A stretch of DNA of 64,000 nt from a virus: positions 1 to 64,000 of IMG/VR virus record IMGVR_UViG_3300025141_000036, one strand, 5' to 3'. Position numbers and translations under genes: made by a program. Positions 1 to 64,000 of the stretch are shown here, one piece after another (position 1 is the stretch's first letter; each line of letters starts with the position of its first letter). Below the pieces are notes generated by a model that was not told where the DNA came from, made no database searches, and was given only the letters and a program-made list of their open reading frames with translations.

Positions 1-693
1 TGCTGGTTCTAAAGCTGATGTTCCGTAAGGAGCATACTTATCATTCCCTAAAATCCTAAAATGAGCAATTTGCCAGTTTTCAAAGGTCAATCCACCACTG
101 TTCCACTGGAATTGAACATAATTAGGGTTGGTTGGGTCCTCTCCTTCTAATCTCTCGACTTCATCTTGGGGTAAACCGATACAATTTTGAATCCCCGTGT
201 GTTCGTCGATGTCTAAATATAAAAAGAAGTCTCCATATTTACACATTGTTCGTGCCCAACCAAAAAGGTTGGAATTTATGTTTAAAATATCATAATATAA
301 TGAATGAAGGATAAACTTTATCTCTTCGTTAGAACATTTAATGTTTAACATAGGGGTTAAACTAGAATGAGTTGTCATTTCATCTGCATAAATATCTAAA
401 GATGAGGCAATTTCAGGAGTGTATTCCATTTGATCAAAATCAACATAACGCTCTGAACGGTTTCTGTTAGAAATCATATTCAGTGCCATGACATTCATAG
501 GGTTGTATTCAGACTTTTTAAACTGTAATCCTGACGCGGACTGAAATTGTGACGCAAATCTATCTAGTTGCCGCCTTCTCAGTTGTCTTCCTGTTTGAGT
601 TCGTCTCTTTACGATTGGTCCGGAAAAAATCCTCGTCAATGCTTTAAACAGGTTATTCTCGTTGTTGTTGGGGTTTCTATCGTTTTTAGCCAT
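1..693 (-). CDS. Portal protein, T4 gp20-like (partial, C-terminus beyond window)
   Basis: Reading the minus strand from the ATG at 693 gives an open frame of 231 codons that runs off the left edge, so only the N-terminal part is present. Residues ~88-106 hold a stretch with EIASSLDIYADEMTT, typical of T4-family portal vertex proteins, and the visible end has YAPYGTSALEPA, another portal-like segment. The portal forms the dodecameric ring at the head vertex through which DNA is packaged and to which the tail attaches. The start is only 3 nt after the terminase stop and has an AAAGGAT ribosome binding site. The order terminase then portal matches the family. Prohead protease, scaffold and major capsid genes would be expected just beyond the window, which is inference. 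Confidence 0.88.
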   Translation of the reverse strand, partial: MAKNDRNPNNNENNLFKALTRIFSGPIVKRRTQTGRQLRRRQLDRFASQFQSASGLQFKKSEYNPMNVMALNMISNRNRSERYVDFDQMEYTPEIASSLDIYADEMTTHSSLTPMLNIKCSNEEIKFILHSLYYDILNINSNLFGWARTMCKYGDFFLYLDIDEHTGIQNCIGLPQDEVERLEGEDPTNPNYVQFQWNSGGLTFENWQIAHFRILGNDKYAPYGTSALEPA

Positions 694-696
694 TTT

Positions 697-2280
697 TTAT
701 CCTTTGTAAATCCAGAAAAACTCTTTCGCTTTCTCTATTTCTTCTTCGTGTTTCTGGTCAAAAGTCTCTTTAAATCCTTTTTGACCATCAATTCGTGTTT
801 CAAAAGTTGTAGTTGTCCTCATAATACCTCCTATCATGGCCTTTTTGTATTCGATCTCTCTCTGATTTTCTTCCAATGCAGTATCGCGGACCCAGCAAGC
901 AATAGCCAAAGACATGACGAGATCGTCATTGTAAGAGCGCATTGCTTGGGGCTTGCCATTATACCAGATAAAAGTTTTAAATTCATGAAACAGCCTTGTA
1001 GAGTTCAGTTTAATTAGTTTGTTTCTAACGTACTCTTCCAATTTAGCTACAATTAAGGGTCTGGTTTTGGTACTTGTTGTAAACCCCATGACGGCACGGT
1101 CGTTACCTTCAGCCATCACAGCATCAATATATTCATGAGTCGACTTAACCGAATAATAGATCTTGGGATAACCAAGATCATTTAATTTCTCTAAAACTGA
1201 AATTCCAATTCCGTTGTTTTCTACCACTAATAAACAAAATCCATACTCTTTCCCGGATTCGTTTAAAATATTCGCGAAGAGATCTAAGCTTGGCTTCCCT
1301 TGGTATTCAGCGACGACCTCCATTGTATCAAGCCGGATGATGTGAAAAACAGAATAGTCAGCACCGTCTCCTCTGGCGACATCGGCCACAAGTACATATG
1401 AGGCTCCTTCAATATATTTTTCCCAAATCCAAAAATTTCGGTCATAGCCGGTCTTATACAACGGAGCCTTAAGGTTTTCAAATAACCATTGCATATCATC
1501 CGGATGAACAACCGTATCTCCTGACGTATTGAAGTTACATTCCAGTTCTTGAGCAATTTGTCTCCGAGACATATTCTTGGTTTCTTTTAAAAACCAGTCT
1601 TGATCTCTTTCTGGGTGTACATCCCAAGGTAAATTAATCGGGTGAAAATCGTTCTCTTCTGCATCTGCATCAACGTATGTCTTGTGAAACCAGTTTCCTA
1701 CCCCATTAGGGGTCGACAAGGCTATACAACGGCCTCCTGTTGACAGAGTAGGGTAAAGACCGGTCCACAGGTCGGCGAGGCCGTCAACGTGTGCTGCTTC
1801 GTCTATAACGAGCAGTGATAACGCTTCAGAACGACCGGCATCTCCAGAAGTGGTTCCGGCTTTGATCTGAGACCCGTTTGATAATTCAAATGAAGTCTTA
1901 TTGTCCGTGATGATCTTTGAGATCTTAATCCAATCCGGAAGGTGCTTCATGATTGCTTTTACTTTTCTTACTAAGTTGGCCGCAGTCCCAAATTTGGTTG
2001 CGATCACAAGAATGTTCTTGTCTCGGTGGAAAAGCATAAACCAGACAATGTACCCCGCTGAGATTGTGGAGATACCAAGTTGTCTGGCTTTAAGTATAAT
2101 ATTAAATCGATAATCATTAAAGTCCTTGAGTAGGTCTTTCTGATAATCGAAGGTTTTAAAAGGAATGAGTCCCCTAAGCGGATGTGAAATTAGACAATAG
2201 TTATCAATGAAGAATTGTGGATCCTTCCCGCATTTCACAATCTCCTTAACAATTTCTTGCTTGGAAAGTTTAAAAGCCAT
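697..2280 (-). CDS. terL: Terminase large subunit (gp17-like packaging ATPase/nuclease)
   Basis: 527 residues. The N-terminal ATPase has a variant Walker A (KARQLGIST, residues ~64-72) and a Walker B with catalytic glutamate (LLVIDE, ~156-161), followed by ALSTPNG, the coupling motif of large terminases. The C-terminal RuvC-like nuclease shows acidic positions in LVADVARGDGADYS (~297-311), VVENNGIG and YNDDLVMSLA. The protein pumps DNA through the portal and cuts the concatemer. It is shorter than T4 gp17 (610), mainly at the N-terminus. The ATG at 2280 has a GAGGT site just upstream. The gene lies directly before the portal. No separate small terminase subunit was recognised in the window. 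Confidence 0.95.
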   Translation of the reverse strand: MAFKLSKQEIVKEIVKCGKDPQFFIDNYCLISHPLRGLIPFKTFDYQKDLLKDFNDYRFNIILKARQLGISTISAGYIVWFMLFHRDKNILVIATKFGTAANLVRKVKAIMKHLPDWIKISKIITDNKTSFELSNGSQIKAGTTSGDAGRSEALSLLVIDEAAHVDGLADLWTGLYPTLSTGGRCIALSTPNGVGNWFHKTYVDADAEENDFHPINLPWDVHPERDQDWFLKETKNMSRRQIAQELECNFNTSGDTVVHPDDMQWLFENLKAPLYKTGYDRNFWIWEKYIEGASYVLVADVARGDGADYSVFHIIRLDTMEVVAEYQGKPSLDLFANILNESGKEYGFCLLVVENNGIGISVLEKLNDLGYPKIYYSVKSTHEYIDAVMAEGNDRAVMGFTTSTKTRPLIVAKLEEYVRNKLIKLNSTRLFHEFKTFIWYNGKPQAMRSYNDDLVMSLAIACWVRDTALEENQREIEYKKAMIGGIMRTTTTFETRIDGQKGFKETFDQKHEEEIEKAKEFFWIYKG

Positions 2281-2293
2281 TTGACCTCAATTA

Positions 2294-2647
2294 TTATTTA
2301 TTCCATTGTTGAAGAAGAGAATAGGCTCCGCCAGTATCTATACTCGCTTCCTCTAAAGTTCTGAGGGCCTTCATAATTCCTTCGAACCCTGCTCGATCTT
2401 TCTCTATTGCTTCTCTTCCGACCTTTTGCACTGCTGCAGCGATCCGTTGTGCCTCGGCTTTTGGATTCTCTTGATAGGAAGCACGAACCGCCGCGTTATA
2501 AACCGAATGCCACGGGCTATTATGATAATATTCTTGATGCCGATCGTTTTTCCATGAAGAAAAACTCTGCGGGACCTGCCTAAGTTCCAGAACGTTTTGC
2601 AGTTCTTCTCGGATTATTTGTTTTAGTTGTGGATTTGTAAGTTTCAT
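2294..2647 (-). CDS. Leader-bearing small protein, 117 aa (putative packaged head protein)
   Basis: The protein starts with MKLTNPQLKQIIREELQ, one copy of the recurrent leader in this block, followed by a mostly helical, charged body without a recognised domain. An upstream in-frame extension to 2791 is possible, but it would read through the neighbouring micro-gene out of frame. The ATG at 2647 has a good AAAGGA site and restores the leader at the N-terminus, so it is preferred. Its ATG overlaps the stop of the 38-residue gene (ATGA). By analogy with T4 internal proteins, the leader may direct the protein into the prohead and be cut off by the prohead protease; this is inference. Function of the body is unknown. 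Confidence 0.75.
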   Translation of the reverse strand: MKLTNPQLKQIIREELQNVLELRQVPQSFSSWKNDRHQEYYHNSPWHSVYNAAVRASYQENPKAEAQRIAAAVQKVGREAIEKDRAGFEGIMKALRTLEEASIDTGGAYSLLQQWNK

Positions 2648-2760
2648 TTTTTTGTTCCTTTCTTTTTTACAGGTGCCTTGCGTTGCGGTTTGGTTGCATT
2701 TATAACATTCTTTAATTCTTCGCGAATAATCTGCTTTAGTTGTTCTTGTGTAAGTTTCAT
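2644..2760 (-). CDS. 38-residue micro-protein: leader plus basic tail
   Basis: Reading 2760 to 2644 gives 38 codons and a TGA. The first 16 residues are MKLTQEQLKQIIREEL, the same leader as in the neighbours. The remainder is short, proline-containing and strongly basic, ending KKKGTKK. Support for a real gene comes from both junctions: its ATG overlaps the stop of the 184-residue gene (ATGA), its stop overlaps the next ATG (ATGA), and a GGAGC ribosome binding site precedes it. If the leader is a capsid-targeting signal, the product after cleavage would be a roughly 20-residue cationic peptide packaged with DNA; this is speculative. It could instead be a remnant of a larger cargo gene. Confidence 0.7.
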   Translation of the reverse strand: MKLTQEQLKQIIREELKNVINATKPQRKAPVKKKGTKK

Positions 2761-3311
2761 TTGTTATTTGCTCCTTTTTTAATTTTTTCATTTTGTGGGC
2801 GCTTAGTAGAGTGTTGCGCTAAAAATTTTCTAGTTACTTCGTTTTCAGTATCTCTAGAAGGTTCTAAGAGCGGATCTCCTTTTAGCCCCGAGATTTTATA
2901 ATTTTGATGAGCCTTGACAAACGATCGGACTCTCGAGATAGCTATAAAATCAACAACGGGTTCACCTTGTTTTGTCAAAGTAACACTGTTACCTGTTATT
3001 TTTTTGTACTCTCTTTGGAGGAACTTTTTCACTTCATTCAACATTGATTCGATTTCGTTCTCGAATTTTGGATCAGCAGCCTTCTTTAGAGGATAATCGC
3101 TTTGATAAGTAATGCAGACCGAATTAGCAGAAAATCTAACTGCGAATCCATCATTCACTCTCTTATCAGTTATGGGGTTTCCCTCTTCTCTTTTAAGACC
3201 AACCTTGCGAGCCTCTCCATCAGATGAATACCTTTCATCATGTGCACCATCATAGCCATTTGCGGCTGCTTGTGCTAGGCCTTGTATAATTTCTAGTGTA
3301 TTTGAGCTCAT
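2757..3311 (-). CDS. Conserved-type phage protein of unknown function, 184 aa
   Basis: No recognised domain. The protein starts MSSNTLEIIQGLAQAAANGY, has a mixed alpha/beta-looking middle (residues ~50-150) and ends in a lysine-rich tail. Unlike its neighbours it lacks the recurrent leader. The ATG at 3311 follows a clear AGGAGAATAAAAT site, and the stop overlaps the start of the micro-gene. Its place between terminase and the leader-bearing proteins suggests a virion or head-assembly role, but nothing in the sequence proves it. Confidence 0.7.
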   Translation of the reverse strand: MSSNTLEIIQGLAQAAANGYDGAHDERYSSDGEARKVGLKREEGNPITDKRVNDGFAVRFSANSVCITYQSDYPLKKAADPKFENEIESMLNEVKKFLQREYKKITGNSVTLTKQGEPVVDFIAISRVRSFVKAHQNYKISGLKGDPLLEPSRDTENEVTRKFLAQHSTKRPQNEKIKKGANNK

Positions 3312-3314
3312 ATT

Positions 3315-3932
3315 TTATTCTCCTGGTCCTTTGGGGTTTTTACCCTTTTTAAGATTAGCTTTGTGAACGTCTCCACTTTTAAAACGTTTGGCTAAATTAT
3401 ATTGAGGAGAACCTTCGGGACACTCTTTTGTTCCCATGGGAGTACAACGTCCTTTTTTGAGATCTGATCCTTGGATCCAATCTTTCTCTTCCTCTATTTC
3501 TGATTTGGCCGCCAAACCAGCGTCTTCATAACTTTGCATATTATAAAATGGAATGTTTTCTGGGTTTTCATTTCTGATAAAGAGTTGGCTCCACACCAAC
3601 CTTTGAAAGTCGTGTTTGAATTCATTATCGAAAGGTTCTGCTCCGATTAACTTTGGAGCGTCTTCTAGGCCCCAGCCATAGTCAAGTTTCTTTTTGAACA
3701 TACCGTGCTCTTTATCAAAAAGGTCCTCGAGACCAGCTCCGGTTTTTAATTGCTTAACTGCTAATTGAACAACCTTATTATAACGATTCAACATTTCGCT
3801 TTTGGTTTGTTTTGACATGCCAAGCAATTCATGTTTAAAATACTTCCACACTTTTGACTTCATGTCATCAAATCGGCCTTCTTCCAATTCTTCCTTTATA
3901 AGTTTTTTTAGATAATTGGGTGTTAATTTCAC
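3315..3932 (-). CDS. Leader-bearing protein, 205 aa, GTG start
   Basis: With a GTG start at 3932 the protein begins with a leader variant, VKLTPNYLKKLIKEELEEG (first residue read as Met). The GTG overlaps the stop of the upstream zinc-ribbon gene (GTGA), the same coupling used by other genes here. An ATG-initiated extension to 4007 is open but would place 25 unrelated residues before the leader and overlap the neighbour by 79 nt, so GTG is preferred. The body is charged with aromatic patches and ends in a lysine/glycine-rich tail (KANLKKGKNPKGPGE). No catalytic motif recognised. A packaged virion protein is plausible from the leader. Confidence 0.72.
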   Translation of the reverse strand: MKLTPNYLKKLIKEELEEGRFDDMKSKVWKYFKHELLGMSKQTKSEMLNRYNKVVQLAVKQLKTGAGLEDLFDKEHGMFKKKLDYGWGLEDAPKLIGAEPFDNEFKHDFQRLVWSQLFIRNENPENIPFYNMQSYEDAGLAAKSEIEEEKDWIQGSDLKKGRCTPMGTKECPEGSPQYNLAKRFKSGDVHKANLKKGKNPKGPGE

Positions 3933-4306
3933 TTGTTTGGTCTCCAGCCTTTCATCCATCGTTCTTCTCTGTTTTCGACCCACTGAATGTAACACTTGTT
4001 GCAACATTCGAATTTGGTCATGTAAACATCATCATTCGATTTAAATGAATATGTATTACAAACAGGACAAGAGCGCTTGGATTCTTCTTTAAGTAGTTTT
4101 GAGGGGATAAAAACGCCATGGATCTCTTCTTTGTCTAGGTCTTCGCTGGTCGTGTTGTCCTTGTAGGTCTTTTTAAGTTGAACTAAATAGTCTTTTTCTT
4201 TTTCATCATCCCAGGTGGCTGCGGGATTCACAACAGCTGCTTCCCCGTACTTCTTTGCTATTGCTTGTTCTACTTTAACGGCGTAGTTTGGGTCTTTCTT
4301 GTTCAT
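3929..4306 (-). CDS. Small zinc-ribbon protein, 125 aa
   Basis: The N-terminal half is charged and helical (MNKKDPNYAVKVEQAIAKKY). The C-terminal part has CPVC (Cys80, Cys83) and CCNKC (Cys101/102, Cys105), a likely four-cysteine zinc ribbon. It has no leader. The ATG at 4306 is preceded by a GAGGTAAT site. Zinc ribbons of this size occur in nucleic-acid binding or scaffold proteins, but the function cannot be assigned. It is translationally coupled to the following GTG-start gene. Confidence 0.7.
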   Translation of the reverse strand: MNKKDPNYAVKVEQAIAKKYGEAAVVNPAATWDDEKEKDYLVQLKKTYKDNTTSEDLDKEEIHGVFIPSKLLKEESKRSCPVCNTYSFKSNDDVYMTKFECCNKCYIQWVENREERWMKGWRPNK

Positions 4307-4337
4307 ATTACCTCGGTTTTTTAGGGATTATTGGATC

Positions 4338-4757
4338 TCAGCGCATTTTGTCCAAGTCGTCTTTGGTGTATGGCTGAGGCCGATCGGGATCTTGAGGATA
4401 TGCTCTAAATTCTTGATCCAGTCTCGATGCCGATTTCATACTTTTAAAATATTGACTGGATATATCTCCGTCGCGTTTTTTGTAGTAAACAATGGTATGG
4501 TCTTTTGTACCTTCAGGGATTTCACTGTCCTCGTTGCCGATATAAACAGCAGGCTTTTTAACTTGGTATGTCCTTTTTGTTTTAGGGTCGTAATTGGTTA
4601 GTAACGCTTGAAACTTTTCACCGGGCTGTATGGCTTTGGCTTCAACAGCCGCATGAACGTCCTTTGGTTCATACGTTTTGCTTTCGCTATCTTCATTAAC
4701 GAGACTTTCAAGTTCTTCTTTAATAATTTGTTTTAATTGTTCTTTAGTGAGTTTCAT
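4338..4757 (-). CDS. Leader-bearing protein, 139 aa
   Basis: The protein begins with the near-canonical leader MKLTKEQLKQIIKEELESL, followed by NEDSES, an acidic linker, then a compact ~100-residue body rich in beta-prone and charged residues. No known domain recognised. The start overlaps the stop of the upstream leader gene (ATGA). The body shares no obvious similarity with the neighbouring leader proteins, so the leader is the common element. A role as packaged cargo or minor head component is inferred only from the leader. Confidence 0.75.
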   Translation of the reverse strand: MKLTKEQLKQIIKEELESLVNEDSESKTYEPKDVHAAVEAKAIQPGEKFQALLTNYDPKTKRTYQVKKPAVYIGNEDSEIPEGTKDHTIVYYKKRDGDISSQYFKSMKSASRLDQEFRAYPQDPDRPQPYTKDDLDKMR

Positions 4758-5101
4758 CTTTCATATTCTCCTGTAAGGTAAACATATCGTCCTGCTGCGG
4801 GCTGATCTATATCCCATTCTCTTGGTACATCTTTTGTCATGATTCGAGCGCTGTCTCCATCATCAAAATAAATAACAATTTCACCATCGTCTTCCACATC
4901 TTTCTCCAAAAAATCATATTTCTTAAGAAACATTTCTACTTTAGATGGACTTGTTTTTGGGGCAATCCGCGGACCGTCTTTGGCTCCCCAATCTCCCCAA
5001 TCGTCGAGGCCATATCGGCCAAACATATTAGATTGGCTCTCGAGAACATTTTCAAGTTCTTCTTTGATAATTTGTTTTAATTGTTCTTTAGTTATTTTCA
5101 T
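4754..5101 (-). CDS. Leader-bearing protein, 115 aa
   Basis: This has the cleanest version of the leader, MKITKEQLKQIIKEELENVL, then ESQSN and an acidic body with DDWGDWGAKDGPR and a segment DDGEIVIYFDDGDSARI that looks like a small beta sheet. No enzyme motif. The start overlaps the upstream stop (ATGA), and the gene ends overlapping the next start. The 45 nt encoding its leader match those of the 139-residue neighbour at 42 of 45 positions by eye, pointing to recent duplication or exchange of the leader segment. Confidence 0.75.
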   Translation of the reverse strand: MKITKEQLKQIIKEELENVLESQSNMFGRYGLDDWGDWGAKDGPRIAPKTSPSKVEMFLKKYDFLEKDVEDDGEIVIYFDDGDSARIMTKDVPREWDIDQPAAGRYVYLTGEYER

Positions 5102-5316
5102 TTTCTATAAATCCTTTTGAGTTGCTCCAACTCGGCATCTTGTTCCTCGTCGGACATTGCTTGAAACTCTTGACTATTCATTAATTCATCAAATGCAGCG
5201 TCGTAATCTGCATCGGCTTTTTCAGCAGGATAATTTCGAATATCTCCAGCTTCATCTAACATAATTTCAAGCTCTTCTTTAATTGTTCTTTCTAGTTGTT
5301 CTTTGGTTATTCGCAT
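5098..5316 (-). CDS. Leader-bearing acidic protein, 72 aa
   Basis: Starting at the ATG at 5316 gives MRITKEQLERTIKEELEIM, a leader variant, then a short acidic helical body ending EQLKRIYRK. An in-frame upstream start at 5379 exists, but 5316 is preceded by a GGAGA site and puts the leader at the N-terminus. The upstream gene ends 1 nt before the ATG. After hypothetical cleavage at the leader only ~50 residues would remain. Function unknown. Confidence 0.72.
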   Translation of the reverse strand: MRITKEQLERTIKEELEIMLDEAGDIRNYPAEKADADYDAAFDELMNSQEFQAMSDEEQDAELEQLKRIYRK

Positions 5317-5317
5317 C

Positions 5318-5542
5318 TTAAATTTCTCCGTAGTAACGCTTGCCGTTAATTTCGACAGCGTCTTCATAGCCATAATCACCGGGCTTTACTTCCCAAAATT
5401 CTGCGTCTTCGATGGAACCACCGTCGGGCACGAGTTCTCTTTTAACCATGTCTGCGAAGATTACTTCCTTTGCTTCTTGAGGAACCTCTGATTTCATTAT
5501 TTTTGCTATCATTCTTTTAAGCATTTCTTCAGTTATTCGCAT
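5318..5542 (-). CDS. Small protein with degenerate leader, 74 aa
   Basis: Begins MRITEEMLKRMIAKIMKSE, which matches the recurrent leader in register (R-I-T-x-x-x-L-K-x-x-I) but lacks the terminal EEL. The remainder is acidic with a short C-terminal YGYEDAVEINGKRYYGEI. It overlaps the end of the upstream membrane protein gene by 14 nt. It may be a diverged family member whose leader is no longer cleaved, or the similarity may be partly fortuitous. No function assigned. Confidence 0.65.
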   Translation of the reverse strand: MRITEEMLKRMIAKIMKSEVPQEAKEVIFADMVKRELVPDGGSIEDAEFWEVKPGDYGYEDAVEINGKRYYGEI

Positions 5543-5936
5543 CGATTTCCCTCACGGCATAATATGTCCCCAGTGATGTTCCTGTCGCAAGCAAAAAGCC
5601 TCCGAAGAAAGCCCACATGGTTTTGTTTGGCTTCATTTCTTTCCGGAGCGTTGCAATTTCGGTATCGCGAATCTCCAGTAGAGTTGTATTTTTTGCGGTT
5701 TCTGTTTCCAACTCTGCTTTTAAATAGTCTAATTCCAGTTGTAATTCCGCTTTTGTTGTAGCAATTGCTAATGATTTTTGGATCTCGCACTGCTCAACGG
5801 ACATCTCACGACCAGCAATAATGTTGGCCACCGCCTCATCATTCATTAGACGGCCGTCAAAGGGTGCTACGTCGCCTTCTTCAAGGTGAACCATCAAAGG
5901 CTCTGCTAACGCTGTAGAAAGCAAGAATAGGATCAT
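5529..5936 (-). CDS. Secreted/membrane protein: signal peptide, coiled coil, C-terminal TM, 135 aa
   Basis: Residues 1-11 (MILFLLSTALA) look like a short signal peptide with an ALA cleavage site before EP. Residues ~50-105 form a charged, probably coiled-coil region with two leucine-rich segments (TKAELQLELDYLKAELE). Residues ~106-125 (TMWAFFGGFLLATGTSLGTYY) form a transmembrane helix, leaving a short cytoplasmic tail. This topology puts the coiled coil in the periplasm anchored in the inner membrane. It might act in lysis or superinfection exclusion; neither is proven. The next gene upstream ends exactly at its ATG (shared base). Confidence 0.62.
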   Translation of the reverse strand: MILFLLSTALAEPLMVHLEEGDVAPFDGRLMNDEAVANIIAGREMSVEQCEIQKSLAIATTKAELQLELDYLKAELETETAKNTTLLEIRDTEIATLRKEMKPNKTMWAFFGGFLLATGTSLGTYYAVREIDANN

Positions 5937-6532
5937 TACGCCTCTTCCTGTTGATAGTGACTTTTAACAAGTGCAACAATCTCTTCTGCTGTGGCTAGTG
6001 GCCAACCTTGAGATTCATAACGCTTAAATTCGTCCTCGATCCACTTAATCGATTCATCGGTTACTCCGGTCTTGGGAGAATCTCCGGTCCTTGGTGCTCG
6101 GTCTTGATAGGCCTGGGCGACAGTTTTGGGATCACGATACAAGCAAATCTTTTCTGCGTGTTCTGGAAACTTAAAGGGCATCCTATAGTCAATCCACGCA
6201 ATTCCAACAAGAAACATGTCTTGCTCTGCATGGTCAATTATAAAATCATTAATCCCACTATTCATTTTAGGTGTAGCTGCTTTCTTGAGAGCCATAACGG
6301 TTTTGCTGTTTTCATCTCTTTCATCCTCGGGCACCTCATTCCAATTGGGGGTTGCAGCCTCAACTGCCGGAATGTAGTCTATATCCTGAATTATAAGGTT
6401 GGGAGCATTTAATGCTTTCACTTTATCCATCAAATAACTTTTACCAACCGCCGGTGGTCCGGCAATAACCCAAAGTTTATTGTTTCCTTGTTCTTCTAGA
6501 AACCTATTCCAATTTTCCATTATAAGTTTCAT
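5936..6532 (-). CDS. P-loop kinase-like protein with MENW-type leader, 198 aa
   Basis: After an N-terminal MKLIMENWNRFLEEQ there is a classical Walker A, GPPAVGKS (residues 25-32), inside WVIAGPPAVGKSYLM. A later segment, EKICLYRDPKTVAQAYQDR, looks like the lid region of small kinases, and NLIIQDIDYI may supply the acidic catalytic residue. Overall size and layout fit a nucleotide or small-molecule kinase, with zeta-toxin-like kinases a possibility. The substrate is unknown. The N-terminal MENWNRFLEE resembles the leader of the 175-residue protein at 14138 and, in style, T4 capsid-targeting sequences. The protein could therefore be packaged and injected; this is inference. Confidence 0.7.
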   Translation of the reverse strand: MKLIMENWNRFLEEQGNNKLWVIAGPPAVGKSYLMDKVKALNAPNLIIQDIDYIPAVEAATPNWNEVPEDERDENSKTVMALKKAATPKMNSGINDFIIDHAEQDMFLVGIAWIDYRMPFKFPEHAEKICLYRDPKTVAQAYQDRAPRTGDSPKTGVTDESIKWIEDEFKRYESQGWPLATAEEIVALVKSHYQQEEA

Positions 6533-6933
6533 GGCTTATCCTTTGGATCCATAACAAGGATTCCAAATTCATCGGCGAGGATGCGATCAATTGCTTCTGG
6601 GTTGTCTTTGTTTTCTTCGACAAGCCTTCGCACTCTCTCTGCTTTTATCAATTCAGCATGGTCGCTAGACTCCATAGCTGTTTTGTTTGCAATCTCTAAA
6701 GCTCGTTTGTATTTAATGTTGGCTTCGGTTTGCATCTCTGTTTTCTTTTGGGAGGATCCTTCAATCGCATCGATCTCTTTCTTATAAAGTTCTCGAGACA
6801 TTTGTAATTGAGTTTGAAGGGCTCTGACCTTCTTACCTCCAAGAGCGTAAGCCAAAACAATAGCGCCTCCGATAACCAGAAATCTCCAGTTATGGAAGCA
6901 CCATAGTTTTATTTTAGCCCACTTAAGCCTCAC
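6529..6933 (-). CDS. Membrane-anchored coiled-coil protein, 134 aa (spanin-like topology)
   Basis: A positively charged N-terminus (MRLKWAKIKLWCFHNWR) is followed by one transmembrane helix (residues ~18-32, FLVIGGAIVLAYALG) and a long charged helical region (~40-115). This is the topology of an inner-membrane spanin subunit or another phage membrane effector. No lipoprotein partner lies next to it; the only lipoprotein in the window is at 11582-11899. It overlaps the P-loop gene by 4 nt (ATGA type). The assignment as spanin is tentative. Confidence 0.6.
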   Translation of the reverse strand: MRLKWAKIKLWCFHNWRFLVIGGAIVLAYALGGKKVRALQTQLQMSRELYKKEIDAIEGSSQKKTEMQTEANIKYKRALEIANKTAMESSDHAELIKAERVRRLVEENKDNPEAIDRILADEFGILVMDPKDKP

Positions 6934-6936
6934 GAC

Positions 6937-7176
6937 TTATCCTCCGTGTTTCCACGATTTTGCAAAATCAATTGCAGATTGTCCACCGATGTAGCAAACA
7001 GCGACCATTCCCCAAATGTCTGGGTCCAAGTGAGCCCAAAGCATCAAGCCTGTTGCCGTGAGAAAAACAAGCAATTTACGGCTTGCAATTTTTTCTTGGA
7101 TGGAATCTAGGATCCCTTTATTTTTGTTTTTAATGTACAATTCTTTTTGTATCATTACTTTCTTTTCTTCATTCAT
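6937..7176 (-). CDS. Small membrane protein, 79 aa (holin-like)
   Basis: The ATG at 7176 has an ideal GGAGGAGGATCAAAA site and overlaps the upstream stop, so it is chosen over an in-frame start at 7218. After a charged helix (residues 1-30) come two hydrophobic segments, KLLVFLTATGLMLWAHL and WGMVAVCYIGGQSAIDFA, then a basic end KSWKHGG. Two closely spaced membrane segments in a small protein next to other small membrane proteins fit a holin, but sequence alone cannot show pore formation. Confidence 0.6.
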   Translation of the reverse strand: MNEEKKVMIQKELYIKNKNKGILDSIQEKIASRKLLVFLTATGLMLWAHLDPDIWGMVAVCYIGGQSAIDFAKSWKHGG

Positions 7177-7373
7177 TTTTGATCCTCCTCCATTCGACCT
7201 AGGCGTTGGCGCATACAATCCTCGTGTTCTTCTTGGGTTTCAGCACCTTTGCAGAATTCTGCTGCCTCTTGATCGGCTCTATCTCGCCAATCCTCTTCAA
7301 TTGTCTCTTCGGACATCACGGCTTCGAGTTCTTCTTGGATAATTTGCTTTAATTGTTGTTTTGTTATTTTCAT
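7173..7373 (-). CDS. Leader-bearing acidic protein, 66 aa
   Basis: Starts MKITKQQLKQIIQEELEAVM, a close copy of the recurrent leader, followed by a ~45-residue very acidic, helical body with two cysteines (FCKGAETQEEHEDC). The ATG overlaps the stop of the gp47-gp46 fusion (TAATG), and its stop overlaps the holin-like start. It is the first leader gene in the transcriptional direction. No function beyond the leader can be seen. Confidence 0.72.
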   Translation of the reverse strand: MKITKQQLKQIIQEELEAVMSEETIEEDWRDRADQEAAEFCKGAETQEEHEDCMRQRLGRMEEDQK

Positions 7374-10300
7374 TAGATTTTAACCTTTGCATAGCCATCT
7401 ACTTTTTGAATGTCAATTGTCATGTCGACAATGTCTTTGAGGGATTCGAGATGGGAAATAAGTAGAACCGTTTTGAATTGTCCTTTGATCATCTGCAGGA
7501 GTCTAATAAACCCTTCCATATGCTCTTCGTCCAATGCTGTTGCTGGCTCGTCAAGGATAAATAGTTCGCTTTTCGGTAAATTGGTTACTGAAATTAAGGC
7601 TAAACGTATAGCCATTGAAGCAATTGTCTTCTCTGCTCCGGAGCCCATCGACAACGGTCGAGGATCATATTTGGGGTGTTTAATATAAATTTCTAATTTA
7701 TCTCCAACATTATCAAAGAAAACCTCAAAGTTAACAAGGGTATTAAGAATGTTAGAAATCTCTGAATTAATGATAGGGAGCATAGATTTAATTACTTGAT
7801 AAGAAACACCGTTGGCATGCATGGATTGAATGAATAAATCATAGGCAATATAATCTTTCTCTGCATCTTCGATCTGTCTAATTTTTTCTTTTGCCTCATC
7901 TATCTGTCGGCGGGTTGCTCCTTCTTCTGACATAAGACTTAGCACTTTCTTATTACACAAATCTGTGTCTTTTTCTTTCTTTATTATTGTGCTTTTAATA
8001 GCAGTGAGGTCTCTCTGCAAGGACTCGAGATTTTCGTAAGCCTCCTGGTTTTCATAGTAGTGACTAATCTTTGCTTCGATCTCTTGGATCTCCTTTGACG
8101 CAAGAGCCTTCTTACTCTCGTTTGCCTCGTTTTGCGCTTTAGTCTTTTGTATCTTCGATTCATTTGTTTTTACCTCTCTCATTTTTAAACTGTAATCAGT
8201 CAGTTCAGCTTTGATGTAAGTGATGTTAATAGCGCCTTTTTTCTCTGCTGTCAATTCTAGATCATACTCAAAACCCTTAAGGGCTCTTTGGGATTCTTGG
8301 ATTAGAGTCTTTGCTTCCTCTGCTTCCTTAACGAACTGGTTGTTGGAGCAATATTGACACTCCGGATCATATTCGTGGTCATGCAACAAGTCAATTTTGT
8401 TTTGATAATTGACTATCTCCATCTTAGTTGAACGAATATTCCTTTCTATAATTGAAATATCCTTTACAAGATCCTTGTGTTTTTCAACTTGGGACTCTCT
8501 AGAGTCAAGATCAAAACCCTCAATAAAGCCTCGTAAACGTGCTTTTAAGGCAACCAATTTCTTCAGGCGACTCTCACCATTAATTAAAGACTCGGAGGCT
8601 GTGGATAAGCTATTCTGCTTATTTAATAGTTCATCTTTCAAATCATCTATATCAAGCCAATCTGCTCCAACGTTGTTTAGTTGATCTTGAATTATTTTTT
8701 CTTCTTCTTGTAATTCTTTGGTTCTTGCTGTGTGTTTTTTGCAAAGAACAGTTTGGCACTCAACCTCTTCTTTAATCTCAATCAGAGCCTCTCGGCTCCA
8801 CTGAAGTTTTTTTCTCCAATCGGTTGAATTGAGATGCTTGATTACCCCTTTCATTTCAGCTGAATCTTTCTTTGCTAGTTTATGCTTCGCTTCAAACATC
8901 TTGAGATCTAGGAACTTTGCAAGAATTTCTTTACGCTTTGTAGAGCCCTCATTGATGAACCCGAAAGCATCTGTCTGAGATGCCATCGAAGTCAGCATGA
9001 AGTCATTAAAAGTTCCGAAGGTTTTTTGAATGTTGGAATCCGTTTCGTTTCGGGTGGTTCCGTTTTTACTTTCGTAGTGCTCACCTAGGGCATAGCGTGA
9101 AAAATCGAGTTCCGTTTTAGCTTCGTTGGTTTTAACACCTTTTAGGGTTTTTTCGTATTTTTCAAGATTTCTAGTAATCGTGTAGGAATCGTCGCCGACG
9201 CCGATCTCGAGTTGACACTTAGATTTTTGTTTATTTTGATTAATAATGTGGACATTCTTTCTTTCTCCTTTTGACGTTGCATTAAACAACCCAAACAAGG
9301 CAGCATCTATTATGCTTGATTTACCTGAGTAATTTTTTCCAAAGATTCCAACAAGACCGTTCAGTTTATCAAAATCAATTTCATTCTTTTCGCCGTAGTT
9401 AAATAGATTGTTCCACTTCATTTTACGCAGTTTCCATACAATATTCCTAGAAACATCTTCAGAGCCTTCTATTTGTTTGGAAAACTTTCTATTTAACTCC
9501 AGAACTTTGTCGAGAACCTCGGTTGTAATTTCCTTATCGGACAAAAAAACTTTTATATATTTCTCCTGTGTGTTGGGGTCTCGCATATTTATTCTCTTAC
9601 CGTCGTTATCAACAACAGCCTTAGAAGAATATCCTGCTTTGTTAACAAAATTAACAGAATGAGGATTCCATTTTATATTAGCATAATCGCAAGCTCTTCT
9701 TAATTTGACGAGTGGTAGATTATAATTTGATACCAATCTAAGTCTGGCATTTTTAGGTACATCTACTTTTGGTAGAGTTCCGTCTTGATTAATCTCAACG
9801 GTCACAAATGGCCGGGGCGACATAAATAACCTCTTCTCAACGTTGAAATTGTCTTTGTCTCGAATATTCCAGAGAAGATAACCTTTAAATAAAGATTCTC
9901 CAAAGTTCTGCTGAACTGTAGAGCCGGCATACCAAACGCGCTGATCCATATCTAAATATTGAGTTCTATGAATATCTCCAAGCATGGCGAAGTCAAAGTC
10001 TTTAAAAACATTGATGTCGTCCTCTCCGTTTTCTAGAGACCAACCATCATTGATTTGACATCCCATAATCGCCCCATGGTAAAGCGCAATGTTTACCTTA
10101 GATTGATCTGAGGGAGAGACCCAATTGTCCCGGTCAAACACCGAGAGGACATTCAGGCAGACCGAGTCAGTTAATTGGGTCTCTCCAGAGTTCTTTAATA
10201 AATGTAAGTTTGGATGCTTTAGTGCCTCAATAATTGGGGTTATAGCATCTTGACGATTCTCATTCTTAAGGTTGCCATCGTGGTTTCCTAGGATGATATA

Positions 10301-10522
10301 AGTCGGCGCGATATCTGCTAGGTTCTTTAAAAATTCTGATGTTAGCTCAAAATACTCAGGAGATAACTGTGTCTTTGTATGCGCCATATCTCCAGTGTGG
10401 ATAATATAGTCAGGACAATCTTGCTGCAGTCTATCGTAGATGTTTTTAAATACAATCCTATATTCTTCGTGATATTTTAAATTTCTTATGTGAGTGTCGC
10501 TAATGTGTGCAAAAGTAGTCAT
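7373..10522 (-). CDS. Fused Mre11-Rad50/SbcD-SbcC-type recombination protein (gp47-gp46 fusion), 1049 aa
   Basis: Residues 1 to ~330 are a calcineurin-like nuclease: DTH (9-11), GD (44-45), GNHDG (79-83), then YHGAIMG and GDIHRTQYL. From ~380 the chain continues as an ABC-type ATPase: Walker A FGKNYSGKSS (~393-402), a long coiled coil with a zinc-hook CQYC (~722), the signature SMGSGAEKT (~960) and Walker B LFILDEPATALDE (~990). In T4 these are two proteins, gp47 nuclease and gp46 ATPase, which resect DNA ends for recombination-dependent replication. Here one reading frame covers both in the same order. A consensus promoter and GGAGGAC site precede the ATG. No frameshift or internal stop is present. 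Confidence 0.93.
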   Translation of the reverse strand: MTTFAHISDTHIRNLKYHEEYRIVFKNIYDRLQQDCPDYIIHTGDMAHTKTQLSPEYFELTSEFLKNLADIAPTYIILGNHDGNLKNENRQDAITPIIEALKHPNLHLLKNSGETQLTDSVCLNVLSVFDRDNWVSPSDQSKVNIALYHGAIMGCQINDGWSLENGEDDINVFKDFDFAMLGDIHRTQYLDMDQRVWYAGSTVQQNFGESLFKGYLLWNIRDKDNFNVEKRLFMSPRPFVTVEINQDGTLPKVDVPKNARLRLVSNYNLPLVKLRRACDYANIKWNPHSVNFVNKAGYSSKAVVDNDGKRINMRDPNTQEKYIKVFLSDKEITTEVLDKVLELNRKFSKQIEGSEDVSRNIVWKLRKMKWNNLFNYGEKNEIDFDKLNGLVGIFGKNYSGKSSIIDAALFGLFNATSKGERKNVHIINQNKQKSKCQLEIGVGDDSYTITRNLEKYEKTLKGVKTNEAKTELDFSRYALGEHYESKNGTTRNETDSNIQKTFGTFNDFMLTSMASQTDAFGFINEGSTKRKEILAKFLDLKMFEAKHKLAKKDSAEMKGVIKHLNSTDWRKKLQWSREALIEIKEEVECQTVLCKKHTARTKELQEEEKIIQDQLNNVGADWLDIDDLKDELLNKQNSLSTASESLINGESRLKKLVALKARLRGFIEGFDLDSRESQVEKHKDLVKDISIIERNIRSTKMEIVNYQNKIDLLHDHEYDPECQYCSNNQFVKEAEEAKTLIQESQRALKGFEYDLELTAEKKGAINITYIKAELTDYSLKMREVKTNESKIQKTKAQNEANESKKALASKEIQEIEAKISHYYENQEAYENLESLQRDLTAIKSTIIKKEKDTDLCNKKVLSLMSEEGATRRQIDEAKEKIRQIEDAEKDYIAYDLFIQSMHANGVSYQVIKSMLPIINSEISNILNTLVNFEVFFDNVGDKLEIYIKHPKYDPRPLSMGSGAEKTIASMAIRLALISVTNLPKSELFILDEPATALDEEHMEGFIRLLQMIKGQFKTVLLISHLESLKDIVDMTIDIQKVDGYAKVKI

Positions 10523-10532
10523 GAGTCCTCCA

Positions 10533-10745
10533 TTACTTTCTTACTATAATATAACCCATATTGTATAGGTTGTCAAGTGTGAAATCTAATTTATAAAAAA
10601 TTAAAACCTCACAAACTATGCTTTTCATATAAGCCGAGTTGCCCGTTATAATTCTCATTTCAAGACCCCAGTGTTCATTGATAAAAATATGCAAAGCCTC
10701 CTCTACTTCCCAATGACGCAAGCCATGTAAGTCAAGCGTCTTCAT
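10533..10745 (-). CDS. Stand-alone Smr-domain protein, 70 aa
   Basis: Contains LDLHG at residues 4-8 with a following acidic helix, then IITGNSAYMK, the two hallmark motifs of the small MutS-related (Smr) domain, and ends with GYIIVRK. Smr domains bind or cleave branched nucleic acids or RNA. The protein is essentially the bare domain. It overlaps the end of the nucleotidyltransferase-fold gene by 14 nt. The promoter of the downstream recombination gene lies inside its last codons. Confidence 0.82.
   Translation of the reverse strand: MKTLDLHGLRHWEVEEALHIFINEHWGLEMRIITGNSAYMKSIVCEVLIFYKLDFTLDNLYNMGYIIVRK
10548..10576 (-). promoter_or_regulatory. Sigma-70 promoter before gp47-gp46 fusion gene
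   Basis: TTGACA at 10571-10576 and TATATT at 10548-10553, spacer 17. Both boxes lie inside the last codons of the Smr gene. The predicted start near 10541 gives a ~20-nt leader with GGAGGAC. Confidence 0.84.
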
Positions 10746-11592
10746 CTTTAAGGTCCTGCAGGATCAAGGGAACTTGAGCCTTCGAAGTCTTAAGAATTTT
10801 CAGGTAAGATTTAATAATTTTCTCATATTCCTCTTTGGAAGTATATTTTTTAAGGTAATAATGTATCGACATAAAATTATATAAATCCTCCCTAGTAAAT
10901 TTACCAAACAGCTGCGAGATCAAGCGGATGGCTTCTTCCGGTGATGTTGCTACAAAATTTTGAGTTTGTTTATCTTTTATGCCGTGTAGGTGAGAAAAAG
11001 TATAGCCTTTTGCGGAGAGCATTGCCACCATTAATTGTGTCCGATGCATTCCTTTAAGGTGTCCGGACTCGCCTGAATGGTAAGCAAATATTAACCAGGG
11101 AAGGTCACCTATCATCCAATCAATTTGAACATAACTTTCTCTTTGGCCAAAATAATCATATTGAGGAAACATTGAAAAAAGGTTACCCGTGGTTGTTTTT
11201 TTATTAGCCACATGGATCATCCCCTCTGTACTTATCGGGTGTGCTAGCAGTGTTAAGAAAGCCTTCAATTTACACATTTCATCAGTACTTGTTCTCGCTC
11301 TTGACCTTATATTTTCATAAAGAACCTGCCATTCATTATGACACACCCTATATTCACTAAGCTCCTCAGCGTTATACGGGGCGGCTTCAAATAAGTGTTT
11401 AAAATCCAAAGCCAAGTCCATATCGCCCGAAACCGGCTTTTTACCGACGCTACCAACAGGATAAAAGTTCTTAAACACATGCGCCTTTTCTGGAAAGATA
11501 AATCCTAAATGCTCTATATACTTTTTCAATGTTGGTCTAATGTTTTCGCGAACAATTGGACTCGCGTAGTCCTTGAATATATTACCGCCCAT
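10732..11592 (-). CDS. Nucleotidyltransferase-fold protein, 286 aa
   Basis: An N-terminal segment PVGSVGKKPVSGDMDLALDF (residues ~46-65) matches the GS...DxD pattern of the polymerase-beta-like nucleotidyltransferase superfamily, where the two aspartates bind metal. Later there are SYVQIDWMIGD, which may give the third acidic residue, and a helical C-terminus. Members include tRNA-modifying and antibiotic-modifying enzymes; the substrate here is unknown. The gene sits among replication genes between the lipoprotein and the Smr protein and overlaps both by 11-14 nt. Confidence 0.7.
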   Translation of the reverse strand: MGGNIFKDYASPIVRENIRPTLKKYIEHLGFIFPEKAHVFKNFYPVGSVGKKPVSGDMDLALDFKHLFEAAPYNAEELSEYRVCHNEWQVLYENIRSRARTSTDEMCKLKAFLTLLAHPISTEGMIHVANKKTTTGNLFSMFPQYDYFGQRESYVQIDWMIGDLPWLIFAYHSGESGHLKGMHRTQLMVAMLSAKGYTFSHLHGIKDKQTQNFVATSPEEAIRLISQLFGKFTREDLYNFMSIHYYLKKYTSKEEYEKIIKSYLKILKTSKAQVPLILQDLKDEDA

Positions 11593-11899
11593 TGGTGCCT
11601 CCTTCTTGTGCTGTTATGAATATTTCCTCTATTTCTATACAATTTTCTTCTTGAAGTATTAAACTATACCACCAGCATCCGCCTTCATGATACATTTCTT
11701 GCTCCACATAAGAATCGTTAAGCAACAAAACAGAAACAGTCAAAGAGTCGAATTCATTACACACCCCTGCTGTTATTTCAATTTCGGTGTGACTCGGGTA
11801 ATCACAACAAGACCACTCATAAGCCTCTGTTGGTATCTCTATGTGAGATGTTTCTTGAGTTGGTACGTTTCCGCAACCTAGTAATAAATATAATAACAT
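11582..11899 (-). CDS. Small lipoprotein, 105 aa
   Basis: The N-terminus MLLYLLLGCGN is a minimal signal with a lipobox (LLGC, Cys9), so the mature protein would be lipid-anchored. The signal is only eight residues and lacks a basic n-region, unusual outside phages. The mature part has several cysteines (CC, GVC, GGC, NC) and aromatic residues, suggesting disulfides in the periplasm. A GGAGGACAT site precedes the ATG. Possible roles include superinfection exclusion or an outer spanin component, but its distance from the membrane-protein block argues against the latter. Function unknown. Confidence 0.65.
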   Translation of the reverse strand: MLLYLLLGCGNVPTQETSHIEIPTEAYEWSCCDYPSHTEIEITAGVCNEFDSLTVSVLLLNDSYVEQEMYHEGGCWWYSLILQEENCIEIEEIFITAQEGGTNGR

Positions 11900-11919
11900 A
11901 TGTCCTCCATGTTAATAAA

Positions 11920-12004
11920 TGGGATTAAAGGGACTTGAACCCTTACAGCCTATTTGGCCAACGGATTTTAAGTCCGTTGTGTCTACCTATTCCACCATAA
12001 TCCC
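11920..12004 (-). tRNA. tRNA-Leu (anticodon UAA)
   Basis: The minus strand folds as a class II tRNA. The acceptor stem is GGGATTA with TAATCCC, and the D-arm contains GGTAGAC. The anticodon stem ACGGA/TCCGT encloses loop CTTAAAA (anticodon TAA). A long variable arm with GCC/GGC follows, then a T-stem AAGGG/CCCTT with loop TTCAAGT. Position 11920 supplies the discriminator A, and CCA is not encoded. The 5' end directly touches the primase stop codon, so the tRNA must be released from the operon transcript by processing. UUA is a common codon in AT-rich phages. Confidence 0.95.
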
Positions 12005-12940
12005 TTATAAGTTTCTTAATTGTTTCTCGAGAAAATACATGTCGCCATCTATATTCTCTGCTTTGTTTAATCTTTTTTGGAAGACCTCTGGTGACATCGA
12101 TCCAATGTCCTCATAACTTCCAATGTTTAATTTTTTAATTTCTAAATCATATTTCATCAGCGATCTAATAATCCAGTGCGCTTTCTTTTCGGCATCCGGG
12201 TCTAAAGCAATATAGACTGGTGTGTCATGAATTGCTATTGCTTGAAATAACTTTGAGTCTTCTCGAAGTGTTGAGCCGAGAATTGGAATTGCATTGTCTC
12301 CTGCCACAATAGCATCAAAGACACCCTCGACTATTATTACAGGCTCGTCCCAGTCGATATTAAGCTCATTAAAGACGATGTCTCGGCCACAGGGCGGATT
12401 AAGATAGCGACGACCATGCCCCACATATGAACGAGCAATAAAGTAATTACAATCTCCGTCGTCGTTAAAAGATGGGATGATGATTCTTCCGGCATATTTT
12501 CCTTTGGGGCAAAAGCCCATCTTCCAGTTTAGGATTTCTTTTTTTGTTACTCCTCGGCCTTGAAGGTAATCAAGAGGGGTCTGTGACCTAAGTGGCAGAT
12601 GTTTATTACAAAGCGAAATAAATTCTCTGGGCAAATCAACCACCTGTTTTTCTTCAACGTTGTTCATTTCATCAAATAGACCATCAAACTCAGAAAGATC
12701 AAGTCTTCCTTGCAGCTCCAGATACTTTTGTCTTTGCTGATATTTTCCAAACTTTCTTACAAGTCGATAAATGTTTTTTCCTCTCGCATCACACACCCAA
12801 CATTTAAAGGAGTTGATCGAGAAATTGACCGACATCTTTTTCTTGTGGTGTTTGCAAAACGGGCAGGAATATAAGTGTTCGTCGCCTGCACGACGATAGG
12901 AACCGAGTATGTCGGTTACGATCTTTCGTTTATCATTCAT
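12005..12940 (-). CDS. DNA primase, DnaG/gp61-type, 311 aa
   Basis: The N-terminal zinc ribbon has Cys26, Cys29 (CPFC) and Cys47, Cys50 (CWVC). A primase core follows with a TOPRIM domain: VIIVEGVFDAIVAG (~198-211) and YIALDPDAEK (~241-250) carry the metal-binding acidic residues. The enzyme makes RNA primers for lagging-strand synthesis; T4 gp61 is 342 residues. The replicative helicase partner is not in this window. The start at 12940 has a GAGGAC site and its own consensus promoter. The stop codon abuts the tRNA. Confidence 0.92.
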   Translation of the reverse strand: MNDKRKIVTDILGSYRRAGDEHLYSCPFCKHHKKKMSVNFSINSFKCWVCDARGKNIYRLVRKFGKYQQRQKYLELQGRLDLSEFDGLFDEMNNVEEKQVVDLPREFISLCNKHLPLRSQTPLDYLQGRGVTKKEILNWKMGFCPKGKYAGRIIIPSFNDDGDCNYFIARSYVGHGRRYLNPPCGRDIVFNELNIDWDEPVIIVEGVFDAIVAGDNAIPILGSTLREDSKLFQAIAIHDTPVYIALDPDAEKKAHWIIRSLMKYDLEIKKLNIGSYEDIGSMSPEVFQKRLNKAENIDGDMYFLEKQLRNL

Positions 12941-12957
12941 GTTGTCCTCTCAATTAT

Positions 12958-12985
12958 AATATAACTGGTTGAGAAGATTTGTCAA
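12958..12985 (-). promoter_or_regulatory. Sigma-70 promoter before primase gene
   Basis: TTGACA at 12980-12985 and TATATT at 12958-12963, spacer 16. The TGA stop of the upstream gene is part of the -35 box. The ATG of primase is at 12940 behind GAGAGGAC. Confidence 0.78.
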
Positions 12986-13524
12986 GAAAAAATCTTTTTT
13001 ATTTCTTCTTCATTGACATGATCTGGTATAAATTTATCAATTGGTTTCCCTGCAGCGAGGGCTTCTCTGAACTCTGTCGCTGAAACAAAGTCTTCCTGTT
13101 CGTAAGAATGTTGGATCTCAACGATGTTCGCAAAGGATTTAAAGTAACCCAAGAACCCTGCTTGGTATCCTGTGTCTTTTGACGACATCCCAAGAGAGAT
13201 TTGATTTTCCGTTTTGTCGTAATTTTCCTCAGCCCAATCAAACACATCAGCAAAAGGGTTCGTGTAGTGGCCGTTTTTGCCCTTTCTGACGCTTGCGCGT
13301 TGATAGATGACCTTTGGGTTATCCAAGATGCCGTAAAGCCTTAAAACGGCTTCTGCTTGCTCTATGGAGACTGCAAAGTCATCGCCAACTTTACGCTGAC
13401 GTTCTCCGCAGAAAATTCGAACCTCAGAAACTTCTGGGTTGTTAATATAGTGCATAAAGAATTTGTAGTGCCCTACATGGGGTGGCTTAAAGCCGCCGGG
13501 TATAAGTACAGTAATCATGTCCAT
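12982..13524 (-). CDS. HxGH nucleotidylyltransferase (cytidylyltransferase-like), 180 aa
   Basis: Residues 8-19 read IPGGFKPPHVGH, the nucleotide-binding HxGH motif (16-19) of the nucleotidylyltransferase alpha/beta phosphodiesterase superfamily, and SATEFREAL near residue ~150 matches the second (I)SxTxxR motif. Relatives include NMN adenylyltransferase, phosphopantetheine adenylyltransferase and glycerol-phosphate cytidylyltransferase; the substrate cannot be told. The ATG at 13524 with AGGAGG four bases upstream is chosen over a longer in-frame start at 13626 that would overlap the RuvC gene. The stop TGA lies inside the -35 box of the primase promoter. Confidence 0.85.
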   Translation of the reverse strand: MDMITVLIPGGFKPPHVGHYKFFMHYINNPEVSEVRIFCGERQRKVGDDFAVSIEQAEAVLRLYGILDNPKVIYQRASVRKGKNGHYTNPFADVFDWAEENYDKTENQISLGMSSKDTGYQAGFLGYFKSFANIVEIQHSYEQEDFVSATEFREALAAGKPIDKFIPDHVNEEEIKKIFS

Positions 13525-13551
13525 GTGTCCTCCTAGTGCATGATAATATAT

Positions 13552-13580
13552 AATATAACGTGTTAAGTAGTTGTTGTCAA
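13552..13580 (-). promoter_or_regulatory. Sigma-70 promoter before nucleotidylyltransferase gene
   Basis: TTGACA at 13575-13580 and TATATT at 13552-13557, spacer 17. Predicted start near 13545 gives a ~20-nt leader with AGGAGG before the ATG at 13524. Confidence 0.82.
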
Positions 13581-13582
13581 AT

Positions 13583-14086
13583 CTAAAAGTGAGACAAAGC
13601 GACGACAATTGAATCGGCCATGTCATCTGTGCCGGGTTTTGGGTTTCCGTGTCGAGTTAGTTCAAAAATAAAATCTTCTGGATATCTTGCCGAGACCCAT
13701 TCAATAATTTTTTTCTTTGTGTTTTCGCCTCTTTTAATTTTGATGCCGCACTTAGACCTGGCTGATCTTGACGGAACGAGAACAGGAACCATATGAAAGC
13801 AGTGATACGCCATAAGCGAAATCATGCCGTTGAAGCGTTGCAATTTACTCATTGTTCCTGCCGTGGTTTTTCCACCAGAGAACATCGTGAAAGGCTCCTC
13901 TATTCGAACTTCCGTTACCTTATACTTGCGATCTATATCCTTTAAGGTATCGACAAAGAATTTCCAAGCCCTTTCCTCTAAGGGTTCTTTTTTAAATTTT
14001 ACAAAGCCGAAGACCAAAAGGTTTTGTTGATCATCAACAACACAGTATCCAATTTTGGATGTGCTTACATCTATTCCTAAAATCAT
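13583..14086 (-). CDS. RuvC-like Holliday-junction resolvase/nuclease, 167 aa
   Basis: Starts MILGIDVSTSKIGYCV with the first catalytic Asp at position 5 of a ribonuclease-H fold. IEEPF supplies the glutamate (~residue 62), and the C-terminal DDMADSIVVA supplies the last acidic pair. The enzyme probably resolves recombination or replication junctions, the job of T4 gp49 by an unrelated fold. Earlier in-frame ATGs at 14104 and 14092 exist, but neither has a ribosome binding site and both overlap the promoter. The ATG at 14086 coincides with the predicted transcription start, so a leaderless message is possible. Confidence 0.85.
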   Translation of the reverse strand: MILGIDVSTSKIGYCVVDDQQNLLVFGFVKFKKEPLEERAWKFFVDTLKDIDRKYKVTEVRIEEPFTMFSGGKTTAGTMSKLQRFNGMISLMAYHCFHMVPVLVPSRSARSKCGIKIKRGENTKKKIIEWVSARYPEDFIFELTRHGNPKPGTDDMADSIVVALSHF

Positions 14087-14092
14087 ATACAT

Positions 14093-14121
14093 ATTATAAC
14101 ACATCTAAAGGTATGTGTCAA
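14093..14121 (-). promoter_or_regulatory. Consensus sigma-70 promoter before RuvC-like gene
   Basis: TTGACA at 14116-14121 and TATAAT at 14093-14098 on the minus strand, spacer 17 nt: a perfect host-type promoter. The expected start at ~14086 equals the A of the ATG chosen for the RuvC-like gene. Host polymerase should read it early in infection. Confidence 0.88.
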
Positions 14122-14137
14122 GTTTTATTTTATCTTA

Positions 14138-14665
14138 TTAGTAGTTGGACCTGTAATTGATATTTATAGTTGTCCCATGTTGGCCCCAATAATCAAGTAA
14201 TTCTTGGTCTCCACTATATTTTTCAATATGTTTTTCAAGTAGTTTTAATAGATCAGCATCTCTACCTTCGAGCTTCTCAAGGGCACTGGGGTCTCCATCG
14301 CTGGCCTTGTCTAAGGCTGCTGAGACTTTGGCCCATTCCATATTCATATCATGTTTGTCTTCTAATGGCTTTGAATCAATATACATATCAAGCATTCCCA
14401 AAAGAACATGATATGGGTTATATTCCACTTCTGCTTGTTGGGTTGTCTCTTCGCCACTAGGAGGGGCAGTATCGTCTGCTTGTGCAGTATTTGGGGCCCC
14501 CATCATTCCTAAAGCTAATGCGCCGCCGGCTAAAGCTTTTTGTAGCCACCCTTCTAGAAGCTTTTCTTCTTCGGTTATATCAGAATTAAATTCATAAAGG
14601 ACAGTTGGGTCTTGAGACTCCACAATAAATTTACGCCAGTTTTCCATAATTAATTTTTGCTTCAT
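14138..14665 (-). CDS. MENW-leader protein, 175 aa (putative packaged virion protein)
   Basis: Begins MKQKLIMENWRKFIVESQ, related to the start of the P-loop protein at 5936. Residues ~35-60 hold a hydrophobic stretch ALAGGALALGMMGAP followed by NTAQADDTAPP, which looks like a processing or export-type junction but is internal. The rest is acidic and helical with a C-terminal beta-prone tail. No domain recognised. It follows the structural genes and precedes the RuvC promoter. An AAGGAT site lies upstream of the ATG at 14665. Packaging through the leader is inference. Confidence 0.65.
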   Translation of the reverse strand: MKQKLIMENWRKFIVESQDPTVLYEFNSDITEEEKLLEGWLQKALAGGALALGMMGAPNTAQADDTAPPSGEETTQQAEVEYNPYHVLLGMLDMYIDSKPLEDKHDMNMEWAKVSAALDKASDGDPSALEKLEGRDADLLKLLEKHIEKYSGDQELLDYWGQHGTTININYRSNY

Positions 14666-14683
14666 GATATAATCCTTTTTATT

Positions 14684-14691
14684 ATAAATAG
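14684..14691 (-). promoter_or_regulatory. Candidate late-promoter element CTATTTAT
   Basis: Minus strand CTATTTAT lies in the short gap before the 175-residue gene, 26 nt before its ATG. Related CTATTTA elements occur at 39111-39118 and 18008-18015 in the two largest gaps of the structural region. A late promoter for the gp55-directed polymerase is possible. It differs from T4 TATAAATA. Confidence 0.3.
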
Positions 14692-14694
14692 TTT

Positions 14695-15864
14695 CTATAG
14701 ATCTAGTTTCAATTTAAAAATGAATTCCCGATCTTCAGTTTTGCGGACGGGGGTTGCAAGTTTTGCGATTCCAATTAGATTTTTGTCTTTATCATAGAGT
14801 CCGATTTTGGAAATATAAGTCTCTTTCTGGAATGGCGGCAGTGTATCTGTATAATCAGATGGAACAACATTAACAAGGATTCTTTTACTTTCCTCATAAA
14901 TGTTTGAACCAGAGGTCACCGTTCCCAAGGAACCTGCTGAGTTCTTGTTATAGGTGGGGTTGTTTGAGTGATTTAATTGATTATAGGGTGCTTTTGCCAT
15001 AACAGTTAATGTTTGAACATGATTGGTCCCTTGGAATTCTAACGCATAAGAGGCGGTTAGTTGTGTATTTGTCACAGCAGTCAGCGAATTTCGAGGATAG
15101 GTTCCATCGTTAGATCCAAACCCAAATCTACACCACGAAGAGCTTGTGGTCGTCTCATATGCTAAATCCTCGTTGCTAATCTGGACCGAGGATGTTAATA
15201 GAATAATCCCTTCATTGTAAAGAACAGTGCCCACAATGCTACCAGTAGTCGTGCCGGAGACCTGAACTAGTTCGCCGTTAAAACGACTGTCTGATGCCTG
15301 TGCTGCCAATGATCCTGAGATAAAATACTTCAGGTTTACTGTTCCTTTTTTTATCGAACTTCCATAGAAAATAGAGGGGATGGAAATCATATTTACTTCT
15401 TTACCAGAACCATAATAGTCCGCAAAATTAAAACAATTAGAAAGGTAACGATAGTGATTAATAGTGTTAGTTAATGCCCTCAATCTTTTGTAGCTAGTAT
15501 CGGATTCCGAGGTAATCCTATATCGAGTGATTGAAGAAGATAGATTATAACTAGATGTAATTTTGTTTCCACCGTAGTTAAATTGAGTATCCCAATCCAA
15601 TTGTGATATTGATTTAAAGGTGGTCTTTTGGCCGTCTTTTATTACAAAAGGATAGATTCGTTGAGAGTCGGATCTGTTTATATTATACTCGTAAAGAGAA
15701 ATAAAATTTCTAGGTACGCCTGTGATATTGTCAGAATAAGTTCCTGAAATATAGTTTTGATCATTGACATAAATTGAACCAGACTGAACATAAAATTTTA
15801 CATTCGGATATGCTTCTATTGTGTTAACGAATAAATCATTCTCTCGAAGTTTAAAATATGGCAT
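14695..15864 (-). CDS. Virion structural protein, 389 aa (paralogue of next gene)
   Basis: Rich in Ser, Thr, Asn, Tyr and beta-prone, as expected for a tail or baseplate protein. The C-terminus (TYISKIGLYDKDKNLIGIAKLATPVRK...LKLDL) aligns with that of the 387-residue neighbour (TTIGLYNDNNELLATAKLSEPLKK...RARLDY), so the two are paralogues at least over the last ~60 residues. It lies at the end of the structural block. Exact location in the particle unknown. Confidence 0.75.
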   Translation of the reverse strand: MPYFKLRENDLFVNTIEAYPNVKFYVQSGSIYVNDQNYISGTYSDNITGVPRNFISLYEYNINRSDSQRIYPFVIKDGQKTTFKSISQLDWDTQFNYGGNKITSSYNLSSSITRYRITSESDTSYKRLRALTNTINHYRYLSNCFNFADYYGSGKEVNMISIPSIFYGSSIKKGTVNLKYFISGSLAAQASDSRFNGELVQVSGTTTGSIVGTVLYNEGIILLTSSVQISNEDLAYETTTSSSWCRFGFGSNDGTYPRNSLTAVTNTQLTASYALEFQGTNHVQTLTVMAKAPYNQLNHSNNPTYNKNSAGSLGTVTSGSNIYEESKRILVNVVPSDYTDTLPPFQKETYISKIGLYDKDKNLIGIAKLATPVRKTEDREFIFKLKLDL

Positions 15865-15870
15865 AACATT

Positions 15871-17034
15871 CTAGTAATCCAATCTTGCACGAATCGTAAA
15901 CTCCGTAGCGGGTGACTTCTTAAGGGGTTCACTGAGTTTCGCTGTGGCTAACAACTCATTGTTATCGTTATAAAGACCGATTGTGGTAATGTAGGACACT
16001 GGGTTGTCCGAGGCTATAGTCTTCACTCTAACTTTGGAATTAAGTAAGTAAGTCGGATTAGATGAATAATTGAATTCATTATGATTCGCACGACAGAAGT
16101 AAATTGTAGAATTCAACTCTGTTGTATTGTTGAATTGTAAATTATAGATTCGATGCCGGAAATAATCCGCAGAGCTCGAAATCTGAGATCCTGTTAAACC
16201 GGCCACGATATCGGACAAAGCACCTTCGGAATTAAGACCCCAAACCAAACCTTGAGTGCCATCGGCAATCCCGCCGGCAGTTTCGTTTAATTGTTGCTTG
16301 AAAACTGACGAAGTCAAAACCATAACTCCGGCCTGATAAAACAATAAGCCGGCATACCAATATTTGTTGCTATTAAAGGAACTAGTGTGTTCACTTGACG
16401 CATTCAAAGCTCCACCGGCACCAGCACCTGCTGCCGAAGCAGTTGCATAAAGGATCCCGTATTCCCCCACAGGAGAGTTTACTCTATATTCAGAGGATGC
16501 ACTAACATCTGTAATTGTCATTATGCAACCAAAGGGATCGTCATATCCCGATTTCGATCCAGATATTCCAAGCTTTAGTTCGAAGGTTTCTTTCTTGATT
16601 TCATCTTTCGACAGAAGACGTGCCATCGGGACAATAATAGCATCTTTTATTTTGACGCCGCCCCCAATAATGTCCCCATCCTCATCGAAAAGTTGGATTG
16701 ACCCTGTCTGATCATATCCCATTAAAATTTGGGACATTTGATTATAGATATTCTTTTTCTTTGATGCCTGTGCGGCTGTAGTCGTACAAAGAGGTTGTAA
16801 TTCCCCTGCTGTACTTAGGCCAATGGTGATATCAAAGATATGATTGGCGGATGAGCTTAGATATGGGTAATCATAAACTGATTGAAGCATTCCATGGGAA
16901 TAATTTTTAATATTATTTTCTTGGTGAAATGTTCCATAAGTTCCAGAAATAATTGTTCCCGTTAGTGGAACAGCCTCATGCAAAAGTGTTCTGGTATTTG
17001 CAATGTCGTTTTCGTTTAATGGTTTGAATGTCAT
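15871..17034 (-). CDS. Virion structural protein, 387 aa (paralogue of preceding entry)
   Basis: Mixed beta-rich protein with an alanine/glycine stretch in the middle (ATASAAGAGAGGALNASS). It shares its C-terminal IGLY-D-N-LLA-AKL-EP-KK pattern and overall length with the 389-residue neighbour. The gene begins right after the 312-residue structural gene with an AGGACT site. The pair probably arose by tandem duplication and may form neighbouring rings or a hetero-oligomer of the tail or baseplate. No enzymatic motif. Confidence 0.75.
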   Translation of the reverse strand: MTFKPLNENDIANTRTLLHEAVPLTGTIISGTYGTFHQENNIKNYSHGMLQSVYDYPYLSSSANHIFDITIGLSTAGELQPLCTTTAAQASKKKNIYNQMSQILMGYDQTGSIQLFDEDGDIIGGGVKIKDAIIVPMARLLSKDEIKKETFELKLGISGSKSGYDDPFGCIMTITDVSASSEYRVNSPVGEYGILYATASAAGAGAGGALNASSEHTSSFNSNKYWYAGLLFYQAGVMVLTSSVFKQQLNETAGGIADGTQGLVWGLNSEGALSDIVAGLTGSQISSSADYFRHRIYNLQFNNTTELNSTIYFCRANHNEFNYSSNPTYLLNSKVRVKTIASDNPVSYITTIGLYNDNNELLATAKLSEPLKKSPATEFTIRARLDY

Positions 17035-17043
17035 TATAAAGTC

Positions 17044-17982
17044 CTATTTAAGTCTTAGATATCTGATTGGGACATCTATCATACATCCGGTTTTAACACC
17101 GGTAACTCGCACATTAGAGTCGATGTAATAGCAAACAGATGTGGTTCCGCCTCTATTATCAAGAGTTACTTCTGCCCCTAGGGTAGTGAACAAATATGAA
17201 CTAGTATTAAGATCCATAGAAGACATTATTCGAAATTCCACCTTTGTTCCTCGAGGGCCTTGAATGATTTCCTTTTCGTTTGTAGAGTCATCAGTGATGT
17301 CTGTTACAAATGTATCTCCCAAATCTACTGTATAGTAAGCCATGTTATCATCATCAACATAATCAAAGGACGCTAGTGTTCCCGTCGAATCAACAAGCTT
17401 GCCAAGACGATTATCCATTTGAACAATATAGCTGGTTTCTTTTAGTTCATCGTCTAGTTTTCTTTTTGGAGAGATCTCGCTGGTGTCTAATCCCTCGTCC
17501 ACACGAATAATAGTTCCGATTAGTTCCTCACCAAAAATAAATCCTTGATTTAAACCCTTGTCGGAGTTTCTACCCACGCCAGTTTTAGTAACTTCTGAAC
17601 CATCATTGTCTGATGTTTCTCTGTTAGCTGTTACATAAAAAACATTATTTGATGCCATTCCGTTGACACCTGGGTCTCTGGTGTTAAGCCTCAGAACTGG
17701 TAAAAATAGCAATTCTAGATTAGAATATGTCTGCAGTTGTGTCTTCATTGACGCTGCGTTATCTGTAAATGCCTCTAAAATTGGAGTTTGTAAAATCTCT
17801 AAATCATAATAAGAGCTGCCGCTAGGGTTTGTTTTATCATAAAGAGAATAGTCTATCTCCTCGTCGCTCAGGGCAAACTTGGTTATTTGAAAAGAACCAT
17901 CTCCTCTTGCTAATAGTTTCCTTCCGTGGTCTGTCAAAACAACATCTAGAATGATGTCGCCGCTGTTATCTAAAAAGCCCAT
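17044..17982 (-). CDS. Virion structural protein with N-terminal GR-LLA-G module, 312 aa
   Basis: The first ~45 residues contain LTDHGRKLLARG (16-27) followed by FALSDEEIDYSLYD, a pattern shared with the N-terminus of the 320-residue protein at 23076. The remaining part is beta-rich and acidic, ending with CMIDVPIRYLRLK. It lies in the run of uncharacterised structural genes after the baseplate genes. A GGGAGAT site precedes the ATG. Probable tail or baseplate component; function unknown. Confidence 0.75.
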   Translation of the reverse strand: MGFLDNSGDIILDVVLTDHGRKLLARGDGSFQITKFALSDEEIDYSLYDKTNPSGSSYYDLEILQTPILEAFTDNAASMKTQLQTYSNLELLFLPVLRLNTRDPGVNGMASNNVFYVTANRETSDNDGSEVTKTGVGRNSDKGLNQGFIFGEELIGTIIRVDEGLDTSEISPKRKLDDELKETSYIVQMDNRLGKLVDSTGTLASFDYVDDDNMAYYTVDLGDTFVTDITDDSTNEKEIIQGPRGTKVEFRIMSSMDLNTSSYLFTTLGAEVTLDNRGGTTSVCYYIDSNVRVTGVKTGCMIDVPIRYLRLK

Positions 17983-18007
17983 GTATTATCTCCCGATCTT
18001 TTTCATA

Positions 18008-18015
18008 GTAAATAG
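18008..18015 (-). promoter_or_regulatory. Candidate late-promoter element CTATTTAC
   Basis: One base different from the octamer at 14684 and 39111, in the 40-nt gap before the 312-residue structural gene, 33 nt upstream of its ATG. Confidence 0.25.
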
Positions 18016-18022
18016 AATTTAA

Positions 18023-20086
18023 TTAGAAATCTTCTTCTGTTTTGTTCTTTGTGAGTTTAAACGTTATATTATAGTCTATAATTTTTCCACTCGTGGTTGA
18101 TTTTACTCTTACTTTAAATTTCCTTCCCCACACAGAATGCTGGGCTATTCCCAGATTTAAGTTATCCACTGTTCCCTGTAGAGAAGTTTTTCCATAAAGA
18201 TATGGTTGACTCTCATCAAACCAAGTTTGTTCATATGATGGATAAAGCTGAAAGAGATTTTTAAATTTCCTGGAGTCTGCCTTGACAACTGGTTTTGGGA
18301 ATTCATATTCTGAAACCATTATCTTAGAATCATCTGCATCTTTAATTAACTCTACTCCATAAATAGCAGTTGGATTAGACACCAACCCTTTGACATTAAC
18401 TTTTCTAAACATATAATAATATTTGGTGTTAGGTATAACCGTGTCCTCAAAGCGAGCAGAATTCGAAAGAAAAGTCATCTGGACATTTGTCAATTTTTTT
18501 CCTTGGAAGTCAGACCAGTATTTCGGCGGCACCTTTGTTCTGAAGATTTCATATTTTCCCCTTTGGTTAGAATATTTAAACCTCGTTTTGTTGTCTTGAT
18601 TCATACTATTCATATTCATATTGATTTCCTGGTGCATATCAGAAGGAGTCACTTGAATAAAGGAATCTATTTTTTCACCTTTAGTGGGAGATAAATAGAC
18701 TTGAATCTTATTGTTAGAGTTGTTTTCAGTTACAAACTTAACCTGCGGTTCGATTGGTGGAGGCATTAGTGCTATGACGGATTCTGTAAACAAATGAAAA
18801 GGAACGATTACAACACTAGGGACATTAACAACATCAACCAACGCATGGTTCTTCGGTTGCTCTATGGTCTGGGCTCGAGGCTCGGCGCCGAAGTCGTCGA
18901 GGATTTGCATGTTGTTGAACCTTAAATTTTCATAACGATAGCGGTTACCTACTATAATATAATAGGCATCACACTTATAGACGTATTGTTGACCATATTT
19001 GATTTGAGAATCATTAAATAGGCTTGTGTCATCGACTGCTGGAATATAAATATTTTGGGCTTTGGCTCCTTGTAAAGTATCTCTAAATTTCTGCACTTTA
19101 TAAACAAAATCTTCACGGTAGGCCATTTCATTATTATAAACTTCTTCGAAAGAGCGGAATTTTCCCTTAGATAAACTCCTAACATAACCTGCAAATAGCA
19201 GTTTTTTGTATTTATTAATCATAGTAGATTTTGATGATGCATTAGGGTCCAAAGGAAACATATCATCTGGTAGTAAAAATGCTGTTGAATTGGCCCACTT
19301 TAACATTTCAAAAGCCTCAATCGACTTGGTAGTTACCGATTGGCCTTCTTGAACTACAAAATCTAACGTGGGATTTGTTGATTGCTCAAAAGCATTCAAC
19401 AAAGCATCAAATAATTGTGTTTCGATAATAAAATCAGAAAAATTATTGTCAACTTTATTGGTGATCTTGATTTCGTTGTAATAAGGATATTCGTCAGAAA
19501 CATTGGAAGAGTTCATCCCAGGATCCCTGTTGGGGCCTGCATTTGGAACTACAAAATTTTCATATCGGCTCGAATCTATTGAATAGTTTATTGGGCTTTG
19601 TTCTTTATCTTTAATAAAACCTACAAAGTCCTGTTTTGACTTCCTAAACGTTATAGGGGGCAACTGAGGCTCATTAGTGACCATCTGGAGTTCATCATAA
19701 TCCGAACTAAGATAATTAAAATTAGTAACAATATCATAAGATGACACGGATTGATTTAAATTTTCTGCTTGAATAGCAGTGGCTTTTTCTGGGATTGGAA
19801 TCTTAACAAAATGATTAGTGAACTCTTGCCCTGTAGTAATCGCCTTGTTAACTAACTCATAGACATCATCTGATGAATTCAACGCTTCCAATTTTAAAGT
19901 TGTAACCTCTGAATACAAGACACCTTCTTGTTGCATTTTGCTTTCAAGAAAACTAACTTTGAGATTGGAGAGATCGTTACTCTTAATTGCTTGGGTTTCA
20001 AATCCAGTTGGGACAACAATGGCAGCTTTCCCTAGATCTTTTAATAAAGGATCGACAACTTGTTCTGTCATAATAGCTTTAGCCAT
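18023..20086 (-). CDS. Virion structural protein, 687 aa
   Basis: No known domain recognised. The protein has an alanine-rich start (MAKAIMTEQVVDPLLKDLGK), long beta-prone central parts, and a C-terminal ~90 residues (YGKTSLQGTVDNLNLGIAQHS, KVRVKSTTSGKIIDYNITFK) that look like a beta-sandwich. The start codon overlaps the stop of the upstream 996-residue gene (TGATG) with a GGAGGAACTT site, so both are translated together. Placement suggests a tail or baseplate structural role. Confidence 0.75.
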   Translation of the reverse strand: MAKAIMTEQVVDPLLKDLGKAAIVVPTGFETQAIKSNDLSNLKVSFLESKMQQEGVLYSEVTTLKLEALNSSDDVYELVNKAITTGQEFTNHFVKIPIPEKATAIQAENLNQSVSSYDIVTNFNYLSSDYDELQMVTNEPQLPPITFRKSKQDFVGFIKDKEQSPINYSIDSSRYENFVVPNAGPNRDPGMNSSNVSDEYPYYNEIKITNKVDNNFSDFIIETQLFDALLNAFEQSTNPTLDFVVQEGQSVTTKSIEAFEMLKWANSTAFLLPDDMFPLDPNASSKSTMINKYKKLLFAGYVRSLSKGKFRSFEEVYNNEMAYREDFVYKVQKFRDTLQGAKAQNIYIPAVDDTSLFNDSQIKYGQQYVYKCDAYYIIVGNRYRYENLRFNNMQILDDFGAEPRAQTIEQPKNHALVDVVNVPSVVIVPFHLFTESVIALMPPPIEPQVKFVTENNSNNKIQVYLSPTKGEKIDSFIQVTPSDMHQEINMNMNSMNQDNKTRFKYSNQRGKYEIFRTKVPPKYWSDFQGKKLTNVQMTFLSNSARFEDTVIPNTKYYYMFRKVNVKGLVSNPTAIYGVELIKDADDSKIMVSEYEFPKPVVKADSRKFKNLFQLYPSYEQTWFDESQPYLYGKTSLQGTVDNLNLGIAQHSVWGRKFKVRVKSTTSGKIIDYNITFKLTKNKTEEDF

Positions 20087-23076
20087 CAGTAAGTTCCTCC
20101 AGGAATGTATGGGCCAGGACTAAAGCCAGCAACTGGTGAGTCGCTTACTCCTCCGATTGTTGCTTGATCAACCTGCTCGATTGTTGGCGGTCCCACGGAA
20201 CCCAAAGGTGCCACTGCAAATTGCAGGGAGTCTTTAAAAGTTCCTTGAGTTACGATGTTAGTGGTGGCAAACTTTATCACTTTGGATAGGTGATTTTTGC
20301 TTAGCATATTTATATTACCACCGGCGTGGACTTCATCAGGCAGCGTGGTAATATCCACCGTTACAGGCTGGTCTCCTACTACAATCACATCATTTGTGGA
20401 TGGTAATTTGAAAATTTCATCTGGTTTTAAACCAAGTTCAGGAATTTCCGCATATTCCATTTTTACCAACACTCCTCCTATGGTGGGTAAAAAAGAATGG
20501 TTCATTTCTTCCCAAATAGGTTCTGAGAGCATTAGATCCCCTTGGTTGTCTCTTTTATAACCAACCAAAACAAGAAGGCGTTTATTAGTTTGAAAAAGAA
20601 TTTCTGTTGAAATCTTAGTTTCTGGGCTTTGAAATATATCTCCTTCTTCAGAAAGAATTTCGTTTTTAGCAGCTTGAGATCGAGAACATACTGCTGCCTT
20701 GTATGACACCGGTGCTCTTCCCAATATAGTATTTTTAAAACCATCTGATCTTACATACTGGGACACAGAGCTATCTGAGTTTGTTAAATCAAAATTAAAT
20801 TTTGATGCTCCAGTTTGTGCCTGGGTAGTTGATAAAAGCGTTGCCACCATGGCATAATCTGAAGAAATTGATGGGCGGTGTAGATGAGCCTCTGCTTCAA
20901 TAAAGGAGGAGTTGATTCCCAAGTATTCTTTACTATCTGCTAATCTTTCTTTTTGTTCTTCTTCTATTTTAAATTCAGGTATATCAAAACCTGGAGTAAA
21001 TGAACCATTAAACGTTGGTGCTCTTTGGCGACCTACTGTCACCCTTTGTTGGGTTTCGGACTGGTCTTCGGGAGGAGTTTCTGTGTCTCTTTTTTGAGAT
21101 GCTCTCCAGGGTCTAATGATTTGATCTGAAACTTGTTTTGCTCTTAAAAATTGGATTGATAAACCTAGATTATCAATGTTTGTAAGGTCTGTTAAATTAA
21201 AACTCTGATTATCAAAAACAAAAGCCAAGGGGGATAGATATATTTGCTTTGCCGTGGCCGTGTTGGTTATGGCTTTTGCGGTTGCATCATCTAAATTGCT
21301 GAATTCAGCAGGAAACTTACTTTCATCTAAATTAAAATATCGTTGTTCTTCTAGGTTTGATCTTTGTTTTAAGTTTTCTATCGATATAATAGAATTAAGG
21401 TCGTAAGGGTCATTCATATATTTATAAAACCGTCGATAATTATTAAATTGTATTATTTGAGCAAATTCTTTAGTGAAAGAGATTAAGTTAGGAATCATAG
21501 ATCTCTTATTGTTCTTCGGTTTAGAGGACCCTGGGGTTCGGTTAATCGGCGGAAATAATCTTCTGAATGTCGAGAGAGCGGCCTTAAAGTCATTCAAAAT
21601 CTTAAGCCCCATTGTGGCTGTATAGTTTTCTGTTACTGTTGCTTTCATCAAAGAAACAATTTCCGCTTCAACCTCAAAGGGTTGCATCTCTACTAGATAT
21701 GTCCTAAGAGTTATATAACTAATTATTGCTGTTTTTATAGTTTCAGGGATTTCTATCCCTTCCCTTAACCTTTCTTCCCTATGAGAATAATTGGTTTTTT
21801 TATTTAATCTATAGATCGATTGCTCTAAAGAGTCAATCTGTGAAGTGAAAGCTTTCATCTTTGTTTCAAAAAACTGCTGTGATTTGTCAACAATAGAGAA
21901 CTCTGCTTTGTAGGAAAACTGGCCGCTTGTTTTAGAGGTATTCTCATTGTCTTTAAATTGATAATACCTTATTGTTGGGTCCTGATTAAGATAAATTTGA
22001 TGTATAGCCTCTGTTGGTTTTAGTTTATTGGCCTTGTCATCAACAGTTGTGGTAATGTATTTATACCTATCTACCGAAAACTTAGCCACCTTGGGAGTTC
22101 CTAAATTATTTATTACCCTTCTGGTTCTTACTTGGTTCCGAACTATTGAGAGGGAGTTTATCTTAATACTAAACATAAATTCATTAAACAATGAATTGCT
22201 AATTTTTTTGAAAGTTTTACCGTGTTTAGTTTTCTGGAGTACTATTTGTTTCATATTAATCGCAAAAACCCCTATAAGATCAATGTTTTCATTAATAGAA
22301 TAATGAAGAGTCCCTATTAAGGGGTTGTGGTTAAACGGCGATTGATTCTTGGACTTGTAAATGTTAGTTCTCAAGTCGACTAATTTTAAATTCTGAACCT
22401 TGACTCTCTTTAAAACTGGTTTTTGTTCTAATGAACTAAAAGATCCAGCCATGTAACCTGCTGCGTTGAGGTGTACTGGCCCGGGCCAAACGCCAGTGTC
22501 TGATTGTAAAAACAAGTTTGTTAATCCTGGGTTGGATCCATTTTTAAAAATTATTTCTGATGTCACTGCTCCAAAATATTGCTTCAGTAAACCAGTTAAA
22601 TCGATCTCAAAATGAGCCGAAAGGTCTTGAGTATCGATAAACCCATAAGCAAAAATTATATAATCTTGCGGGTCCATCGGTAATTCCAATACAAAATTCC
22701 TGTGATATTGACACACTCCTGGGTTTACAGAACTGGCTGACTTCACAACTTTATTAAATGTCTTAATCGACGTTTTTTTAATTTCTGTTGATGAAGCATT
22801 ATAATAGGAAGACCCTACAATCTTAGATGGATATGGGCTAAGAGTCCCCTCTTTTATCGCTGTTGCAAGGCTAACATCACGGGTAGCTATAAGTCCGACC
22901 TTAAAAAAATCGACAAAACTTTCCTCATCTTTCCAAATATAACCACGATTCGTTTTTACATCCAACACTTGTAAGGTCACAATTGCTTTAAAAGTCTCTG
23001 TATTGTTATCCTCTAGTTTAACTCTGGAGATATAAACATTTGGAATGTTTTCTAGACCTACCACTTCTTTTGACAT
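20086..23076 (-). CDS. Large virion structural protein, 996 aa
   Basis: Begins MSKEVVGLENIPNVYISRVKL. The ATG at 23076 overlaps the upstream stop as TAATG and is preferred over an in-frame ATG three codons earlier. The chain is beta-rich, with a central helical part (residues ~390-560, including FFETKMKAFTSQIDSLEQS) and a glycine/proline tail. No conserved family recognised. It stands between two other structural genes in a translationally coupled array and is likely part of the tail or baseplate. Confidence 0.75.
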   Translation of the reverse strand: MSKEVVGLENIPNVYISRVKLEDNNTETFKAIVTLQVLDVKTNRGYIWKDEESFVDFFKVGLIATRDVSLATAIKEGTLSPYPSKIVGSSYYNASSTEIKKTSIKTFNKVVKSASSVNPGVCQYHRNFVLELPMDPQDYIIFAYGFIDTQDLSAHFEIDLTGLLKQYFGAVTSEIIFKNGSNPGLTNLFLQSDTGVWPGPVHLNAAGYMAGSFSSLEQKPVLKRVKVQNLKLVDLRTNIYKSKNQSPFNHNPLIGTLHYSINENIDLIGVFAINMKQIVLQKTKHGKTFKKISNSLFNEFMFSIKINSLSIVRNQVRTRRVINNLGTPKVAKFSVDRYKYITTTVDDKANKLKPTEAIHQIYLNQDPTIRYYQFKDNENTSKTSGQFSYKAEFSIVDKSQQFFETKMKAFTSQIDSLEQSIYRLNKKTNYSHREERLREGIEIPETIKTAIISYITLRTYLVEMQPFEVEAEIVSLMKATVTENYTATMGLKILNDFKAALSTFRRLFPPINRTPGSSKPKNNKRSMIPNLISFTKEFAQIIQFNNYRRFYKYMNDPYDLNSIISIENLKQRSNLEEQRYFNLDESKFPAEFSNLDDATAKAITNTATAKQIYLSPLAFVFDNQSFNLTDLTNIDNLGLSIQFLRAKQVSDQIIRPWRASQKRDTETPPEDQSETQQRVTVGRQRAPTFNGSFTPGFDIPEFKIEEEQKERLADSKEYLGINSSFIEAEAHLHRPSISSDYAMVATLLSTTQAQTGASKFNFDLTNSDSSVSQYVRSDGFKNTILGRAPVSYKAAVCSRSQAAKNEILSEEGDIFQSPETKISTEILFQTNKRLLVLVGYKRDNQGDLMLSEPIWEEMNHSFLPTIGGVLVKMEYAEIPELGLKPDEIFKLPSTNDVIVVGDQPVTVDITTLPDEVHAGGNINMLSKNHLSKVIKFATTNIVTQGTFKDSLQFAVAPLGSVGPPTIEQVDQATIGGVSDSPVAGFSPGPYIPGGTY

Positions 23077-24038
23077 TAATCGCAATCCTCTATTTCTGTT
23101 ATCCGAGTTCCATAAATATCAAAATCTATTCCTCTTTCTTGTGTACATTCCACATCTACATCCAATTCTATATCCTGAGCTTTTAATTGACTGACGCCTC
23201 TGCAAATATCCACATCCGGAACCTGTGTATCAAAATTCATATCTATCCAATATTCAACATAAGAAGAATCCAGTTCCACATATGAATCGTTACTTTCCTC
23301 TAGTAGAATTCCATCTTTAATTAAATTAGTTCGCGGACGAAACTTCAAGGGAATCAAGTCTGTTTCTGAGTTTTCTTCGTAAAGATAAACTTCCATCTCT
23401 AAGCCGTCCTTAAATGTAAAACCCTGTAGTTCTTTTAGTTGACATAAAATCTGCTGTTGAGTGATTTCCAAGTAGGTTCCGTCTGCATAAACATCTGATG
23501 CGGGAATCTGAGTTGAAATCGTTCTGCCTGAAACCGATGGAGAATTATAAGTATTTTTTACTCCCATCTTATACTCAATAGTGGAGTTAACTTGAGGGAT
23601 TTGCCTCAAATAAACATTAGATCCCGTCAGTACTGTCTGGACAGATCCTGATATCTCTCCTTGAATAAAAATAGACTTCCACGCGGGACCATAATCACTT
23701 GCTTGTTCGGAGGTCCCTAGGGGTTCTGTCAAATAATTTAATTTTAATTTAGTGTGCGGTCGAGTGTTTTCCTGAGTTCTCTCGTAACTAAAGATTAAAC
23801 TCTCAGGGGAAATCAAATCCCTTTGAGTTTTTAATCTTGGTGTATTAGTTAAAATCCTCGCCGTGATTGCGTCTTGGTCTTCAGCCGATGTCTCGCCTGC
23901 TGCCATAGTGTCATAAAGAATGTCATCATCAAAAAAAGCATAGTACTGCGGTAGAAGTTGGCCTTTGGCTATAAGGCTTCTACCGTAGGGGGTTAATTCT
24001 ATATTTATTACATCTTCTTTTTTATTAAAAAATGTCAT
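23076..24038 (-). CDS. Virion structural protein with N-terminal GR-LIA-G module, 320 aa
   Basis: Residues 15-26 read LTPYGRSLIAKG, followed by YYAFFDDDILYD, matching the N-terminal module of the 312-residue protein at 17044. The rest is beta-rich, with an acidic C-terminus that ends in several Cys and Asp residues (VECTQERGIDFDIYG). The start overlaps the stop of the 1521-residue gene by 4 nt. Probably a tail or baseplate protein; the shared module may mediate docking to the same partner. Confidence 0.75.
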   Translation of the reverse strand: MTFFNKKEDVINIELTPYGRSLIAKGQLLPQYYAFFDDDILYDTMAAGETSAEDQDAITARILTNTPRLKTQRDLISPESLIFSYERTQENTRPHTKLKLNYLTEPLGTSEQASDYGPAWKSIFIQGEISGSVQTVLTGSNVYLRQIPQVNSTIEYKMGVKNTYNSPSVSGRTISTQIPASDVYADGTYLEITQQQILCQLKELQGFTFKDGLEMEVYLYEENSETDLIPLKFRPRTNLIKDGILLEESNDSYVELDSSYVEYWIDMNFDTQVPDVDICRGVSQLKAQDIELDVDVECTQERGIDFDIYGTRITEIEDCD

Positions 24039-27000
24039 TCCTCTTCCTTCGTTATTCCCAATGCAGTTTCTTGATCAGTAATAGATTGATCTCTTTCTGC
24101 TAATTCTTCTGGGGATAATTTTTTTATAGGCACTATATCTCTCTGATTTTCGGACGTTGTTTCAATGTTCGCAAATGTCACTTCACTGTCTAGTTTAACT
24201 AGTTCGACGAGAGAAAAGAAATCATAAGGCCAGTTGTATGTTATTGAGGGATCTTGACCGACAGTGGAGGACTCTAGACCCTCTACGGTGATGTTACTGG
24301 TGTCTTCTGTTGTTCCTTTTTGTTGAACCACTTTATCAAAATAGTTCGTCTTTGCTCTTTGTTTAACCTTAAATAACATCCACCGGATTTCTGAATCAAT
24401 GCCGTTTCCGGGAGCATTAGGGACTAGCTCCCCATCTCTCATGACTGCTCCTCCTCCCATAAGCTCTTTTGCTAATAGTTCATGAGAAATAGAAACTTCG
24501 GACTCTTCAAAGCCGGTGCCAATTGAGGGAGGGAGATTCTGCCAAATATCTCCAACGTCTTTCCGAGTAAGATTAGCAGAGAACTCAAAAATATACATTG
24601 CAAAAGGTTGGATTTCTGGATATTTCACAAAGTCCATGGGTGGCGGAAATACATATTTTTTCATGTTTCTAACCATCTGGACCACTGATGCTCCAGTCTT
24701 TGGTGGGCCGCCGGCAACGAAAACATTGGGCTCAATTTCTCTATTCAAAGCTGCCGCTACATCATCTATTTCTTTTCTTGGTATCGTGAAAAACTTTCGT
24801 TTTCCTTCTTTCTCGACAAACGGAACTGCTACCACAGCCTCCCAAAGTTTTTGAGTAATGGCAAGGTTTCCAAGTTTTACAGGTTGCTGATCAAACCCAC
24901 ATAAGCTCGCTAAGGATTTTACATATCTTTCCTGAGTCCCTGAATTTAATCCTAGTGCGCCTTTTAGCCAATTTTTGGGAATATCAGTAACCTGGAGAAA
25001 GACTCCTTTTGATGGGTCCTCTTCTATTTCGCCATATTGATGCCACATTCCTCGAGGCACCACTGGTTGTCCGTATCTTGGTTCTGTACACTCATCCGAT
25101 AATTTTTTATATTTATTAAAATTCATCATAGGGGTTTCAAATTTTGGTTGAATTATCCATCGAGACGTACGCGATGTTCCGGCGGACTCCGCAACAAGGA
25201 CAGTTTCGTCCTGCCCAGTTGTCGAAGAGCCAACCTTTATTTCACGTGCCGCGCCAACGCCAAACAGATTTACTGATGATTCAAGTTGCATGGCGTTACT
25301 ATTAACATAATAAGGGTGATAAGGGTAACTACCAGTGTTGCTCCATATAGGAGGGCCGGCCCAGGCTCCAGAATTGAATGTATACCCGTCAGTCATCCTA
25401 TTGTCTCCCCAATTAAAGTAGGGGACATTATAATCAAGAGTGGCCAGTTGAGGCCAGCTCGGTTTTCCACCGCTGCTCGGCCCAGGTGGAAGAGCTTGGT
25501 AATTATAAGCAGAATAATAAGCGAAAATCCTACCAAATTGACTTGAGTTTATTAAATTACTCCAAGGACTGTAAACATAGGATTCATAGGGGCCTCGAAT
25601 ATCACCGAAGCGGTCGGAAACCAACCCTGGGTAAGTAACACCTTTTGCACCTGGTGGTCTATTTTTTGGACTCGTTATATCTTGATAGCCCGTTAGGTCT
25701 CTCAAAGCATTCATTGTTCCATTCCACCAATGTCGGGTTTGATATGGCCATTCTTTGGCTTTGCCTATGATCTCTTCCACGGTATATTTCTTACTAGCGG
25801 TGCAATTAAAAACTAAATCGCACCACGCTTCGCCATGATAATACGGAGGAGTGTATGCCCAATTATAGCCCCAAAGAGAATCATTTCCGATCACTCTACT
25901 TGTTGGCTGAACGGAAGAGGTATAGTTACCAGCGGAGCCGCCCTGGAGCGCATCCCCCCAGGAGCCAGTTCCGGCGCTGCCCCAGAGGGGTGGCCCAAAA
26001 GCAGACGGCCTTGAGTACATGGTAAATGTCTCTCTTGGGCCGGAACGGTTTCCGCTCCAAGAGCCACTTACTAAATCCTGCGGGGCCCACGTTTGCCAGT
26101 TTCCGTAACCCCTTAAGTAGGTACTTGGGCGGTCTGTGGAGCGGTACATCTTTACTCTCATCATATAATAGTTGCCTGAGATGGCGTTTCCAAAATTAGG
26201 ATCTTCGGATTTTGCAGAGGCAATGGTGGAGAAATTTTTACCTTTTAAGAAAAACTCTGGAACCATGGCAAGGAAGTTGCTCGACATCTTCGTAAATAAA
26301 GAATCTCCTTGGCCATTCCATTGTGCCCATATTGATCCTGTTCCTCCATAAGACCACGGATGTATTTCTTGTGATCGTAATGCAACATCTCTCAAGTATT
26401 CTTCAGGCTGGACCATTGCTTCGAATGGAACCCTTTGGGAAAAAGTAGTCCACAGATCACCGTAGAGATTGGAGGGTGACCCAGCGGTCCAGGTGACACT
26501 GGCATTTTTTAATGAACCGGTGCTCATACAATTCATAAAACTATATTGTTTCCAAGGCATCAAGGACACTCCGCCATAGCCGCCCCATTTGGAGTAGGCT
26601 TGATTGTATATGGCCTGGCCGAAATCATTAACAAATGTCATGCCCGATCCCTTTGTAGCGTTTTCTGAGTTGAGATCATCACGGTTAATCATTGGCCAAT
26701 CACATGCAACACCGGCCTTTATTGTGTTATAAAGAATTCCTGGAGCAAACAGAGGCTGGAGAAGACACTGGGCTGCTGCTGGGTCTTCTCTAGTATAAGT
26801 GTTATAAAATTCTGTGTTACTAGCATAGGACTCATAGAACTGTTTTGCCATTTGGATTGTTCGCTGCACTGGGTAGAAGCCTTCATAAGGCAAAAACTTC
26901 TTAACCACTTTGCATTTTAATTTCAGAACCGTTGGTTTGACAAAATCTTGATGGTCTTTTTTAATCAAATCAAAATGTTTTAAAAAGTCTGTATTGGATA

Positions 27001-28600
27001 GAATTGAGTAAAAATTCTTCCTCTTATAAGGATCGAGATCATCCAGAATAATATCTGATGAAGTTGTGTTTTTGTCCAATGCCCCAGAGAGCTCAAAAAT
27101 GTCCTCTAATTCTTCTGTCACACCAAGAGACTGATAAGTCTTTACGTGCGAACTGATTCTGAATTCCGGAAGAATGGAATAGTCTGCTCCTTTTAAACGG
27201 ATATCAGCTGAATAATCAGAATATGAATCGTACCATGGGTTTTTTCCTGATTGTTTTCCAGCATCCCAAGCTGCTTCTCCGGCGAACACAGTGCCACTAT
27301 ACATCGACATGGGAAATGTGGCACCGTAATCTTGCAGATATGCAGATCCTGTCTCGTAAATCGCCATTCCCGAGGGAGCAACAACAGAATTAATATTTCT
27401 AAGAGTGTGTCTTCTGGCGTAAACCACGGAAGCTGTCATAAATTGGTTAATTTCGATGTCTTTATAATCATTCTTTGGGTAATTAAAAGGCCCAGCACTG
27501 GTGGCGCCGATGCCGAGATTGCCCCCAAATTGGGCATAAGAGTTCCATAAAACCCCTTGGCCTCGGATGGTGTCGGACCTGGCAGCTCCTCCACCGGGGA
27601 TATTGGCATAGCCTCCAGTGATGTCAAACAAAGAAGGTAACGTGCGGGTGGTGAAATCCTCTGATGCGTCCAATGGCCATATGGATTGGGTTGGAATGGT
27701 TGGCTGGTTGGTCGCGAACCTGTTAGGGATATTGGTTTCCTGCCTGTTGGTTCTGCTGTTTCTCCAAAAGGTTTTATAGAACATCCTAGATCTTGTTTTG
27801 TTTAAGAAACTCCTCGACATCTTAGGAAAAACAGTCTGCTTATAGAGAAGCATTCGAAATGATTGGAAGGGTGATGAAGACCGATTAAGAGCGTCGTTTA
27901 AATATAGACCCTTGAGGTCTTCATAACTAACGTCAGTTTCCATTACGGTGCCCACTTGATGATTAAATTTTTCATCAGCAAAAAAGCAAGTTTCATTTGA
28001 AAACGCAGTGGACACCGATACGGCTCGGACTTGATTTCCATTAATATTGGGATTGTAAACAGTCATATCTCCTACAAATTGTAAGGGTTTATAAGATGAT
28101 GCAACCACTGGCTCAATGGAAGAAGAAATTGGCCCATATCGATCTGCCCTGTTCACTGTTTGAGATCCAATCTGCGTTTGATAACTAGATCCCGGGGATC
28201 TGACATGTGTCACGATGTTGTTTCTTTTTTGATAACGAATTAAATGGTTATGGGATGCTCTAATTTGTTTCCAAGATCCATAGCCGTAAGGCCCATTACG
28301 ATGAAGATTTAATAAAACTAAAACATTTGCATTTGGAGTTTTTGTTAAGGGACCGACGTTTCCATATCCAACAGAATTTGTATAATAAAAATTTGTTTTA
28401 AATGGGTCACTGCCCCACTCGGATCCTGCATTTATTGTCCTATAGCCCATAGTGTTGGTACTTGGCCAGTAAATCGGTCCATTATTATCGAAGTAATCTT
28501 TTTGTACGTAAATATTATCAAATGAGCCACTGTCGGGACCGCACGGGTCATAAATACAAATGTTTAATCCCAAAAAATCTTTATATATCTTGTCAGCCAT
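24035..28600 (-). CDS. Giant Trp/Tyr-rich virion protein, 1521 aa
   Basis: Unusually rich in Trp, Tyr, Gly, Ser and Asn, with repeated short motifs such as GSW, SYP and W-G in residues ~600-1150, and a charged C-terminal ~250 residues. No family recognised by eye. Length and composition fit an extended tail-fibre or baseplate protein. It lies directly downstream of the 2390-residue protein with an AAGGAG site. T4 gp7/gp8/gp10 occupy the comparable position after gp6, but I see no sequence evidence for homology. Confidence 0.75.
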   Translation of the reverse strand: MADKIYKDFLGLNICIYDPCGPDSGSFDNIYVQKDYFDNNGPIYWPSTNTMGYRTINAGSEWGSDPFKTNFYYTNSVGYGNVGPLTKTPNANVLVLLNLHRNGPYGYGSWKQIRASHNHLIRYQKRNNIVTHVRSPGSSYQTQIGSQTVNRADRYGPISSSIEPVVASSYKPLQFVGDMTVYNPNINGNQVRAVSVSTAFSNETCFFADEKFNHQVGTVMETDVSYEDLKGLYLNDALNRSSSPFQSFRMLLYKQTVFPKMSRSFLNKTRSRMFYKTFWRNSRTNRQETNIPNRFATNQPTIPTQSIWPLDASEDFTTRTLPSLFDITGGYANIPGGGAARSDTIRGQGVLWNSYAQFGGNLGIGATSAGPFNYPKNDYKDIEINQFMTASVVYARRHTLRNINSVVAPSGMAIYETGSAYLQDYGATFPMSMYSGTVFAGEAAWDAGKQSGKNPWYDSYSDYSADIRLKGADYSILPEFRISSHVKTYQSLGVTEELEDIFELSGALDKNTTSSDIILDDLDPYKRKNFYSILSNTDFLKHFDLIKKDHQDFVKPTVLKLKCKVVKKFLPYEGFYPVQRTIQMAKQFYESYASNTEFYNTYTREDPAAAQCLLQPLFAPGILYNTIKAGVACDWPMINRDDLNSENATKGSGMTFVNDFGQAIYNQAYSKWGGYGGVSLMPWKQYSFMNCMSTGSLKNASVTWTAGSPSNLYGDLWTTFSQRVPFEAMVQPEEYLRDVALRSQEIHPWSYGGTGSIWAQWNGQGDSLFTKMSSNFLAMVPEFFLKGKNFSTIASAKSEDPNFGNAISGNYYMMRVKMYRSTDRPSTYLRGYGNWQTWAPQDLVSGSWSGNRSGPRETFTMYSRPSAFGPPLWGSAGTGSWGDALQGGSAGNYTSSVQPTSRVIGNDSLWGYNWAYTPPYYHGEAWCDLVFNCTASKKYTVEEIIGKAKEWPYQTRHWWNGTMNALRDLTGYQDITSPKNRPPGAKGVTYPGLVSDRFGDIRGPYESYVYSPWSNLINSSQFGRIFAYYSAYNYQALPPGPSSGGKPSWPQLATLDYNVPYFNWGDNRMTDGYTFNSGAWAGPPIWSNTGSYPYHPYYVNSNAMQLESSVNLFGVGAAREIKVGSSTTGQDETVLVAESAGTSRTSRWIIQPKFETPMMNFNKYKKLSDECTEPRYGQPVVPRGMWHQYGEIEEDPSKGVFLQVTDIPKNWLKGALGLNSGTQERYVKSLASLCGFDQQPVKLGNLAITQKLWEAVVAVPFVEKEGKRKFFTIPRKEIDDVAAALNREIEPNVFVAGGPPKTGASVVQMVRNMKKYVFPPPMDFVKYPEIQPFAMYIFEFSANLTRKDVGDIWQNLPPSIGTGFEESEVSISHELLAKELMGGGAVMRDGELVPNAPGNGIDSEIRWMLFKVKQRAKTNYFDKVVQQKGTTEDTSNITVEGLESSTVGQDPSITYNWPYDFFSLVELVKLDSEVTFANIETTSENQRDIVPIKKLSPEELAERDQSITDQETALGITKEEE

Positions 28601-28615
28601 TATTTCTCCTTATTT

Positions 28616-31600
28616 TTATGCTATAGCTATGGTCACTTTTTTCAATGTAATTAATAGTTCAGCCGATGCACCATCGCAAGTTAGCACTATTTTAATCTGT
28701 GTTGGAACTTCTGCTCCGGGGGCATGGGTGAATGTGACCGCTGCTCCATTATTTGTAACAAAAGTTCTTGGACTAGCTACATAAACAACTGAATCGTATG
28801 TTGCTTTGGTTCCTCCTGTCGTGAGTGGGCCTTTTACAACCATCCCATATTTCACCTCATCACAACACTCTTCGCTGTAGGTGTAAGATAACACTAAGTC
28901 ACTTACTAATTTATTGACAGCGACTGTATAATCACCTGTTGGGGTTGCTCCTGAAGCTAGGACGTCCCACTCTGTAGTATCATCTGACGATGTAGAAGAA
29001 CCAGCATCTCGATCACCATCAGCATCCCAAGTTAGAGTAATCAATGCGGAATCATCGTCGCAATTATCACAAACAATCTCGGAAATAAGAGGCCAGTTTA
29101 TGGCGCTCTCAAGTTTAGTGAGAGCTCCGTTGCCAACAATTGTTAATTCTCCGCTTTTAGGGGCATAGCCACGAACTTTCTGTTTGTCCATCCATTTGGA
29201 TCCACTTAAACTTTGTCGAATCCAAGAATATTGAAAATCAGATCGGGGCATTAGAGAATTATAATTCATGTTGTCGTGCTGGTTGACATCTTCTAAGGTG
29301 TGTATGCCATAGGGGCCGACAGAACAGGATAAATTATCTTCTGCTGTTAAGGAATTTCCTCCGATCTCCGAAGGGATAATGGTTCCTTTTGATATTCCGC
29401 TTCCAACGGCAATTGATGATAAAGTGCTCTCTGTTCCCAATCTCCAATAATCAATCAAAGCAGAGTAAAAAGAAACCCCAAGGGCTTTTCCGTTTGCATT
29501 ATAAAGCTCAGAAACCTGCCTGGGAGTAAATTCAGTAGTCCAGACTGCGAAATCTGATAGTGAACCTTGTAGTTCATAAAAATGAGCTGCGGCGGGTCCA
29601 TCCAATAAATAAATTTCAGGGTTTAGATACCTAATTGGGTTTGGTGGTGATGCAGTCACTGTTCTTGTTACTGTTTGCTCAATGTTGTTTATAAATACTG
29701 TAATGTCTGAAGATGGATTCCCAGACCAAGAAATAACTATAAAGTTCCAGGTGTTGGTATTTGTAAATGGGAAAGTCCAAACATTTTCATTGGTATTTAT
29801 ATCTTCAAAGGAAACCTCTATTTTATCAGTGTCAATCTTAATAAATTGGGTGGCATATCCATCTAAAATTGTTTGATCAGTGGCTGTTGTAGTAACGTTG
29901 ATCCAAAAACTATAAGAAATAGCACCAGTTTGTGACCAAGGCTGAGTTACCGATTGATTGCTCAAATAGCACTTATTTTCCACTGCTGTCGTTGGGCTAT
30001 TAATAGCCTTTCTTAGTGAGGTGCTTTTAATCCTCGGGGTCACCAATGTATTTCGGTGCTGCTTATAAAATGCAGCCTGTGGGTCAGTGGATCCCGAATC
30101 AGGGTAGCTAATAGAACCCCATTGGGAGTCGACCCCGCCTTTGCCAAGCCAGCGGGCCAGGAGCGTTCTGTTGCCTTCTCTTCGATTTAGGTTCGAATTA
30201 ACCCTAATGGTGCCTGCTTGTCCTGAGCCGCTTGCGCGAACAGAAAGGTTTCTATAGTTAATCGCATTATAGACGGAAAATTCTTGTGAAGAGACATCTA
30301 GAAAATCCTCAGACATAGTCTCAGGTCCGCCGGGTGCCGAAAAGCGAGTGCGGACAACAGACTTGTGAGTGGTTGCGCCGCTTAATTGAGATGCCAACTT
30401 GTTAGTTTGACCCATACGATGACCTGATCCGACTCTAATATAGGTTAGTGTTATTCCAGTGGCGGGTGTTAAAGGAGCGGCAGAGTCTACAACCCTAAAT
30501 TCTCCGGCATCATTCGCCTGTAAATAAACTTGAAAGTTCGTCGGGGTTGTTGTGGGGAACCTTGTGGCATTGAGCTTGCCGGCAGTGATTGCTGCTCCGA
30601 AAGCAGTCCAAAGAGCGACAGCACATTTAGTAGCGTTGGAAGCATTAAGTGTCCCAATAGTTGTGGCATTAGATGATAAGTAATCTAACGAATTATTGAC
30701 AGTGAAGGTGTGCTTCCTAAATGCATTTGTTGGACAAGGGTTATAAATCGTAAGGGTTTTCCCGTTTCCAGATGCTTGCAGATCTGTTGAAACCCTGAAA
30801 TAAATTCTTGCGTTTGCATTACCAAAAGTGCCAGCTCCCAGCAGCGAAGATGGCTGGGTGGTTTGGGGCAACGTTGAGTGAACTGTTCCGAACAATCCAT
30901 CAGTAGGATTCAATAAAATTTCTCTCATTCGGAATCTTTGGTCACTAATTCCAAAACTAGACACAACTTCATAGGGAAATTGGTAGTTCCCATGAACTGC
31001 TGATGCTGTTGTTGTTAAAATGTTTTTAACATTAACGGGCCTCTTTGCTCGCTCTTCACGATACCACATGGCTAGTTTTTTAGTCTGATCAGGATATGGT
31101 GCTCCATAATCAGGGCCTGTCAAGCCCATAGCACCATCGGAATCTGAGAATGGGTTGTTGAGTGGGTTTTCACCGAATAAATATCTCCAAGCTTCGGGTC
31201 TCGTGTAAAGACCTTGGAGGCCGTTTGGTGGGGCTACACCAGCACCTTTCAGGGTGGCATCGTATTTGTTTATATCTATGTGTCTACTTTGACGACCGCC
31301 CACCCACGCATCAGTGAAAGGTCCCTGAATAGGGATGGCATTGGTGTAGTCAGTAGTGTCGGAGTGAACATTGGTTACTATAGAAGAACTGTTAAACCAA
31401 TAAGAAACCCTTTTGTTGTAACCCGAGGTTAAAGTCCCGGAAACCACATTAAATGGCCAAAATCGAGAAGAATGCATCTTATACATATATTCTTCTTTTG
31501 GGGTCTTAGGTAATTCTCCCTCCACGCCTGTAGCATATTTACCTGCTGTACACTCGAAAAACTTGTAAGCCTTCTTGTTGGGATTATAAACATCATCACA

Positions 31601-34600
31601 GCGCTGCTGGACGATGAGGCTAGATCCTGTTGTTATCCCCACCGTGTAAATATTCTCCGGCGCATTACCTACATTCTTTCCCCCTCCAAAAGAAATTAAG
31701 GTTTTATAAAACTCTCTATCTTTTCCTAAAGGGTAATTTATTCCCCCATGGATTCTTTGTCCAAAATCAATGCCGACTTTATAAGGCCTTGCCAATCTGC
31801 GAGCCGCGAAGGTTGATCCCTGGTATATTGTTTTATCTACGGTTGATAAATTGGAGGATGTTGCATTAGTTTGGTTTATTATAATTTCTCGAATTTTTTC
31901 TCGATCCGGACCTACCGAGGATTGGCAACTTAAAGTGCTACGCTCTTTTCTTTCTTTTTGCCAAACACAGTTTTCGTTTGGTGAGCCGGTACCGGTGACA
32001 AACGCGCCGGGTGCGGAGGTGACATTTGTAACCCCAGACATATCAATAACTGTGTTGCCTGTAGTTCCTACTATTTGCTGGTATAGCCCAACAACTAAGG
32101 GAAATGGGGATGTTGCTGTTATAGCTATATCTCCATTTGAAGCGGCACCATTGATGGCCGATACAAATCGATCTCTTATGGTCGTGCTGGATCCTAAAGC
32201 GCTTTGGATTCCAATAATGACTTTCCCCGAAGATTTAGTTCCATCCGCAGTATTAGAAGTAGTGTCTGTAATAAAGACCTGGCTGCAACCATTTGCATCT
32301 GTTAAAGTAAATTCTTGTGAGTTTCCGGGGTCTCCTGCGATTACTATTGTTCCTATTGCTGCTTTTAAAACAGGTGCATGTCCAAATTTCCAATTATATG
32401 TAAGCTCTTCGACTCCACGGATTATACCCTCCGTACTTGCAAGTTGATCTAAGAGTCCTACTCGCCTTTGATACTTGTTTCTCTCAAGAATGTGTGACTC
32501 AATGACATCTGTTGCTCCGGTGCCAAAATTAACAGAAGCAGGCACAAGTTGTCGGATCATTTCTGATATATTTCGATCTATCCATTTATAAAACTTAATA
32601 AATCTTTCCTGGTCTGGGTCATCTTCTACTCGATTGAAAAAGTCTTGACGAACCTTGTTTAATCTCTTATAGTCCATTCTATATCGATCTTTAGGGCGAC
32701 CCATTAAATTGGCAAATTCGTGAACACTTGAGAACATCTTGAGCATTTCTTCAGAAATAATCTGATTCATACTTTTTTCTAAAGTGTAAAAATTGTCGCT
32801 TACATCATCATCTTTTATAAAATTAATATCTCTATCAGTCTTGATAACAATGTTGTCATCAGTGTAGGCTATCTCTGGGAGTTCTTTCTTTTGGGCATAA
32901 ATAAATTCATTTTCAGCGAACGTTGTTTTGCTAGCCCCAAAAGAGTATCCTTTCCCTCTATTTTCTCTGCGAATAACCGCATCAATCACTGTACTATAAA
33001 TAACATCTGTGGAGCCGCTAGTTAAATCTTGAACAATAAAATCACCCGACGGACTAGACCCTGTGACTAAGTCGAACTCCCAATTAAGAATAGTTAATTC
33101 TTCTGAGGGTATATTTTTGTTAGTCACTGTGAAGATGTTCGATCCGCGGAACGCTTCAGAGTTACCATAATTCATTGGATCTTTATTGTGAGCTTGTATG
33201 GACGAATCTTCTAGGTAATCCAACCATGATCTTACGGCTCCAATTTCGATATCGGACTTGGTCAAAACAGAACCAGTAAAGTCTGAATAATGCGCACCGG
33301 CATAAATTCTTTTTGCATTAGATAAAAAGGCTGATCCAGAGGCGTTGTTCAGACTAGCTGTTAAATGAACCACATTCTCCAGTTCGTCAAAGTTATAGTT
33401 TACGGCATAAAAATCTAAAGTATAGGAAGGTGCAACATCCGTGACGTTCCCTGCGTAGGGATATGTATCTGGCTTCACGCGGATAGCCATATTCCAATGG
33501 TTATTCTCGTAAATGTTAGTGAAGTAACTAGATGTTAAGTTTATGGTTCCATCAGTATTTTTTAAAACAAATTTTCCATTTTTCGAATCAAGTTCGTCTC
33601 GGACTAAATAAACTTGAAGATTTGCAGTCTCTCTCGACCCGCCAGATCCAGTAGCCCACATGTAATTGCCGGGAGTTTCCTCTCGGGCTTCATGGAATCC
33701 AAAAATTGACGATGATAAAAACGGGGTGTAAAGATATCCTATTTCTGTGGTATCTTTTTTATATGGAAAAAGAACGTCGGCCTCTACAGTAAAAGCATCC
33801 TTCATTAATTCAGTAGTGGCGAGGCGGCCAAAAATAAAAGTATAAGGATTGTTCGCTGATGAGGTTTGAAAGATTGTTGATGAGTTATATTGAGGGTCCT
33901 TAAAATTTAAATATTTTTTTCGAACTGAAGATCCTTTCGCCTTATCGGTAAAGTAATGAGTCCCCCCATCCGTATAAACATTTAATTTAACTATCTCATC
34001 ATCTATCCCGAAACAGCGGAGGAAGTTCCTGATTGACTTTTCAGTTCCCTTAGATTTATAGATCGCCTCAATGTTATTATAAATGTTAGTATAAATCAGG
34101 TTTCTCAACCTATCAAGATTTTGTTCAAATTTAATAGAATCAAGATCAACATCGCCAAATAGATTGACAATTTCCGAGTCTATGAATAGGTTTCTGACCA
34201 CAAACCCTCTATCTGTTAAAAGATGGCTTGCAAAAGGAAGTGGCTTCTCGTTATCTTGAACGTAAACCTTGTCTTTGAGGTTAGGTAATGCAGTTATTTG
34301 AGCGTGTAGGGTGTCAAAGTAACTAGCCATGATTTGTGTCAGACTTCTTAGATTTGCACTACCCTCCTCGACGTCCTCATTGGTCATCCATTGAGGCAGA
34401 GAGCGAAAGATGGAGCTACCCACCGTGTTGTCATGCAAAGCCCCGGAGATAGCCATTTCGGACTCCAGAGAGACGACTTTGGGATGATCTGAATAGATGA
34501 TTGGGTTTTCCTCTTCTATATAAGCAAAAGAGGAAGATGCAAAAGCAGATCCAGTATTTCTTTGAGTGGAAGAAGTATATCCTTGCCAATAGCCATTAGC

Positions 34601-35788
34601 AATTCTACCCGAGTAATCTAAAACCTTTTGATCGAGTGCCGTATAGCCAGTTATTCCTTCATTAAATTTATAATAGACCCCCAAATCAGTGTTAGAACTA
34701 TTGTTATCAGAATTAGCTCCTCCTCCAATTTGACGGAACCAGTTCAGGCCGATTTGTTGCCCTGTTCTTTCTTTCTTCCAAAAACGAAATTCATCCAGAG
34801 ATCCGGAAAGCTTACCATAATTGGCGCCGCCGAAGCCACTTGGGGTGGTTGTCTGTAATGCTCCCATGTAGCCAGTTATCAAATTTTCTACTTCTGATCC
34901 CATTGTAGCACCGTGCTGAAGCAGCCGATCTTCTTGTCCATCGACATAAAAGCGCGTCCAAACTTGAGATCCATTTTGTATAAAAGATAGGGCGTAGTGA
35001 TGCCAATTCGCCATTGATGCATCCGTTGTTGATCCCACTGTACTTACGACTTGCTTTATGAAACCGTTGGTTCCATGGCGCAACGTCAACCTAAAGACAG
35101 GATCAGTTCCACCAGATGCTTTATAAACTTCTAAAATAAGACGCCCATAGTCAGCGTCAGACGGAGTCGTTACTCCATTCCATAGGTCTAAAATAACCTG
35201 AGATTGAGTCTCTGTTGAAGTATTTGGAAAGGTCGGAATCTTCAGCCAAAATTCAACTGTTGATCCACTAGCAAAATTTAGTCTCCAATTTTGAGTTCGA
35301 TTATATTCTAGGTCATATTTACCGGATTTTTCAAAGGTCTCCCTAAGTGGCTTACCAATCATTCCTGCTGATGCAGTATGGATGCCTCCCCACGTTCGAA
35401 TAAACTCTGGTGTGTTAGTTGAACCGTAGTTCGCACTTATGCTGCCGCCCCAATCAGCGGTAGTTCCTAAGTTTATGTATCCTGTGGTTTTTGGATACTT
35501 TTCCTCATACATCCACCGATCAAGATAAGAGGAAGATTGGTGAAATTGAATTGTTTCTAATTTAGAACCATCATAGGGATAATTGTTATAAATGCGAGAA
35601 ATGGAATCGGCGTAATACACTTCCGCAAGGCCATATTTAACAAAATTAGATGCGGTTGTAAAATCTATAGGTGGTATATAGGTTTCTCTTTCCTTCACCT
35701 CCTCAGATACAAACTCTGGAGATTCTACATAAACACTGGAGCTTGCGTAGCTTTTGACACCTTTGCCGAATAAATTTTTAATGCTCAT
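28616..35788 (-). CDS. Giant virion protein with two LamG-like domains, 2390 aa
   Basis: Two regions look like concanavalin/LamG-type jelly rolls. One is at ~170-345 (STVEFWLKIPTFP ... GSLDEFRFWKKERTGQQI) and the other at ~1935-2110 (AISYSFWINVTTT ... GSLSDFAVWTTEFTPRQV). The region between has a helical part at ~490-640 (IYTNIYNNIEAIYKSKGTEK) and beta-rich stretches. LamG folds bind carbohydrate or protein ligands, so the protein may be an adhesin or fibre-like part of the baseplate. It follows the 505-residue gene, overlapping it by 11 nt. Its position after gp6 recalls T4 gp7, without visible homology. Confidence 0.78.
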   Translation of the reverse strand: MSIKNLFGKGVKSYASSSVYVESPEFVSEEVKERETYIPPIDFTTASNFVKYGLAEVYYADSISRIYNNYPYDGSKLETIQFHQSSSYLDRWMYEEKYPKTTGYINLGTTADWGGSISANYGSTNTPEFIRTWGGIHTASAGMIGKPLRETFEKSGKYDLEYNRTQNWRLNFASGSTVEFWLKIPTFPNTSTETQSQVILDLWNGVTTPSDADYGRLILEVYKASGGTDPVFRLTLRHGTNGFIKQVVSTVGSTTDASMANWHHYALSFIQNGSQVWTRFYVDGQEDRLLQHGATMGSEVENLITGYMGALQTTTPSGFGGANYGKLSGSLDEFRFWKKERTGQQIGLNWFRQIGGGANSDNNSSNTDLGVYYKFNEGITGYTALDQKVLDYSGRIANGYWQGYTSSTQRNTGSAFASSSFAYIEEENPIIYSDHPKVVSLESEMAISGALHDNTVGSSIFRSLPQWMTNEDVEEGSANLRSLTQIMASYFDTLHAQITALPNLKDKVYVQDNEKPLPFASHLLTDRGFVVRNLFIDSEIVNLFGDVDLDSIKFEQNLDRLRNLIYTNIYNNIEAIYKSKGTEKSIRNFLRCFGIDDEIVKLNVYTDGGTHYFTDKAKGSSVRKKYLNFKDPQYNSSTIFQTSSANNPYTFIFGRLATTELMKDAFTVEADVLFPYKKDTTEIGYLYTPFLSSSIFGFHEAREETPGNYMWATGSGGSRETANLQVYLVRDELDSKNGKFVLKNTDGTINLTSSYFTNIYENNHWNMAIRVKPDTYPYAGNVTDVAPSYTLDFYAVNYNFDELENVVHLTASLNNASGSAFLSNAKRIYAGAHYSDFTGSVLTKSDIEIGAVRSWLDYLEDSSIQAHNKDPMNYGNSEAFRGSNIFTVTNKNIPSEELTILNWEFDLVTGSSPSGDFIVQDLTSGSTDVIYSTVIDAVIRRENRGKGYSFGASKTTFAENEFIYAQKKELPEIAYTDDNIVIKTDRDINFIKDDDVSDNFYTLEKSMNQIISEEMLKMFSSVHEFANLMGRPKDRYRMDYKRLNKVRQDFFNRVEDDPDQERFIKFYKWIDRNISEMIRQLVPASVNFGTGATDVIESHILERNKYQRRVGLLDQLASTEGIIRGVEELTYNWKFGHAPVLKAAIGTIVIAGDPGNSQEFTLTDANGCSQVFITDTTSNTADGTKSSGKVIIGIQSALGSSTTIRDRFVSAINGAASNGDIAITATSPFPLVVGLYQQIVGTTGNTVIDMSGVTNVTSAPGAFVTGTGSPNENCVWQKERKERSTLSCQSSVGPDREKIREIIINQTNATSSNLSTVDKTIYQGSTFAARRLARPYKVGIDFGQRIHGGINYPLGKDREFYKTLISFGGGKNVGNAPENIYTVGITTGSSLIVQQRCDDVYNPNKKAYKFFECTAGKYATGVEGELPKTPKEEYMYKMHSSRFWPFNVVSGTLTSGYNKRVSYWFNSSSIVTNVHSDTTDYTNAIPIQGPFTDAWVGGRQSRHIDINKYDATLKGAGVAPPNGLQGLYTRPEAWRYLFGENPLNNPFSDSDGAMGLTGPDYGAPYPDQTKKLAMWYREERAKRPVNVKNILTTTASAVHGNYQFPYEVVSSFGISDQRFRMREILLNPTDGLFGTVHSTLPQTTQPSSLLGAGTFGNANARIYFRVSTDLQASGNGKTLTIYNPCPTNAFRKHTFTVNNSLDYLSSNATTIGTLNASNATKCAVALWTAFGAAITAGKLNATRFPTTTPTNFQVYLQANDAGEFRVVDSAAPLTPATGITLTYIRVGSGHRMGQTNKLASQLSGATTHKSVVRTRFSAPGGPETMSEDFLDVSSQEFSVYNAINYRNLSVRASGSGQAGTIRVNSNLNRREGNRTLLARWLGKGGVDSQWGSISYPDSGSTDPQAAFYKQHRNTLVTPRIKSTSLRKAINSPTTAVENKCYLSNQSVTQPWSQTGAISYSFWINVTTTATDQTILDGYATQFIKIDTDKIEVSFEDINTNENVWTFPFTNTNTWNFIVISWSGNPSSDITVFINNIEQTVTRTVTASPPNPIRYLNPEIYLLDGPAAAHFYELQGSLSDFAVWTTEFTPRQVSELYNANGKALGVSFYSALIDYWRLGTESTLSSIAVGSGISKGTIIPSEIGGNSLTAEDNLSCSVGPYGIHTLEDVNQHDNMNYNSLMPRSDFQYSWIRQSLSGSKWMDKQKVRGYAPKSGELTIVGNGALTKLESAINWPLISEIVCDNCDDDSALITLTWDADGDRDAGSSTSSDDTTEWDVLASGATPTGDYTVAVNKLVSDLVLSYTYSEECCDEVKYGMVVKGPLTTGGTKATYDSVVYVASPRTFVTNNGAAVTFTHAPGAEVPTQIKIVLTCDGASAELLITLKKVTIAIA

Positions 35789-37295
35789 TCTTTACCACTC
35801 GTAAATTATAAATAAATGGTTGTTCCTCATAAGTTAAAGTATCCGGATCATAAACCGAAAATGTTATCCCATATTGATAATTGGGTTGCAACATTGAACA
35901 GTTTAGATCAAAATAATTTCCAGAAACATCATAGGATAGGCGCGTTGCTTGATCAGAGCCCGTATTATAAGGAATGACAACTTTACTATCAGACACTCTA
36001 ACTACCTGATAAGAAGAACTTTCAAAAACTAGGCTATTTGGCACAGTTGTTGCTTTCGTATAGATGTTTGGGGACCAATTCTTCTCTCGGGCGTAAAGTC
36101 TTATTCTGTGGGTCTGATTATGATAATAACTCTGGTTTTTATTGCTTACGGCGAAAACATATTTAGGGGTGTAGGAATATTGCAGTGCTGCTGATCTTTT
36201 GATCGCGATAGAGCCTGTTGAAAATTGATTGGCTGAATCCCTGGCATCTGTTGCAGAATTGCTTCCGCTCCACCACACATCATAAACGGTTTCAATGGTG
36301 GACGAACCTGTATAGGCAAAAGAAGCAGAATAGATTCCTTTTGAAACCCAGCCGCCTGTTACTGCATATTGGTTCGCAGACCTCACATAGTCACTGTCGG
36401 CTACTAATTTTAAGGCTGGACCAGTCGGATCAGTTGACCCAGAAAATAAACTAACCATTATTCCACGCTCTGCTGTTCCAATAGAAGGAATGTTGGATAG
36501 TCGACCTCTAGCATAGTTATAAAGATAAATTGTATTTAAATTGTCTGGGCCTGAAACTAGGGATGAACTTAAGTAAAACGATCCACGATCATCTAGTTTT
36601 GCTGAATCCCATCGGGCTTCAATAACCGGCCTCTCAAACCAATTGTGCGAATTTCTTCCAAAGAACATCTTAGTGTAATAGGATCGATCCTGCTCGGCTA
36701 ATGAATCAGCAATGCGAATAACCACCCCATTGTTGGTTTCTTCACCGTCTACCCACTTATTAACAAGCGAAGTGATGTCTACCTCGAGGTTTTCATCGCC
36801 AACCGGGAACGCTGCGGAATATATAATAGATCCTGAGGCTCCGCCGGTCTTCGGGCTGGGGACAGTGCCCCATATTTGAGAACCCGAGCGCATAATCCAG
36901 TTAGAACCGCGAATGTCATAAGTCAAATCGGAGTAGTCGTTCATGTCTAGTCCGAGGCCCTCTTGCCACTCTTCAGTAACGTTCAGAATCTCTAAAGTAT
37001 AGTCACGCGGCAGGGTCTGTGAACTTTTACAATTATATAACTTTAAATAAAAGGAAGACCCAGATGAAATTGCGCCGGATGTCTTATCTGCTGCCACCTG
37101 AGTGCTATCAAATTGTAACAAAATATTGGCCTTTTCTCTTTGGAGACCTACTGAATTTGAGACCTGGCCATAAATTGTGAACACCTCTAAAATGTCAGAC
37201 TGGCCCATGTTGGACCCTGTTCCTCTGGTAGCCAAATCACTCTCATAAGCATTCGTTACTGTATTGTCCTTTGTGGCATAATATCTTTTTATCAT
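35778..37295 (-). CDS. Virion structural protein, 505 aa, DNRLRE-like segment
   Basis: Beta-rich throughout. Residues ~170-195 (LEVDITSLVNKWVDGEETNNG) match the style of DNRLRE-type beta-sandwich domains found in surface proteins, preceded by DYTLEILNVTEEWQEG. It starts with MIKRYYATKDNTVTNAY and overlaps the gp6-like gene by 4 nt (ATGA). Likely baseplate or fibre component; no catalytic motif. Confidence 0.72.
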   Translation of the reverse strand: MIKRYYATKDNTVTNAYESDLATRGTGSNMGQSDILEVFTIYGQVSNSVGLQREKANILLQFDSTQVAADKTSGAISSGSSFYLKLYNCKSSQTLPRDYTLEILNVTEEWQEGLGLDMNDYSDLTYDIRGSNWIMRSGSQIWGTVPSPKTGGASGSIIYSAAFPVGDENLEVDITSLVNKWVDGEETNNGVVIRIADSLAEQDRSYYTKMFFGRNSHNWFERPVIEARWDSAKLDDRGSFYLSSSLVSGPDNLNTIYLYNYARGRLSNIPSIGTAERGIMVSLFSGSTDPTGPALKLVADSDYVRSANQYAVTGGWVSKGIYSASFAYTGSSTIETVYDVWWSGSNSATDARDSANQFSTGSIAIKRSAALQYSYTPKYVFAVSNKNQSYYHNQTHRIRLYAREKNWSPNIYTKATTVPNSLVFESSSYQVVRVSDSKVVIPYNTGSDQATRLSYDVSGNYFDLNCSMLQPNYQYGITFSVYDPDTLTYEEQPFIYNLRVVKNEH

Positions 37296-39091
37296 TTAAT
37301 TAAAGTCCCCTTTATATCACTATTCGGATATTTTAATTCCATAATTACATTTTTTGGAGTGTTGATATAAGTCCCATCTTTAGATAGCGCGTCGGCGAAA
37401 CTTATGCGGGTTGATGAATAGGGGCCACCAAATTTTTGATCAATGCTAACCTTTTTTACATCCGAGACTCCCTCAACTTTTCCTAACACACTGTAAAGGC
37501 GACTGATATAAACTGGTTCTCCAATGTATAATTGATTAGAATAATACTCTTTCAGTCTGGCTACGCACCTTCCAATAATATCAAATTGAGAATATCTATG
37601 GTCAACTGTTACCTTAAAATCTACACCAAAGTTTACGACCTTCGCATCATAAATATCTACAACATCATTAAGTGATTTATATTGCATAATCCATGTCTTA
37701 AGGTTGCTTTTTATCTTGGAGTTACAAGTAGTTAGTTTTCCATCTGAGTCTTCAGAAATAACATAAAGAGCCAATCTGCGGTTAGTTGCACTTGGGTCAT
37801 TCACTACACTTGCCCTCTTAACTGTTCCAAACTTCTTGGGCATGTTATAGATCATCGACTCATAATCTTGCCTTGTTACTGCTCTATTCTGAGAGGCATA
37901 AAAGGATTTTGCTCTTTGTTTTAGTTCTTCATTTGTCAATTGTTCTATGTCGCCCACTATAGGCTCTTCGTTCGTAACTTCCAATGAACCTAAGACATCA
38001 GCTTTACCAATTGAGGACAAAGTTTCTGTGTTATCAAACTCCATTTTGACACTCTGCACAGTTGTGATTGTGTTGACTGCCGCATTAATGTTTGCATTAT
38101 CATTTGACTTAACGATGATAGTTAAATTAGTACCTGACGGGGCCACTCCGAGCTTGTTAGTCTTTAGCAACTTTGATGGATCGAAAGACATTTTAGAAAT
38201 ACTTTTCTTCCCAAACATCTTAATAGCTACTTGAGAAGGGTCAGCTATTTCATCAACGCCGTCGTCTTCAGAGCCAAACCCAAATTGTAAATAGGTTCCC
38301 GTATCGTCTTGTTCTAAAACAAACCTACGAGATGCCACATAGGGTTTCATAATGCTCCTAACTCCATCGCTTAAGGCATCCTTGTTGGTGGTTTCCTGGA
38401 ATACTACCTCTTGAGATAAATTTTCCACTTCGTAATAATCATTTCCGTCGGAATCTTTAACTGAAATAATCTCTGAAATCAATGATCCTCCGACTCTAAC
38501 TTTCCTAAACTTCTTGAAAGTAGCGTTGGCCAAGTTCACATCTACACGCTGGTAAATCCCACTGACTACTTGTCCGAAGGCCTTCACTGCGAAGTATGTG
38601 GTTGCTCCCGTGCTTGGATTAAATCTAGCAGCAACAATTTCATTTTTGGGATCGGAGAATCTCACATCTTCTGTCAAAGTATAGGTACTTGATGCAGCTC
38701 CGAAAGAAGATCCCTGTTTTATGGTGGGCAGATAGGCAAAGTCAGGAGCTGTTCCATCACCATTAGCTGGTATTAAACAAAACATTGACACAATCCCATA
38801 AGCATTAGGGTTTCCTGCGAACTTATATCCCATGGCCCGTGCGTGTTTGCGAATATTATTAAATTCTAAAGCGGTGTCCAGGAAACTTTCATTAGCAGAG
38901 TAATCTACGTAATATGACAAAACATCTCCTACATAAGCGACTGTGTCTAACATTAAGGAGTTGATTGTTGATTTAGAAAAGTCCTTCCATTCTGCGGAAT
39001 AATATCTCTTTGCATGATTGAGCAAATCTCTTTTGATAGACTCATAATCTCTGCTGGTGTAATTAATGGGTGTTTTTTTTAATTTTGACAT
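37292..39091 (-). CDS. Baseplate wedge protein, gp6-like, 599 aa
   Basis: The start (TPINYTSRDYESIKRDLLNH, then FSKSTINSLMLDTVAYVGDVLSYYVD) is typical of T4 gp6 and J-type baseplate proteins, which form the inner ring of the wedge. The middle shows the TRQDYESMIYNMPKKFGTVKRA stretch that is also characteristic. T4 gp6 is 660 residues. It follows gp25 in transcription, the conserved partner order. A GAGAGGG site precedes the ATG. Confidence 0.9.
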   Translation of the reverse strand: MSKLKKTPINYTSRDYESIKRDLLNHAKRYYSAEWKDFSKSTINSLMLDTVAYVGDVLSYYVDYSANESFLDTALEFNNIRKHARAMGYKFAGNPNAYGIVSMFCLIPANGDGTAPDFAYLPTIKQGSSFGAASSTYTLTEDVRFSDPKNEIVAARFNPSTGATTYFAVKAFGQVVSGIYQRVDVNLANATFKKFRKVRVGGSLISEIISVKDSDGNDYYEVENLSQEVVFQETTNKDALSDGVRSIMKPYVASRRFVLEQDDTGTYLQFGFGSEDDGVDEIADPSQVAIKMFGKKSISKMSFDPSKLLKTNKLGVAPSGTNLTIIVKSNDNANINAAVNTITTVQSVKMEFDNTETLSSIGKADVLGSLEVTNEEPIVGDIEQLTNEELKQRAKSFYASQNRAVTRQDYESMIYNMPKKFGTVKRASVVNDPSATNRRLALYVISEDSDGKLTTCNSKIKSNLKTWIMQYKSLNDVVDIYDAKVVNFGVDFKVTVDHRYSQFDIIGRCVARLKEYYSNQLYIGEPVYISRLYSVLGKVEGVSDVKKVSIDQKFGGPYSSTRISFADALSKDGTYINTPKNVIMELKYPNSDIKGTLIK

Positions 39092-39110
39092 AGATTGCCC
39101 TCTCTAAATG

Positions 39111-39118
39111 ATAAATAG
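39111..39118 (-). promoter_or_regulatory. Candidate late-promoter element CTATTTAT
   Basis: Same octamer as at 14684-14691, in the 42-nt gap before the gp6-like gene, 27 nt upstream of its ATG. Evidence is limited to recurrence and position. Confidence 0.3.
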
Positions 39119-39133
39119 TTGGCTGATTAAAAG

Positions 39134-39505
39134 TTAAGGAGTCACATAAAGGTTCAAAACCTCAGAAAAGGCCGAATTTGAAATAGAATAGTTTATTGAC
39201 ACCCCCAGGGCATTTGAATCTATATTGTCCATTTCAAATTCAACACTATTAATGGTAATATAGGGCATGTATTCACCAACTTGGGAATAGATTCTAGACT
39301 CGACCTCATCATTCGGGAATTCGATATCCAAGGAGAATAGGTAATTTGGCAGACCTACACCAAAGTTACCACTCATTGCATACTCCCCGGGTCTAGTCAG
39401 TAATAAAAATTTAAAATTTTGTTTAATTGCCTCAGATTTTTGCTCATCTGTGAATGATGCAAACCCTGCGGTTCCCATTTGTATAGGTAAAATAGTTGAA
39501 ATCAT
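39134..39505 (-). CDS. Baseplate wedge protein gp25-like, 123 aa
   Basis: Size and sequence fit the gp25/GPW family: an N-terminal IKQNFKFLLLTRPGEYAMSGNFGVGLPNYLF carries the conserved RPGE/R-x-x-x-x-FG-G pattern, and the C-terminus is beta-rich (YITINSVEFEM). gp25 joins the baseplate wedge to the sheath and is conserved across contractile systems. It lies directly before gp6, with an AAGGAG site upstream. Confidence 0.93.
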   Translation of the reverse strand: MISTILPIQMGTAGFASFTDEQKSEAIKQNFKFLLLTRPGEYAMSGNFGVGLPNYLFSLDIEFPNDEVESRIYSQVGEYMPYITINSVEFEMDNIDSNALGVSINYSISNSAFSEVLNLYVTP

Positions 39506-39516
39506 TTGTTGTCTCC

Positions 39517-42500
39517 TTATCTGAACATTTTTTGGAAAGAATTAAGACAATCCTGGCCATCGGCATCAAACGGCTTTATGTCTACAAAGCGTATACGCTG
39601 CCACCATTGAACACTAGAGTCTAAATTCATAAAAGCTTGGGGGAGCAAATTCTTAAGAAATTCGCTTTTTTCTCTCTTTGATCGAGGTTCGTTCTCTTCT
39701 TTCTCGTCATCATCTGTGCGATAAGTAGCGTTGAAAAGTTGTCTTAGTTTTTTCTTTGTTTTATCAAACAGAGCTTTTTTCCATTGCTCTCTCAGTTTAC
39801 CCGGGTCTTCATCTACTTCGTCTGGGTTGCTAAGATCCATGCCTATAGATTCAAAGAACCCGTAAAATGAATAAACTCCATAAAACGAAACAAATGATCG
39901 GGCTGGAAAACATGTGTCAAAAAGAACCTTGAAATCTTCTTCTTTGGTTAAGTTGTCTATATAACACTTTAATTCTTCTCCCATGTTTTTGCCTTCGAGA
40001 TCTAAGTCTCCAACAGGCCTATCTTTAATGTCTTGCTCAAACTCAACTACAGGAATGGCTCTTGAGAGCGACTCTTGTTGCACAGTTATGCCGTCCAAGG
40101 ATTCTATTATTCTCTCCTTTAAGGCTGTGTTTCCTAGAAGAGTTTCCAACCACGCATGCACACTCTCGTCCACTTTCAAAGAAACTTCAGGGACTCCGAT
40201 CGTATACGTCCTTTCTTTCTGATTGTCTTCAGGTGCAGTGTAGTTAAATTGAGGAGGAGGACTATAAATAAGACGTACTCCAAACTTCACCCCTATGGTC
40301 CCCATAACTTCATCCTCTACTATATAAGCGTTGCCAAAAAACTCAGAGATATTTTTAGAGGGATCCAAAACCAAAGTTTCTAAAGAAAGATCTTCGGATT
40401 GTGTAATAGCCACTCCTGGTTCATACGCCTGCAACTTTGAGGCTATTAATTCTTGAAATTCCGGAATGCTTAAAACTCGTTCTTCACCATCTTTTGTATA
40501 TACTCTCACATATTTCTCAAGATAAAATAAACCATTTTGAAAAAGAGTAATCATATTGGAGACTTTTCTTTTTAAAAATTCAGGAATAGCGGCGGGAGGA
40601 GTTTCAAGAAGGCCCTCGGAAAAGTATGCCAATGCATCGTCGTGCTCAGCGGGGATGGCCAGATTGGCAGCGGTTACCGTAATCTCTTGATTATTAAAAG
40701 GGTTGTCTACTTCCACATCTCTTACTACATTAAAGATGTCACCATAATCGAAACCAGTTGAACCTTCGACGGCTGGTTGCTCTATTTTCATCTCTCCTGA
40801 TCTTAGAGAGGATCCGAAAAGAATGCCATTACGAGATAGTAAATATTTTTGTATGTCTTCTATATGAGGACGGGGCCGCATATTCAAATTAATTTTTTTC
40901 ATTAACAATGACAATTCATTTTTTGCCAACGCTCGTAAAATTACCTCTGCTGCTGCGCGAGATTCATGAAGCGAGTTTATTTTTCTTGCTAGTCTCAGTT
41001 TGAAAGGGCTTAGAAAAGCGCAGCGGGTCAGCAAAGTACCAACGAGATGGGCTTGGGCCGCTGTTATCGCGGCAGGGCCGCCTACAGCAAGCAACGCCAG
41101 ACTCTTTAGTAATTCTTCAGTAAGAACGTTATCATAATCTTGCTGCCAGTCTTCTCCGAACGCAATAATCGCTGCTCCTCGGAAGGTGTCACTTATTGAA
41201 TCCCAAGGCATATTCTCCCAATCAAAAATATTTATTTTTATAGGATCATAGTTTATTTGCGTCGTTTCGATAATCGTGAACGCGTTCTTTATCTCTTGAG
41301 TTTCTTCCATTAACCCATCTTGAATTTGACGTTGTACAACTTGAACTGCTTGCTCCAAGAACATCAAATAATAAGTATATCCCTGAACCATATTCCAGCT
41401 AGTTGTTTGTGCTGTCAGGCCATTTTTCATCTGTTGTATGATGAGATTTAAAAATGCATTATCCACGTTTTTGCTGGACAATTCTATTCCGCTATAAACG
41501 GGAAGAGTTTTAAATATGTATTCTGAACAATATACTCGCATAGTAGAGAGCACGACCCCTTCCATTATCCCATGGGTTGCTGATGAAAAATGCTTATCAT
41601 AAGGAACCTCTATTCTGCAGTCTGGTGCTAACGAGAGTCTCTCATCGAAAGGCAAATTATCTTCCACTTCTTTAGCTCTCTTGGCTATCTGAGTGATATT
41701 GAGAAACCCGTTGTCCTCTTTTTCACAAGACTTTAGCTCTGGTATAAAAGTCCTTATCATCCCTAGCCAGCCATTGTAGCTAGCTGGTTCTACATAAATT
41801 TTTGGGAACAAATAATTTCCACCATGAATCGAAGGATCCAAGAAATGTACTCTGGGATTTTCTGTTGCGCTTTTTCCTAAAACCCTGTCTCCGGGGAGAT
41901 GAGTATACACCCAAGACGACTTGTCGTCTGGGGATGCGTCGGGGTTAACATACCACAGATCTGCAAAAGTTAAAGGCTCTCCGCCTTCGTAGCCAAATCT
42001 AAATCCCGTTGGGATGTCTCCGCTTGGTGTTTGAATTACCGCATTCTGTACACACTGCAGGACCGTCTTGTTGCCTCGATCAAAAGCCTTCATCAAAACT
42101 GCTGGGTTTTGTTCGATAGTACCACTTATTTTAGATTCCAACAGTGATTTAAAGATCAAGGCCTGATATGGCAACTCCTCTTGGTTATCAACATAATTGA
42201 AATTTAAATACTTAGTGGCCTTAAAATCATTATTTACTTCTAAATCTAAAGAAACCATGGGTGGCAAAGATTTTTTCGAAAACAATCCGTAATCAAGACC
42301 TAATCTCTCAGCTTCTGCCTCTGTTATCTTATTTCTAAAGGTTTCCACCACCTCAAGCTGATAAGATGGCTTTGCTACTTTTCTTAATTTAAAGTTAAGT
42401 TGGAACTCGTATGAGGGAACAGATTCAAATGAATTAATAAATTGCTTGGATACTTGTGCTTGGGGAGTAGTGGATCTGTTCGAAAGGTAGCTCGTGTAAC

Positions 42501-45500
42501 TTTCCATCTGAGTTTTCATTAAAGACCCCACTGTCTTAGGGTAATTCCCTAAAGGTTTTGGCTCAGGGTTGAAGACCGGGATGGGCTCCATCCTTCCTGA
42601 AATTAAAATGTTACTATTTTCCTTCCGAAATTCCCAATCCGCTGGTGAGTTGGTATAGTTTGGAAAAAAGAATGGCGAGTCCGCTCTTCTTTCGTGTTTT
42701 TTGAGTCGAAAATTGTTTTTGTCTCTCAGGATATTGTTTAAAACTGCGTTTCTCCTACCAATTAATTCTCCCAGAAAGGATCTGTCTATGTTTTCAAACA
42801 TGCTTTTAATCATTTCCAACTTTGTTTGTCTCAAAGATTCGTCTTCAAAAAGGAGGGCGCTTTTGTCGTTAACGCACCCAGGATCCCTACTGGGGTCCAG
42901 CAAGGAGTCTACGGCGTCCCCTAGAATCCCATCGGTTCCTTTTTCTAAGTAATCCAATAAATCCCCTATATCTTCATCTCGCTTGCCGTTTGCTTGATCT
43001 ACTAGGTCTCTAGCAGTGGCTGGGTCAACACCAAGGTTTTCGTAGATATTTGCACGCTCTTCGTTCCAGGCGTCCAGCTCGGGTTGAGTTAAACAAACTG
43101 CATCATATAAAGGAGTCTCTTCATCTGTGAGGGCTTGGTCTCGCAGGGCTTGTCTCAATTCGGGCGGGATGTAGTTTCCTGCCTGGCCAAACACTTCTGC
43201 TACTTGGCTCGGGGTCCCGAAGACATCAGCCAGTTCAGGATGCACAGTGGCAACTAATTGTGATAAATCTGTTAAAACCTTCGCATTCATATTTTTGGGA
43301 GTGTTTGTCAACAATCCTACCAGGTCATTCTTAGACATTGTAGAGTTCATTGACTTATAAAGATCGTTATAGCTTTGGTCGGTAATGCCTGATCCTACAA
43401 TGCCCGATGCTTTGAAAATGTTTTTCTTTGTGTTATTGAGTTCATCTTCTGATGCGTCTGGGCAAAAAGCTTCTGCAAAAATAGAATCCAACCCTGCTGT
43501 TTTGCCCGAGGCTAAATCAGCTGCGGCCATGCCTACGGCATTCAACCCTTTACACAAAGCACTATCTATACCTTCTAGGACTTTTAAAATTAGACGCTTA
43601 ATAACTTCCGTAAGCAGTCCCTCTATTTTACCTGCGAATTGCTTTTTTAACACTAGCAGTGCTGATTTATCAAAAAAGCCAGGGATTTCCTTTATTTGAT
43701 CAGGAAAGCCGATTCCTATTCCGCCATCGCCGCAGACATCCAGAGTAAAGGTAGACAAGAAACTATCTATAGGGGGCTTAAACATTCCTTGATAAGCACA
43801 AGTGTAGTCTCCTACAAATTTATACAAAATGTCTGATCCTGGGAATCGATCTAATATTTGCATTAACTCATCTATTTCTACAATATCTAGTAAAAATTCT
43901 ATATAAGCATCTACCACTAGTTTTTGTATATTACCTAATGCTACACCATAAGTGCCCTGTTGCCCGCCGGGTGAATCTTTGCCAAGTTCATTTTTGGTGA
44001 TTTGCCGCCGTTCCTTATCTGTTAATTTTGACCACTCTTCCGATAGGCTTTTTCGTGTTGCCGAGGCAGATCTGCCAATATAACTATTTCCTGCTTTTGC
44101 TTGTTGTTTGCGTCCCCAATCTCTAATCGCCATGGCGCCGGGTGACAATTCATAGCCAGACTGCTCTTGTTGTTCATATCGAGCATCTATAAGAGCTTGA
44201 GTGTCAGCCATCATTTGCTCTTGCTCTCGGCGATATGCCTCGGCTTTGGCTGCAGCTTCTTCTTGGGCTGCTTGGGCTGCAGCTGCCATAACTTCTCTTT
44301 GTTTCTTTCTTTCTTCTTCTATAACAGCCTTGTCCCATTCTTCTAGAGCTGCTTGAGTTAAAGGAATCAGTTTTTTAATCTCTTCAACTGTTTTGTCTCT
44401 TCGCATTAATTTAGTACGACTGGCGTTTTCTACCAGATAGGCTTGGGTGTTATTATACCACTTTACATAGTTATCGTAATGAAGGAGATTGTCATCTCTA
44501 GGAAAATCCATGTGAAAATCATAAACACCTTTAAAATCCTTAAACGCCTGGGTAGTAACCCTTGCGTCCCAGTATAAAGTAATAAATTCATACCACGCTT
44601 CTTTGACTGGGGTTCCTGATGAATATCCTTTATTCTTTCTCCTTTGAATATAGGCTTTCCAAGATTTATCAGCATCTTTTAAATGTTGTTCTGTTGGGCG
44701 TTTAATGGGATCGGGCGCAGGGGGTGTAGCTACAATCTCTTCTTCAGAGATTCCTGTATAGCCTGGTAGTTCCATATCTGGTTCTTCCGGGGTTTCTTCT
44801 ATTTCTGGTTTTGGAACTTCCGGGGGCAATTCTTTTAAATATTGAATGTATAAATTAGTGTTCTCTATTGAACCGGGGTCATAATCTTGCTCCCATGGGA
44901 GAGGGAGATTGCCAAATTCCTGCTCGAAAGCTTTTCTGAGTTCTATTTGTTTCTGTGGTGGCAAGTTGTTAATGAAAATTCCAAAAACATCAAGATCCAT
45001 AGCTTCTAAGGATGCTTTTACTATTTTTGTCAGCGCATCATCTACAGTTACACCCGAAAATAAGCATCTAACTGATTGGATTGTTAAAGTCTTTAAATTA
45101 CAAACTGACATTCTTTTTATCAATTTTACTAAATCAAGTTCTTTCATATTCTTGAAATTTAGTCCCCCCTTTTTCAAATAAGTCGCCTTGTCCACGATAG
45201 ACTCCAAAAGAGTGTCTTGTTGTGCAAACTCTTCTAGAGCTGCCTCATATCCAATTCTCCAATAAGGATCCTCTTTGGGTTTTTTGCTTTTATTGTGTTG
45301 CTGTCGAACATATTTAGATGCGGCTCTAGAGTATTGCCTTTCTTTATTGTTTGTCTGTCGGTCTGTTTTTTTTATTTTCTTTTGAATCTCTTTAATTTTT
45401 TCTTGATTCTCTTGAATCCCTTTCATCCAACCTGCAAGTTCCGTGGGGCTTGTCCATTTTTGTTGAAAATCAGGATCATAAACAGATTTTAAGCTATTAA

Positions 45501-47142
45501 ACCTATCAATCTTTTGTTGCAGTATAATAATTTCGGATTCTAGGGCTCTTACTTTCTTCCATAAACGTTCTTTTTCTACTCGCGCTTCTTCGATTGCTAT
45601 ATCCCGGGCTTCCTTCTTAGCTTGTTTAACTGAGTCTTTCTTCTTTTTTCTTTCTGATTCTGGGATTTTTACTTCGTGTTCTTGATCCAGATCACCGAAG
45701 TCAGTGCACGAATTCTTATTAAATTCGTATTGAATAAAATCGGAGACAGACAGGGACTCGTTTAAAATGTAATCTCGCAACTCCACAGCATGATTTTTTA
45801 TGTTTTCTGATACACACTGCAGTCCTTCTTCTTCTAGGGATTTCTCCGAAAATCTCCCGTAATCAACGGAAAGCAATGGATAGGTAAATTTTATTAAAAA
45901 ATCCATCCAGGGATAAGATTTGCGGGATCTCAGAGATACATCTATCTCATTTAATTTAGCTATGTAGTTCCAAACCGTTGCGTCAAAAGGTGACGGGCTA
46001 CCAGAAAGCTTAGACATTCCTTGCGTCCACTCTTCATATGGGCAACCTTTCTTTTTAGACTCGATTTTAAGAACCTTGTAGGGCTTGTCAGTGTCGGAGT
46101 TATCAAAGGTGATTTTCACCAACCTCGCATTGTTTTTAATTACACTCGGTATATTCGATCGAATATTCCACCCATTGTCTAAGCCTACATCTTTCAACGT
46201 CGTGTAAAGAGTGCCAATTCTTTCACTATATGTTGAGGCATAAAAACTAATTTTACTCTCTTCAATCGGAACATATAAATAGCCCTTCTGAACCTGTAAA
46301 AAGGCAGACTGATATTGAGAGTAAACCCACATTGCTGATTTCAATCTTTGAATTTGTGCCCATAACTTATCGGTTGTTAAGACAACCTCTGATTTTAAGT
46401 TTACTGCTTCTTTTTCTATTTTATCTCTGGTTGGATTATCTGGGACTTTTTCTAAAATAAAAGACGGAATAGCTATCAAAACTTTTAATAACCCACCTTC
46501 ACCCTCTACTAAAGTCCACTCCTTAGGATAAGCATAGATTTCCAAGGCTAATGGATTTTTGATTTGTGGCAATTTTGCTGATGCGCCTATTAAATTTTGA
46601 GTAAACTCCGAAGGATCCTCGGGGTTTAAAAAGGGAGAAGTAGGCAAGTCAATGTCTCGGCATGCGTTGACTCTATCTTCTGCTGCCATCACGGGGTCAA
46701 GAGCCAATGCAGCATATGCATCCTCATAATCCTCATAGGTAGTTATGATTTCGGCAGGGAGCATATCCAAAGCTGGACCAGTGTGATAGGCACAAATGAT
46801 CTGGTCCGCAATGAGCTTGCCATATTCCTCCAACATTAGTCTAATTCCGGCTTCGACATAGCTTCTTAATAGCTTTCTCTTCTGGGTTCGACTCTCTGCG
46901 GTTTCGCCACTTGGGAACATGTTAGTTGGGCTAACCACATAAGAATCACCAAATTTGTTTAAGGTTACACACACCATAAATTCGCAAGTTTTTTCATTAT
47001 AAAATGGCTCGGCAACCATCTGAGTCCAATTTGGAACAATATAGTTGGGGTTGGGCTTACATGCAGGACAAATCCTCTTTAAAGGCTCTCTTTCCGGTGG
47101 CTCGCACACATTTTTTTGAAATTCACTAAAATTTTCTGCCAT
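39517..47142 (-). CDS. Giant baseplate-region protein, 2541 aa
   Basis: The largest gene of the window, one uninterrupted frame. The N-terminus has CPACKPNPNYIVPNW (possible CxxC site). Residues ~490-640 and ~960-1030 are highly charged and predicted coiled coil (KKKKDSVKQAKKEARDIAIEEA; AAQAAQEEAAAKAEAYRREQ). The rest alternates helical and beta segments. It sits between the 342-residue spike-region protein and gp25. Tape-measure proteins can be this long, but the composition is not mainly helical and hydrophobic, so a baseplate scaffold or hub seems as likely. I do not recognise a family. Confidence 0.78.
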   Translation of the reverse strand: MAENFSEFQKNVCEPPEREPLKRICPACKPNPNYIVPNWTQMVAEPFYNEKTCEFMVCVTLNKFGDSYVVSPTNMFPSGETAESRTQKRKLLRSYVEAGIRLMLEEYGKLIADQIICAYHTGPALDMLPAEIITTYEDYEDAYAALALDPVMAAEDRVNACRDIDLPTSPFLNPEDPSEFTQNLIGASAKLPQIKNPLALEIYAYPKEWTLVEGEGGLLKVLIAIPSFILEKVPDNPTRDKIEKEAVNLKSEVVLTTDKLWAQIQRLKSAMWVYSQYQSAFLQVQKGYLYVPIEESKISFYASTYSERIGTLYTTLKDVGLDNGWNIRSNIPSVIKNNARLVKITFDNSDTDKPYKVLKIESKKKGCPYEEWTQGMSKLSGSPSPFDATVWNYIAKLNEIDVSLRSRKSYPWMDFLIKFTYPLLSVDYGRFSEKSLEEEGLQCVSENIKNHAVELRDYILNESLSVSDFIQYEFNKNSCTDFGDLDQEHEVKIPESERKKKKDSVKQAKKEARDIAIEEARVEKERLWKKVRALESEIIILQQKIDRFNSLKSVYDPDFQQKWTSPTELAGWMKGIQENQEKIKEIQKKIKKTDRQTNNKERQYSRAASKYVRQQHNKSKKPKEDPYWRIGYEAALEEFAQQDTLLESIVDKATYLKKGGLNFKNMKELDLVKLIKRMSVCNLKTLTIQSVRCLFSGVTVDDALTKIVKASLEAMDLDVFGIFINNLPPQKQIELRKAFEQEFGNLPLPWEQDYDPGSIENTNLYIQYLKELPPEVPKPEIEETPEEPDMELPGYTGISEEEIVATPPAPDPIKRPTEQHLKDADKSWKAYIQRRKNKGYSSGTPVKEAWYEFITLYWDARVTTQAFKDFKGVYDFHMDFPRDDNLLHYDNYVKWYNNTQAYLVENASRTKLMRRDKTVEEIKKLIPLTQAALEEWDKAVIEEERKKQREVMAAAAQAAQEEAAAKAEAYRREQEQMMADTQALIDARYEQQEQSGYELSPGAMAIRDWGRKQQAKAGNSYIGRSASATRKSLSEEWSKLTDKERRQITKNELGKDSPGGQQGTYGVALGNIQKLVVDAYIEFLLDIVEIDELMQILDRFPGSDILYKFVGDYTCAYQGMFKPPIDSFLSTFTLDVCGDGGIGIGFPDQIKEIPGFFDKSALLVLKKQFAGKIEGLLTEVIKRLILKVLEGIDSALCKGLNAVGMAAADLASGKTAGLDSIFAEAFCPDASEDELNNTKKNIFKASGIVGSGITDQSYNDLYKSMNSTMSKNDLVGLLTNTPKNMNAKVLTDLSQLVATVHPELADVFGTPSQVAEVFGQAGNYIPPELRQALRDQALTDEETPLYDAVCLTQPELDAWNEERANIYENLGVDPATARDLVDQANGKRDEDIGDLLDYLEKGTDGILGDAVDSLLDPSRDPGCVNDKSALLFEDESLRQTKLEMIKSMFENIDRSFLGELIGRRNAVLNNILRDKNNFRLKKHERRADSPFFFPNYTNSPADWEFRKENSNILISGRMEPIPVFNPEPKPLGNYPKTVGSLMKTQMESYTSYLSNRSTTPQAQVSKQFINSFESVPSYEFQLNFKLRKVAKPSYQLEVVETFRNKITEAEAERLGLDYGLFSKKSLPPMVSLDLEVNNDFKATKYLNFNYVDNQEELPYQALIFKSLLESKISGTIEQNPAVLMKAFDRGNKTVLQCVQNAVIQTPSGDIPTGFRFGYEGGEPLTFADLWYVNPDASPDDKSSWVYTHLPGDRVLGKSATENPRVHFLDPSIHGGNYLFPKIYVEPASYNGWLGMIRTFIPELKSCEKEDNGFLNITQIAKRAKEVEDNLPFDERLSLAPDCRIEVPYDKHFSSATHGIMEGVVLSTMRVYCSEYIFKTLPVYSGIELSSKNVDNAFLNLIIQQMKNGLTAQTTSWNMVQGYTYYLMFLEQAVQVVQRQIQDGLMEETQEIKNAFTIIETTQINYDPIKINIFDWENMPWDSISDTFRGAAIIAFGEDWQQDYDNVLTEELLKSLALLAVGGPAAITAAQAHLVGTLLTRCAFLSPFKLRLARKINSLHESRAAAEVILRALAKNELSLLMKKINLNMRPRPHIEDIQKYLLSRNGILFGSSLRSGEMKIEQPAVEGSTGFDYGDIFNVVRDVEVDNPFNNQEITVTAANLAIPAEHDDALAYFSEGLLETPPAAIPEFLKRKVSNMITLFQNGLFYLEKYVRVYTKDGEERVLSIPEFQELIASKLQAYEPGVAITQSEDLSLETLVLDPSKNISEFFGNAYIVEDEVMGTIGVKFGVRLIYSPPPQFNYTAPEDNQKERTYTIGVPEVSLKVDESVHAWLETLLGNTALKERIIESLDGITVQQESLSRAIPVVEFEQDIKDRPVGDLDLEGKNMGEELKCYIDNLTKEEDFKVLFDTCFPARSFVSFYGVYSFYGFFESIGMDLSNPDEVDEDPGKLREQWKKALFDKTKKKLRQLFNATYRTDDDEKEENEPRSKREKSEFLKNLLPQAFMNLDSSVQWWQRIRFVDIKPFDADGQDCLNSFQKMFR

Positions 47143-47144
47143 TC

Positions 47145-48173
47145 TTACATTCCTATATAAACTGTTGAACTCAACAGTCTTTCTGTTTTGGAGCCCTGTA
47201 GGACTCCGTTCTCTGTACCTAAAGCCTTGAAGGTTTTCATGTGCTGTTGATACGTCTTAATAATAGAGTCCACATTCGTTTCTAAAAAAGCCGGGATGCT
47301 CTTGGCTGCTTGAGTAGCAGCATTTACAGAAGGGATGGTCTGGACAACACCCAGGCCGAAGCCAGTATGGGTATGAAGAGCCATTGCTGTTTTGTATTTG
47401 ACAAGATTAAACTCAACATCCATAACCCGGTTTCTTAACGTTTGAATCTCCTCGTTTAATGATCTCAAATATTTAACTAAATTATCTCCTAGAACTGCTG
47501 GTTGTGCGCTATCGTCTCCAATTTGGGCGATTTCAATACGAGGAGTTATATTCTTGTTGTAGTTAACAAGCCTTTCTACACCTTCGGCTTTTGAAAACCC
47601 TACTAAAATTCTGACTCGTTCGCGGCCTATAATCAAAGTGTGATCAGCTTTTATCCCTATTCCCGATTTCATAGTGGAAGTAATTGAGGTAGCGGGGGAT
47701 CCATCTCCTACTGCGAAGTAATGTTGAATATCTCCCCTCTCTGTTAAATAAATTCTCGCGCCGTCTGAAATAAAGTTGGCTCTGGTTTCTGTTGAAGAGG
47801 TTTTTATTCTAGCTTCACAACTAAGAGCCCCAGCAACAATGTCTATAGCTTCACACATAGTTCCACCTTGGCCTCCAACACCAGTTGCTCTAGAACCATA
47901 ATTATCCTTGGTAAAAACAATTCGGCCGCCTTGGTTTTTTGAACCTTCTTCCACCCGGGATAACACTCTTTCGATTGCACCTTTGGGTCCAAAAACTGGT
48001 AAATCCTCACAATCTTCCGTTAAAAAAACTCCGGACTTTTGAGGCATAAATGGAGAATTTATCTCCCGATCTATACACTCTTCTATCAATCGACGGTCAT
48101 CCTTAAGAGCTGTGTACGCGCCAACTAATTTTACTTTTTTAGGTCCGCCTTTTTGCAAAGGATTAAAAGCCAT
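47145..48173 (-). CDS. Tail spike-region protein, 342 aa (possible central needle)
   Basis: ATG at 48173 follows GGAGGAGAAACATAA; an in-frame longer start at 48197 overlaps the upstream gene and is less likely. It begins MAFNPLQKGGPKKVKL. The middle has GDIQHYFAVGDG and MKSGIGIKADHTLIIGRERVRI, short repetitive beta segments like those of gp5-type spike helices. A helical segment follows (SLNEEIQTLRNRVMDVEFNL). Directly next to the three spike-like hydrolases, it may be the needle part that in T4 is fused to gp5; this is inference. Confidence 0.65.
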   Translation of the reverse strand: MAFNPLQKGGPKKVKLVGAYTALKDDRRLIEECIDREINSPFMPQKSGVFLTEDCEDLPVFGPKGAIERVLSRVEEGSKNQGGRIVFTKDNYGSRATGVGGQGGTMCEAIDIVAGALSCEARIKTSSTETRANFISDGARIYLTERGDIQHYFAVGDGSPATSITSTMKSGIGIKADHTLIIGRERVRILVGFSKAEGVERLVNYNKNITPRIEIAQIGDDSAQPAVLGDNLVKYLRSLNEEIQTLRNRVMDVEFNLVKYKTAMALHTHTGFGLGVVQTIPSVNAATQAAKSIPAFLETNVDSIIKTYQQHMKTFKALGTENGVLQGSKTERLLSSTVYIGM

Positions 48174-48174
48174 T

Positions 48175-49329
48175 TTATGTTTCTCCTCCACCAACATCTT
48201 GTGGTGATTTTTTAATGATCCCTTTGAGGTCTATCCATTCGAAATGCCATGGTTCATCGGGACCTTTCGCTCCTTCTAAAGCCCACGGTGGGTTATGAAA
48301 ACCAAATCTTGGAGCATGCTCTTTCATCCATTTGTAAGTAGCCGATCGGTATCTTTTGGATCCATATACTTTTTTACCTTTGAGGTTGCAAACTTTCCAG
48401 TCAATGGCCAAACCCCATCCGTGTCGGGATCTGCCTGGGGTGGCTGCATATTCTGAAGTTCCAGCTTTTATGTTTCTTATTTTAGTGGAAACTTGCCTGT
48501 CGTAACTTCTGACTCCACTCGCAGTTCCTGCTATGGAAATTTGAAATCCGAAATGTGCATTGAATGCATCTTCTATCTGGTTCCAACTAGGGATTATGTC
48601 TTTCACAACTATTGTTCCTTGATTAGTCACACCCAATAATTCTTGTGGAAATGAGCCATTATAAACTGGCTTATTGTGCCAACCGGAGACGTTGCCTACA
48701 TAATATCTCTTCAGAGGCGCAGGAAACCCAGAGTGTCCCGTAGTTCTAACGGAATCGGATCCGTTTGGTGCATTCGGAATGTTTGAGAGATCCGGGGTCC
48801 CTGAGTTGTAAAATTGCCCCATAGTTTCTTGATCCCAACTGTTTGCAAACGTTTGGAATAGACTATCCTTTTCTCTAAGGTTCAAAAATTTCTTAGAGAG
48901 GCCCACTCTTTGCATTAAGACTATGGAATTTTTCTTTCCTTCTGAATGGTATCTAGCAGACCAGATTTCCCCTTCTTGAGGGCTCCTTCCAGCCTCTTGC
49001 ATTACAAATCCAATTGGGTGCATATTTATTAATTTCTTTGTCATTTGAACATCGGGTTCACTAAAAGGATCGGGGAATTCTAAATCATCGTTGATATAAC
49101 TCCTCACTCTACTAAAGAAATACGCAGGCTCTTGAGGATTATTAGTAGCTGGGTTTCCATGAGCAGATCCTCGAAATGGATTACTGCTTTTTTCTCCAGA
49201 CAAAACCACCACTTGAAATATCTTTGGTTCTTTTCTTTGATTATGTTTTACCACCGCATGTTGCAAGTTTTGGCGATGTAGGTTGATTTTTTCAACTGCA
49301 CCCATAAGAATAGCAGGAACTTCTATCAT
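48175..49329 (-). CDS. Spike-type protein with M15 peptidase-like C-terminus, 384 aa
   Basis: The N-terminal ~170 residues (MIEVPAILMGAVEKINL, NNPQEPAYFFSRVR, PDPFSEPDVQMTKKL, EGEIWSARY) are shared with the next two genes. The C-terminal part carries SRHGWGLAIDW (~298-308) and PWHFEW (~357-362), the zinc-binding His/Asp/His pattern of D-Ala-D-Ala carboxypeptidase/endopeptidase family M15. It therefore probably cuts peptide cross-links of the host wall during DNA injection. It is the third of three tandem paralogues in transcription order. An AAGGGG site precedes the ATG. Confidence 0.85.
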   Translation of the reverse strand: MIEVPAILMGAVEKINLHRQNLQHAVVKHNQRKEPKIFQVVVLSGEKSSNPFRGSAHGNPATNNPQEPAYFFSRVRSYINDDLEFPDPFSEPDVQMTKKLINMHPIGFVMQEAGRSPQEGEIWSARYHSEGKKNSIVLMQRVGLSKKFLNLREKDSLFQTFANSWDQETMGQFYNSGTPDLSNIPNAPNGSDSVRTTGHSGFPAPLKRYYVGNVSGWHNKPVYNGSFPQELLGVTNQGTIVVKDIIPSWNQIEDAFNAHFGFQISIAGTASGVRSYDRQVSTKIRNIKAGTSEYAATPGRSRHGWGLAIDWKVCNLKGKKVYGSKRYRSATYKWMKEHAPRFGFHNPPWALEGAKGPDEPWHFEWIDLKGIIKKSPQDVGGGET

Positions 49330-49334
49330 TTTCT

Positions 49335-50666
49335 TTACCCCTTGGCTAAATCACGTATTGCTATAGCACGTGGGCTTTTATCGATTGCAGCCCTGACTTG
49401 ATTAATGGCATTCATTGATCTGTCGGCGTCTGCTTTATTTACAGCCCCTTGCTTGTTAACACCAACACCACCATAATATTTAACATAAGCAGGGATCCAC
49501 TTTCCTTTTCTATATGCCCCTTTTTGTAATCTTATTGATGCAAACTCATAAGCCAAATCGTTTCCGGCTGACTTTGGGCTTACGCTGTCTCCAAATAAAT
49601 AGCGGCCGAGTGTTTTTCTCTTCATCGAAACCAAGTAAATGCCTAAAGCATTTTGATTTAATTTATTAAATTGATCACCTGTGTTCAAACCCTGGATTCT
49701 ACTGACAGCACTTTTGAAAGTTTTGGGAATTATCTGGTAGCCTCCGGTGGCAAAAAGACGTCCATTTCCTGCTGTTATGACTTTTGCGCCTTTTGATTGT
49801 CCAGCTCTGACTTGAGCAATTGACCATTGTGATAATGGTCCCCAGCCAGTTCCAATGTAATTAGTGTTGCCTATATAACCAGGCTTTCCATATCGGGAAT
49901 AGTAATTAAAAGCATCGTACTGTTCACCATTAAAGTGTTTGGTTGCACAACCTTCTCTAGAGCACTCGTGTTGTCTTATGTTGTTTAACAGTGGTTCAAA
50001 GATCCCCATACCTGCTAGTTCTTTTAATTGAGCCCACGTGAAGTTTAAACGACCTTTGATTTTTGTCCCTTGAGAGACTCTTACATTTACAACTGGTTCT
50101 GTGATCTCACCATTGGGCCCTACTTGTGCAACATCGCCGATGATGACAGGGCTATGCCTGAGATTTTCCCAAACATTTGCTGCTTGTTGGTATAAACTAT
50201 CCTTCTCTTTAAGATTTAAGAACCCTTTATCTACCCCCACTCTATTAATAAGAATTATCCCTTTTCTATCTTTTGTTAAATAACGACAAGTCCAGATATC
50301 CCCTTCTTTGGGGACAAGGCCCGTTGATTTCTCCAAGACACCGATCGGGTGCATATTAGCCAACTTCTTTGTCATCTTCACATCTGGTTCTTTAAACGGA
50401 TCCGGCGTGGTTAATTCATCTATATCTTTTCTTCTTATTCTCGCGAAATAATATGAAGGCTCTTGAGGGTTATTAGTAGCGAGATTACCATGGGCAGTGC
50501 CTACGTGAGGGTTATTAGAATTAGTTTCACCGCCTGATAAAACCACCGCTTCGAAGATTTCAGGTAACACATTAGAGAATGTTTTACTTATAAAACCGAA
50601 TTCTCTTTCTCTTTTGAGAGAAATGCGATTTAAAGCAGTCATAATGTTGGCGGGGACATCTATCAT
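49335..50666 (-). CDS. Spike-type protein with lysozyme/transglycosylase-like C-terminus, 443 aa
   Basis: It shares the N-terminal module (MIDVPANIMTALNRISL, NNPQEPSYYFARIR, PDPFKEPDVKMTKKL, EGDIWTCRY). The C-terminal domain has RQHECSREGC (candidate catalytic Glu, ~230) and GGYQIIPKTF (~308-317), resembling the E...GxYQ layout of lambda-R-type transglycosylases and related muralytic enzymes. It probably cleaves the glycan strand. The ATG overlaps the preceding stop as ATGA. The long distance between the two motifs may include an insertion. Confidence 0.78.
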   Translation of the reverse strand: MIDVPANIMTALNRISLKREREFGFISKTFSNVLPEIFEAVVLSGGETNSNNPHVGTAHGNLATNNPQEPSYYFARIRRKDIDELTTPDPFKEPDVKMTKKLANMHPIGVLEKSTGLVPKEGDIWTCRYLTKDRKGIILINRVGVDKGFLNLKEKDSLYQQAANVWENLRHSPVIIGDVAQVGPNGEITEPVVNVRVSQGTKIKGRLNFTWAQLKELAGMGIFEPLLNNIRQHECSREGCATKHFNGEQYDAFNYYSRYGKPGYIGNTNYIGTGWGPLSQWSIAQVRAGQSKGAKVITAGNGRLFATGGYQIIPKTFKSAVSRIQGLNTGDQFNKLNQNALGIYLVSMKRKTLGRYLFGDSVSPKSAGNDLAYEFASIRLQKGAYRKGKWIPAYVKYYGGVGVNKQGAVNKADADRSMNAINQVRAAIDKSPRAIAIRDLAKG

Positions 50667-51910
50667 GATGGAAAAACCCTATCGACTGCGTCTGCTCTTT
50701 TTTTGCGGTGGCTTGGATCATGACTATTATTAACATAATCAGCTAAAGATTCGTTTGGAGTTCTTTTACCGTTTGAAGAGTGCTTATCTACACCCCCAGA
50801 GCCTGCTGAGTTTCTGATTCCTGCTATTATTGCAAGATTTCTATTAGTTTTAGGCCAACCATAGCCTGCTAGTTGTGCTTCGGATGTATCTGCATATTTT
50901 CTTTTCCATACCGCTCTCTGTATGTCTCTGGTTTTGGGGTGTTGAACAAAACTTTCCCAACCTTTTCTCCACCAAGGGTGTTTATAATAACAAGGGTTTC
51001 CTTTTGACTTCTTTGTACAAGTCTTGTTGAAAGCCTTAAGTGCGGAAGAAGATTTGCCGAACCAAGTTACAATGATCTCCTCCCCTAGCAGCTCAACTGC
51101 TTTATCCACTAGCGGATTCAAAGTTTCTCGCTGCCAGTGGGCTATACCTATAATGCCTCTACCATCTACAGGGCAAACCTCATCATACCGTTTTCCCCAT
51201 TTACACTTTTTGTCTCCTTTTATACCAGCGTCCAGTGCAATAATAGATTCTAAAGTAATAATCCACCAGTCTGGAGTGTATTGTCCCGGGGCCGTCGGCT
51301 TTGATTGGTAATAGACAACATTAGGGTTTGTGGGACCTTTATTTTTTGGGGCTTGATATTGTTGCTGGGGCTGTTGATAACCTGAACCTATCAATTGTGG
51401 TTGATTGCTGGACCATTCTGCTGCGGATGTTTGATACATGCTGTCTTTTGTGGTCAAAGATAAAAACCCCTTATCAACATCTACTCTGTTAATCAAAAGA
51501 ATAGTGGCCTTATCGGGCCCCAGAAACCTACAACTCCATATATCTCCCTCCTTGGGGATTACATTCGCTTTATTATTCAATAAAACTCCCAGAGTGTGCA
51601 TCACAGCTAGCTGTTGTGCCATTTGTTTGTTGGATTCTAGGAACGGGTCTGGTTTATTTTCTTGTAATGCTGCCACCTTGCGACACCTAACAAAATGATA
51701 GTTTTGTTCCTGGGGATTATTATTCGCGGGATTACCATAGGCAGTGCCGATATTAACATTATTGCTTTTAAAACTAGCAGCAACCACAACAGCATTAAAA
51801 ATTTCCCCTTCTTTGTTGTAATAATCTCTGGCTATCGTTTCGAAACTTTGTTCATTAGTCAAAGAGATTCTATCTAGCATCGAATGGATTGAAGCTGGAA
51901 CCTCGATCAT
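50663..51910 (-). CDS. Spike-type protein with third, unassigned hydrolase-like C-terminus, 415 aa
   Basis: The N-terminal ~170 residues match the other two paralogues more distantly (MIEVPASIHSMLDRISL, NNPQEQNYHFVRCR, EGDIWSCRF, VDKGFLSLTTKDSMYQ). After a Gln/Pro linker (QQPQQQYQAPKNKG) comes a separate domain with TLESIIALDAG (~215-225; the Glu could be catalytic), DGRGIIGIAHW and several Trp/Tyr. The look is that of a lysozyme- or chitosanase-like glycosidase, but I cannot place the family. It is the first of the three in transcription order, overlapping the small gene upstream by 4 nt. Confidence 0.68.
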   Translation of the reverse strand: MIEVPASIHSMLDRISLTNEQSFETIARDYYNKEGEIFNAVVVAASFKSNNVNIGTAYGNPANNNPQEQNYHFVRCRKVAALQENKPDPFLESNKQMAQQLAVMHTLGVLLNNKANVIPKEGDIWSCRFLGPDKATILLINRVDVDKGFLSLTTKDSMYQTSAAEWSSNQPQLIGSGYQQPQQQYQAPKNKGPTNPNVVYYQSKPTAPGQYTPDWWIITLESIIALDAGIKGDKKCKWGKRYDEVCPVDGRGIIGIAHWQRETLNPLVDKAVELLGEEIIVTWFGKSSSALKAFNKTCTKKSKGNPCYYKHPWWRKGWESFVQHPKTRDIQRAVWKRKYADTSEAQLAGYGWPKTNRNLAIIAGIRNSAGSGGVDKHSSNGKRTPNESLADYVNNSHDPSHRKKRADAVDRVFPS

Positions 51911-52197
51911 TTTTCATCTTCCTCTGATTTTTGAATTTGGTCGAAAATTTGTGCGAAATCTTTTTCCGATAGCTCATCTGATGATTCTTGCTTGGTCATT
52001 AGGCCACAAAGCTTAACCAATTGTTCGTTCGACCGCTGTAATGTTTCTACATATTTTGCTAGTGTCATTCCAATAGTTTGATGTCTTGCGTCGTCAACAG
52101 CAAGCCACTTAATGGCATCATCGAGCAATTCTCTCGTTATTTCCCTATCATCTTCAAGGTTTTTAATAGCTTTTTCAATGTGTTTTTTACTTTTCAT
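51907..52197 (-). CDS. Small helical protein, 96 aa
   Basis: Highly charged and probably all-helical; starts MKSKKHIEKAIKNLEDDREI and ends with an acidic tail (QIQKSEEDEK). No recognised domain. It is encoded between the late sigma factor and the spike proteins, and its stop overlaps the first spike start (ATGA). It could be a small chaperone for spike assembly or a transcription partner of gp55; both are guesses. Confidence 0.65.
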   Translation of the reverse strand: MKSKKHIEKAIKNLEDDREITRELLDDAIKWLAVDDARHQTIGMTLAKYVETLQRSNEQLVKLCGLMTKQESSDELSEKDFAQIFDQIQKSEEDEK

Positions 52198-52216
52198 ATA
52201 AATAATTAGATTTTAT

Positions 52217-52909
52217 TCAAATTTTCCCGTCATCCCAGTCTTTTTTAAAGTCCTTATATCTACTTCTCATTTTATTAAGATGTGTCACAACCTGTTTAGT
52301 GTTCATCCCAGTAAGCTCCCGTAAATAAAGATAGATGGCTTTTTTATTGAAAATTTCAATGTCGTCTACTGACGATAAAATTATTTTTACCGCTTCGTAA
52401 ACTTTTTTCTCACCTTCTTTTTCGTAATCAACCTCCCAGGAATTAATCTCACCCCATAGGTTTTCCCAAAACTCTTTTGTCGATCTTTCTTGATAATAAT
52501 GATCTCCGGGATCAACAAAAGAAGTCTCCAGTTCTAATTCTGCATTTTCATATGGTACTTCTCTTTGGAGTCTTTTTGTGTTCTTTTTTACTTTATGTAT
52601 AAACCAATTTTTAGTTATCACACTAAAATAAGAAAAAGCCTTTGATCCACGATTTGGATCATATTTGTCTAAAATGGTGGTGAGCCAAACTTTGCACTCC
52701 ATCCTAAGTTCATCAATGTTTGGCAAGTTTGTAAACTTATAGGAAAATACAATCTTATCAACCATCTGATTAAACGCTGGTTGTATCCATTTTATGTATA
52801 GCTGTTCTTTTTCTGCATGATCATCGCTGTTGCAAAAATCAAGAATTGCCTGTTCGTGTTCCTGCGTAAAATACATTTTGCTCTTTGCTTTCTTCTTCAC
52901 TTTTCTCAT
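52217..52909 (-). CDS. Late-transcription sigma factor, gp55-like, 230 aa
   Basis: The central part (SKAFSYFSVITKNWFIHKVKKNTKR, with CKVWLTTILDKYDPNRG before it) matches sigma region 2 of T4-type gp55, which binds host RNA polymerase core and the late promoter -10 element. The protein is longer than T4 gp55 (185). The ATG at 52909 has an excellent GGAGGAGATAA site that lies inside the coding end of the upstream gene. Its presence implies late promoters read by a modified polymerase. The sliding clamp and gp33 co-activator are not recognised in this window. Confidence 0.85.
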   Translation of the reverse strand: MRKVKKKAKSKMYFTQEHEQAILDFCNSDDHAEKEQLYIKWIQPAFNQMVDKIVFSYKFTNLPNIDELRMECKVWLTTILDKYDPNRGSKAFSYFSVITKNWFIHKVKKNTKRLQREVPYENAELELETSFVDPGDHYYQERSTKEFWENLWGEINSWEVDYEKEGEKKVYEAVKIILSSVDDIEIFNKKAIYLYLRELTGMNTKQVVTHLNKMRSRYKDFKKDWDDGKI

Positions 52910-53225
52910 TTATCTCCTCCATTTCTAAAACATCTAGGGGTTCGGTTATATCTACAATGTCACCATATTCATCATCCATTAGGGCAATAAGCGCCCTAGT
53001 GTGTTCTAGTAGGTGCTGTAGGGTCTCATCTCCATAAAAGGTGTCTAGAGAGTAAACTTTTTTTAAGTGGTTTTTGTAGGCGGCCAAAAGTTCTATCAAA
53101 TCACCTAAGTTCTGTGAAACATAAGACAATCTTTGTGACTGCTCTCTTGCAAACCAGATCAAAAAACAATTAAGGGTAAAAGACACACAAAGTGCTAACC
53201 CTAGCCATATTTCAATTGTCATCAT
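52839..53225 (-). CDS. Membrane protein with N-terminal TM, 128 aa
   Basis: Starts MMTIEIWLGLALCVSFTLNCFLIWF, a single transmembrane helix, then a charged cytoplasmic or periplasmic part ending in a long acidic tail (EEINEKSEEESKEQN). The 3' end overlaps the sigma factor gene by 71 nt in another frame, and the start overlaps the zinc-ribbon gene by 14 nt. Function unknown. Confidence 0.7.
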   Translation of the reverse strand: MMTIEIWLGLALCVSFTLNCFLIWFAREQSQRLSYVSQNLGDLIELLAAYKNHLKKVYSLDTFYGDETLQHLLEHTRALIALMDDEYGDIVDITEPLDVLEMEEINEKSEEESKEQNVFYAGTRTGNS

Positions 53226-53472
53226 AATAATTCTCTCTTACGTTACGTTTCATATCTTCTAGGAGGGCTCTGTTGTCCTCTATAGCCGCTTTTGTTGCGT
53301 CCCCTACCTTACCACTCCTTGGTTTACCAGAACTCTTGAGAAAAGGCATTTGCGGCACTCTATGAGGGTCTTCGGATGAGCAATGAATACATTTGTCTAT
53401 TTCCTCTGACATCCCATGGTATACCTCAAAGCACTCTTCGCAAGAGTTACATTTGTAAACATACTTTGGCAT
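53212..53472 (-). CDS. FmdB-type zinc-ribbon protein, 86 aa
   Basis: MPKYVYKCNSCEECFEVYHG begins with CxxC (Cys8, Cys11), and a second CxxC follows (Cys28, Cys31), the layout of the FmdB-type zinc ribbon. The C-terminal half is charged. Such proteins are common in phage genomes; proposed as regulatory, but the role is unproven. The start overlaps the upstream stop (TAATG). Confidence 0.75.
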   Translation of the reverse strand: MPKYVYKCNSCEECFEVYHGMSEEIDKCIHCSSEDPHRVPQMPFLKSSGKPRSGKVGDATKAAIEDNRALLEDMKRNVRENYYDDN

Positions 53473-53675
53473 TATTGAACGCTCGTTTCGATTGTTCCAC
53501 CTTCTGGTGACGGGGCTTGCACCACTGGAGGGTTTATAACCACCAGTTGGTCAGAATCATCGATTTGTATTTCAAAACCAGTTAAGGTTGGGACGATGTC
53601 TGTTTGTTCCATTAGTGATTTCTGAAGCGCCATCATAATGGCACCTACTGCTTGATTAGATAATTTATAGTTCAT
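53472..53675 (-). CDS. Small conserved-type phage protein, 67 aa
   Basis: Begins MNYKLSNQAVGAIMMALQKS, then LMEQTDIVPTLTGFEIQ and NPPVVQAPSPEGG. Very similar small proteins occur near structural genes in many marine phages as far as I recall, but no function is known to me. An AAGGAG site precedes the ATG. It is cotranscribed with the sugar operon upstream and the late sigma block downstream. Confidence 0.65.
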   Translation of the reverse strand: MNYKLSNQAVGAIMMALQKSLMEQTDIVPTLTGFEIQIDDSDQLVVINPPVVQAPSPEGGTIETSVQ

Positions 53676-54513
53676 TTATAATCTCCTTAATATAATCTTC
53701 TAACTTGTATTTAGGCTCCCAGCCTAAAATTTTCTGTGTGTTTTTAATATCTGCCTTTGTTTCTTGGGCTTCTCCTCTTCTTTTTGGAAGAGTAACTTTT
53801 TCACTTTCGAATAGATCTACAATCTCATTGATTGAATAATTAATTCCCGTTCCAAAATTAAAAATCTCTCCTTGCCAAACAGCTTCGGCTAGTTGAATTA
53901 ACCCATCACATATATCGGATACGTGTGTAAAATCTCTTCTCTGTTTTCCATCTCCAACTACCGTTAGGGGTAATCCTTTGGATTTCAACTCTTCAAATTT
54001 CGCTATAATTGGGGTGAACTCTCCAATAAGTGGATTTCGTGGACCGTAAACATTAAAAAATCGAGCGGTCACTGTTGAAACCCCAAACACTTTTGAATAC
54101 ATTTCACACATCTCTTCACCTAATTTTTTACTAAAGGTATATGGGTTTTTTAGCTTACCCCCGTAACATGATGACGATCCAGCGTAAACCACTTTACAAT
54201 CTCTGGTTCTTGCATAATCGCAAACAACTGATGTACCTAAAACATTACTTTTTTGCCACAAATGAGGATTTTGAAAACTAGGCTGGATTCTGGCCTCTGC
54301 TGCTAAATGGAAGATAACGTCTACATCTTCGCAAAACACGGATGATAGTAGACCAATGTCATCATAATAATATTCTTTCACAGAATCATTCTTCCACAAA
54401 TAACTTCCAGATGACATATCGTCAATAACATAGACAGTCCAGCCTTTTTCGACTAAGCGATCAACCAAGTTGCTTCCCACGAAGCCTAAGCCACCAGTAA
54501 CTAATGCTCTCAT
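53665..54513 (-). CDS. NAD-dependent nucleotide-sugar epimerase/dehydratase, 282 aa
   Basis: Extended SDR: VTGGLGFVGSNLVDRL carries the GxxGxxG NAD site near residues 7-13. HLAAEARIQPS follows. The catalytic SS...YxxxK is in SSCYGG and PYTFSKK. The ATG at 54513 overlaps the upstream stop (ATGA); a longer in-frame start at 54558 lies within the upstream gene. It is similar in layout to UDP-glucose 4-epimerase or UDP-glucuronate decarboxylase; following the UDP-sugar dehydrogenase, the latter pairing is attractive but unproven. Confidence 0.85.
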   Translation of the reverse strand: MRALVTGGLGFVGSNLVDRLVEKGWTVYVIDDMSSGSYLWKNDSVKEYYYDDIGLLSSVFCEDVDVIFHLAAEARIQPSFQNPHLWQKSNVLGTSVVCDYARTRDCKVVYAGSSSCYGGKLKNPYTFSKKLGEEMCEMYSKVFGVSTVTARFFNVYGPRNPLIGEFTPIIAKFEELKSKGLPLTVVGDGKQRRDFTHVSDICDGLIQLAEAVWQGEIFNFGTGINYSINEIVDLFESEKVTLPKRRGEAQETKADIKNTQKILGWEPKYKLEDYIKEIINEL

Positions 54514-55361
54514 TTGTCCCCCTCGTCTTTCGACACAGCACCTTCGATTTTCAACCAATCATGGTTCTCTCTAACTTCAATATTCTTTTTCCATGCAGCC
54601 TCCATGACTGCCGGATCAACCCCCAATTCTTTTGCTTTAACGATCATAGCGTTGATATCCTTTGGGAAACATTTTCCCCCAAATCCCGGAGAACCATCAT
54701 GGCCCGGAACATCGATGTGTGAATTACCTATACGTCCATCTGTTATAAATCCTTCAATTGCTTGATCCCAATTGGCCCCTGCAGCGTCACAAATTTGCTT
54801 CATTTCATTCATAAACGAGATCTTCGTGGAGAAGAAACAATTAGCCATGTATTTAATCAACTCGGCGGTTTCAAAATCAGTTTTGATGATCTTAGTATAA
54901 GGAAACCGTAATCGATATAATTTTTCGACCTCTGTGGTATAAAGGATATTCCCTCCTAACACAATTCTAGAGGTGTTTATAAAATCTAATTTTGCTCGCC
55001 TTTCTGTCAAAAACTCAGGATTGAAAACGAATGCCATCTGAGGAAACTTTTCGCTAAGTTCTTGGCTTGTTCCCGGAACAATTGTTGATTTTAAAACAAA
55101 TATATTATCGCGGTAATCTATCCCCAGATCATCAATCGATTTTAGGACTCCTTCAATTATTGAAAGATCACATTTTCCATCTTTATTCATAGGAGTTGGA
55201 AGAGACAAAAAAATAATTTTTGCTTCCTCGAGCATTTCTTTTAGTGTGCTTATTGATCGATTTGGGTCCTTATCATAGATTAATATATCATCGGTGTGCA
55301 AAACAAACCCATGAACGATAGCTGACCCTACAAATCCATTCCCAATAATTCCAATTTTCAT
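54510..55361 (-). CDS. UDP-glucose/GDP-mannose dehydrogenase-like, short form, 283 aa
   Basis: The N-terminal Rossmann domain has GIIGNGFVGSAIV. FNPEFLTERRA and the catalytic cysteine segment GFGGKCFPKD (~228-237) are diagnostic of sugar-nucleotide dehydrogenases, which oxidise the C6 alcohol to the acid. Family members normally have ~390-450 residues with a third, UDP-binding domain; here the chain ends ~45 residues after the catalytic Cys, so this domain is missing. Whether a short form is active is unclear. GAGGTGAAAT precedes the ATG. Confidence 0.85.
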   Translation of the reverse strand: MKIGIIGNGFVGSAIVHGFVLHTDDILIYDKDPNRSISTLKEMLEEAKIIFLSLPTPMNKDGKCDLSIIEGVLKSIDDLGIDYRDNIFVLKSTIVPGTSQELSEKFPQMAFVFNPEFLTERRAKLDFINTSRIVLGGNILYTTEVEKLYRLRFPYTKIIKTDFETAELIKYMANCFFSTKISFMNEMKQICDAAGANWDQAIEGFITDGRIGNSHIDVPGHDGSPGFGGKCFPKDINAMIVKAKELGVDPAVMEAAWKKNIEVRENHDWLKIEGAVSKDEGDK

Positions 55362-55380
55362 ATTTCACCTCTGGTTAAAA

Positions 55381-56151
55381 TCATGAATGTACTCCTCTTT
55401 TGCTCGGGTCAATATTATATTTCTTAAAAATAATTTCCAACTCATTCTTATAAATGTCCATAGCCCACATTGATGGGAGCCCATAAGATCCCCCGTGAAG
55501 GGCTGTGGATATATAAGGAAAAACACTTGAATCATGATGCAGTCTTCCTCTTTTCGGCTCCTCATTAAAGATATAACAACCTGTTATCCCAAGGGCCAAA
55601 CATGCATAAGTGCCCAGTCGTTCTGCCTCGAGAATGTTCTTTGGTTTGTAAGAATTCATCAATTGCTGAAGTCTTTTTCTTTTCCAAAGAGTTGTTTGGC
55701 AAGAAAAAATATATGGATGTGAGTAGGTTCCAGCTGGCTCTCCTCCGGTTTGAGGGATCTCATATATATTTAAGTCATTATGAATTTTCTTGCCGCCCTC
55801 TACTCCTGATTTCATAAATCTTAGAAAGTCATAATTTGAATCGATTAAAAAATTATTTAAATTCTCTATATTTTCCTTCTTAACGTCACCATATAAAAGA
55901 TGGTCTTCGTGGGAATAGATTATATTATCCTCTTCAATGTGATCTAATGATTCCACCAGCCTTTTGTAAAATGGGTCGTCTTCTTTGTTATAAACCACAT
56001 CGCAAAAATTAGGCTCATATTCTTCATTTTGATTTATAATGAGAGTGTGCTTTAAAAAGCCAGCATGTTGTTTAAATTGACCGTAATAGGCATCCCAAAC
56101 ATCGTTGTATGTAGAATGAGTCCAAGTTGCAACTCTAAGATTTTTTATCAT
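55381..56151 (-). CDS. Glycosyltransferase-like protein, 256 aa
   Basis: Begins MIKNLRVATWTHSTYNDVWD. A segment ...EEDNIIYSHEDHLLYG has the (E/D)D loop with preceding hydrophobic strand seen in glycosyltransferase-like phage proteins that use a metal-bound nucleotide sugar. A second motif, GGEPAGTYSHPYIFSCQTTLWKRKRL, also fits a GT-A-like fold. No exact family. In the operon it lies between the AroE-like and UDP-sugar dehydrogenase genes and overlaps the former by 4 nt, so it may transfer the sugar the operon makes. Confidence 0.6.
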   Translation of the reverse strand: MIKNLRVATWTHSTYNDVWDAYYGQFKQHAGFLKHTLIINQNEEYEPNFCDVVYNKEDDPFYKRLVESLDHIEEDNIIYSHEDHLLYGDVKKENIENLNNFLIDSNYDFLRFMKSGVEGGKKIHNDLNIYEIPQTGGEPAGTYSHPYIFSCQTTLWKRKRLQQLMNSYKPKNILEAERLGTYACLALGITGCYIFNEEPKRGRLHHDSSVFPYISTALHGGSYGLPSMWAMDIYKNELEIIFKKYNIDPSKRGVHS

Positions 56152-56825
56152 ATTAAGATTTCCTCTAAATTTTTTTTCACATATTCCATGGGAAACTTAA
56201 TCCCCGTGTACATATGGAATTGTTTGGATGCTTGGAGTAAAGAAAGTTCTTTTCCTGTTTGAGTATTAATCAAGCAATCTATAAAACACACATTGGGGTT
56301 TACAGTTATATTTTCAACAGGAGTGCAATTAAAAATAAGACCAGAATCAATATTTCCAATCTCTTCCCAGTTGTTCCTAGTTATTATTTTAACTTCATCG
56401 AACAATTTTTTTGCCGAGAACTGTGCTGCTTTAGAAAAACCACCAGAACCTAATATATATATAATATCTCTGTGTTTTATTTTACTCAAAACAGTGTATG
56501 TCGAATAAGCGTCGGTGTTATATGCTGTCAATACTCCGTCATCATTTATGATTGTATTACAGGAACCAATCACCCCAACTTCTTCTGATATCTTATCAAC
56601 AAAATTGATTGCACTTATTTTATAAGGCATTGTAACTCCGCAGCCCCTAATCCCGAACGCTTTAATTCCTTTTATGGCACTATTAAGTTCTGATTTTTTG
56701 ACAGAAAAAGATTTATAAATAAAATCACATCCCACTTTTTTGAACGCTGCGTTGTGAATAGAGCACCCAAAGTTTCCTGCCGATTCTGCTATTGATATGC
56801 AGACTTTAGTATTTTTATTTATCAT
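56148..56825 (-). CDS. Shikimate dehydrogenase-like (AroE fold) oxidoreductase, 225 aa
   Basis: GCGVTMPYK (~62-70) and YNTDAYS (~101-107) carry the catalytic Lys and Asp of shikimate/quinate dehydrogenases. GSCNTI precedes them, and ILGSGGFSKAA is the NAD(P) glycine loop. The usual N-terminal S-x-SP shikimate-binding signature is replaced by GNFGCSIHNAAF, so the substrate may not be shikimate. At 225 residues it is shorter than typical AroE (~270). It is flanked by a split transketolase and a glycosyltransferase. An unusual gene for a phage. GGAG lies 10 nt before the ATG. Confidence 0.82.
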   Translation of the reverse strand: MINKNTKVCISIAESAGNFGCSIHNAAFKKVGCDFIYKSFSVKKSELNSAIKGIKAFGIRGCGVTMPYKISAINFVDKISEEVGVIGSCNTIINDDGVLTAYNTDAYSTYTVLSKIKHRDIIYILGSGGFSKAAQFSAKKLFDEVKIITRNNWEEIGNIDSGLIFNCTPVENITVNPNVCFIDCLINTQTGKELSLLQASKQFHMYTGIKFPMEYVKKNLEEILI

Positions 56826-57738
56826 TAAGAATCGTCTCCGTCATTTTTTCTGATGTTAATCCATATTTGTTCCACAAATCCATTGGAGGAGCAGACTCGG
56901 GAAACACATCATTCAACCCAATTCTCAACAGTCGTGCGGGATGGTTTTCACATAAAACCTCTGCTACTATAGAACCTAGACCGCCAACTATAGAATGATC
57001 TTCTATTGTAACAATTTTTTTAGTTTCCTTGGCGGCTTTGATTATAATTTCTTTATCAACGGGCTTTAAGGTCGGAAGATTTATAACTCGACATGAAATC
57101 CCTTGATCTTCAAGGTTTTCCGCTGTCTTTAAAGCTTCCGAAAGGATGCAACCGCTACTTATTAAAGTAATGTCATTTCCCGGTAAAAGCTGGTTTCCTT
57201 TTCCAAACTGAAATCTATAATTTTCTGAGAGGTGTTCTTCTACAGGTTGCCTTCCTATTCTTAAATAAACCGGATTTTTTAAATCTGTCTCTACTAGATA
57301 TTTTGTTATTTCACGAGCCTCAATAGGAGTTGCAGGTTGCAAAACAACCATTCCAGGAATAGACCTCATCAAACTTACATCCTCGAGACCCATTTGGGTC
57401 ACTCCATCCTTTCCAATGGCCAAACCAGCATGAGTGCCCACTAAAATTACAGGAGCCTCAGAATAACCTATAGAGACCCTTATAACATCATACTTCCCTG
57501 TAAGGAAAGAAGCAAAAGATGCCATAAAGACTTTGTAGCCATATTCTGACATACCTGATGCTATTCCAATCATATTACATTCAGCTATTCCACATTCGAA
57601 AAATCTATCAGGGTATGCTTCATGAAATTTTGAAAGCCTTGTCGCTTTTGACAAATCAGCACTCAAAGCTATAACATCTTTTCTGTCTCTGGCTGATTCT
57701 ACTAGTTGTTTGCCGAAGGCATCTCTTGTTGCTAACAT
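56815..57738 (-). CDS. Transketolase C-terminal half, 307 aa
   Basis: FECGIAECNMIGIASGMS holds the catalytic glutamate of the pyrimidine-binding domain. HAGLAIGKDGVTQMGLEDVSLMRSIPGM is the characteristic transketolase stretch, and a C-terminal transketolase domain follows (ISSGCILSEALKTAENL; IEDHSIVGGLGS). Together with the next gene it forms a two-subunit transketolase that uses thiamine diphosphate to move two-carbon units between sugar phosphates, giving for example sedoheptulose 7-phosphate. The genes overlap by 7 nt with a GAGGAG site, supporting equal synthesis. Confidence 0.93.
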   Translation of the reverse strand: MLATRDAFGKQLVESARDRKDVIALSADLSKATRLSKFHEAYPDRFFECGIAECNMIGIASGMSEYGYKVFMASFASFLTGKYDVIRVSIGYSEAPVILVGTHAGLAIGKDGVTQMGLEDVSLMRSIPGMVVLQPATPIEAREITKYLVETDLKNPVYLRIGRQPVEEHLSENYRFQFGKGNQLLPGNDITLISSGCILSEALKTAENLEDQGISCRVINLPTLKPVDKEIIIKAAKETKKIVTIEDHSIVGGLGSIVAEVLCENHPARLLRIGLNDVFPESAPPMDLWNKYGLTSEKMTETILNDK

Positions 57739-58511
57739 CTCAACTCCTCTAGTGCTGCTTCATATTCTTCTTTATTTGGTGCTTTAGCATGCCAAGCTGG
57801 GTCATTCATGAATGAAACACCTGCTCCTTTCTGTGTGTCTAGGATTATACACTTTGGTTTTCCATTTGATTCTAAAGAATCCATAGCTTTCTCTATTTCT
57901 TCATAAGAATTGCCATTAATTCTAATTATATCCCACTTAAAACTAGCTAGTTTTTCCCCCAAAGGATCTAAGGGCAGGATATCCTCTACTAAGCCATCGT
58001 TCTGTGATTTATTAAAATCAATAAAACAGATAAGATTATCTAATTTGAATTTAGGGGCTAACATAAACGCTTCCCACACTTGCCCTTCTTGAATTTCTCC
58101 ATCGCCAACGATACAAAAACACTTTCCGCCAAGGGCCTGTAGTTTCATAGCCAGAGCATGCCCTAGGGCTATACTTAATCCTTGTCCTAGGGAACCTGTT
58201 GTAGCATGCATATAGGGCAACCTCACTTTGTCAGGGTGACCTTGCAAGGGAGAATCAATTTCTCTAAATTTTGCCAGATCCTCATCTGATAAGATTTCCA
58301 ATTCATAGAGTGCGGCATACAAAATAGGAACAGCATGCCCTTTGGACAAAATAAGTTTGCTCCCGCCTATCCCTCTAGATGTCAGATCATAATTTGAATA
58401 TAGATATGCCACCAACTCTGCTAAAGAAAAACTACCTCCGATATGACCAGACTGTTTTTCATAAATCATTCGCAGCACATGCTCTCTTAATCGATTAGCC
58501 GATATTTTCAT
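57732..58511 (-). CDS. Transketolase N-terminal half (ThDP-binding), 259 aa
   Basis: GHIGGSFSLAEL, SKGHAVPILYA and ATTGSLGQGLS are standard transketolase segments. VGDGEIQEGQVWEA with a downstream FIDFNKSQNDG is the GDG...N thiamine-diphosphate/Mg motif. The ATG at 58511 follows GGAAGG; a TTG two codons earlier is less likely. The subunit is completed by the following gene. Split transketolases are known in bacteria and in some natural-product and polysaccharide clusters. The protein is too short to work alone. Confidence 0.93.
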   Translation of the reverse strand: MKISANRLREHVLRMIYEKQSGHIGGSFSLAELVAYLYSNYDLTSRGIGGSKLILSKGHAVPILYAALYELEILSDEDLAKFREIDSPLQGHPDKVRLPYMHATTGSLGQGLSIALGHALAMKLQALGGKCFCIVGDGEIQEGQVWEAFMLAPKFKLDNLICFIDFNKSQNDGLVEDILPLDPLGEKLASFKWDIIRINGNSYEEIEKAMDSLESNGKPKCIILDTQKGAGVSFMNDPAWHAKAPNKEEYEAALEELRC

Positions 58512-59127
58512 TCGCAACCTTCCTTTTTAATAAACCCACAGCAATGTGAGTAATTTTAGAAATAGAATCTTCAAAATGAAAATTATTATTATTCTTCCCA
58601 GTTTGCCCCGGAAAAATAGAGTCTCCCCTAACAATTATCAACAAATCAGCTAAATCTCTTGCTTTGCAGCTTTCATTTCTTGTAATAACCACCACTTTCA
58701 TTCCAATTTCTTTTGCATATTCTGCTGCTTTAATAACGTTTTTTGAATTTCCTGAACCACTGATTCCGAAGAACACATCACCTGATGATCCTTGATATCT
58801 TAATTGCTCAACAAAAATGTTCTCATATCCCAAATCATTAGAGATGCCTGTTATTGTAGCTACACAATCACACAAATTCACACAATGAAACTTATTCCTA
58901 GGAGCGGATCTGTTTCCTTTGTCCTCAGAGACAAACGGATGCATATTTAAATCTACGACCAGATTGCCCACATAAGCCACATTCCCACCATTTCCACAAG
59001 CAAACACTTTCTTTTCTTTTTCATAAGCTTCAAAGATTATTTTTACAAAAGACTCGATTTCGGTTGATGAAATTGTCTGTATTACTCTTGATGATTCTTT
59101 TTTGTAAACTTCTATTAATTCTTGCAT
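58495..59127 (-). CDS. SIS-domain phosphosugar isomerase, GmhA-like, 210 aa
   Basis: Layout and motifs match sedoheptulose-7-phosphate isomerase: FACGNGGNVAYVGNLV (usual GNGGSA, here Ser is Asn), TGISNDLGYENIFVEQL, GDVFFGISGSGNSKNVIKAA, and a C-terminal ITHIAVGLL with the conserved His. GmhA converts sedoheptulose 7-phosphate into D-glycero-D-manno-heptose 7-phosphate. Its substrate is the product of a transketolase reaction, encoded by the two genes just downstream. The Ser-to-Asn change in the phosphate loop is worth noting. AAGGAG lies upstream of the ATG. Confidence 0.85.
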   Translation of the reverse strand: MQELIEVYKKESSRVIQTISSTEIESFVKIIFEAYEKEKKVFACGNGGNVAYVGNLVVDLNMHPFVSEDKGNRSAPRNKFHCVNLCDCVATITGISNDLGYENIFVEQLRYQGSSGDVFFGISGSGNSKNVIKAAEYAKEIGMKVVVITRNESCKARDLADLLIIVRGDSIFPGQTGKNNNNFHFEDSISKITHIAVGLLKRKVANENIG

Positions 59128-60683
59128 TCTTCATCTCCTTTTAAATGTTTTGATAATAAATATTTTCCTAATAAAAATAAAAAATCTCCGTATTTCCCAC
59201 CATGAAAATCCTCATATAGAGAGCAAATTCCAATATATTGCAAAATACCCAATAACTTTACATTGCTCCAATCTAAATCTCTCTCAACACAAAACATTTC
59301 AAACTCTATCAACAAAAATAATAGATTGCTTTTGACTTTATAAGAAAGAAAAGCTTCTTTGTTTTTAATTTTATAATCATAATGTTTAGATAAAACCATT
59401 TGCCCATTAATCAAGAGAGCATGATATAACTTTCCTAAGTCATAATATGTATCTCCAACCTCCAAACTTTCGCCAAAAGATTCCCTCCAATCGATTAATT
59501 GAAACCGTTGGCCATCATAAATTATGTTTTCTGGTTGGAAATCACCATGAAAATTGCTAGGAATCGCATTCTTATAAATAGATTCCCAGTTTACTCTACT
59601 TAAGGTCTTTTGGATAGGTTCAACTTTTATCCCGTTAATAAATTCTATTTTATCTAACTCACTATCAGAATAAAGACTTATTCTATCGAACAACTTTTCT
59701 TTATACATTTTATTGCAATTGTCGAGAAAACCTTTCGATTTTTCAAAACGCGATGATGAAATCTTATCCATATAAAAATCTAAGACACTCTTCAAAACGT
59801 TCTCATCCAATATCTGGGATAGAGTTTCTCCTTCTATAAACTTATATGAATACATATTATCATTAACCAATTCTACTTCCGGAACGGAATTGTTAAGAAA
59901 ATCTACTCTCAACAGTCTTTTCTTAACCTTTTCGGGATTGTGAAAATATTTTATAACAGTTTCATTTTCAATAAAAATTGTTTCGTCATTTTTGGGAGCA
60001 ACCACTTCTTTATTGTAGACTTTTCGAGTTTCGTCATATGACTTATTATTTCCCGTATCATGCCAAGTAAAAAAGTTTAATCTTATTTCCTTCAAATCAT
60101 AAAACCCATGGATAACTTGATATTCATCATTTATAATACTCTTTTCTCTCAAAGAATCCCAGAATGTTTTATAATCATAAACCCCGGCCATTCCGTTATA
60201 AGCCAAATTCCCTATTCCGTAATAAAGCTCATCCAAGTATTCTTCTCCTTTTATTAAACAATATCCCGATGAGGAAGCACTCTCTATTATTGAAGTGCCA
60301 ATCCAATTGTCATCTAGGTAGGAAAATTTTTCGACTTCTTCTACTATAGTATCAGACGAAGTGAAAATAAAAGGGCACCGTAAATGTTTTTCACACTGTA
60401 ACAGACTAAGGCCCGGGCCGGATCCGGGTCCTGAGAAATTTTCTACATGAACATAAGTTATTTTTCTACTTGGAAACACCCTTTTTAGATAAGACTTAAC
60501 TTGATAACTCTTAAATCCCAGCGCAATCACAATCTCTATATCTTTACTGAAACTCCTTATTATTTTAGATATCACTGCTCTGTTTTCTATTGGTAACAAT
60601 GATTTGTGCAAACCAGCAACAGTAGTGTTTCTAGACCCCTGGCCTGCTGATAAAATACAAAGTTTGAATTTGCTATTTTTCAT
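59115..60683 (-). CDS. Fused sugar nucleotidyltransferase and aminoglycoside-phosphotransferase-like kinase, 522 aa
   Basis: The N-terminal ~235 residues are a nucleotidyltransferase: LSAGQGSRN (11-19) then HKSLLPI, and FIFTSSDTIVEE for the metal site. The C-terminal half is a kinase of the APH/choline-kinase fold with FHGDFQPENIIYDGQRFQLIDW (~374-395), the HxDxxxxN and DxD elements. One protein may thus phosphorylate a sugar or small alcohol and activate it with a nucleotide, comparable to LicC/LicA or HddA/HddC pairs. It has its own consensus promoter. The coding region is AT-rich. Confidence 0.82.
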   Translation of the reverse strand: MKNSKFKLCILSAGQGSRNTTVAGLHKSLLPIENRAVISKIIRSFSKDIEIVIALGFKSYQVKSYLKRVFPSRKITYVHVENFSGPGSGPGLSLLQCEKHLRCPFIFTSSDTIVEEVEKFSYLDDNWIGTSIIESASSSGYCLIKGEEYLDELYYGIGNLAYNGMAGVYDYKTFWDSLREKSIINDEYQVIHGFYDLKEIRLNFFTWHDTGNNKSYDETRKVYNKEVVAPKNDETIFIENETVIKYFHNPEKVKKRLLRVDFLNNSVPEVELVNDNMYSYKFIEGETLSQILDENVLKSVLDFYMDKISSSRFEKSKGFLDNCNKMYKEKLFDRISLYSDSELDKIEFINGIKVEPIQKTLSRVNWESIYKNAIPSNFHGDFQPENIIYDGQRFQLIDWRESFGESLEVGDTYYDLGKLYHALLINGQMVLSKHYDYKIKNKEAFLSYKVKSNLLFLLIEFEMFCVERDLDWSNVKLLGILQYIGICSLYEDFHGGKYGDFLFLLGKYLLSKHLKGDEECKN

Positions 60684-60701
60684 TTAATTCTCGTTTTATA
60701 T

Positions 60702-60730
60702 ATTATAACACATTCTTCGTCCCCTGTCAA
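60702..60730 (-). promoter_or_regulatory. Sigma-70 promoter inside sugar operon
   Basis: TTGACA at 60725-60730 and TATAAT at 60702-60707, spacer 17, directly before the nucleotidyltransferase/kinase gene (ATG 60683). Predicted start near 60695. It allows the downstream half of the operon to be expressed separately from the upstream half. Confidence 0.87.
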
Positions 60731-60737
60731 AAAAAAA

Positions 60738-61211
60738 TTAATTTTTATGCTCGATATCTATTTTTCCAGATTTTCTATTTGTATCATCTTGATATCTAAT
60801 GACATCATTAAGATGAGGAGTGGAAACCTCCAAAGCAGTATAGGATTCTCTAGCTATGACTCTATGTTTTCTATTGAGAGGGACTGTCCACCCTGATCCT
60901 GCTTTATAAATCTTGGATTCCATAACCCCTTCATCATTTTCCAAAAGAACCTCTGCTTCTCCTTCAATCACATAGTTTGCTTCAATCTTATATTCATGAG
61001 ATTGTAAACTACATCTATTACCTTTTTTCATATGAATCAGCTTAAAAGCATAAAACTCATTTAATTCCAACCATAGTTCATAGCCCCATGGCTTTACTAC
61101 TTTATAATCGCTTACTGATAGGTTATCCGGCTTGCTGTTATCAATCGTATCTTTGTACTCCTCTAGTGCTTGCTTTATAAACAAATCTTTAATGTGATCA
61201 AATTTTGACAT
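60738..61211 (-). CDS. Cupin phosphosugar isomerase-like protein, 157 aa
   Basis: KVVKPWGYELWL and MKKGNRCSLQSHEYKIEANYVIEGEA match the cupin domain of type II mannose-6-phosphate isomerases, where His and Glu bind zinc. It is a single cupin domain, without the nucleotidyltransferase domain often fused to it. It may isomerise or epimerise a sugar phosphate in this operon. It overlaps the HAD gene by 14 nt. The -35 box of the next gene lies just after its stop. Confidence 0.78.
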   Translation of the reverse strand: MSKFDHIKDLFIKQALEEYKDTIDNSKPDNLSVSDYKVVKPWGYELWLELNEFYAFKLIHMKKGNRCSLQSHEYKIEANYVIEGEAEVLLENDEGVMESKIYKAGSGWTVPLNRKHRVIARESYTALEVSTPHLNDVIRYQDDTNRKSGKIDIEHKN

Positions 61212-61563
61212 CTTTAATTCCTTGGTTTCTTTTTAAATTTATTGCATATGCATAATCTTTATCCCCTGAGGGCTTTCTATCATTTATAATATATCTTTTT
61301 CCTCCGCCAATGCCCATAACTAATTGGTCATAGATAATGCCGGCTTTTGACAATTGTTTTTCTGTTTGCTTTCTCATACTCTCTCTACGACCAGTAGTGA
61401 GAATAATGTTGTAGCCTCGGCGGTCCCACTCTTCTAGTTTTTCTAGTGTTCCGTTTAAAATTTCCATTTTATTATCTTGTCGACAAGATAAAAAGGGTGA
61501 CTGATGTTTTACTAACGTGCCATCTATATCACAAAAAATAGTGGCTGGTCTCTTTTCATTCAT
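61198..61563 (-). CDS. Small HAD-superfamily phosphatase, 121 aa
   Basis: Motif I is FCDIDGTLV (~10-18), motif II/III lies in IILTTGRRESMRKQ and motif IV in YIINDRKPSGD (acidic residues). No large cap domain. Such proteins hydrolyse sugar phosphates and occur in capsule and heptose clusters, in the role of GmhB. The ATG overlaps the upstream stop (ATGA). The exact substrate is unknown. Confidence 0.82.
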   Translation of the reverse strand: MNEKRPATIFCDIDGTLVKHQSPFLSCRQDNKMEILNGTLEKLEEWDRRGYNIILTTGRRESMRKQTEKQLSKAGIIYDQLVMGIGGGKRYIINDRKPSGDKDYAYAINLKRNQGIKDVKI

Positions 61564-62681
61564 AATATAAACCTTGTACTTGGGTTAATGTTCTCCAAGA
61601 TATCTTTCTTTATCTCTTCTGTATACATTGCTGCCTTAAGAACAACAATGGGGTTAACAACATCTTTTAGAATCTGTGGAGACCGGACAAACAAGTTTGT
61701 TCCATAAAGTCTCTGGTTTATTTTCGCAGGGTCGTTATCCAATATGAAAGAAAAGTTTTCCTCTTTCAAACCAAACTTCAACAAAGATTGGGTAAAAATG
61801 TGAGCACCAAAAATAAATGTGTTACTCTTATTTTCCAGTTGGTTTTCAATTTTCTTCACTTCTGCATTGTAATAATTCATAAAATCATCCAAATAAGACG
61901 AATCTTGTTTATAAACCTTATCGGCTGCAACAGACGAAGATTTGATCGCTGAAACGAAAACACAGTGGTTGCTAAAGTCTTTTTCTTCTACAACTTCAAG
62001 GCCAGAGTAATGTAAAATTTCTCTTAACAACTCTTTTGTTAAACCATAGGTGTGTTCAAAATTCATCGCATTTGTGAAACCATCTTTCATCATCTCATCA
62101 ATTATGGGTGCCGAAATGAACATCATTTTTCCTTCTTCTAAAAGCTCTGTCATCACTTTAATCTCGTTCATAGGATCATAGAGGTGCTCTATAACATGAG
62201 AATGAATGATTGCGTCGGGTTTTTCTTTTACAGAATTCTTATCAAAAAATTGTTCTTTTAAAATAATCTTATCTGTTGGCTTATTACCATAACAACTCAG
62301 GTTAGTGTCATAAACCGTTATAGATTCAATCTTCTGGTTTTTCTCAAGGTGCTTAGCTAAAACTAGTTGTGCGCCACCAATCTCTACAAGATTACCTGAT
62401 GCACTAATATTGATGAAGTCTGCAAATTCTTTGTGGTGGCGATTCCAAATTTTACCAAAAGAACTGTTATGAGCATCTTTATATAAAATTTCCAACGGAA
62501 CTAATTTTGTTAATTGTGCTGTTTTACACTCAGAACATTTTGCAAAATTCAAATCTAGTGTCAAATCGGATTCTCTGTTTTGAGTTGTAGTTCCCATATA
62601 GATAGGAAAATCTTTTATAGAATAAGCATCTACTAAAGGAGACGAGCAATAAACACATTCGCTTCGCAGGACATATTTCAT
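61560..62681 (-). CDS. SAM-dependent C-methyltransferase with zinc site, 373 aa
   Basis: The N-terminal part has CVYC (Cys10, Cys13) and CSEC (~50-53), the zinc-binding head of sugar C-methyltransferases. A Rossmann methyltransferase follows (GNLVEIGGAQLVLAKHL for SAM binding, IIHSHVIEHLYDP). The C-terminal ~120 residues have a second Rossmann-like stretch (NTFIFGAHIFTQSLL; VVLKAAMYTEEIKKDI). Family members methylate ring carbons of NDP-deoxysugars, or act in other small-molecule pathways. Located between the GT-D-like and HAD genes. GGAG lies upstream. Confidence 0.82.
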   Translation of the reverse strand: MKYVLRSECVYCSSPLVDAYSIKDFPIYMGTTTQNRESDLTLDLNFAKCSECKTAQLTKLVPLEILYKDAHNSSFGKIWNRHHKEFADFINISASGNLVEIGGAQLVLAKHLEKNQKIESITVYDTNLSCYGNKPTDKIILKEQFFDKNSVKEKPDAIIHSHVIEHLYDPMNEIKVMTELLEEGKMMFISAPIIDEMMKDGFTNAMNFEHTYGLTKELLREILHYSGLEVVEEKDFSNHCVFVSAIKSSSVAADKVYKQDSSYLDDFMNYYNAEVKKIENQLENKSNTFIFGAHIFTQSLLKFGLKEENFSFILDNDPAKINQRLYGTNLFVRSPQILKDVVNPIVVLKAAMYTEEIKKDILENINPSTRFIL

Positions 62682-63415
62682 TTATCGCTCCACACACAAA
62701 TTTTATTAATAGTTGGTTCATTTCGTAAATAACCGCGGGTCTTTCCTGCTTCTCCCAACAAATAATGATTAAGTGTTGATCCTATGTCGATGTAAGTATT
62801 TTGTGAATTAAACTCAAACAACTGATGGGCTAAAATGTTACCAAACGGTCCGGCACAAAAAAGGAACAAATTATCTTTTATTTCCTCTGTTGTTATGAAA
62901 TCTTTCACCTCCGATATTAATTCATTATTATCTACCCATGCATTCTTTCCAATCTGAAAATGTTTCGAGACATCAAACGGAAGACTATCCAAATTAGATG
63001 CCGAGTTTGAAACCAAAACCACCTCAAACTCTGAATAATGTGGAACCATCTTATCTAAATAATGCTTATGATTTCCATTAACAAAAAGATTGGCCCAAGT
63101 TAAATTTGTTAATTCTTGCCCCGATTGTTTTTTTAGCCAATTATGAACAGTTAACCCCCCAATACAACAAGGACATGAGATTCCTACGAAATAATTTTCA
63201 TTCTTAAATCTAAATGACTCTATCATTTGTTTTCGAAACTCTTGATTCTCTTTTGGATTAAACCAAAACTCACCATTATTAATTGGCTTATTTGATAGGA
63301 TGTGTAATTCTCCATCAGCATATTTAGAAAAAGAAAATGGCTCTTTGGTTTTTAACTTATCAATCAATATTTTTAAATCTTCCCTAAAACTTTTATTCTC
63401 TGTTTTAAATTTCAT
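62678..63415 (-). CDS. GT-D-type (DUF1792-like) glycosyltransferase, 245 aa
   Basis: SFSKYADGELHIL (~30) resembles the acidic DGE motif of GT-D-fold glycosyltransferases, and the C-terminal LFLFCAGPFGNILAHQLFE ... TYIDIGSTLNHYL matches the conserved end of that family. ATG at 63415 is preceded by GGAAGGAAG; a more upstream ATG at 63433 would place this site inside the coding region. It probably adds a sugar to a surface glycan. It overlaps the methyltransferase start by 4 nt. Confidence 0.68.
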   Translation of the reverse strand: MKFKTENKSFREDLKILIDKLKTKEPFSFSKYADGELHILSNKPINNGEFWFNPKENQEFRKQMIESFRFKNENYFVGISCPCCIGGLTVHNWLKKQSGQELTNLTWANLFVNGNHKHYLDKMVPHYSEFEVVLVSNSASNLDSLPFDVSKHFQIGKNAWVDNNELISEVKDFITTEEIKDNLFLFCAGPFGNILAHQLFEFNSQNTYIDIGSTLNHYLLGEAGKTRGYLRNEPTINKICVWSDK

Positions 63416-63417
63416 AA

Positions 63418-64000
63418 TTATTCTTCCTTCCATTTTGGATAAGGTTTATTACAGGCTTTCTTAAACTTGACCTTGAAGTCATCGGGCCATTCTTTATTGA
63501 TAACTCCATCTTTTGGCACCCTCGGCGGTAAATAAATATTTAATCTATTTTCTCTACAATATTTAAAAATTTGATATACCTTGTAAGAATCAGTCCCTTT
63601 GGAAATTCGAACATCCCATAGTTTGTTTTGCGATGGCTCACAATCTCCAAGCAACACCTCCCTTAATGCCTCAACAGTTAAGGAGTCAGCCTCTCGGACA
63701 AAACCCTGCTCGGTTGTATAGGGTGTGTATGTAAATTTTTTTGTTTTTAATATCTCGCCACTATCCACCCTATTTTCAATTCTCATGATCGAAACTCCCC
63801 ATTCGCAGGATTCCAACATTCTTCCCCAGACTAACGAGGCGCCGCCTTGAACATCTGGGAGTATCGCTCCATGGTTACCAATTACTTCGAATTTTGATGT
63901 GATTGATTTAGGAACTATCCTAGAATCACCTAAAGTTATAATCAAATCAATTTTGTTTCTCTCACAAAACTCTAGGCAATTTTGCCATTCGCTTGTTTTA
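63418..64000 (-). CDS. Formyltransferase-like protein (partial, N-terminus beyond window)
   Basis: The frame is open to the right edge, giving 193 visible residues. DLIITLGDSRIVP, then IGNHGAILPDVQGGASLVWG and VDSGEILKTKKF follow the formyl-transferase pattern (Asn-His ... Asp catalytic triad) of methionyl-tRNA and sugar N-formyltransferases. In a sugar operon, an N-formylating enzyme acting on an amino sugar is more likely than tRNA formylation. An internal TTG at 63945 is not the start. The substrate amino-sugar genes would lie outside the window. Confidence 0.78.
   Translation of the reverse strand, partial: KTSEWQNCLEFCERNKIDLIITLGDSRIVPKSITSKFEVIGNHGAILPDVQGGASLVWGRMLESCEWGVSIMRIENRVDSGEILKTKKFTYTPYTTEQGFVREADSLTVEALREVLLGDCEPSQNKLWDVRISKGTDSYKVYQIFKYCRENRLNIYLPPRVPKDGVINKEWPDDFKVKFKKACNKPYPKWKEE

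Follow-up and report, generated by a model that had tools for sequence, protein, structure and literature searches.

A seven-gene cassette in a T4-like phage operon points to an undescribed nucleotide-sugar pathway

Near one end of the 64,000-base stretch of viral DNA analysed here (the window, bases 1-64000 of a viral record of 112,401 bases) lies an operon that probably equips its phage with a pathway, likely to be expressed early, for making an unusual nucleotide-activated sugar and transferring it. Plausibly, if less firmly, the core of this operon belongs to a pathway that is undescribed, common among uncultured phages and scattered through archaea and bacteria. In it a shared nucleotidyltransferase-kinase fusion (NTK), cupin, HAD phosphatase and often an AroE-like dehydrogenase would be fed by one of two unrelated builders of the carbon skeleton: either an aldolase resembling GatZ, or a SIS isomerase together with a split transketolase. 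The recurrence of the core, its two interchangeable versions and the selection acting on it point to a functioning pathway that has yet to be described, and not to filler DNA. If true, a two-builder pathway would amount to non-orthologous replacement of an entire front half, seen as an operon swap.

Sugar islands are already known from T4-like phages, and what appears new, judged from sequence, is an undescribed modular pathway at the core of one. Whether such islands function has been stated to be unknown (PMC3037559). The question of function or filler in phage LPS-type islands can now be tested with seven genes, because one cassette has been defined that is under strong purifying selection, mobile between divergent phages and accompanied by promoter-like sites. 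The cassette also brings to light a new fusion of nucleotidyltransferase and kinase and a rare instance in which two biosynthetic front ends seem to be interchangeable, and with them the chance of finding a sugar not yet known.

The operon and its phage

Gene content marks this as a T4-like phage: the large terminase shares 46% identity with its counterpart in Flavobacterium phage immuto and has matches in thousands of T4-like records, genes for structural proteins and for a gp55-like sigma factor come after the operon, and a phoH gene lies near it. The initial annotation had described 13 consecutive sugar-enzyme genes from 53665 to 64000, and all 13 minus-strand reading frames are indeed present and intact. 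In the full record the operon start lies beyond 64000, at 68791, so that the full operon (53665-68791) comprises 17 genes in 15.1 kb, the added part holding the rest of the formyltransferase gene, a GDSL esterase and three glycosyltransferases. Family support agreeing with the annotation was obtained for 12 of the 13 genes, the exception being a 256-aa protein (55381..56151) that had no match in family searches, whose structure model failed (pLDDT 39) and which has a similarly placed relative, 44% identical, in locus L126. Coupling by overlaps, also proposed, holds for most neighbouring genes (4-44 nt), but gaps of 54 nt before the NTK gene and 19 nt before the UDP-glucose-dehydrogenase-like gene interrupt it.

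Upstream of the core stand a formyltransferase-like gene (259 aa; 63418..64000, on to 64197 of the full record; PF00551, 2.3e-7), for which the fetched loci held no relative, a GT-D-fold-like glycosyltransferase gene (251 aa; 62678..63433; PF08759, 6.8e-5, below Pfam's cut-off) with a 44% relative in L126, and a C-methyltransferase-like gene (373 aa; 61560..62681; PF13489, 1.1e-9, and PF08484 weakly), relatives of which adjoin NTK in other phages and in cells. Downstream of the 256-aa protein follow the UDP-glucose-dehydrogenase-like gene (283 aa; 54510..55361; TIGR03026, 2.3e-54), which lacks the C-terminal domain and has relatives of 43-50% identity in other phage contigs, and, as the last gene of the operon, an NAD-dependent sugar epimerase/dehydratase (282 aa; 53665..54513; PF01370, 2.7e-44) that likely starts at 54513 rather than 54558. 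This run of nucleotide-sugar enzymes and glycosyltransferases fits a T4-like phage sugar/LPS island.

Exact TTGACA-N16-18-TATAWT sites number 6 in the window against 0.18 expected from shuffles, and 10 of the 12 in the whole record lie on the coding strand. Several are near the starts of gp46-like, primase-like and RuvC-like genes, one (68840-68812) lies just ahead of the operon's first gene, and another on the minus strand (60702..60730), a TTGACA-N17-TATAAT site with a TG extension that matches at 12 of 12 positions, falls inside the 54-nt gap, 18 nt before the NTK start. The motif precedes the cupin gene too in one other carrier (L007, its phage as L107), and most other carriers lack it. 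Such sigma-70-type sites predict early transcription by a host-type RNA polymerase.

A recurring core and its two versions

The recurring pathway consists of seven genes, HAD-cupin-NTK-SIS-TktN-TktC-AroE, where TktN and TktC are the transketolase halves; on present comparisons the UDP-glucose-dehydrogenase-like, epimerase, methyltransferase, GT-D, formyltransferase, GDSL and glycosyltransferase genes are variable accessories. The earlier proposal of a phage-borne, T4-like operon able to produce an uncommon sugar, activate and modify it and pass it on to an acceptor is supported, but for a composite set of core and accessories. Scans with SIS, TktN and NTK alignments found these three genes together in 24 phage contigs, a number that includes the window, two phage contigs binned in MAGs (L018, L019) and a few near-duplicates; the contigs are not independent. 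A single-sequence search of viral contigs with NTK gave no match, and alignment-based scans were required. The viral records compared are fragments. In L006 and L007 the order cupin-NTK-SIS-TktN-TktC-AroE-HAD stands amid otherwise different neighbours, and throughout the carriers core gene order is near-fixed, with HAD at one end or the other. That a core of seven genes recurs in other phages argues against chance.

Core proteins are mostly 45-85% identical to those of the window (AroE 27-55%, cupin 81-84% in L006 and L007), whereas the carriers' terminases are only 30-50% identical, which shows movement of the cassette among divergent phages. Identities are also unequal from gene to gene (SIS 76% and NTK 46% in L011; 62% and 64% in L006), and thus the cassette is itself a mosaic. 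Broken genes in relatives, named at the outset as evidence that would tell against the operon, did not emerge: frames are full length except at contig ends and in a few shortened AroE genes. Values of dN/dS (NG86, five pairs) are about 0.01-0.3 for every core gene, ratios that are rough because synonymous distances approach or exceed 1, though their direction is clear and indicates that the genes have been kept working. The other adverse outcome named then, a characterised bacterial pathway with the same cluster, was likewise not encountered: outside uncultured phages, the cluster turned up in no more than two cellular clusters (L017, L020), both uncharacterised. Two apparent cellular carriers, bins of TMED198 and Pacearchaeota, were discounted, since their contigs look phage-derived: both have a PD-DExK gene and a GT1-GT2 pair, and the TMED198 contig has a clamp-loader-like gene. 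Transketolase matches in gut 'phage' records, and GatZ matches attributed to Listeria phage, may be bacterial fragments.

In other phages and some cells, a GatZ/KbaZ-like aldolase replaces SIS and the split transketolase beside the same NTK and cupin, often with HAD. The cellular loci L047-L051, L053 and L054 combine NTK with cupin and a GatZ/KbaZ-like protein and lack the SIS-transketolase set, and most of them also have a KdsC-like HAD and an AroE-like or SDR dehydrogenase; cellular relatives sit among glycan genes. Of the 149 relatives that scanning viral contigs with NTK turned up, 80 were retained, and the 99 loci classified divide into 70 of GatZ type, 25 of SIS-transketolase type and 3 with neither, with a single contig (L067) that carries both and on account of which strict mutual exclusion was abandoned. 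The opposition of the two types has a Fisher p of 4.5e-19, a value that ignores kinship, and switches were for this reason read from the NTK tree, on which the SIS-transketolase label changes three times, with at least two changes forced by well-supported branches. The two types mostly track NTK clades, which counts against the reading favoured here, as does the contig with both front ends.

The most informative locus is L126, where relatives (36-65%) of the window's GT3, GT-D, methyltransferase, HAD and 256-aa protein surround cupin-NTK-GatZ at the place where the window has cupin-NTK-SIS-TktN-TktC-AroE. We infer a natural swap, by which one product may be reached by two routes. Against this proposal, GatZ-type loci lack SIS, leaving the isomerisation step there without an assigned enzyme. 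A further point against it is that GatZ/KbaZ is elsewhere annotated as a non-catalytic subunit.

Core enzymes, proposed chemistry and known systems

Family chemistry suggests how the core enzymes would act in sequence. A split transketolase would form a ketose phosphate. The best guess for this compound is sedoheptulose 7-phosphate, both because SIS is related to GmhA and because a dedicated enzyme would be superfluous for fructose 6-phosphate. SIS would convert the ketose phosphate into an aldose phosphate, HAD would take off the phosphate, the kinase half of NTK would phosphorylate the anomeric carbon (C1) and its nucleotidyltransferase half would yield an NDP-sugar. Cupin and AroE would set stereochemistry or redox state, accessory enzymes would methylate, oxidise, epimerise or formylate the product, and the glycosyltransferases would then attach it, most likely to a surface glycan of the infected cell. 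Where GatZ stands instead, the transketolase and isomerase steps would give way to an aldol reaction, with the same or an equivalent product.

The transketolase N half (261 aa, TTG start; 57732..58517; PF00456, 7.5e-33) is TPP-binding by family and has an invariant GDGE motif, and the C half (307 aa; 56815..57738; PF02779 and PF02780) has as its best solved relative the C chain of a split transketolase (6yaj, 3.2e-82); with TPP motifs intact and the activating Glu conserved, the pair is assigned as a split transketolase. A Gln in TktC (GVTQM) in place of the His of many transketolases was considered as a specificity change and set aside, human transketolase having Gln too (GPSQM). The SIS isomerase (210 aa; 58495..59127; family and profile matches) is GmhA-related but scores 94 bits against the GmhA equivalog model TIGR00441, where the cut-off is 209, and has a nearly invariant insertion around NMHPFVSEDK. 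The zinc site of GmhA is formed by H61-E65-Q175-H183 (PMC5387315); in SIS, Asn and Asp align to His61 and Glu65, and Glu and His stand, by spacing, at the last two positions. Two of the four ligands are thus missing, and for that reason a heptose is not secured as the product. The HAD phosphatase (121 aa; 61198..61563; family match) has an invariant DxDGT motif and is nearest by profile to PNKP phosphatase domains and, weakly, to heptose bisphosphatase. The dehydrogenase (225 aa; 56148..56825; PF08501, 5.9e-19) is a shortened version of a protein like AroE and the shikimate-dehydrogenase-like HI0607, with a match to 1npy (4.3e-33) and catalytic Lys/Asp positions kept.

In NTK (522 aa; 59115..60683; family and profile matches and a structure model) the N-terminal nucleotidyltransferase is nearest by profile to CTP:inositol-1-phosphate cytidylyltransferase, and both the GxGxR motif and the nucleotidyltransferase fold are present. 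The model (pLDDT 85) matches many sugar nucleotidyltransferases, LicC and MurU among them; CTP is, by resemblance, the best guess for the nucleotide; other NTP-type folds score as well as LicC/IPCT. The C-terminal domain is an APH-type kinase, and the catalytic motifs of both domains are invariant across eight relatives. The PMI-type cupin (157 aa; 60738..61211; PF01050) is fused to the N-terminus of NTK in 17 phage ORFs, from which it follows that the two probably act together. Among 50,697 deposited phages, full-length NTK relatives occur only in one marine single-cell virus and a few Enterococcus phages.

Several known systems resemble parts of this scheme. The LPS clusters of T4-like cyanophages (P-SSM2, S-SSM7, S-SCSM1) are likewise sugar islands and share with the window epimerases, glycosyltransferases, a PMI-type isomerase and nearby phoH, but their descriptions mention no cassette of transketolase, SIS, NTK or AroE (PMC3037559, PMC9602691), and deposited cyanophages gave no NTK match. 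The glycero-manno-heptose pathway (GmhA, HddA/HldE kinase, GmhB, HddC/HldE) follows the same logic, from ketose phosphate through isomerase, kinase and HAD to nucleotidyltransferase, and the window differs from it in the changed zinc ligands and sub-threshold score of SIS, in an APH-type kinase fused to a LicC/IPCT-like nucleotidyltransferase where a HddA-type GHMP kinase or HldE was not encountered, and in its own transketolase, cupin and AroE. AmgK-MurU and LicA-LicC also pair an APH-type kinase with a nucleotidyltransferase, whereas NTK joins the two in a single protein that is about 13-20% identical to solved nucleotidyltransferases. In capsule loci of Caballeronia and Variovorax, and in Enterococcus phages 9183 and Planchet, a distant NTK homologue (about 23-30% identity) comes immediately after a small HAD gene; these pairs are uncharacterised too, and no SIS, Tkt, AroE or GatZ was seen adjacent. 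The initial view that the combination matches no described pathway is borne out by the full-text literature searched (few subscription journals), which held no pathway with such a gene set, and by PHROGs, which had no match for TktC, AroE or GatZ.

Destination of the sugar and alternative readings

The initial annotation suggested that the product might change the host surface so as to block other phages, or else adorn the virion. The most likely acceptor is a host surface glycan, with the virion or DNA as possible targets. Decoration of the virion's own proteins (fibres or capsid) in place of the host surface would fit an operon that adjoins structural genes and, despite several glycosyltransferases, contains no flippase or polymerase gene; it is nevertheless unlikely, given that no acceptor protein was identified and that the promoter-like sites are of host sigma-70 type, common to DNA-metabolism genes, and not of T4-late type. 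A sugar destined for the phage's own DNA bases, as in glycosylation of the T4/RB69 type, is suggested by Enterococcus phages Planchet and 9183, in which HAD-NTK relatives (about 24%) and glycosyltransferases lie in nucleotide-metabolism operons, adjoining thymidylate synthase/hydroxymethylase and dUTPase. This target is disfavoured, and rather improbable, because PF00303 (thymidylate-synthase/hydroxymethylase) was not found in the window's record or in 25 other viral records with the module, all of these being incomplete records and some as long as 165-494 kb; the methyltransferase, formyltransferase, epimerase and UDP-glucose-dehydrogenase-like neighbours also suit a glycan better.

Two further readings are weaker still. 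Transketolase and an isomerase are enzymes of sugar-phosphate metabolism, and phages are known to carry pentose-phosphate genes, the transaldolase of cyanophages having a proposed role in redirecting host metabolism. Pentose-phosphate genes in phages are also mentioned in PMC9602691. Redirection of host pentose-phosphate metabolism to nucleotides, with the adjacent sugar genes unrelated, is nonetheless very unlikely here: in the loci compared TktN and TktC always occur with SIS, NTK and cupin, and in cells and in L126 a GatZ-like protein replaces them beside the same NTK. For the LPS genes of cyanophages a filler role has been raised as a possibility (PMC3037559), and non-functional DNA gained for headful packaging would be in keeping with the composite content of the operon and with its G+C of 35%, the remainder of the window having 40%. 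That reading is scarcely credible in the face of frames that are intact in divergent phages, the low dN/dS values, conserved active-site motifs and promoter-like sites.

Front ends and AroE forms of the sugar cassette

Both front ends of the proposed pathway are present in a single phage contig, in which the SIS, TktN, TktC and AroE genes adjoin the GatZ-like aldolase gene (L067:11934-12890 and L067:8992-11937). The AroE-like proteins of phage cassettes occur in two forms, one full-length and one without ~35-40 residues ahead of the C-terminus, as compared between the cellular cluster L017 (L017:12942-13757) and the window (56148-56825).

Related genes in other contigs

The contigs L018/L058, from the bin of bacterium TMED198, and L019/L060, from that of a Pacearchaeota archaeon, seem to belong to T4-type phages: they carry PD-DExK, a GT1-GT2 pair and a sugar island. 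A distant HAD-NTK pair, together with glycosyltransferases, lies inside a nucleotide-metabolism operon of Enterococcus phage 9183 (L188:4244-9439) and of locus L009, an operon shared with thymidylate synthase and dUTPase and possibly encoding a DNA modification pathway.

Promoter-like sites and further phage genes

Strong promoter-like sites of one family, TTGACA-N16-18-(G)TTATAWT, occur on the minus strand (window 10548-10576, 12958-12985, 13552-13580 and 14093-14121; record 68812-92443), several of them directly 5' of DNA-metabolism genes; they appear to be the phage's early promoters. Immediately upstream of the operon is a gene for a membrane protein weakly similar to PHO4 phosphate transporters (L003:5861-6814), and a fatty-acid-hydroxylase family gene (PF04116; L003:8342-8761) adjoins phoH in the phage. 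Two neighbouring genes (L004:14950-17357), one resembling a VWA-domain protein in sequence and the other a MoxR-type AAA ATPase, form a pair uncommon for a phage. A tail-region protein of 2390 aa (window 28616-35788), with segments that by eye resemble concanavalin/LamG repeats, is a possible adhesin.
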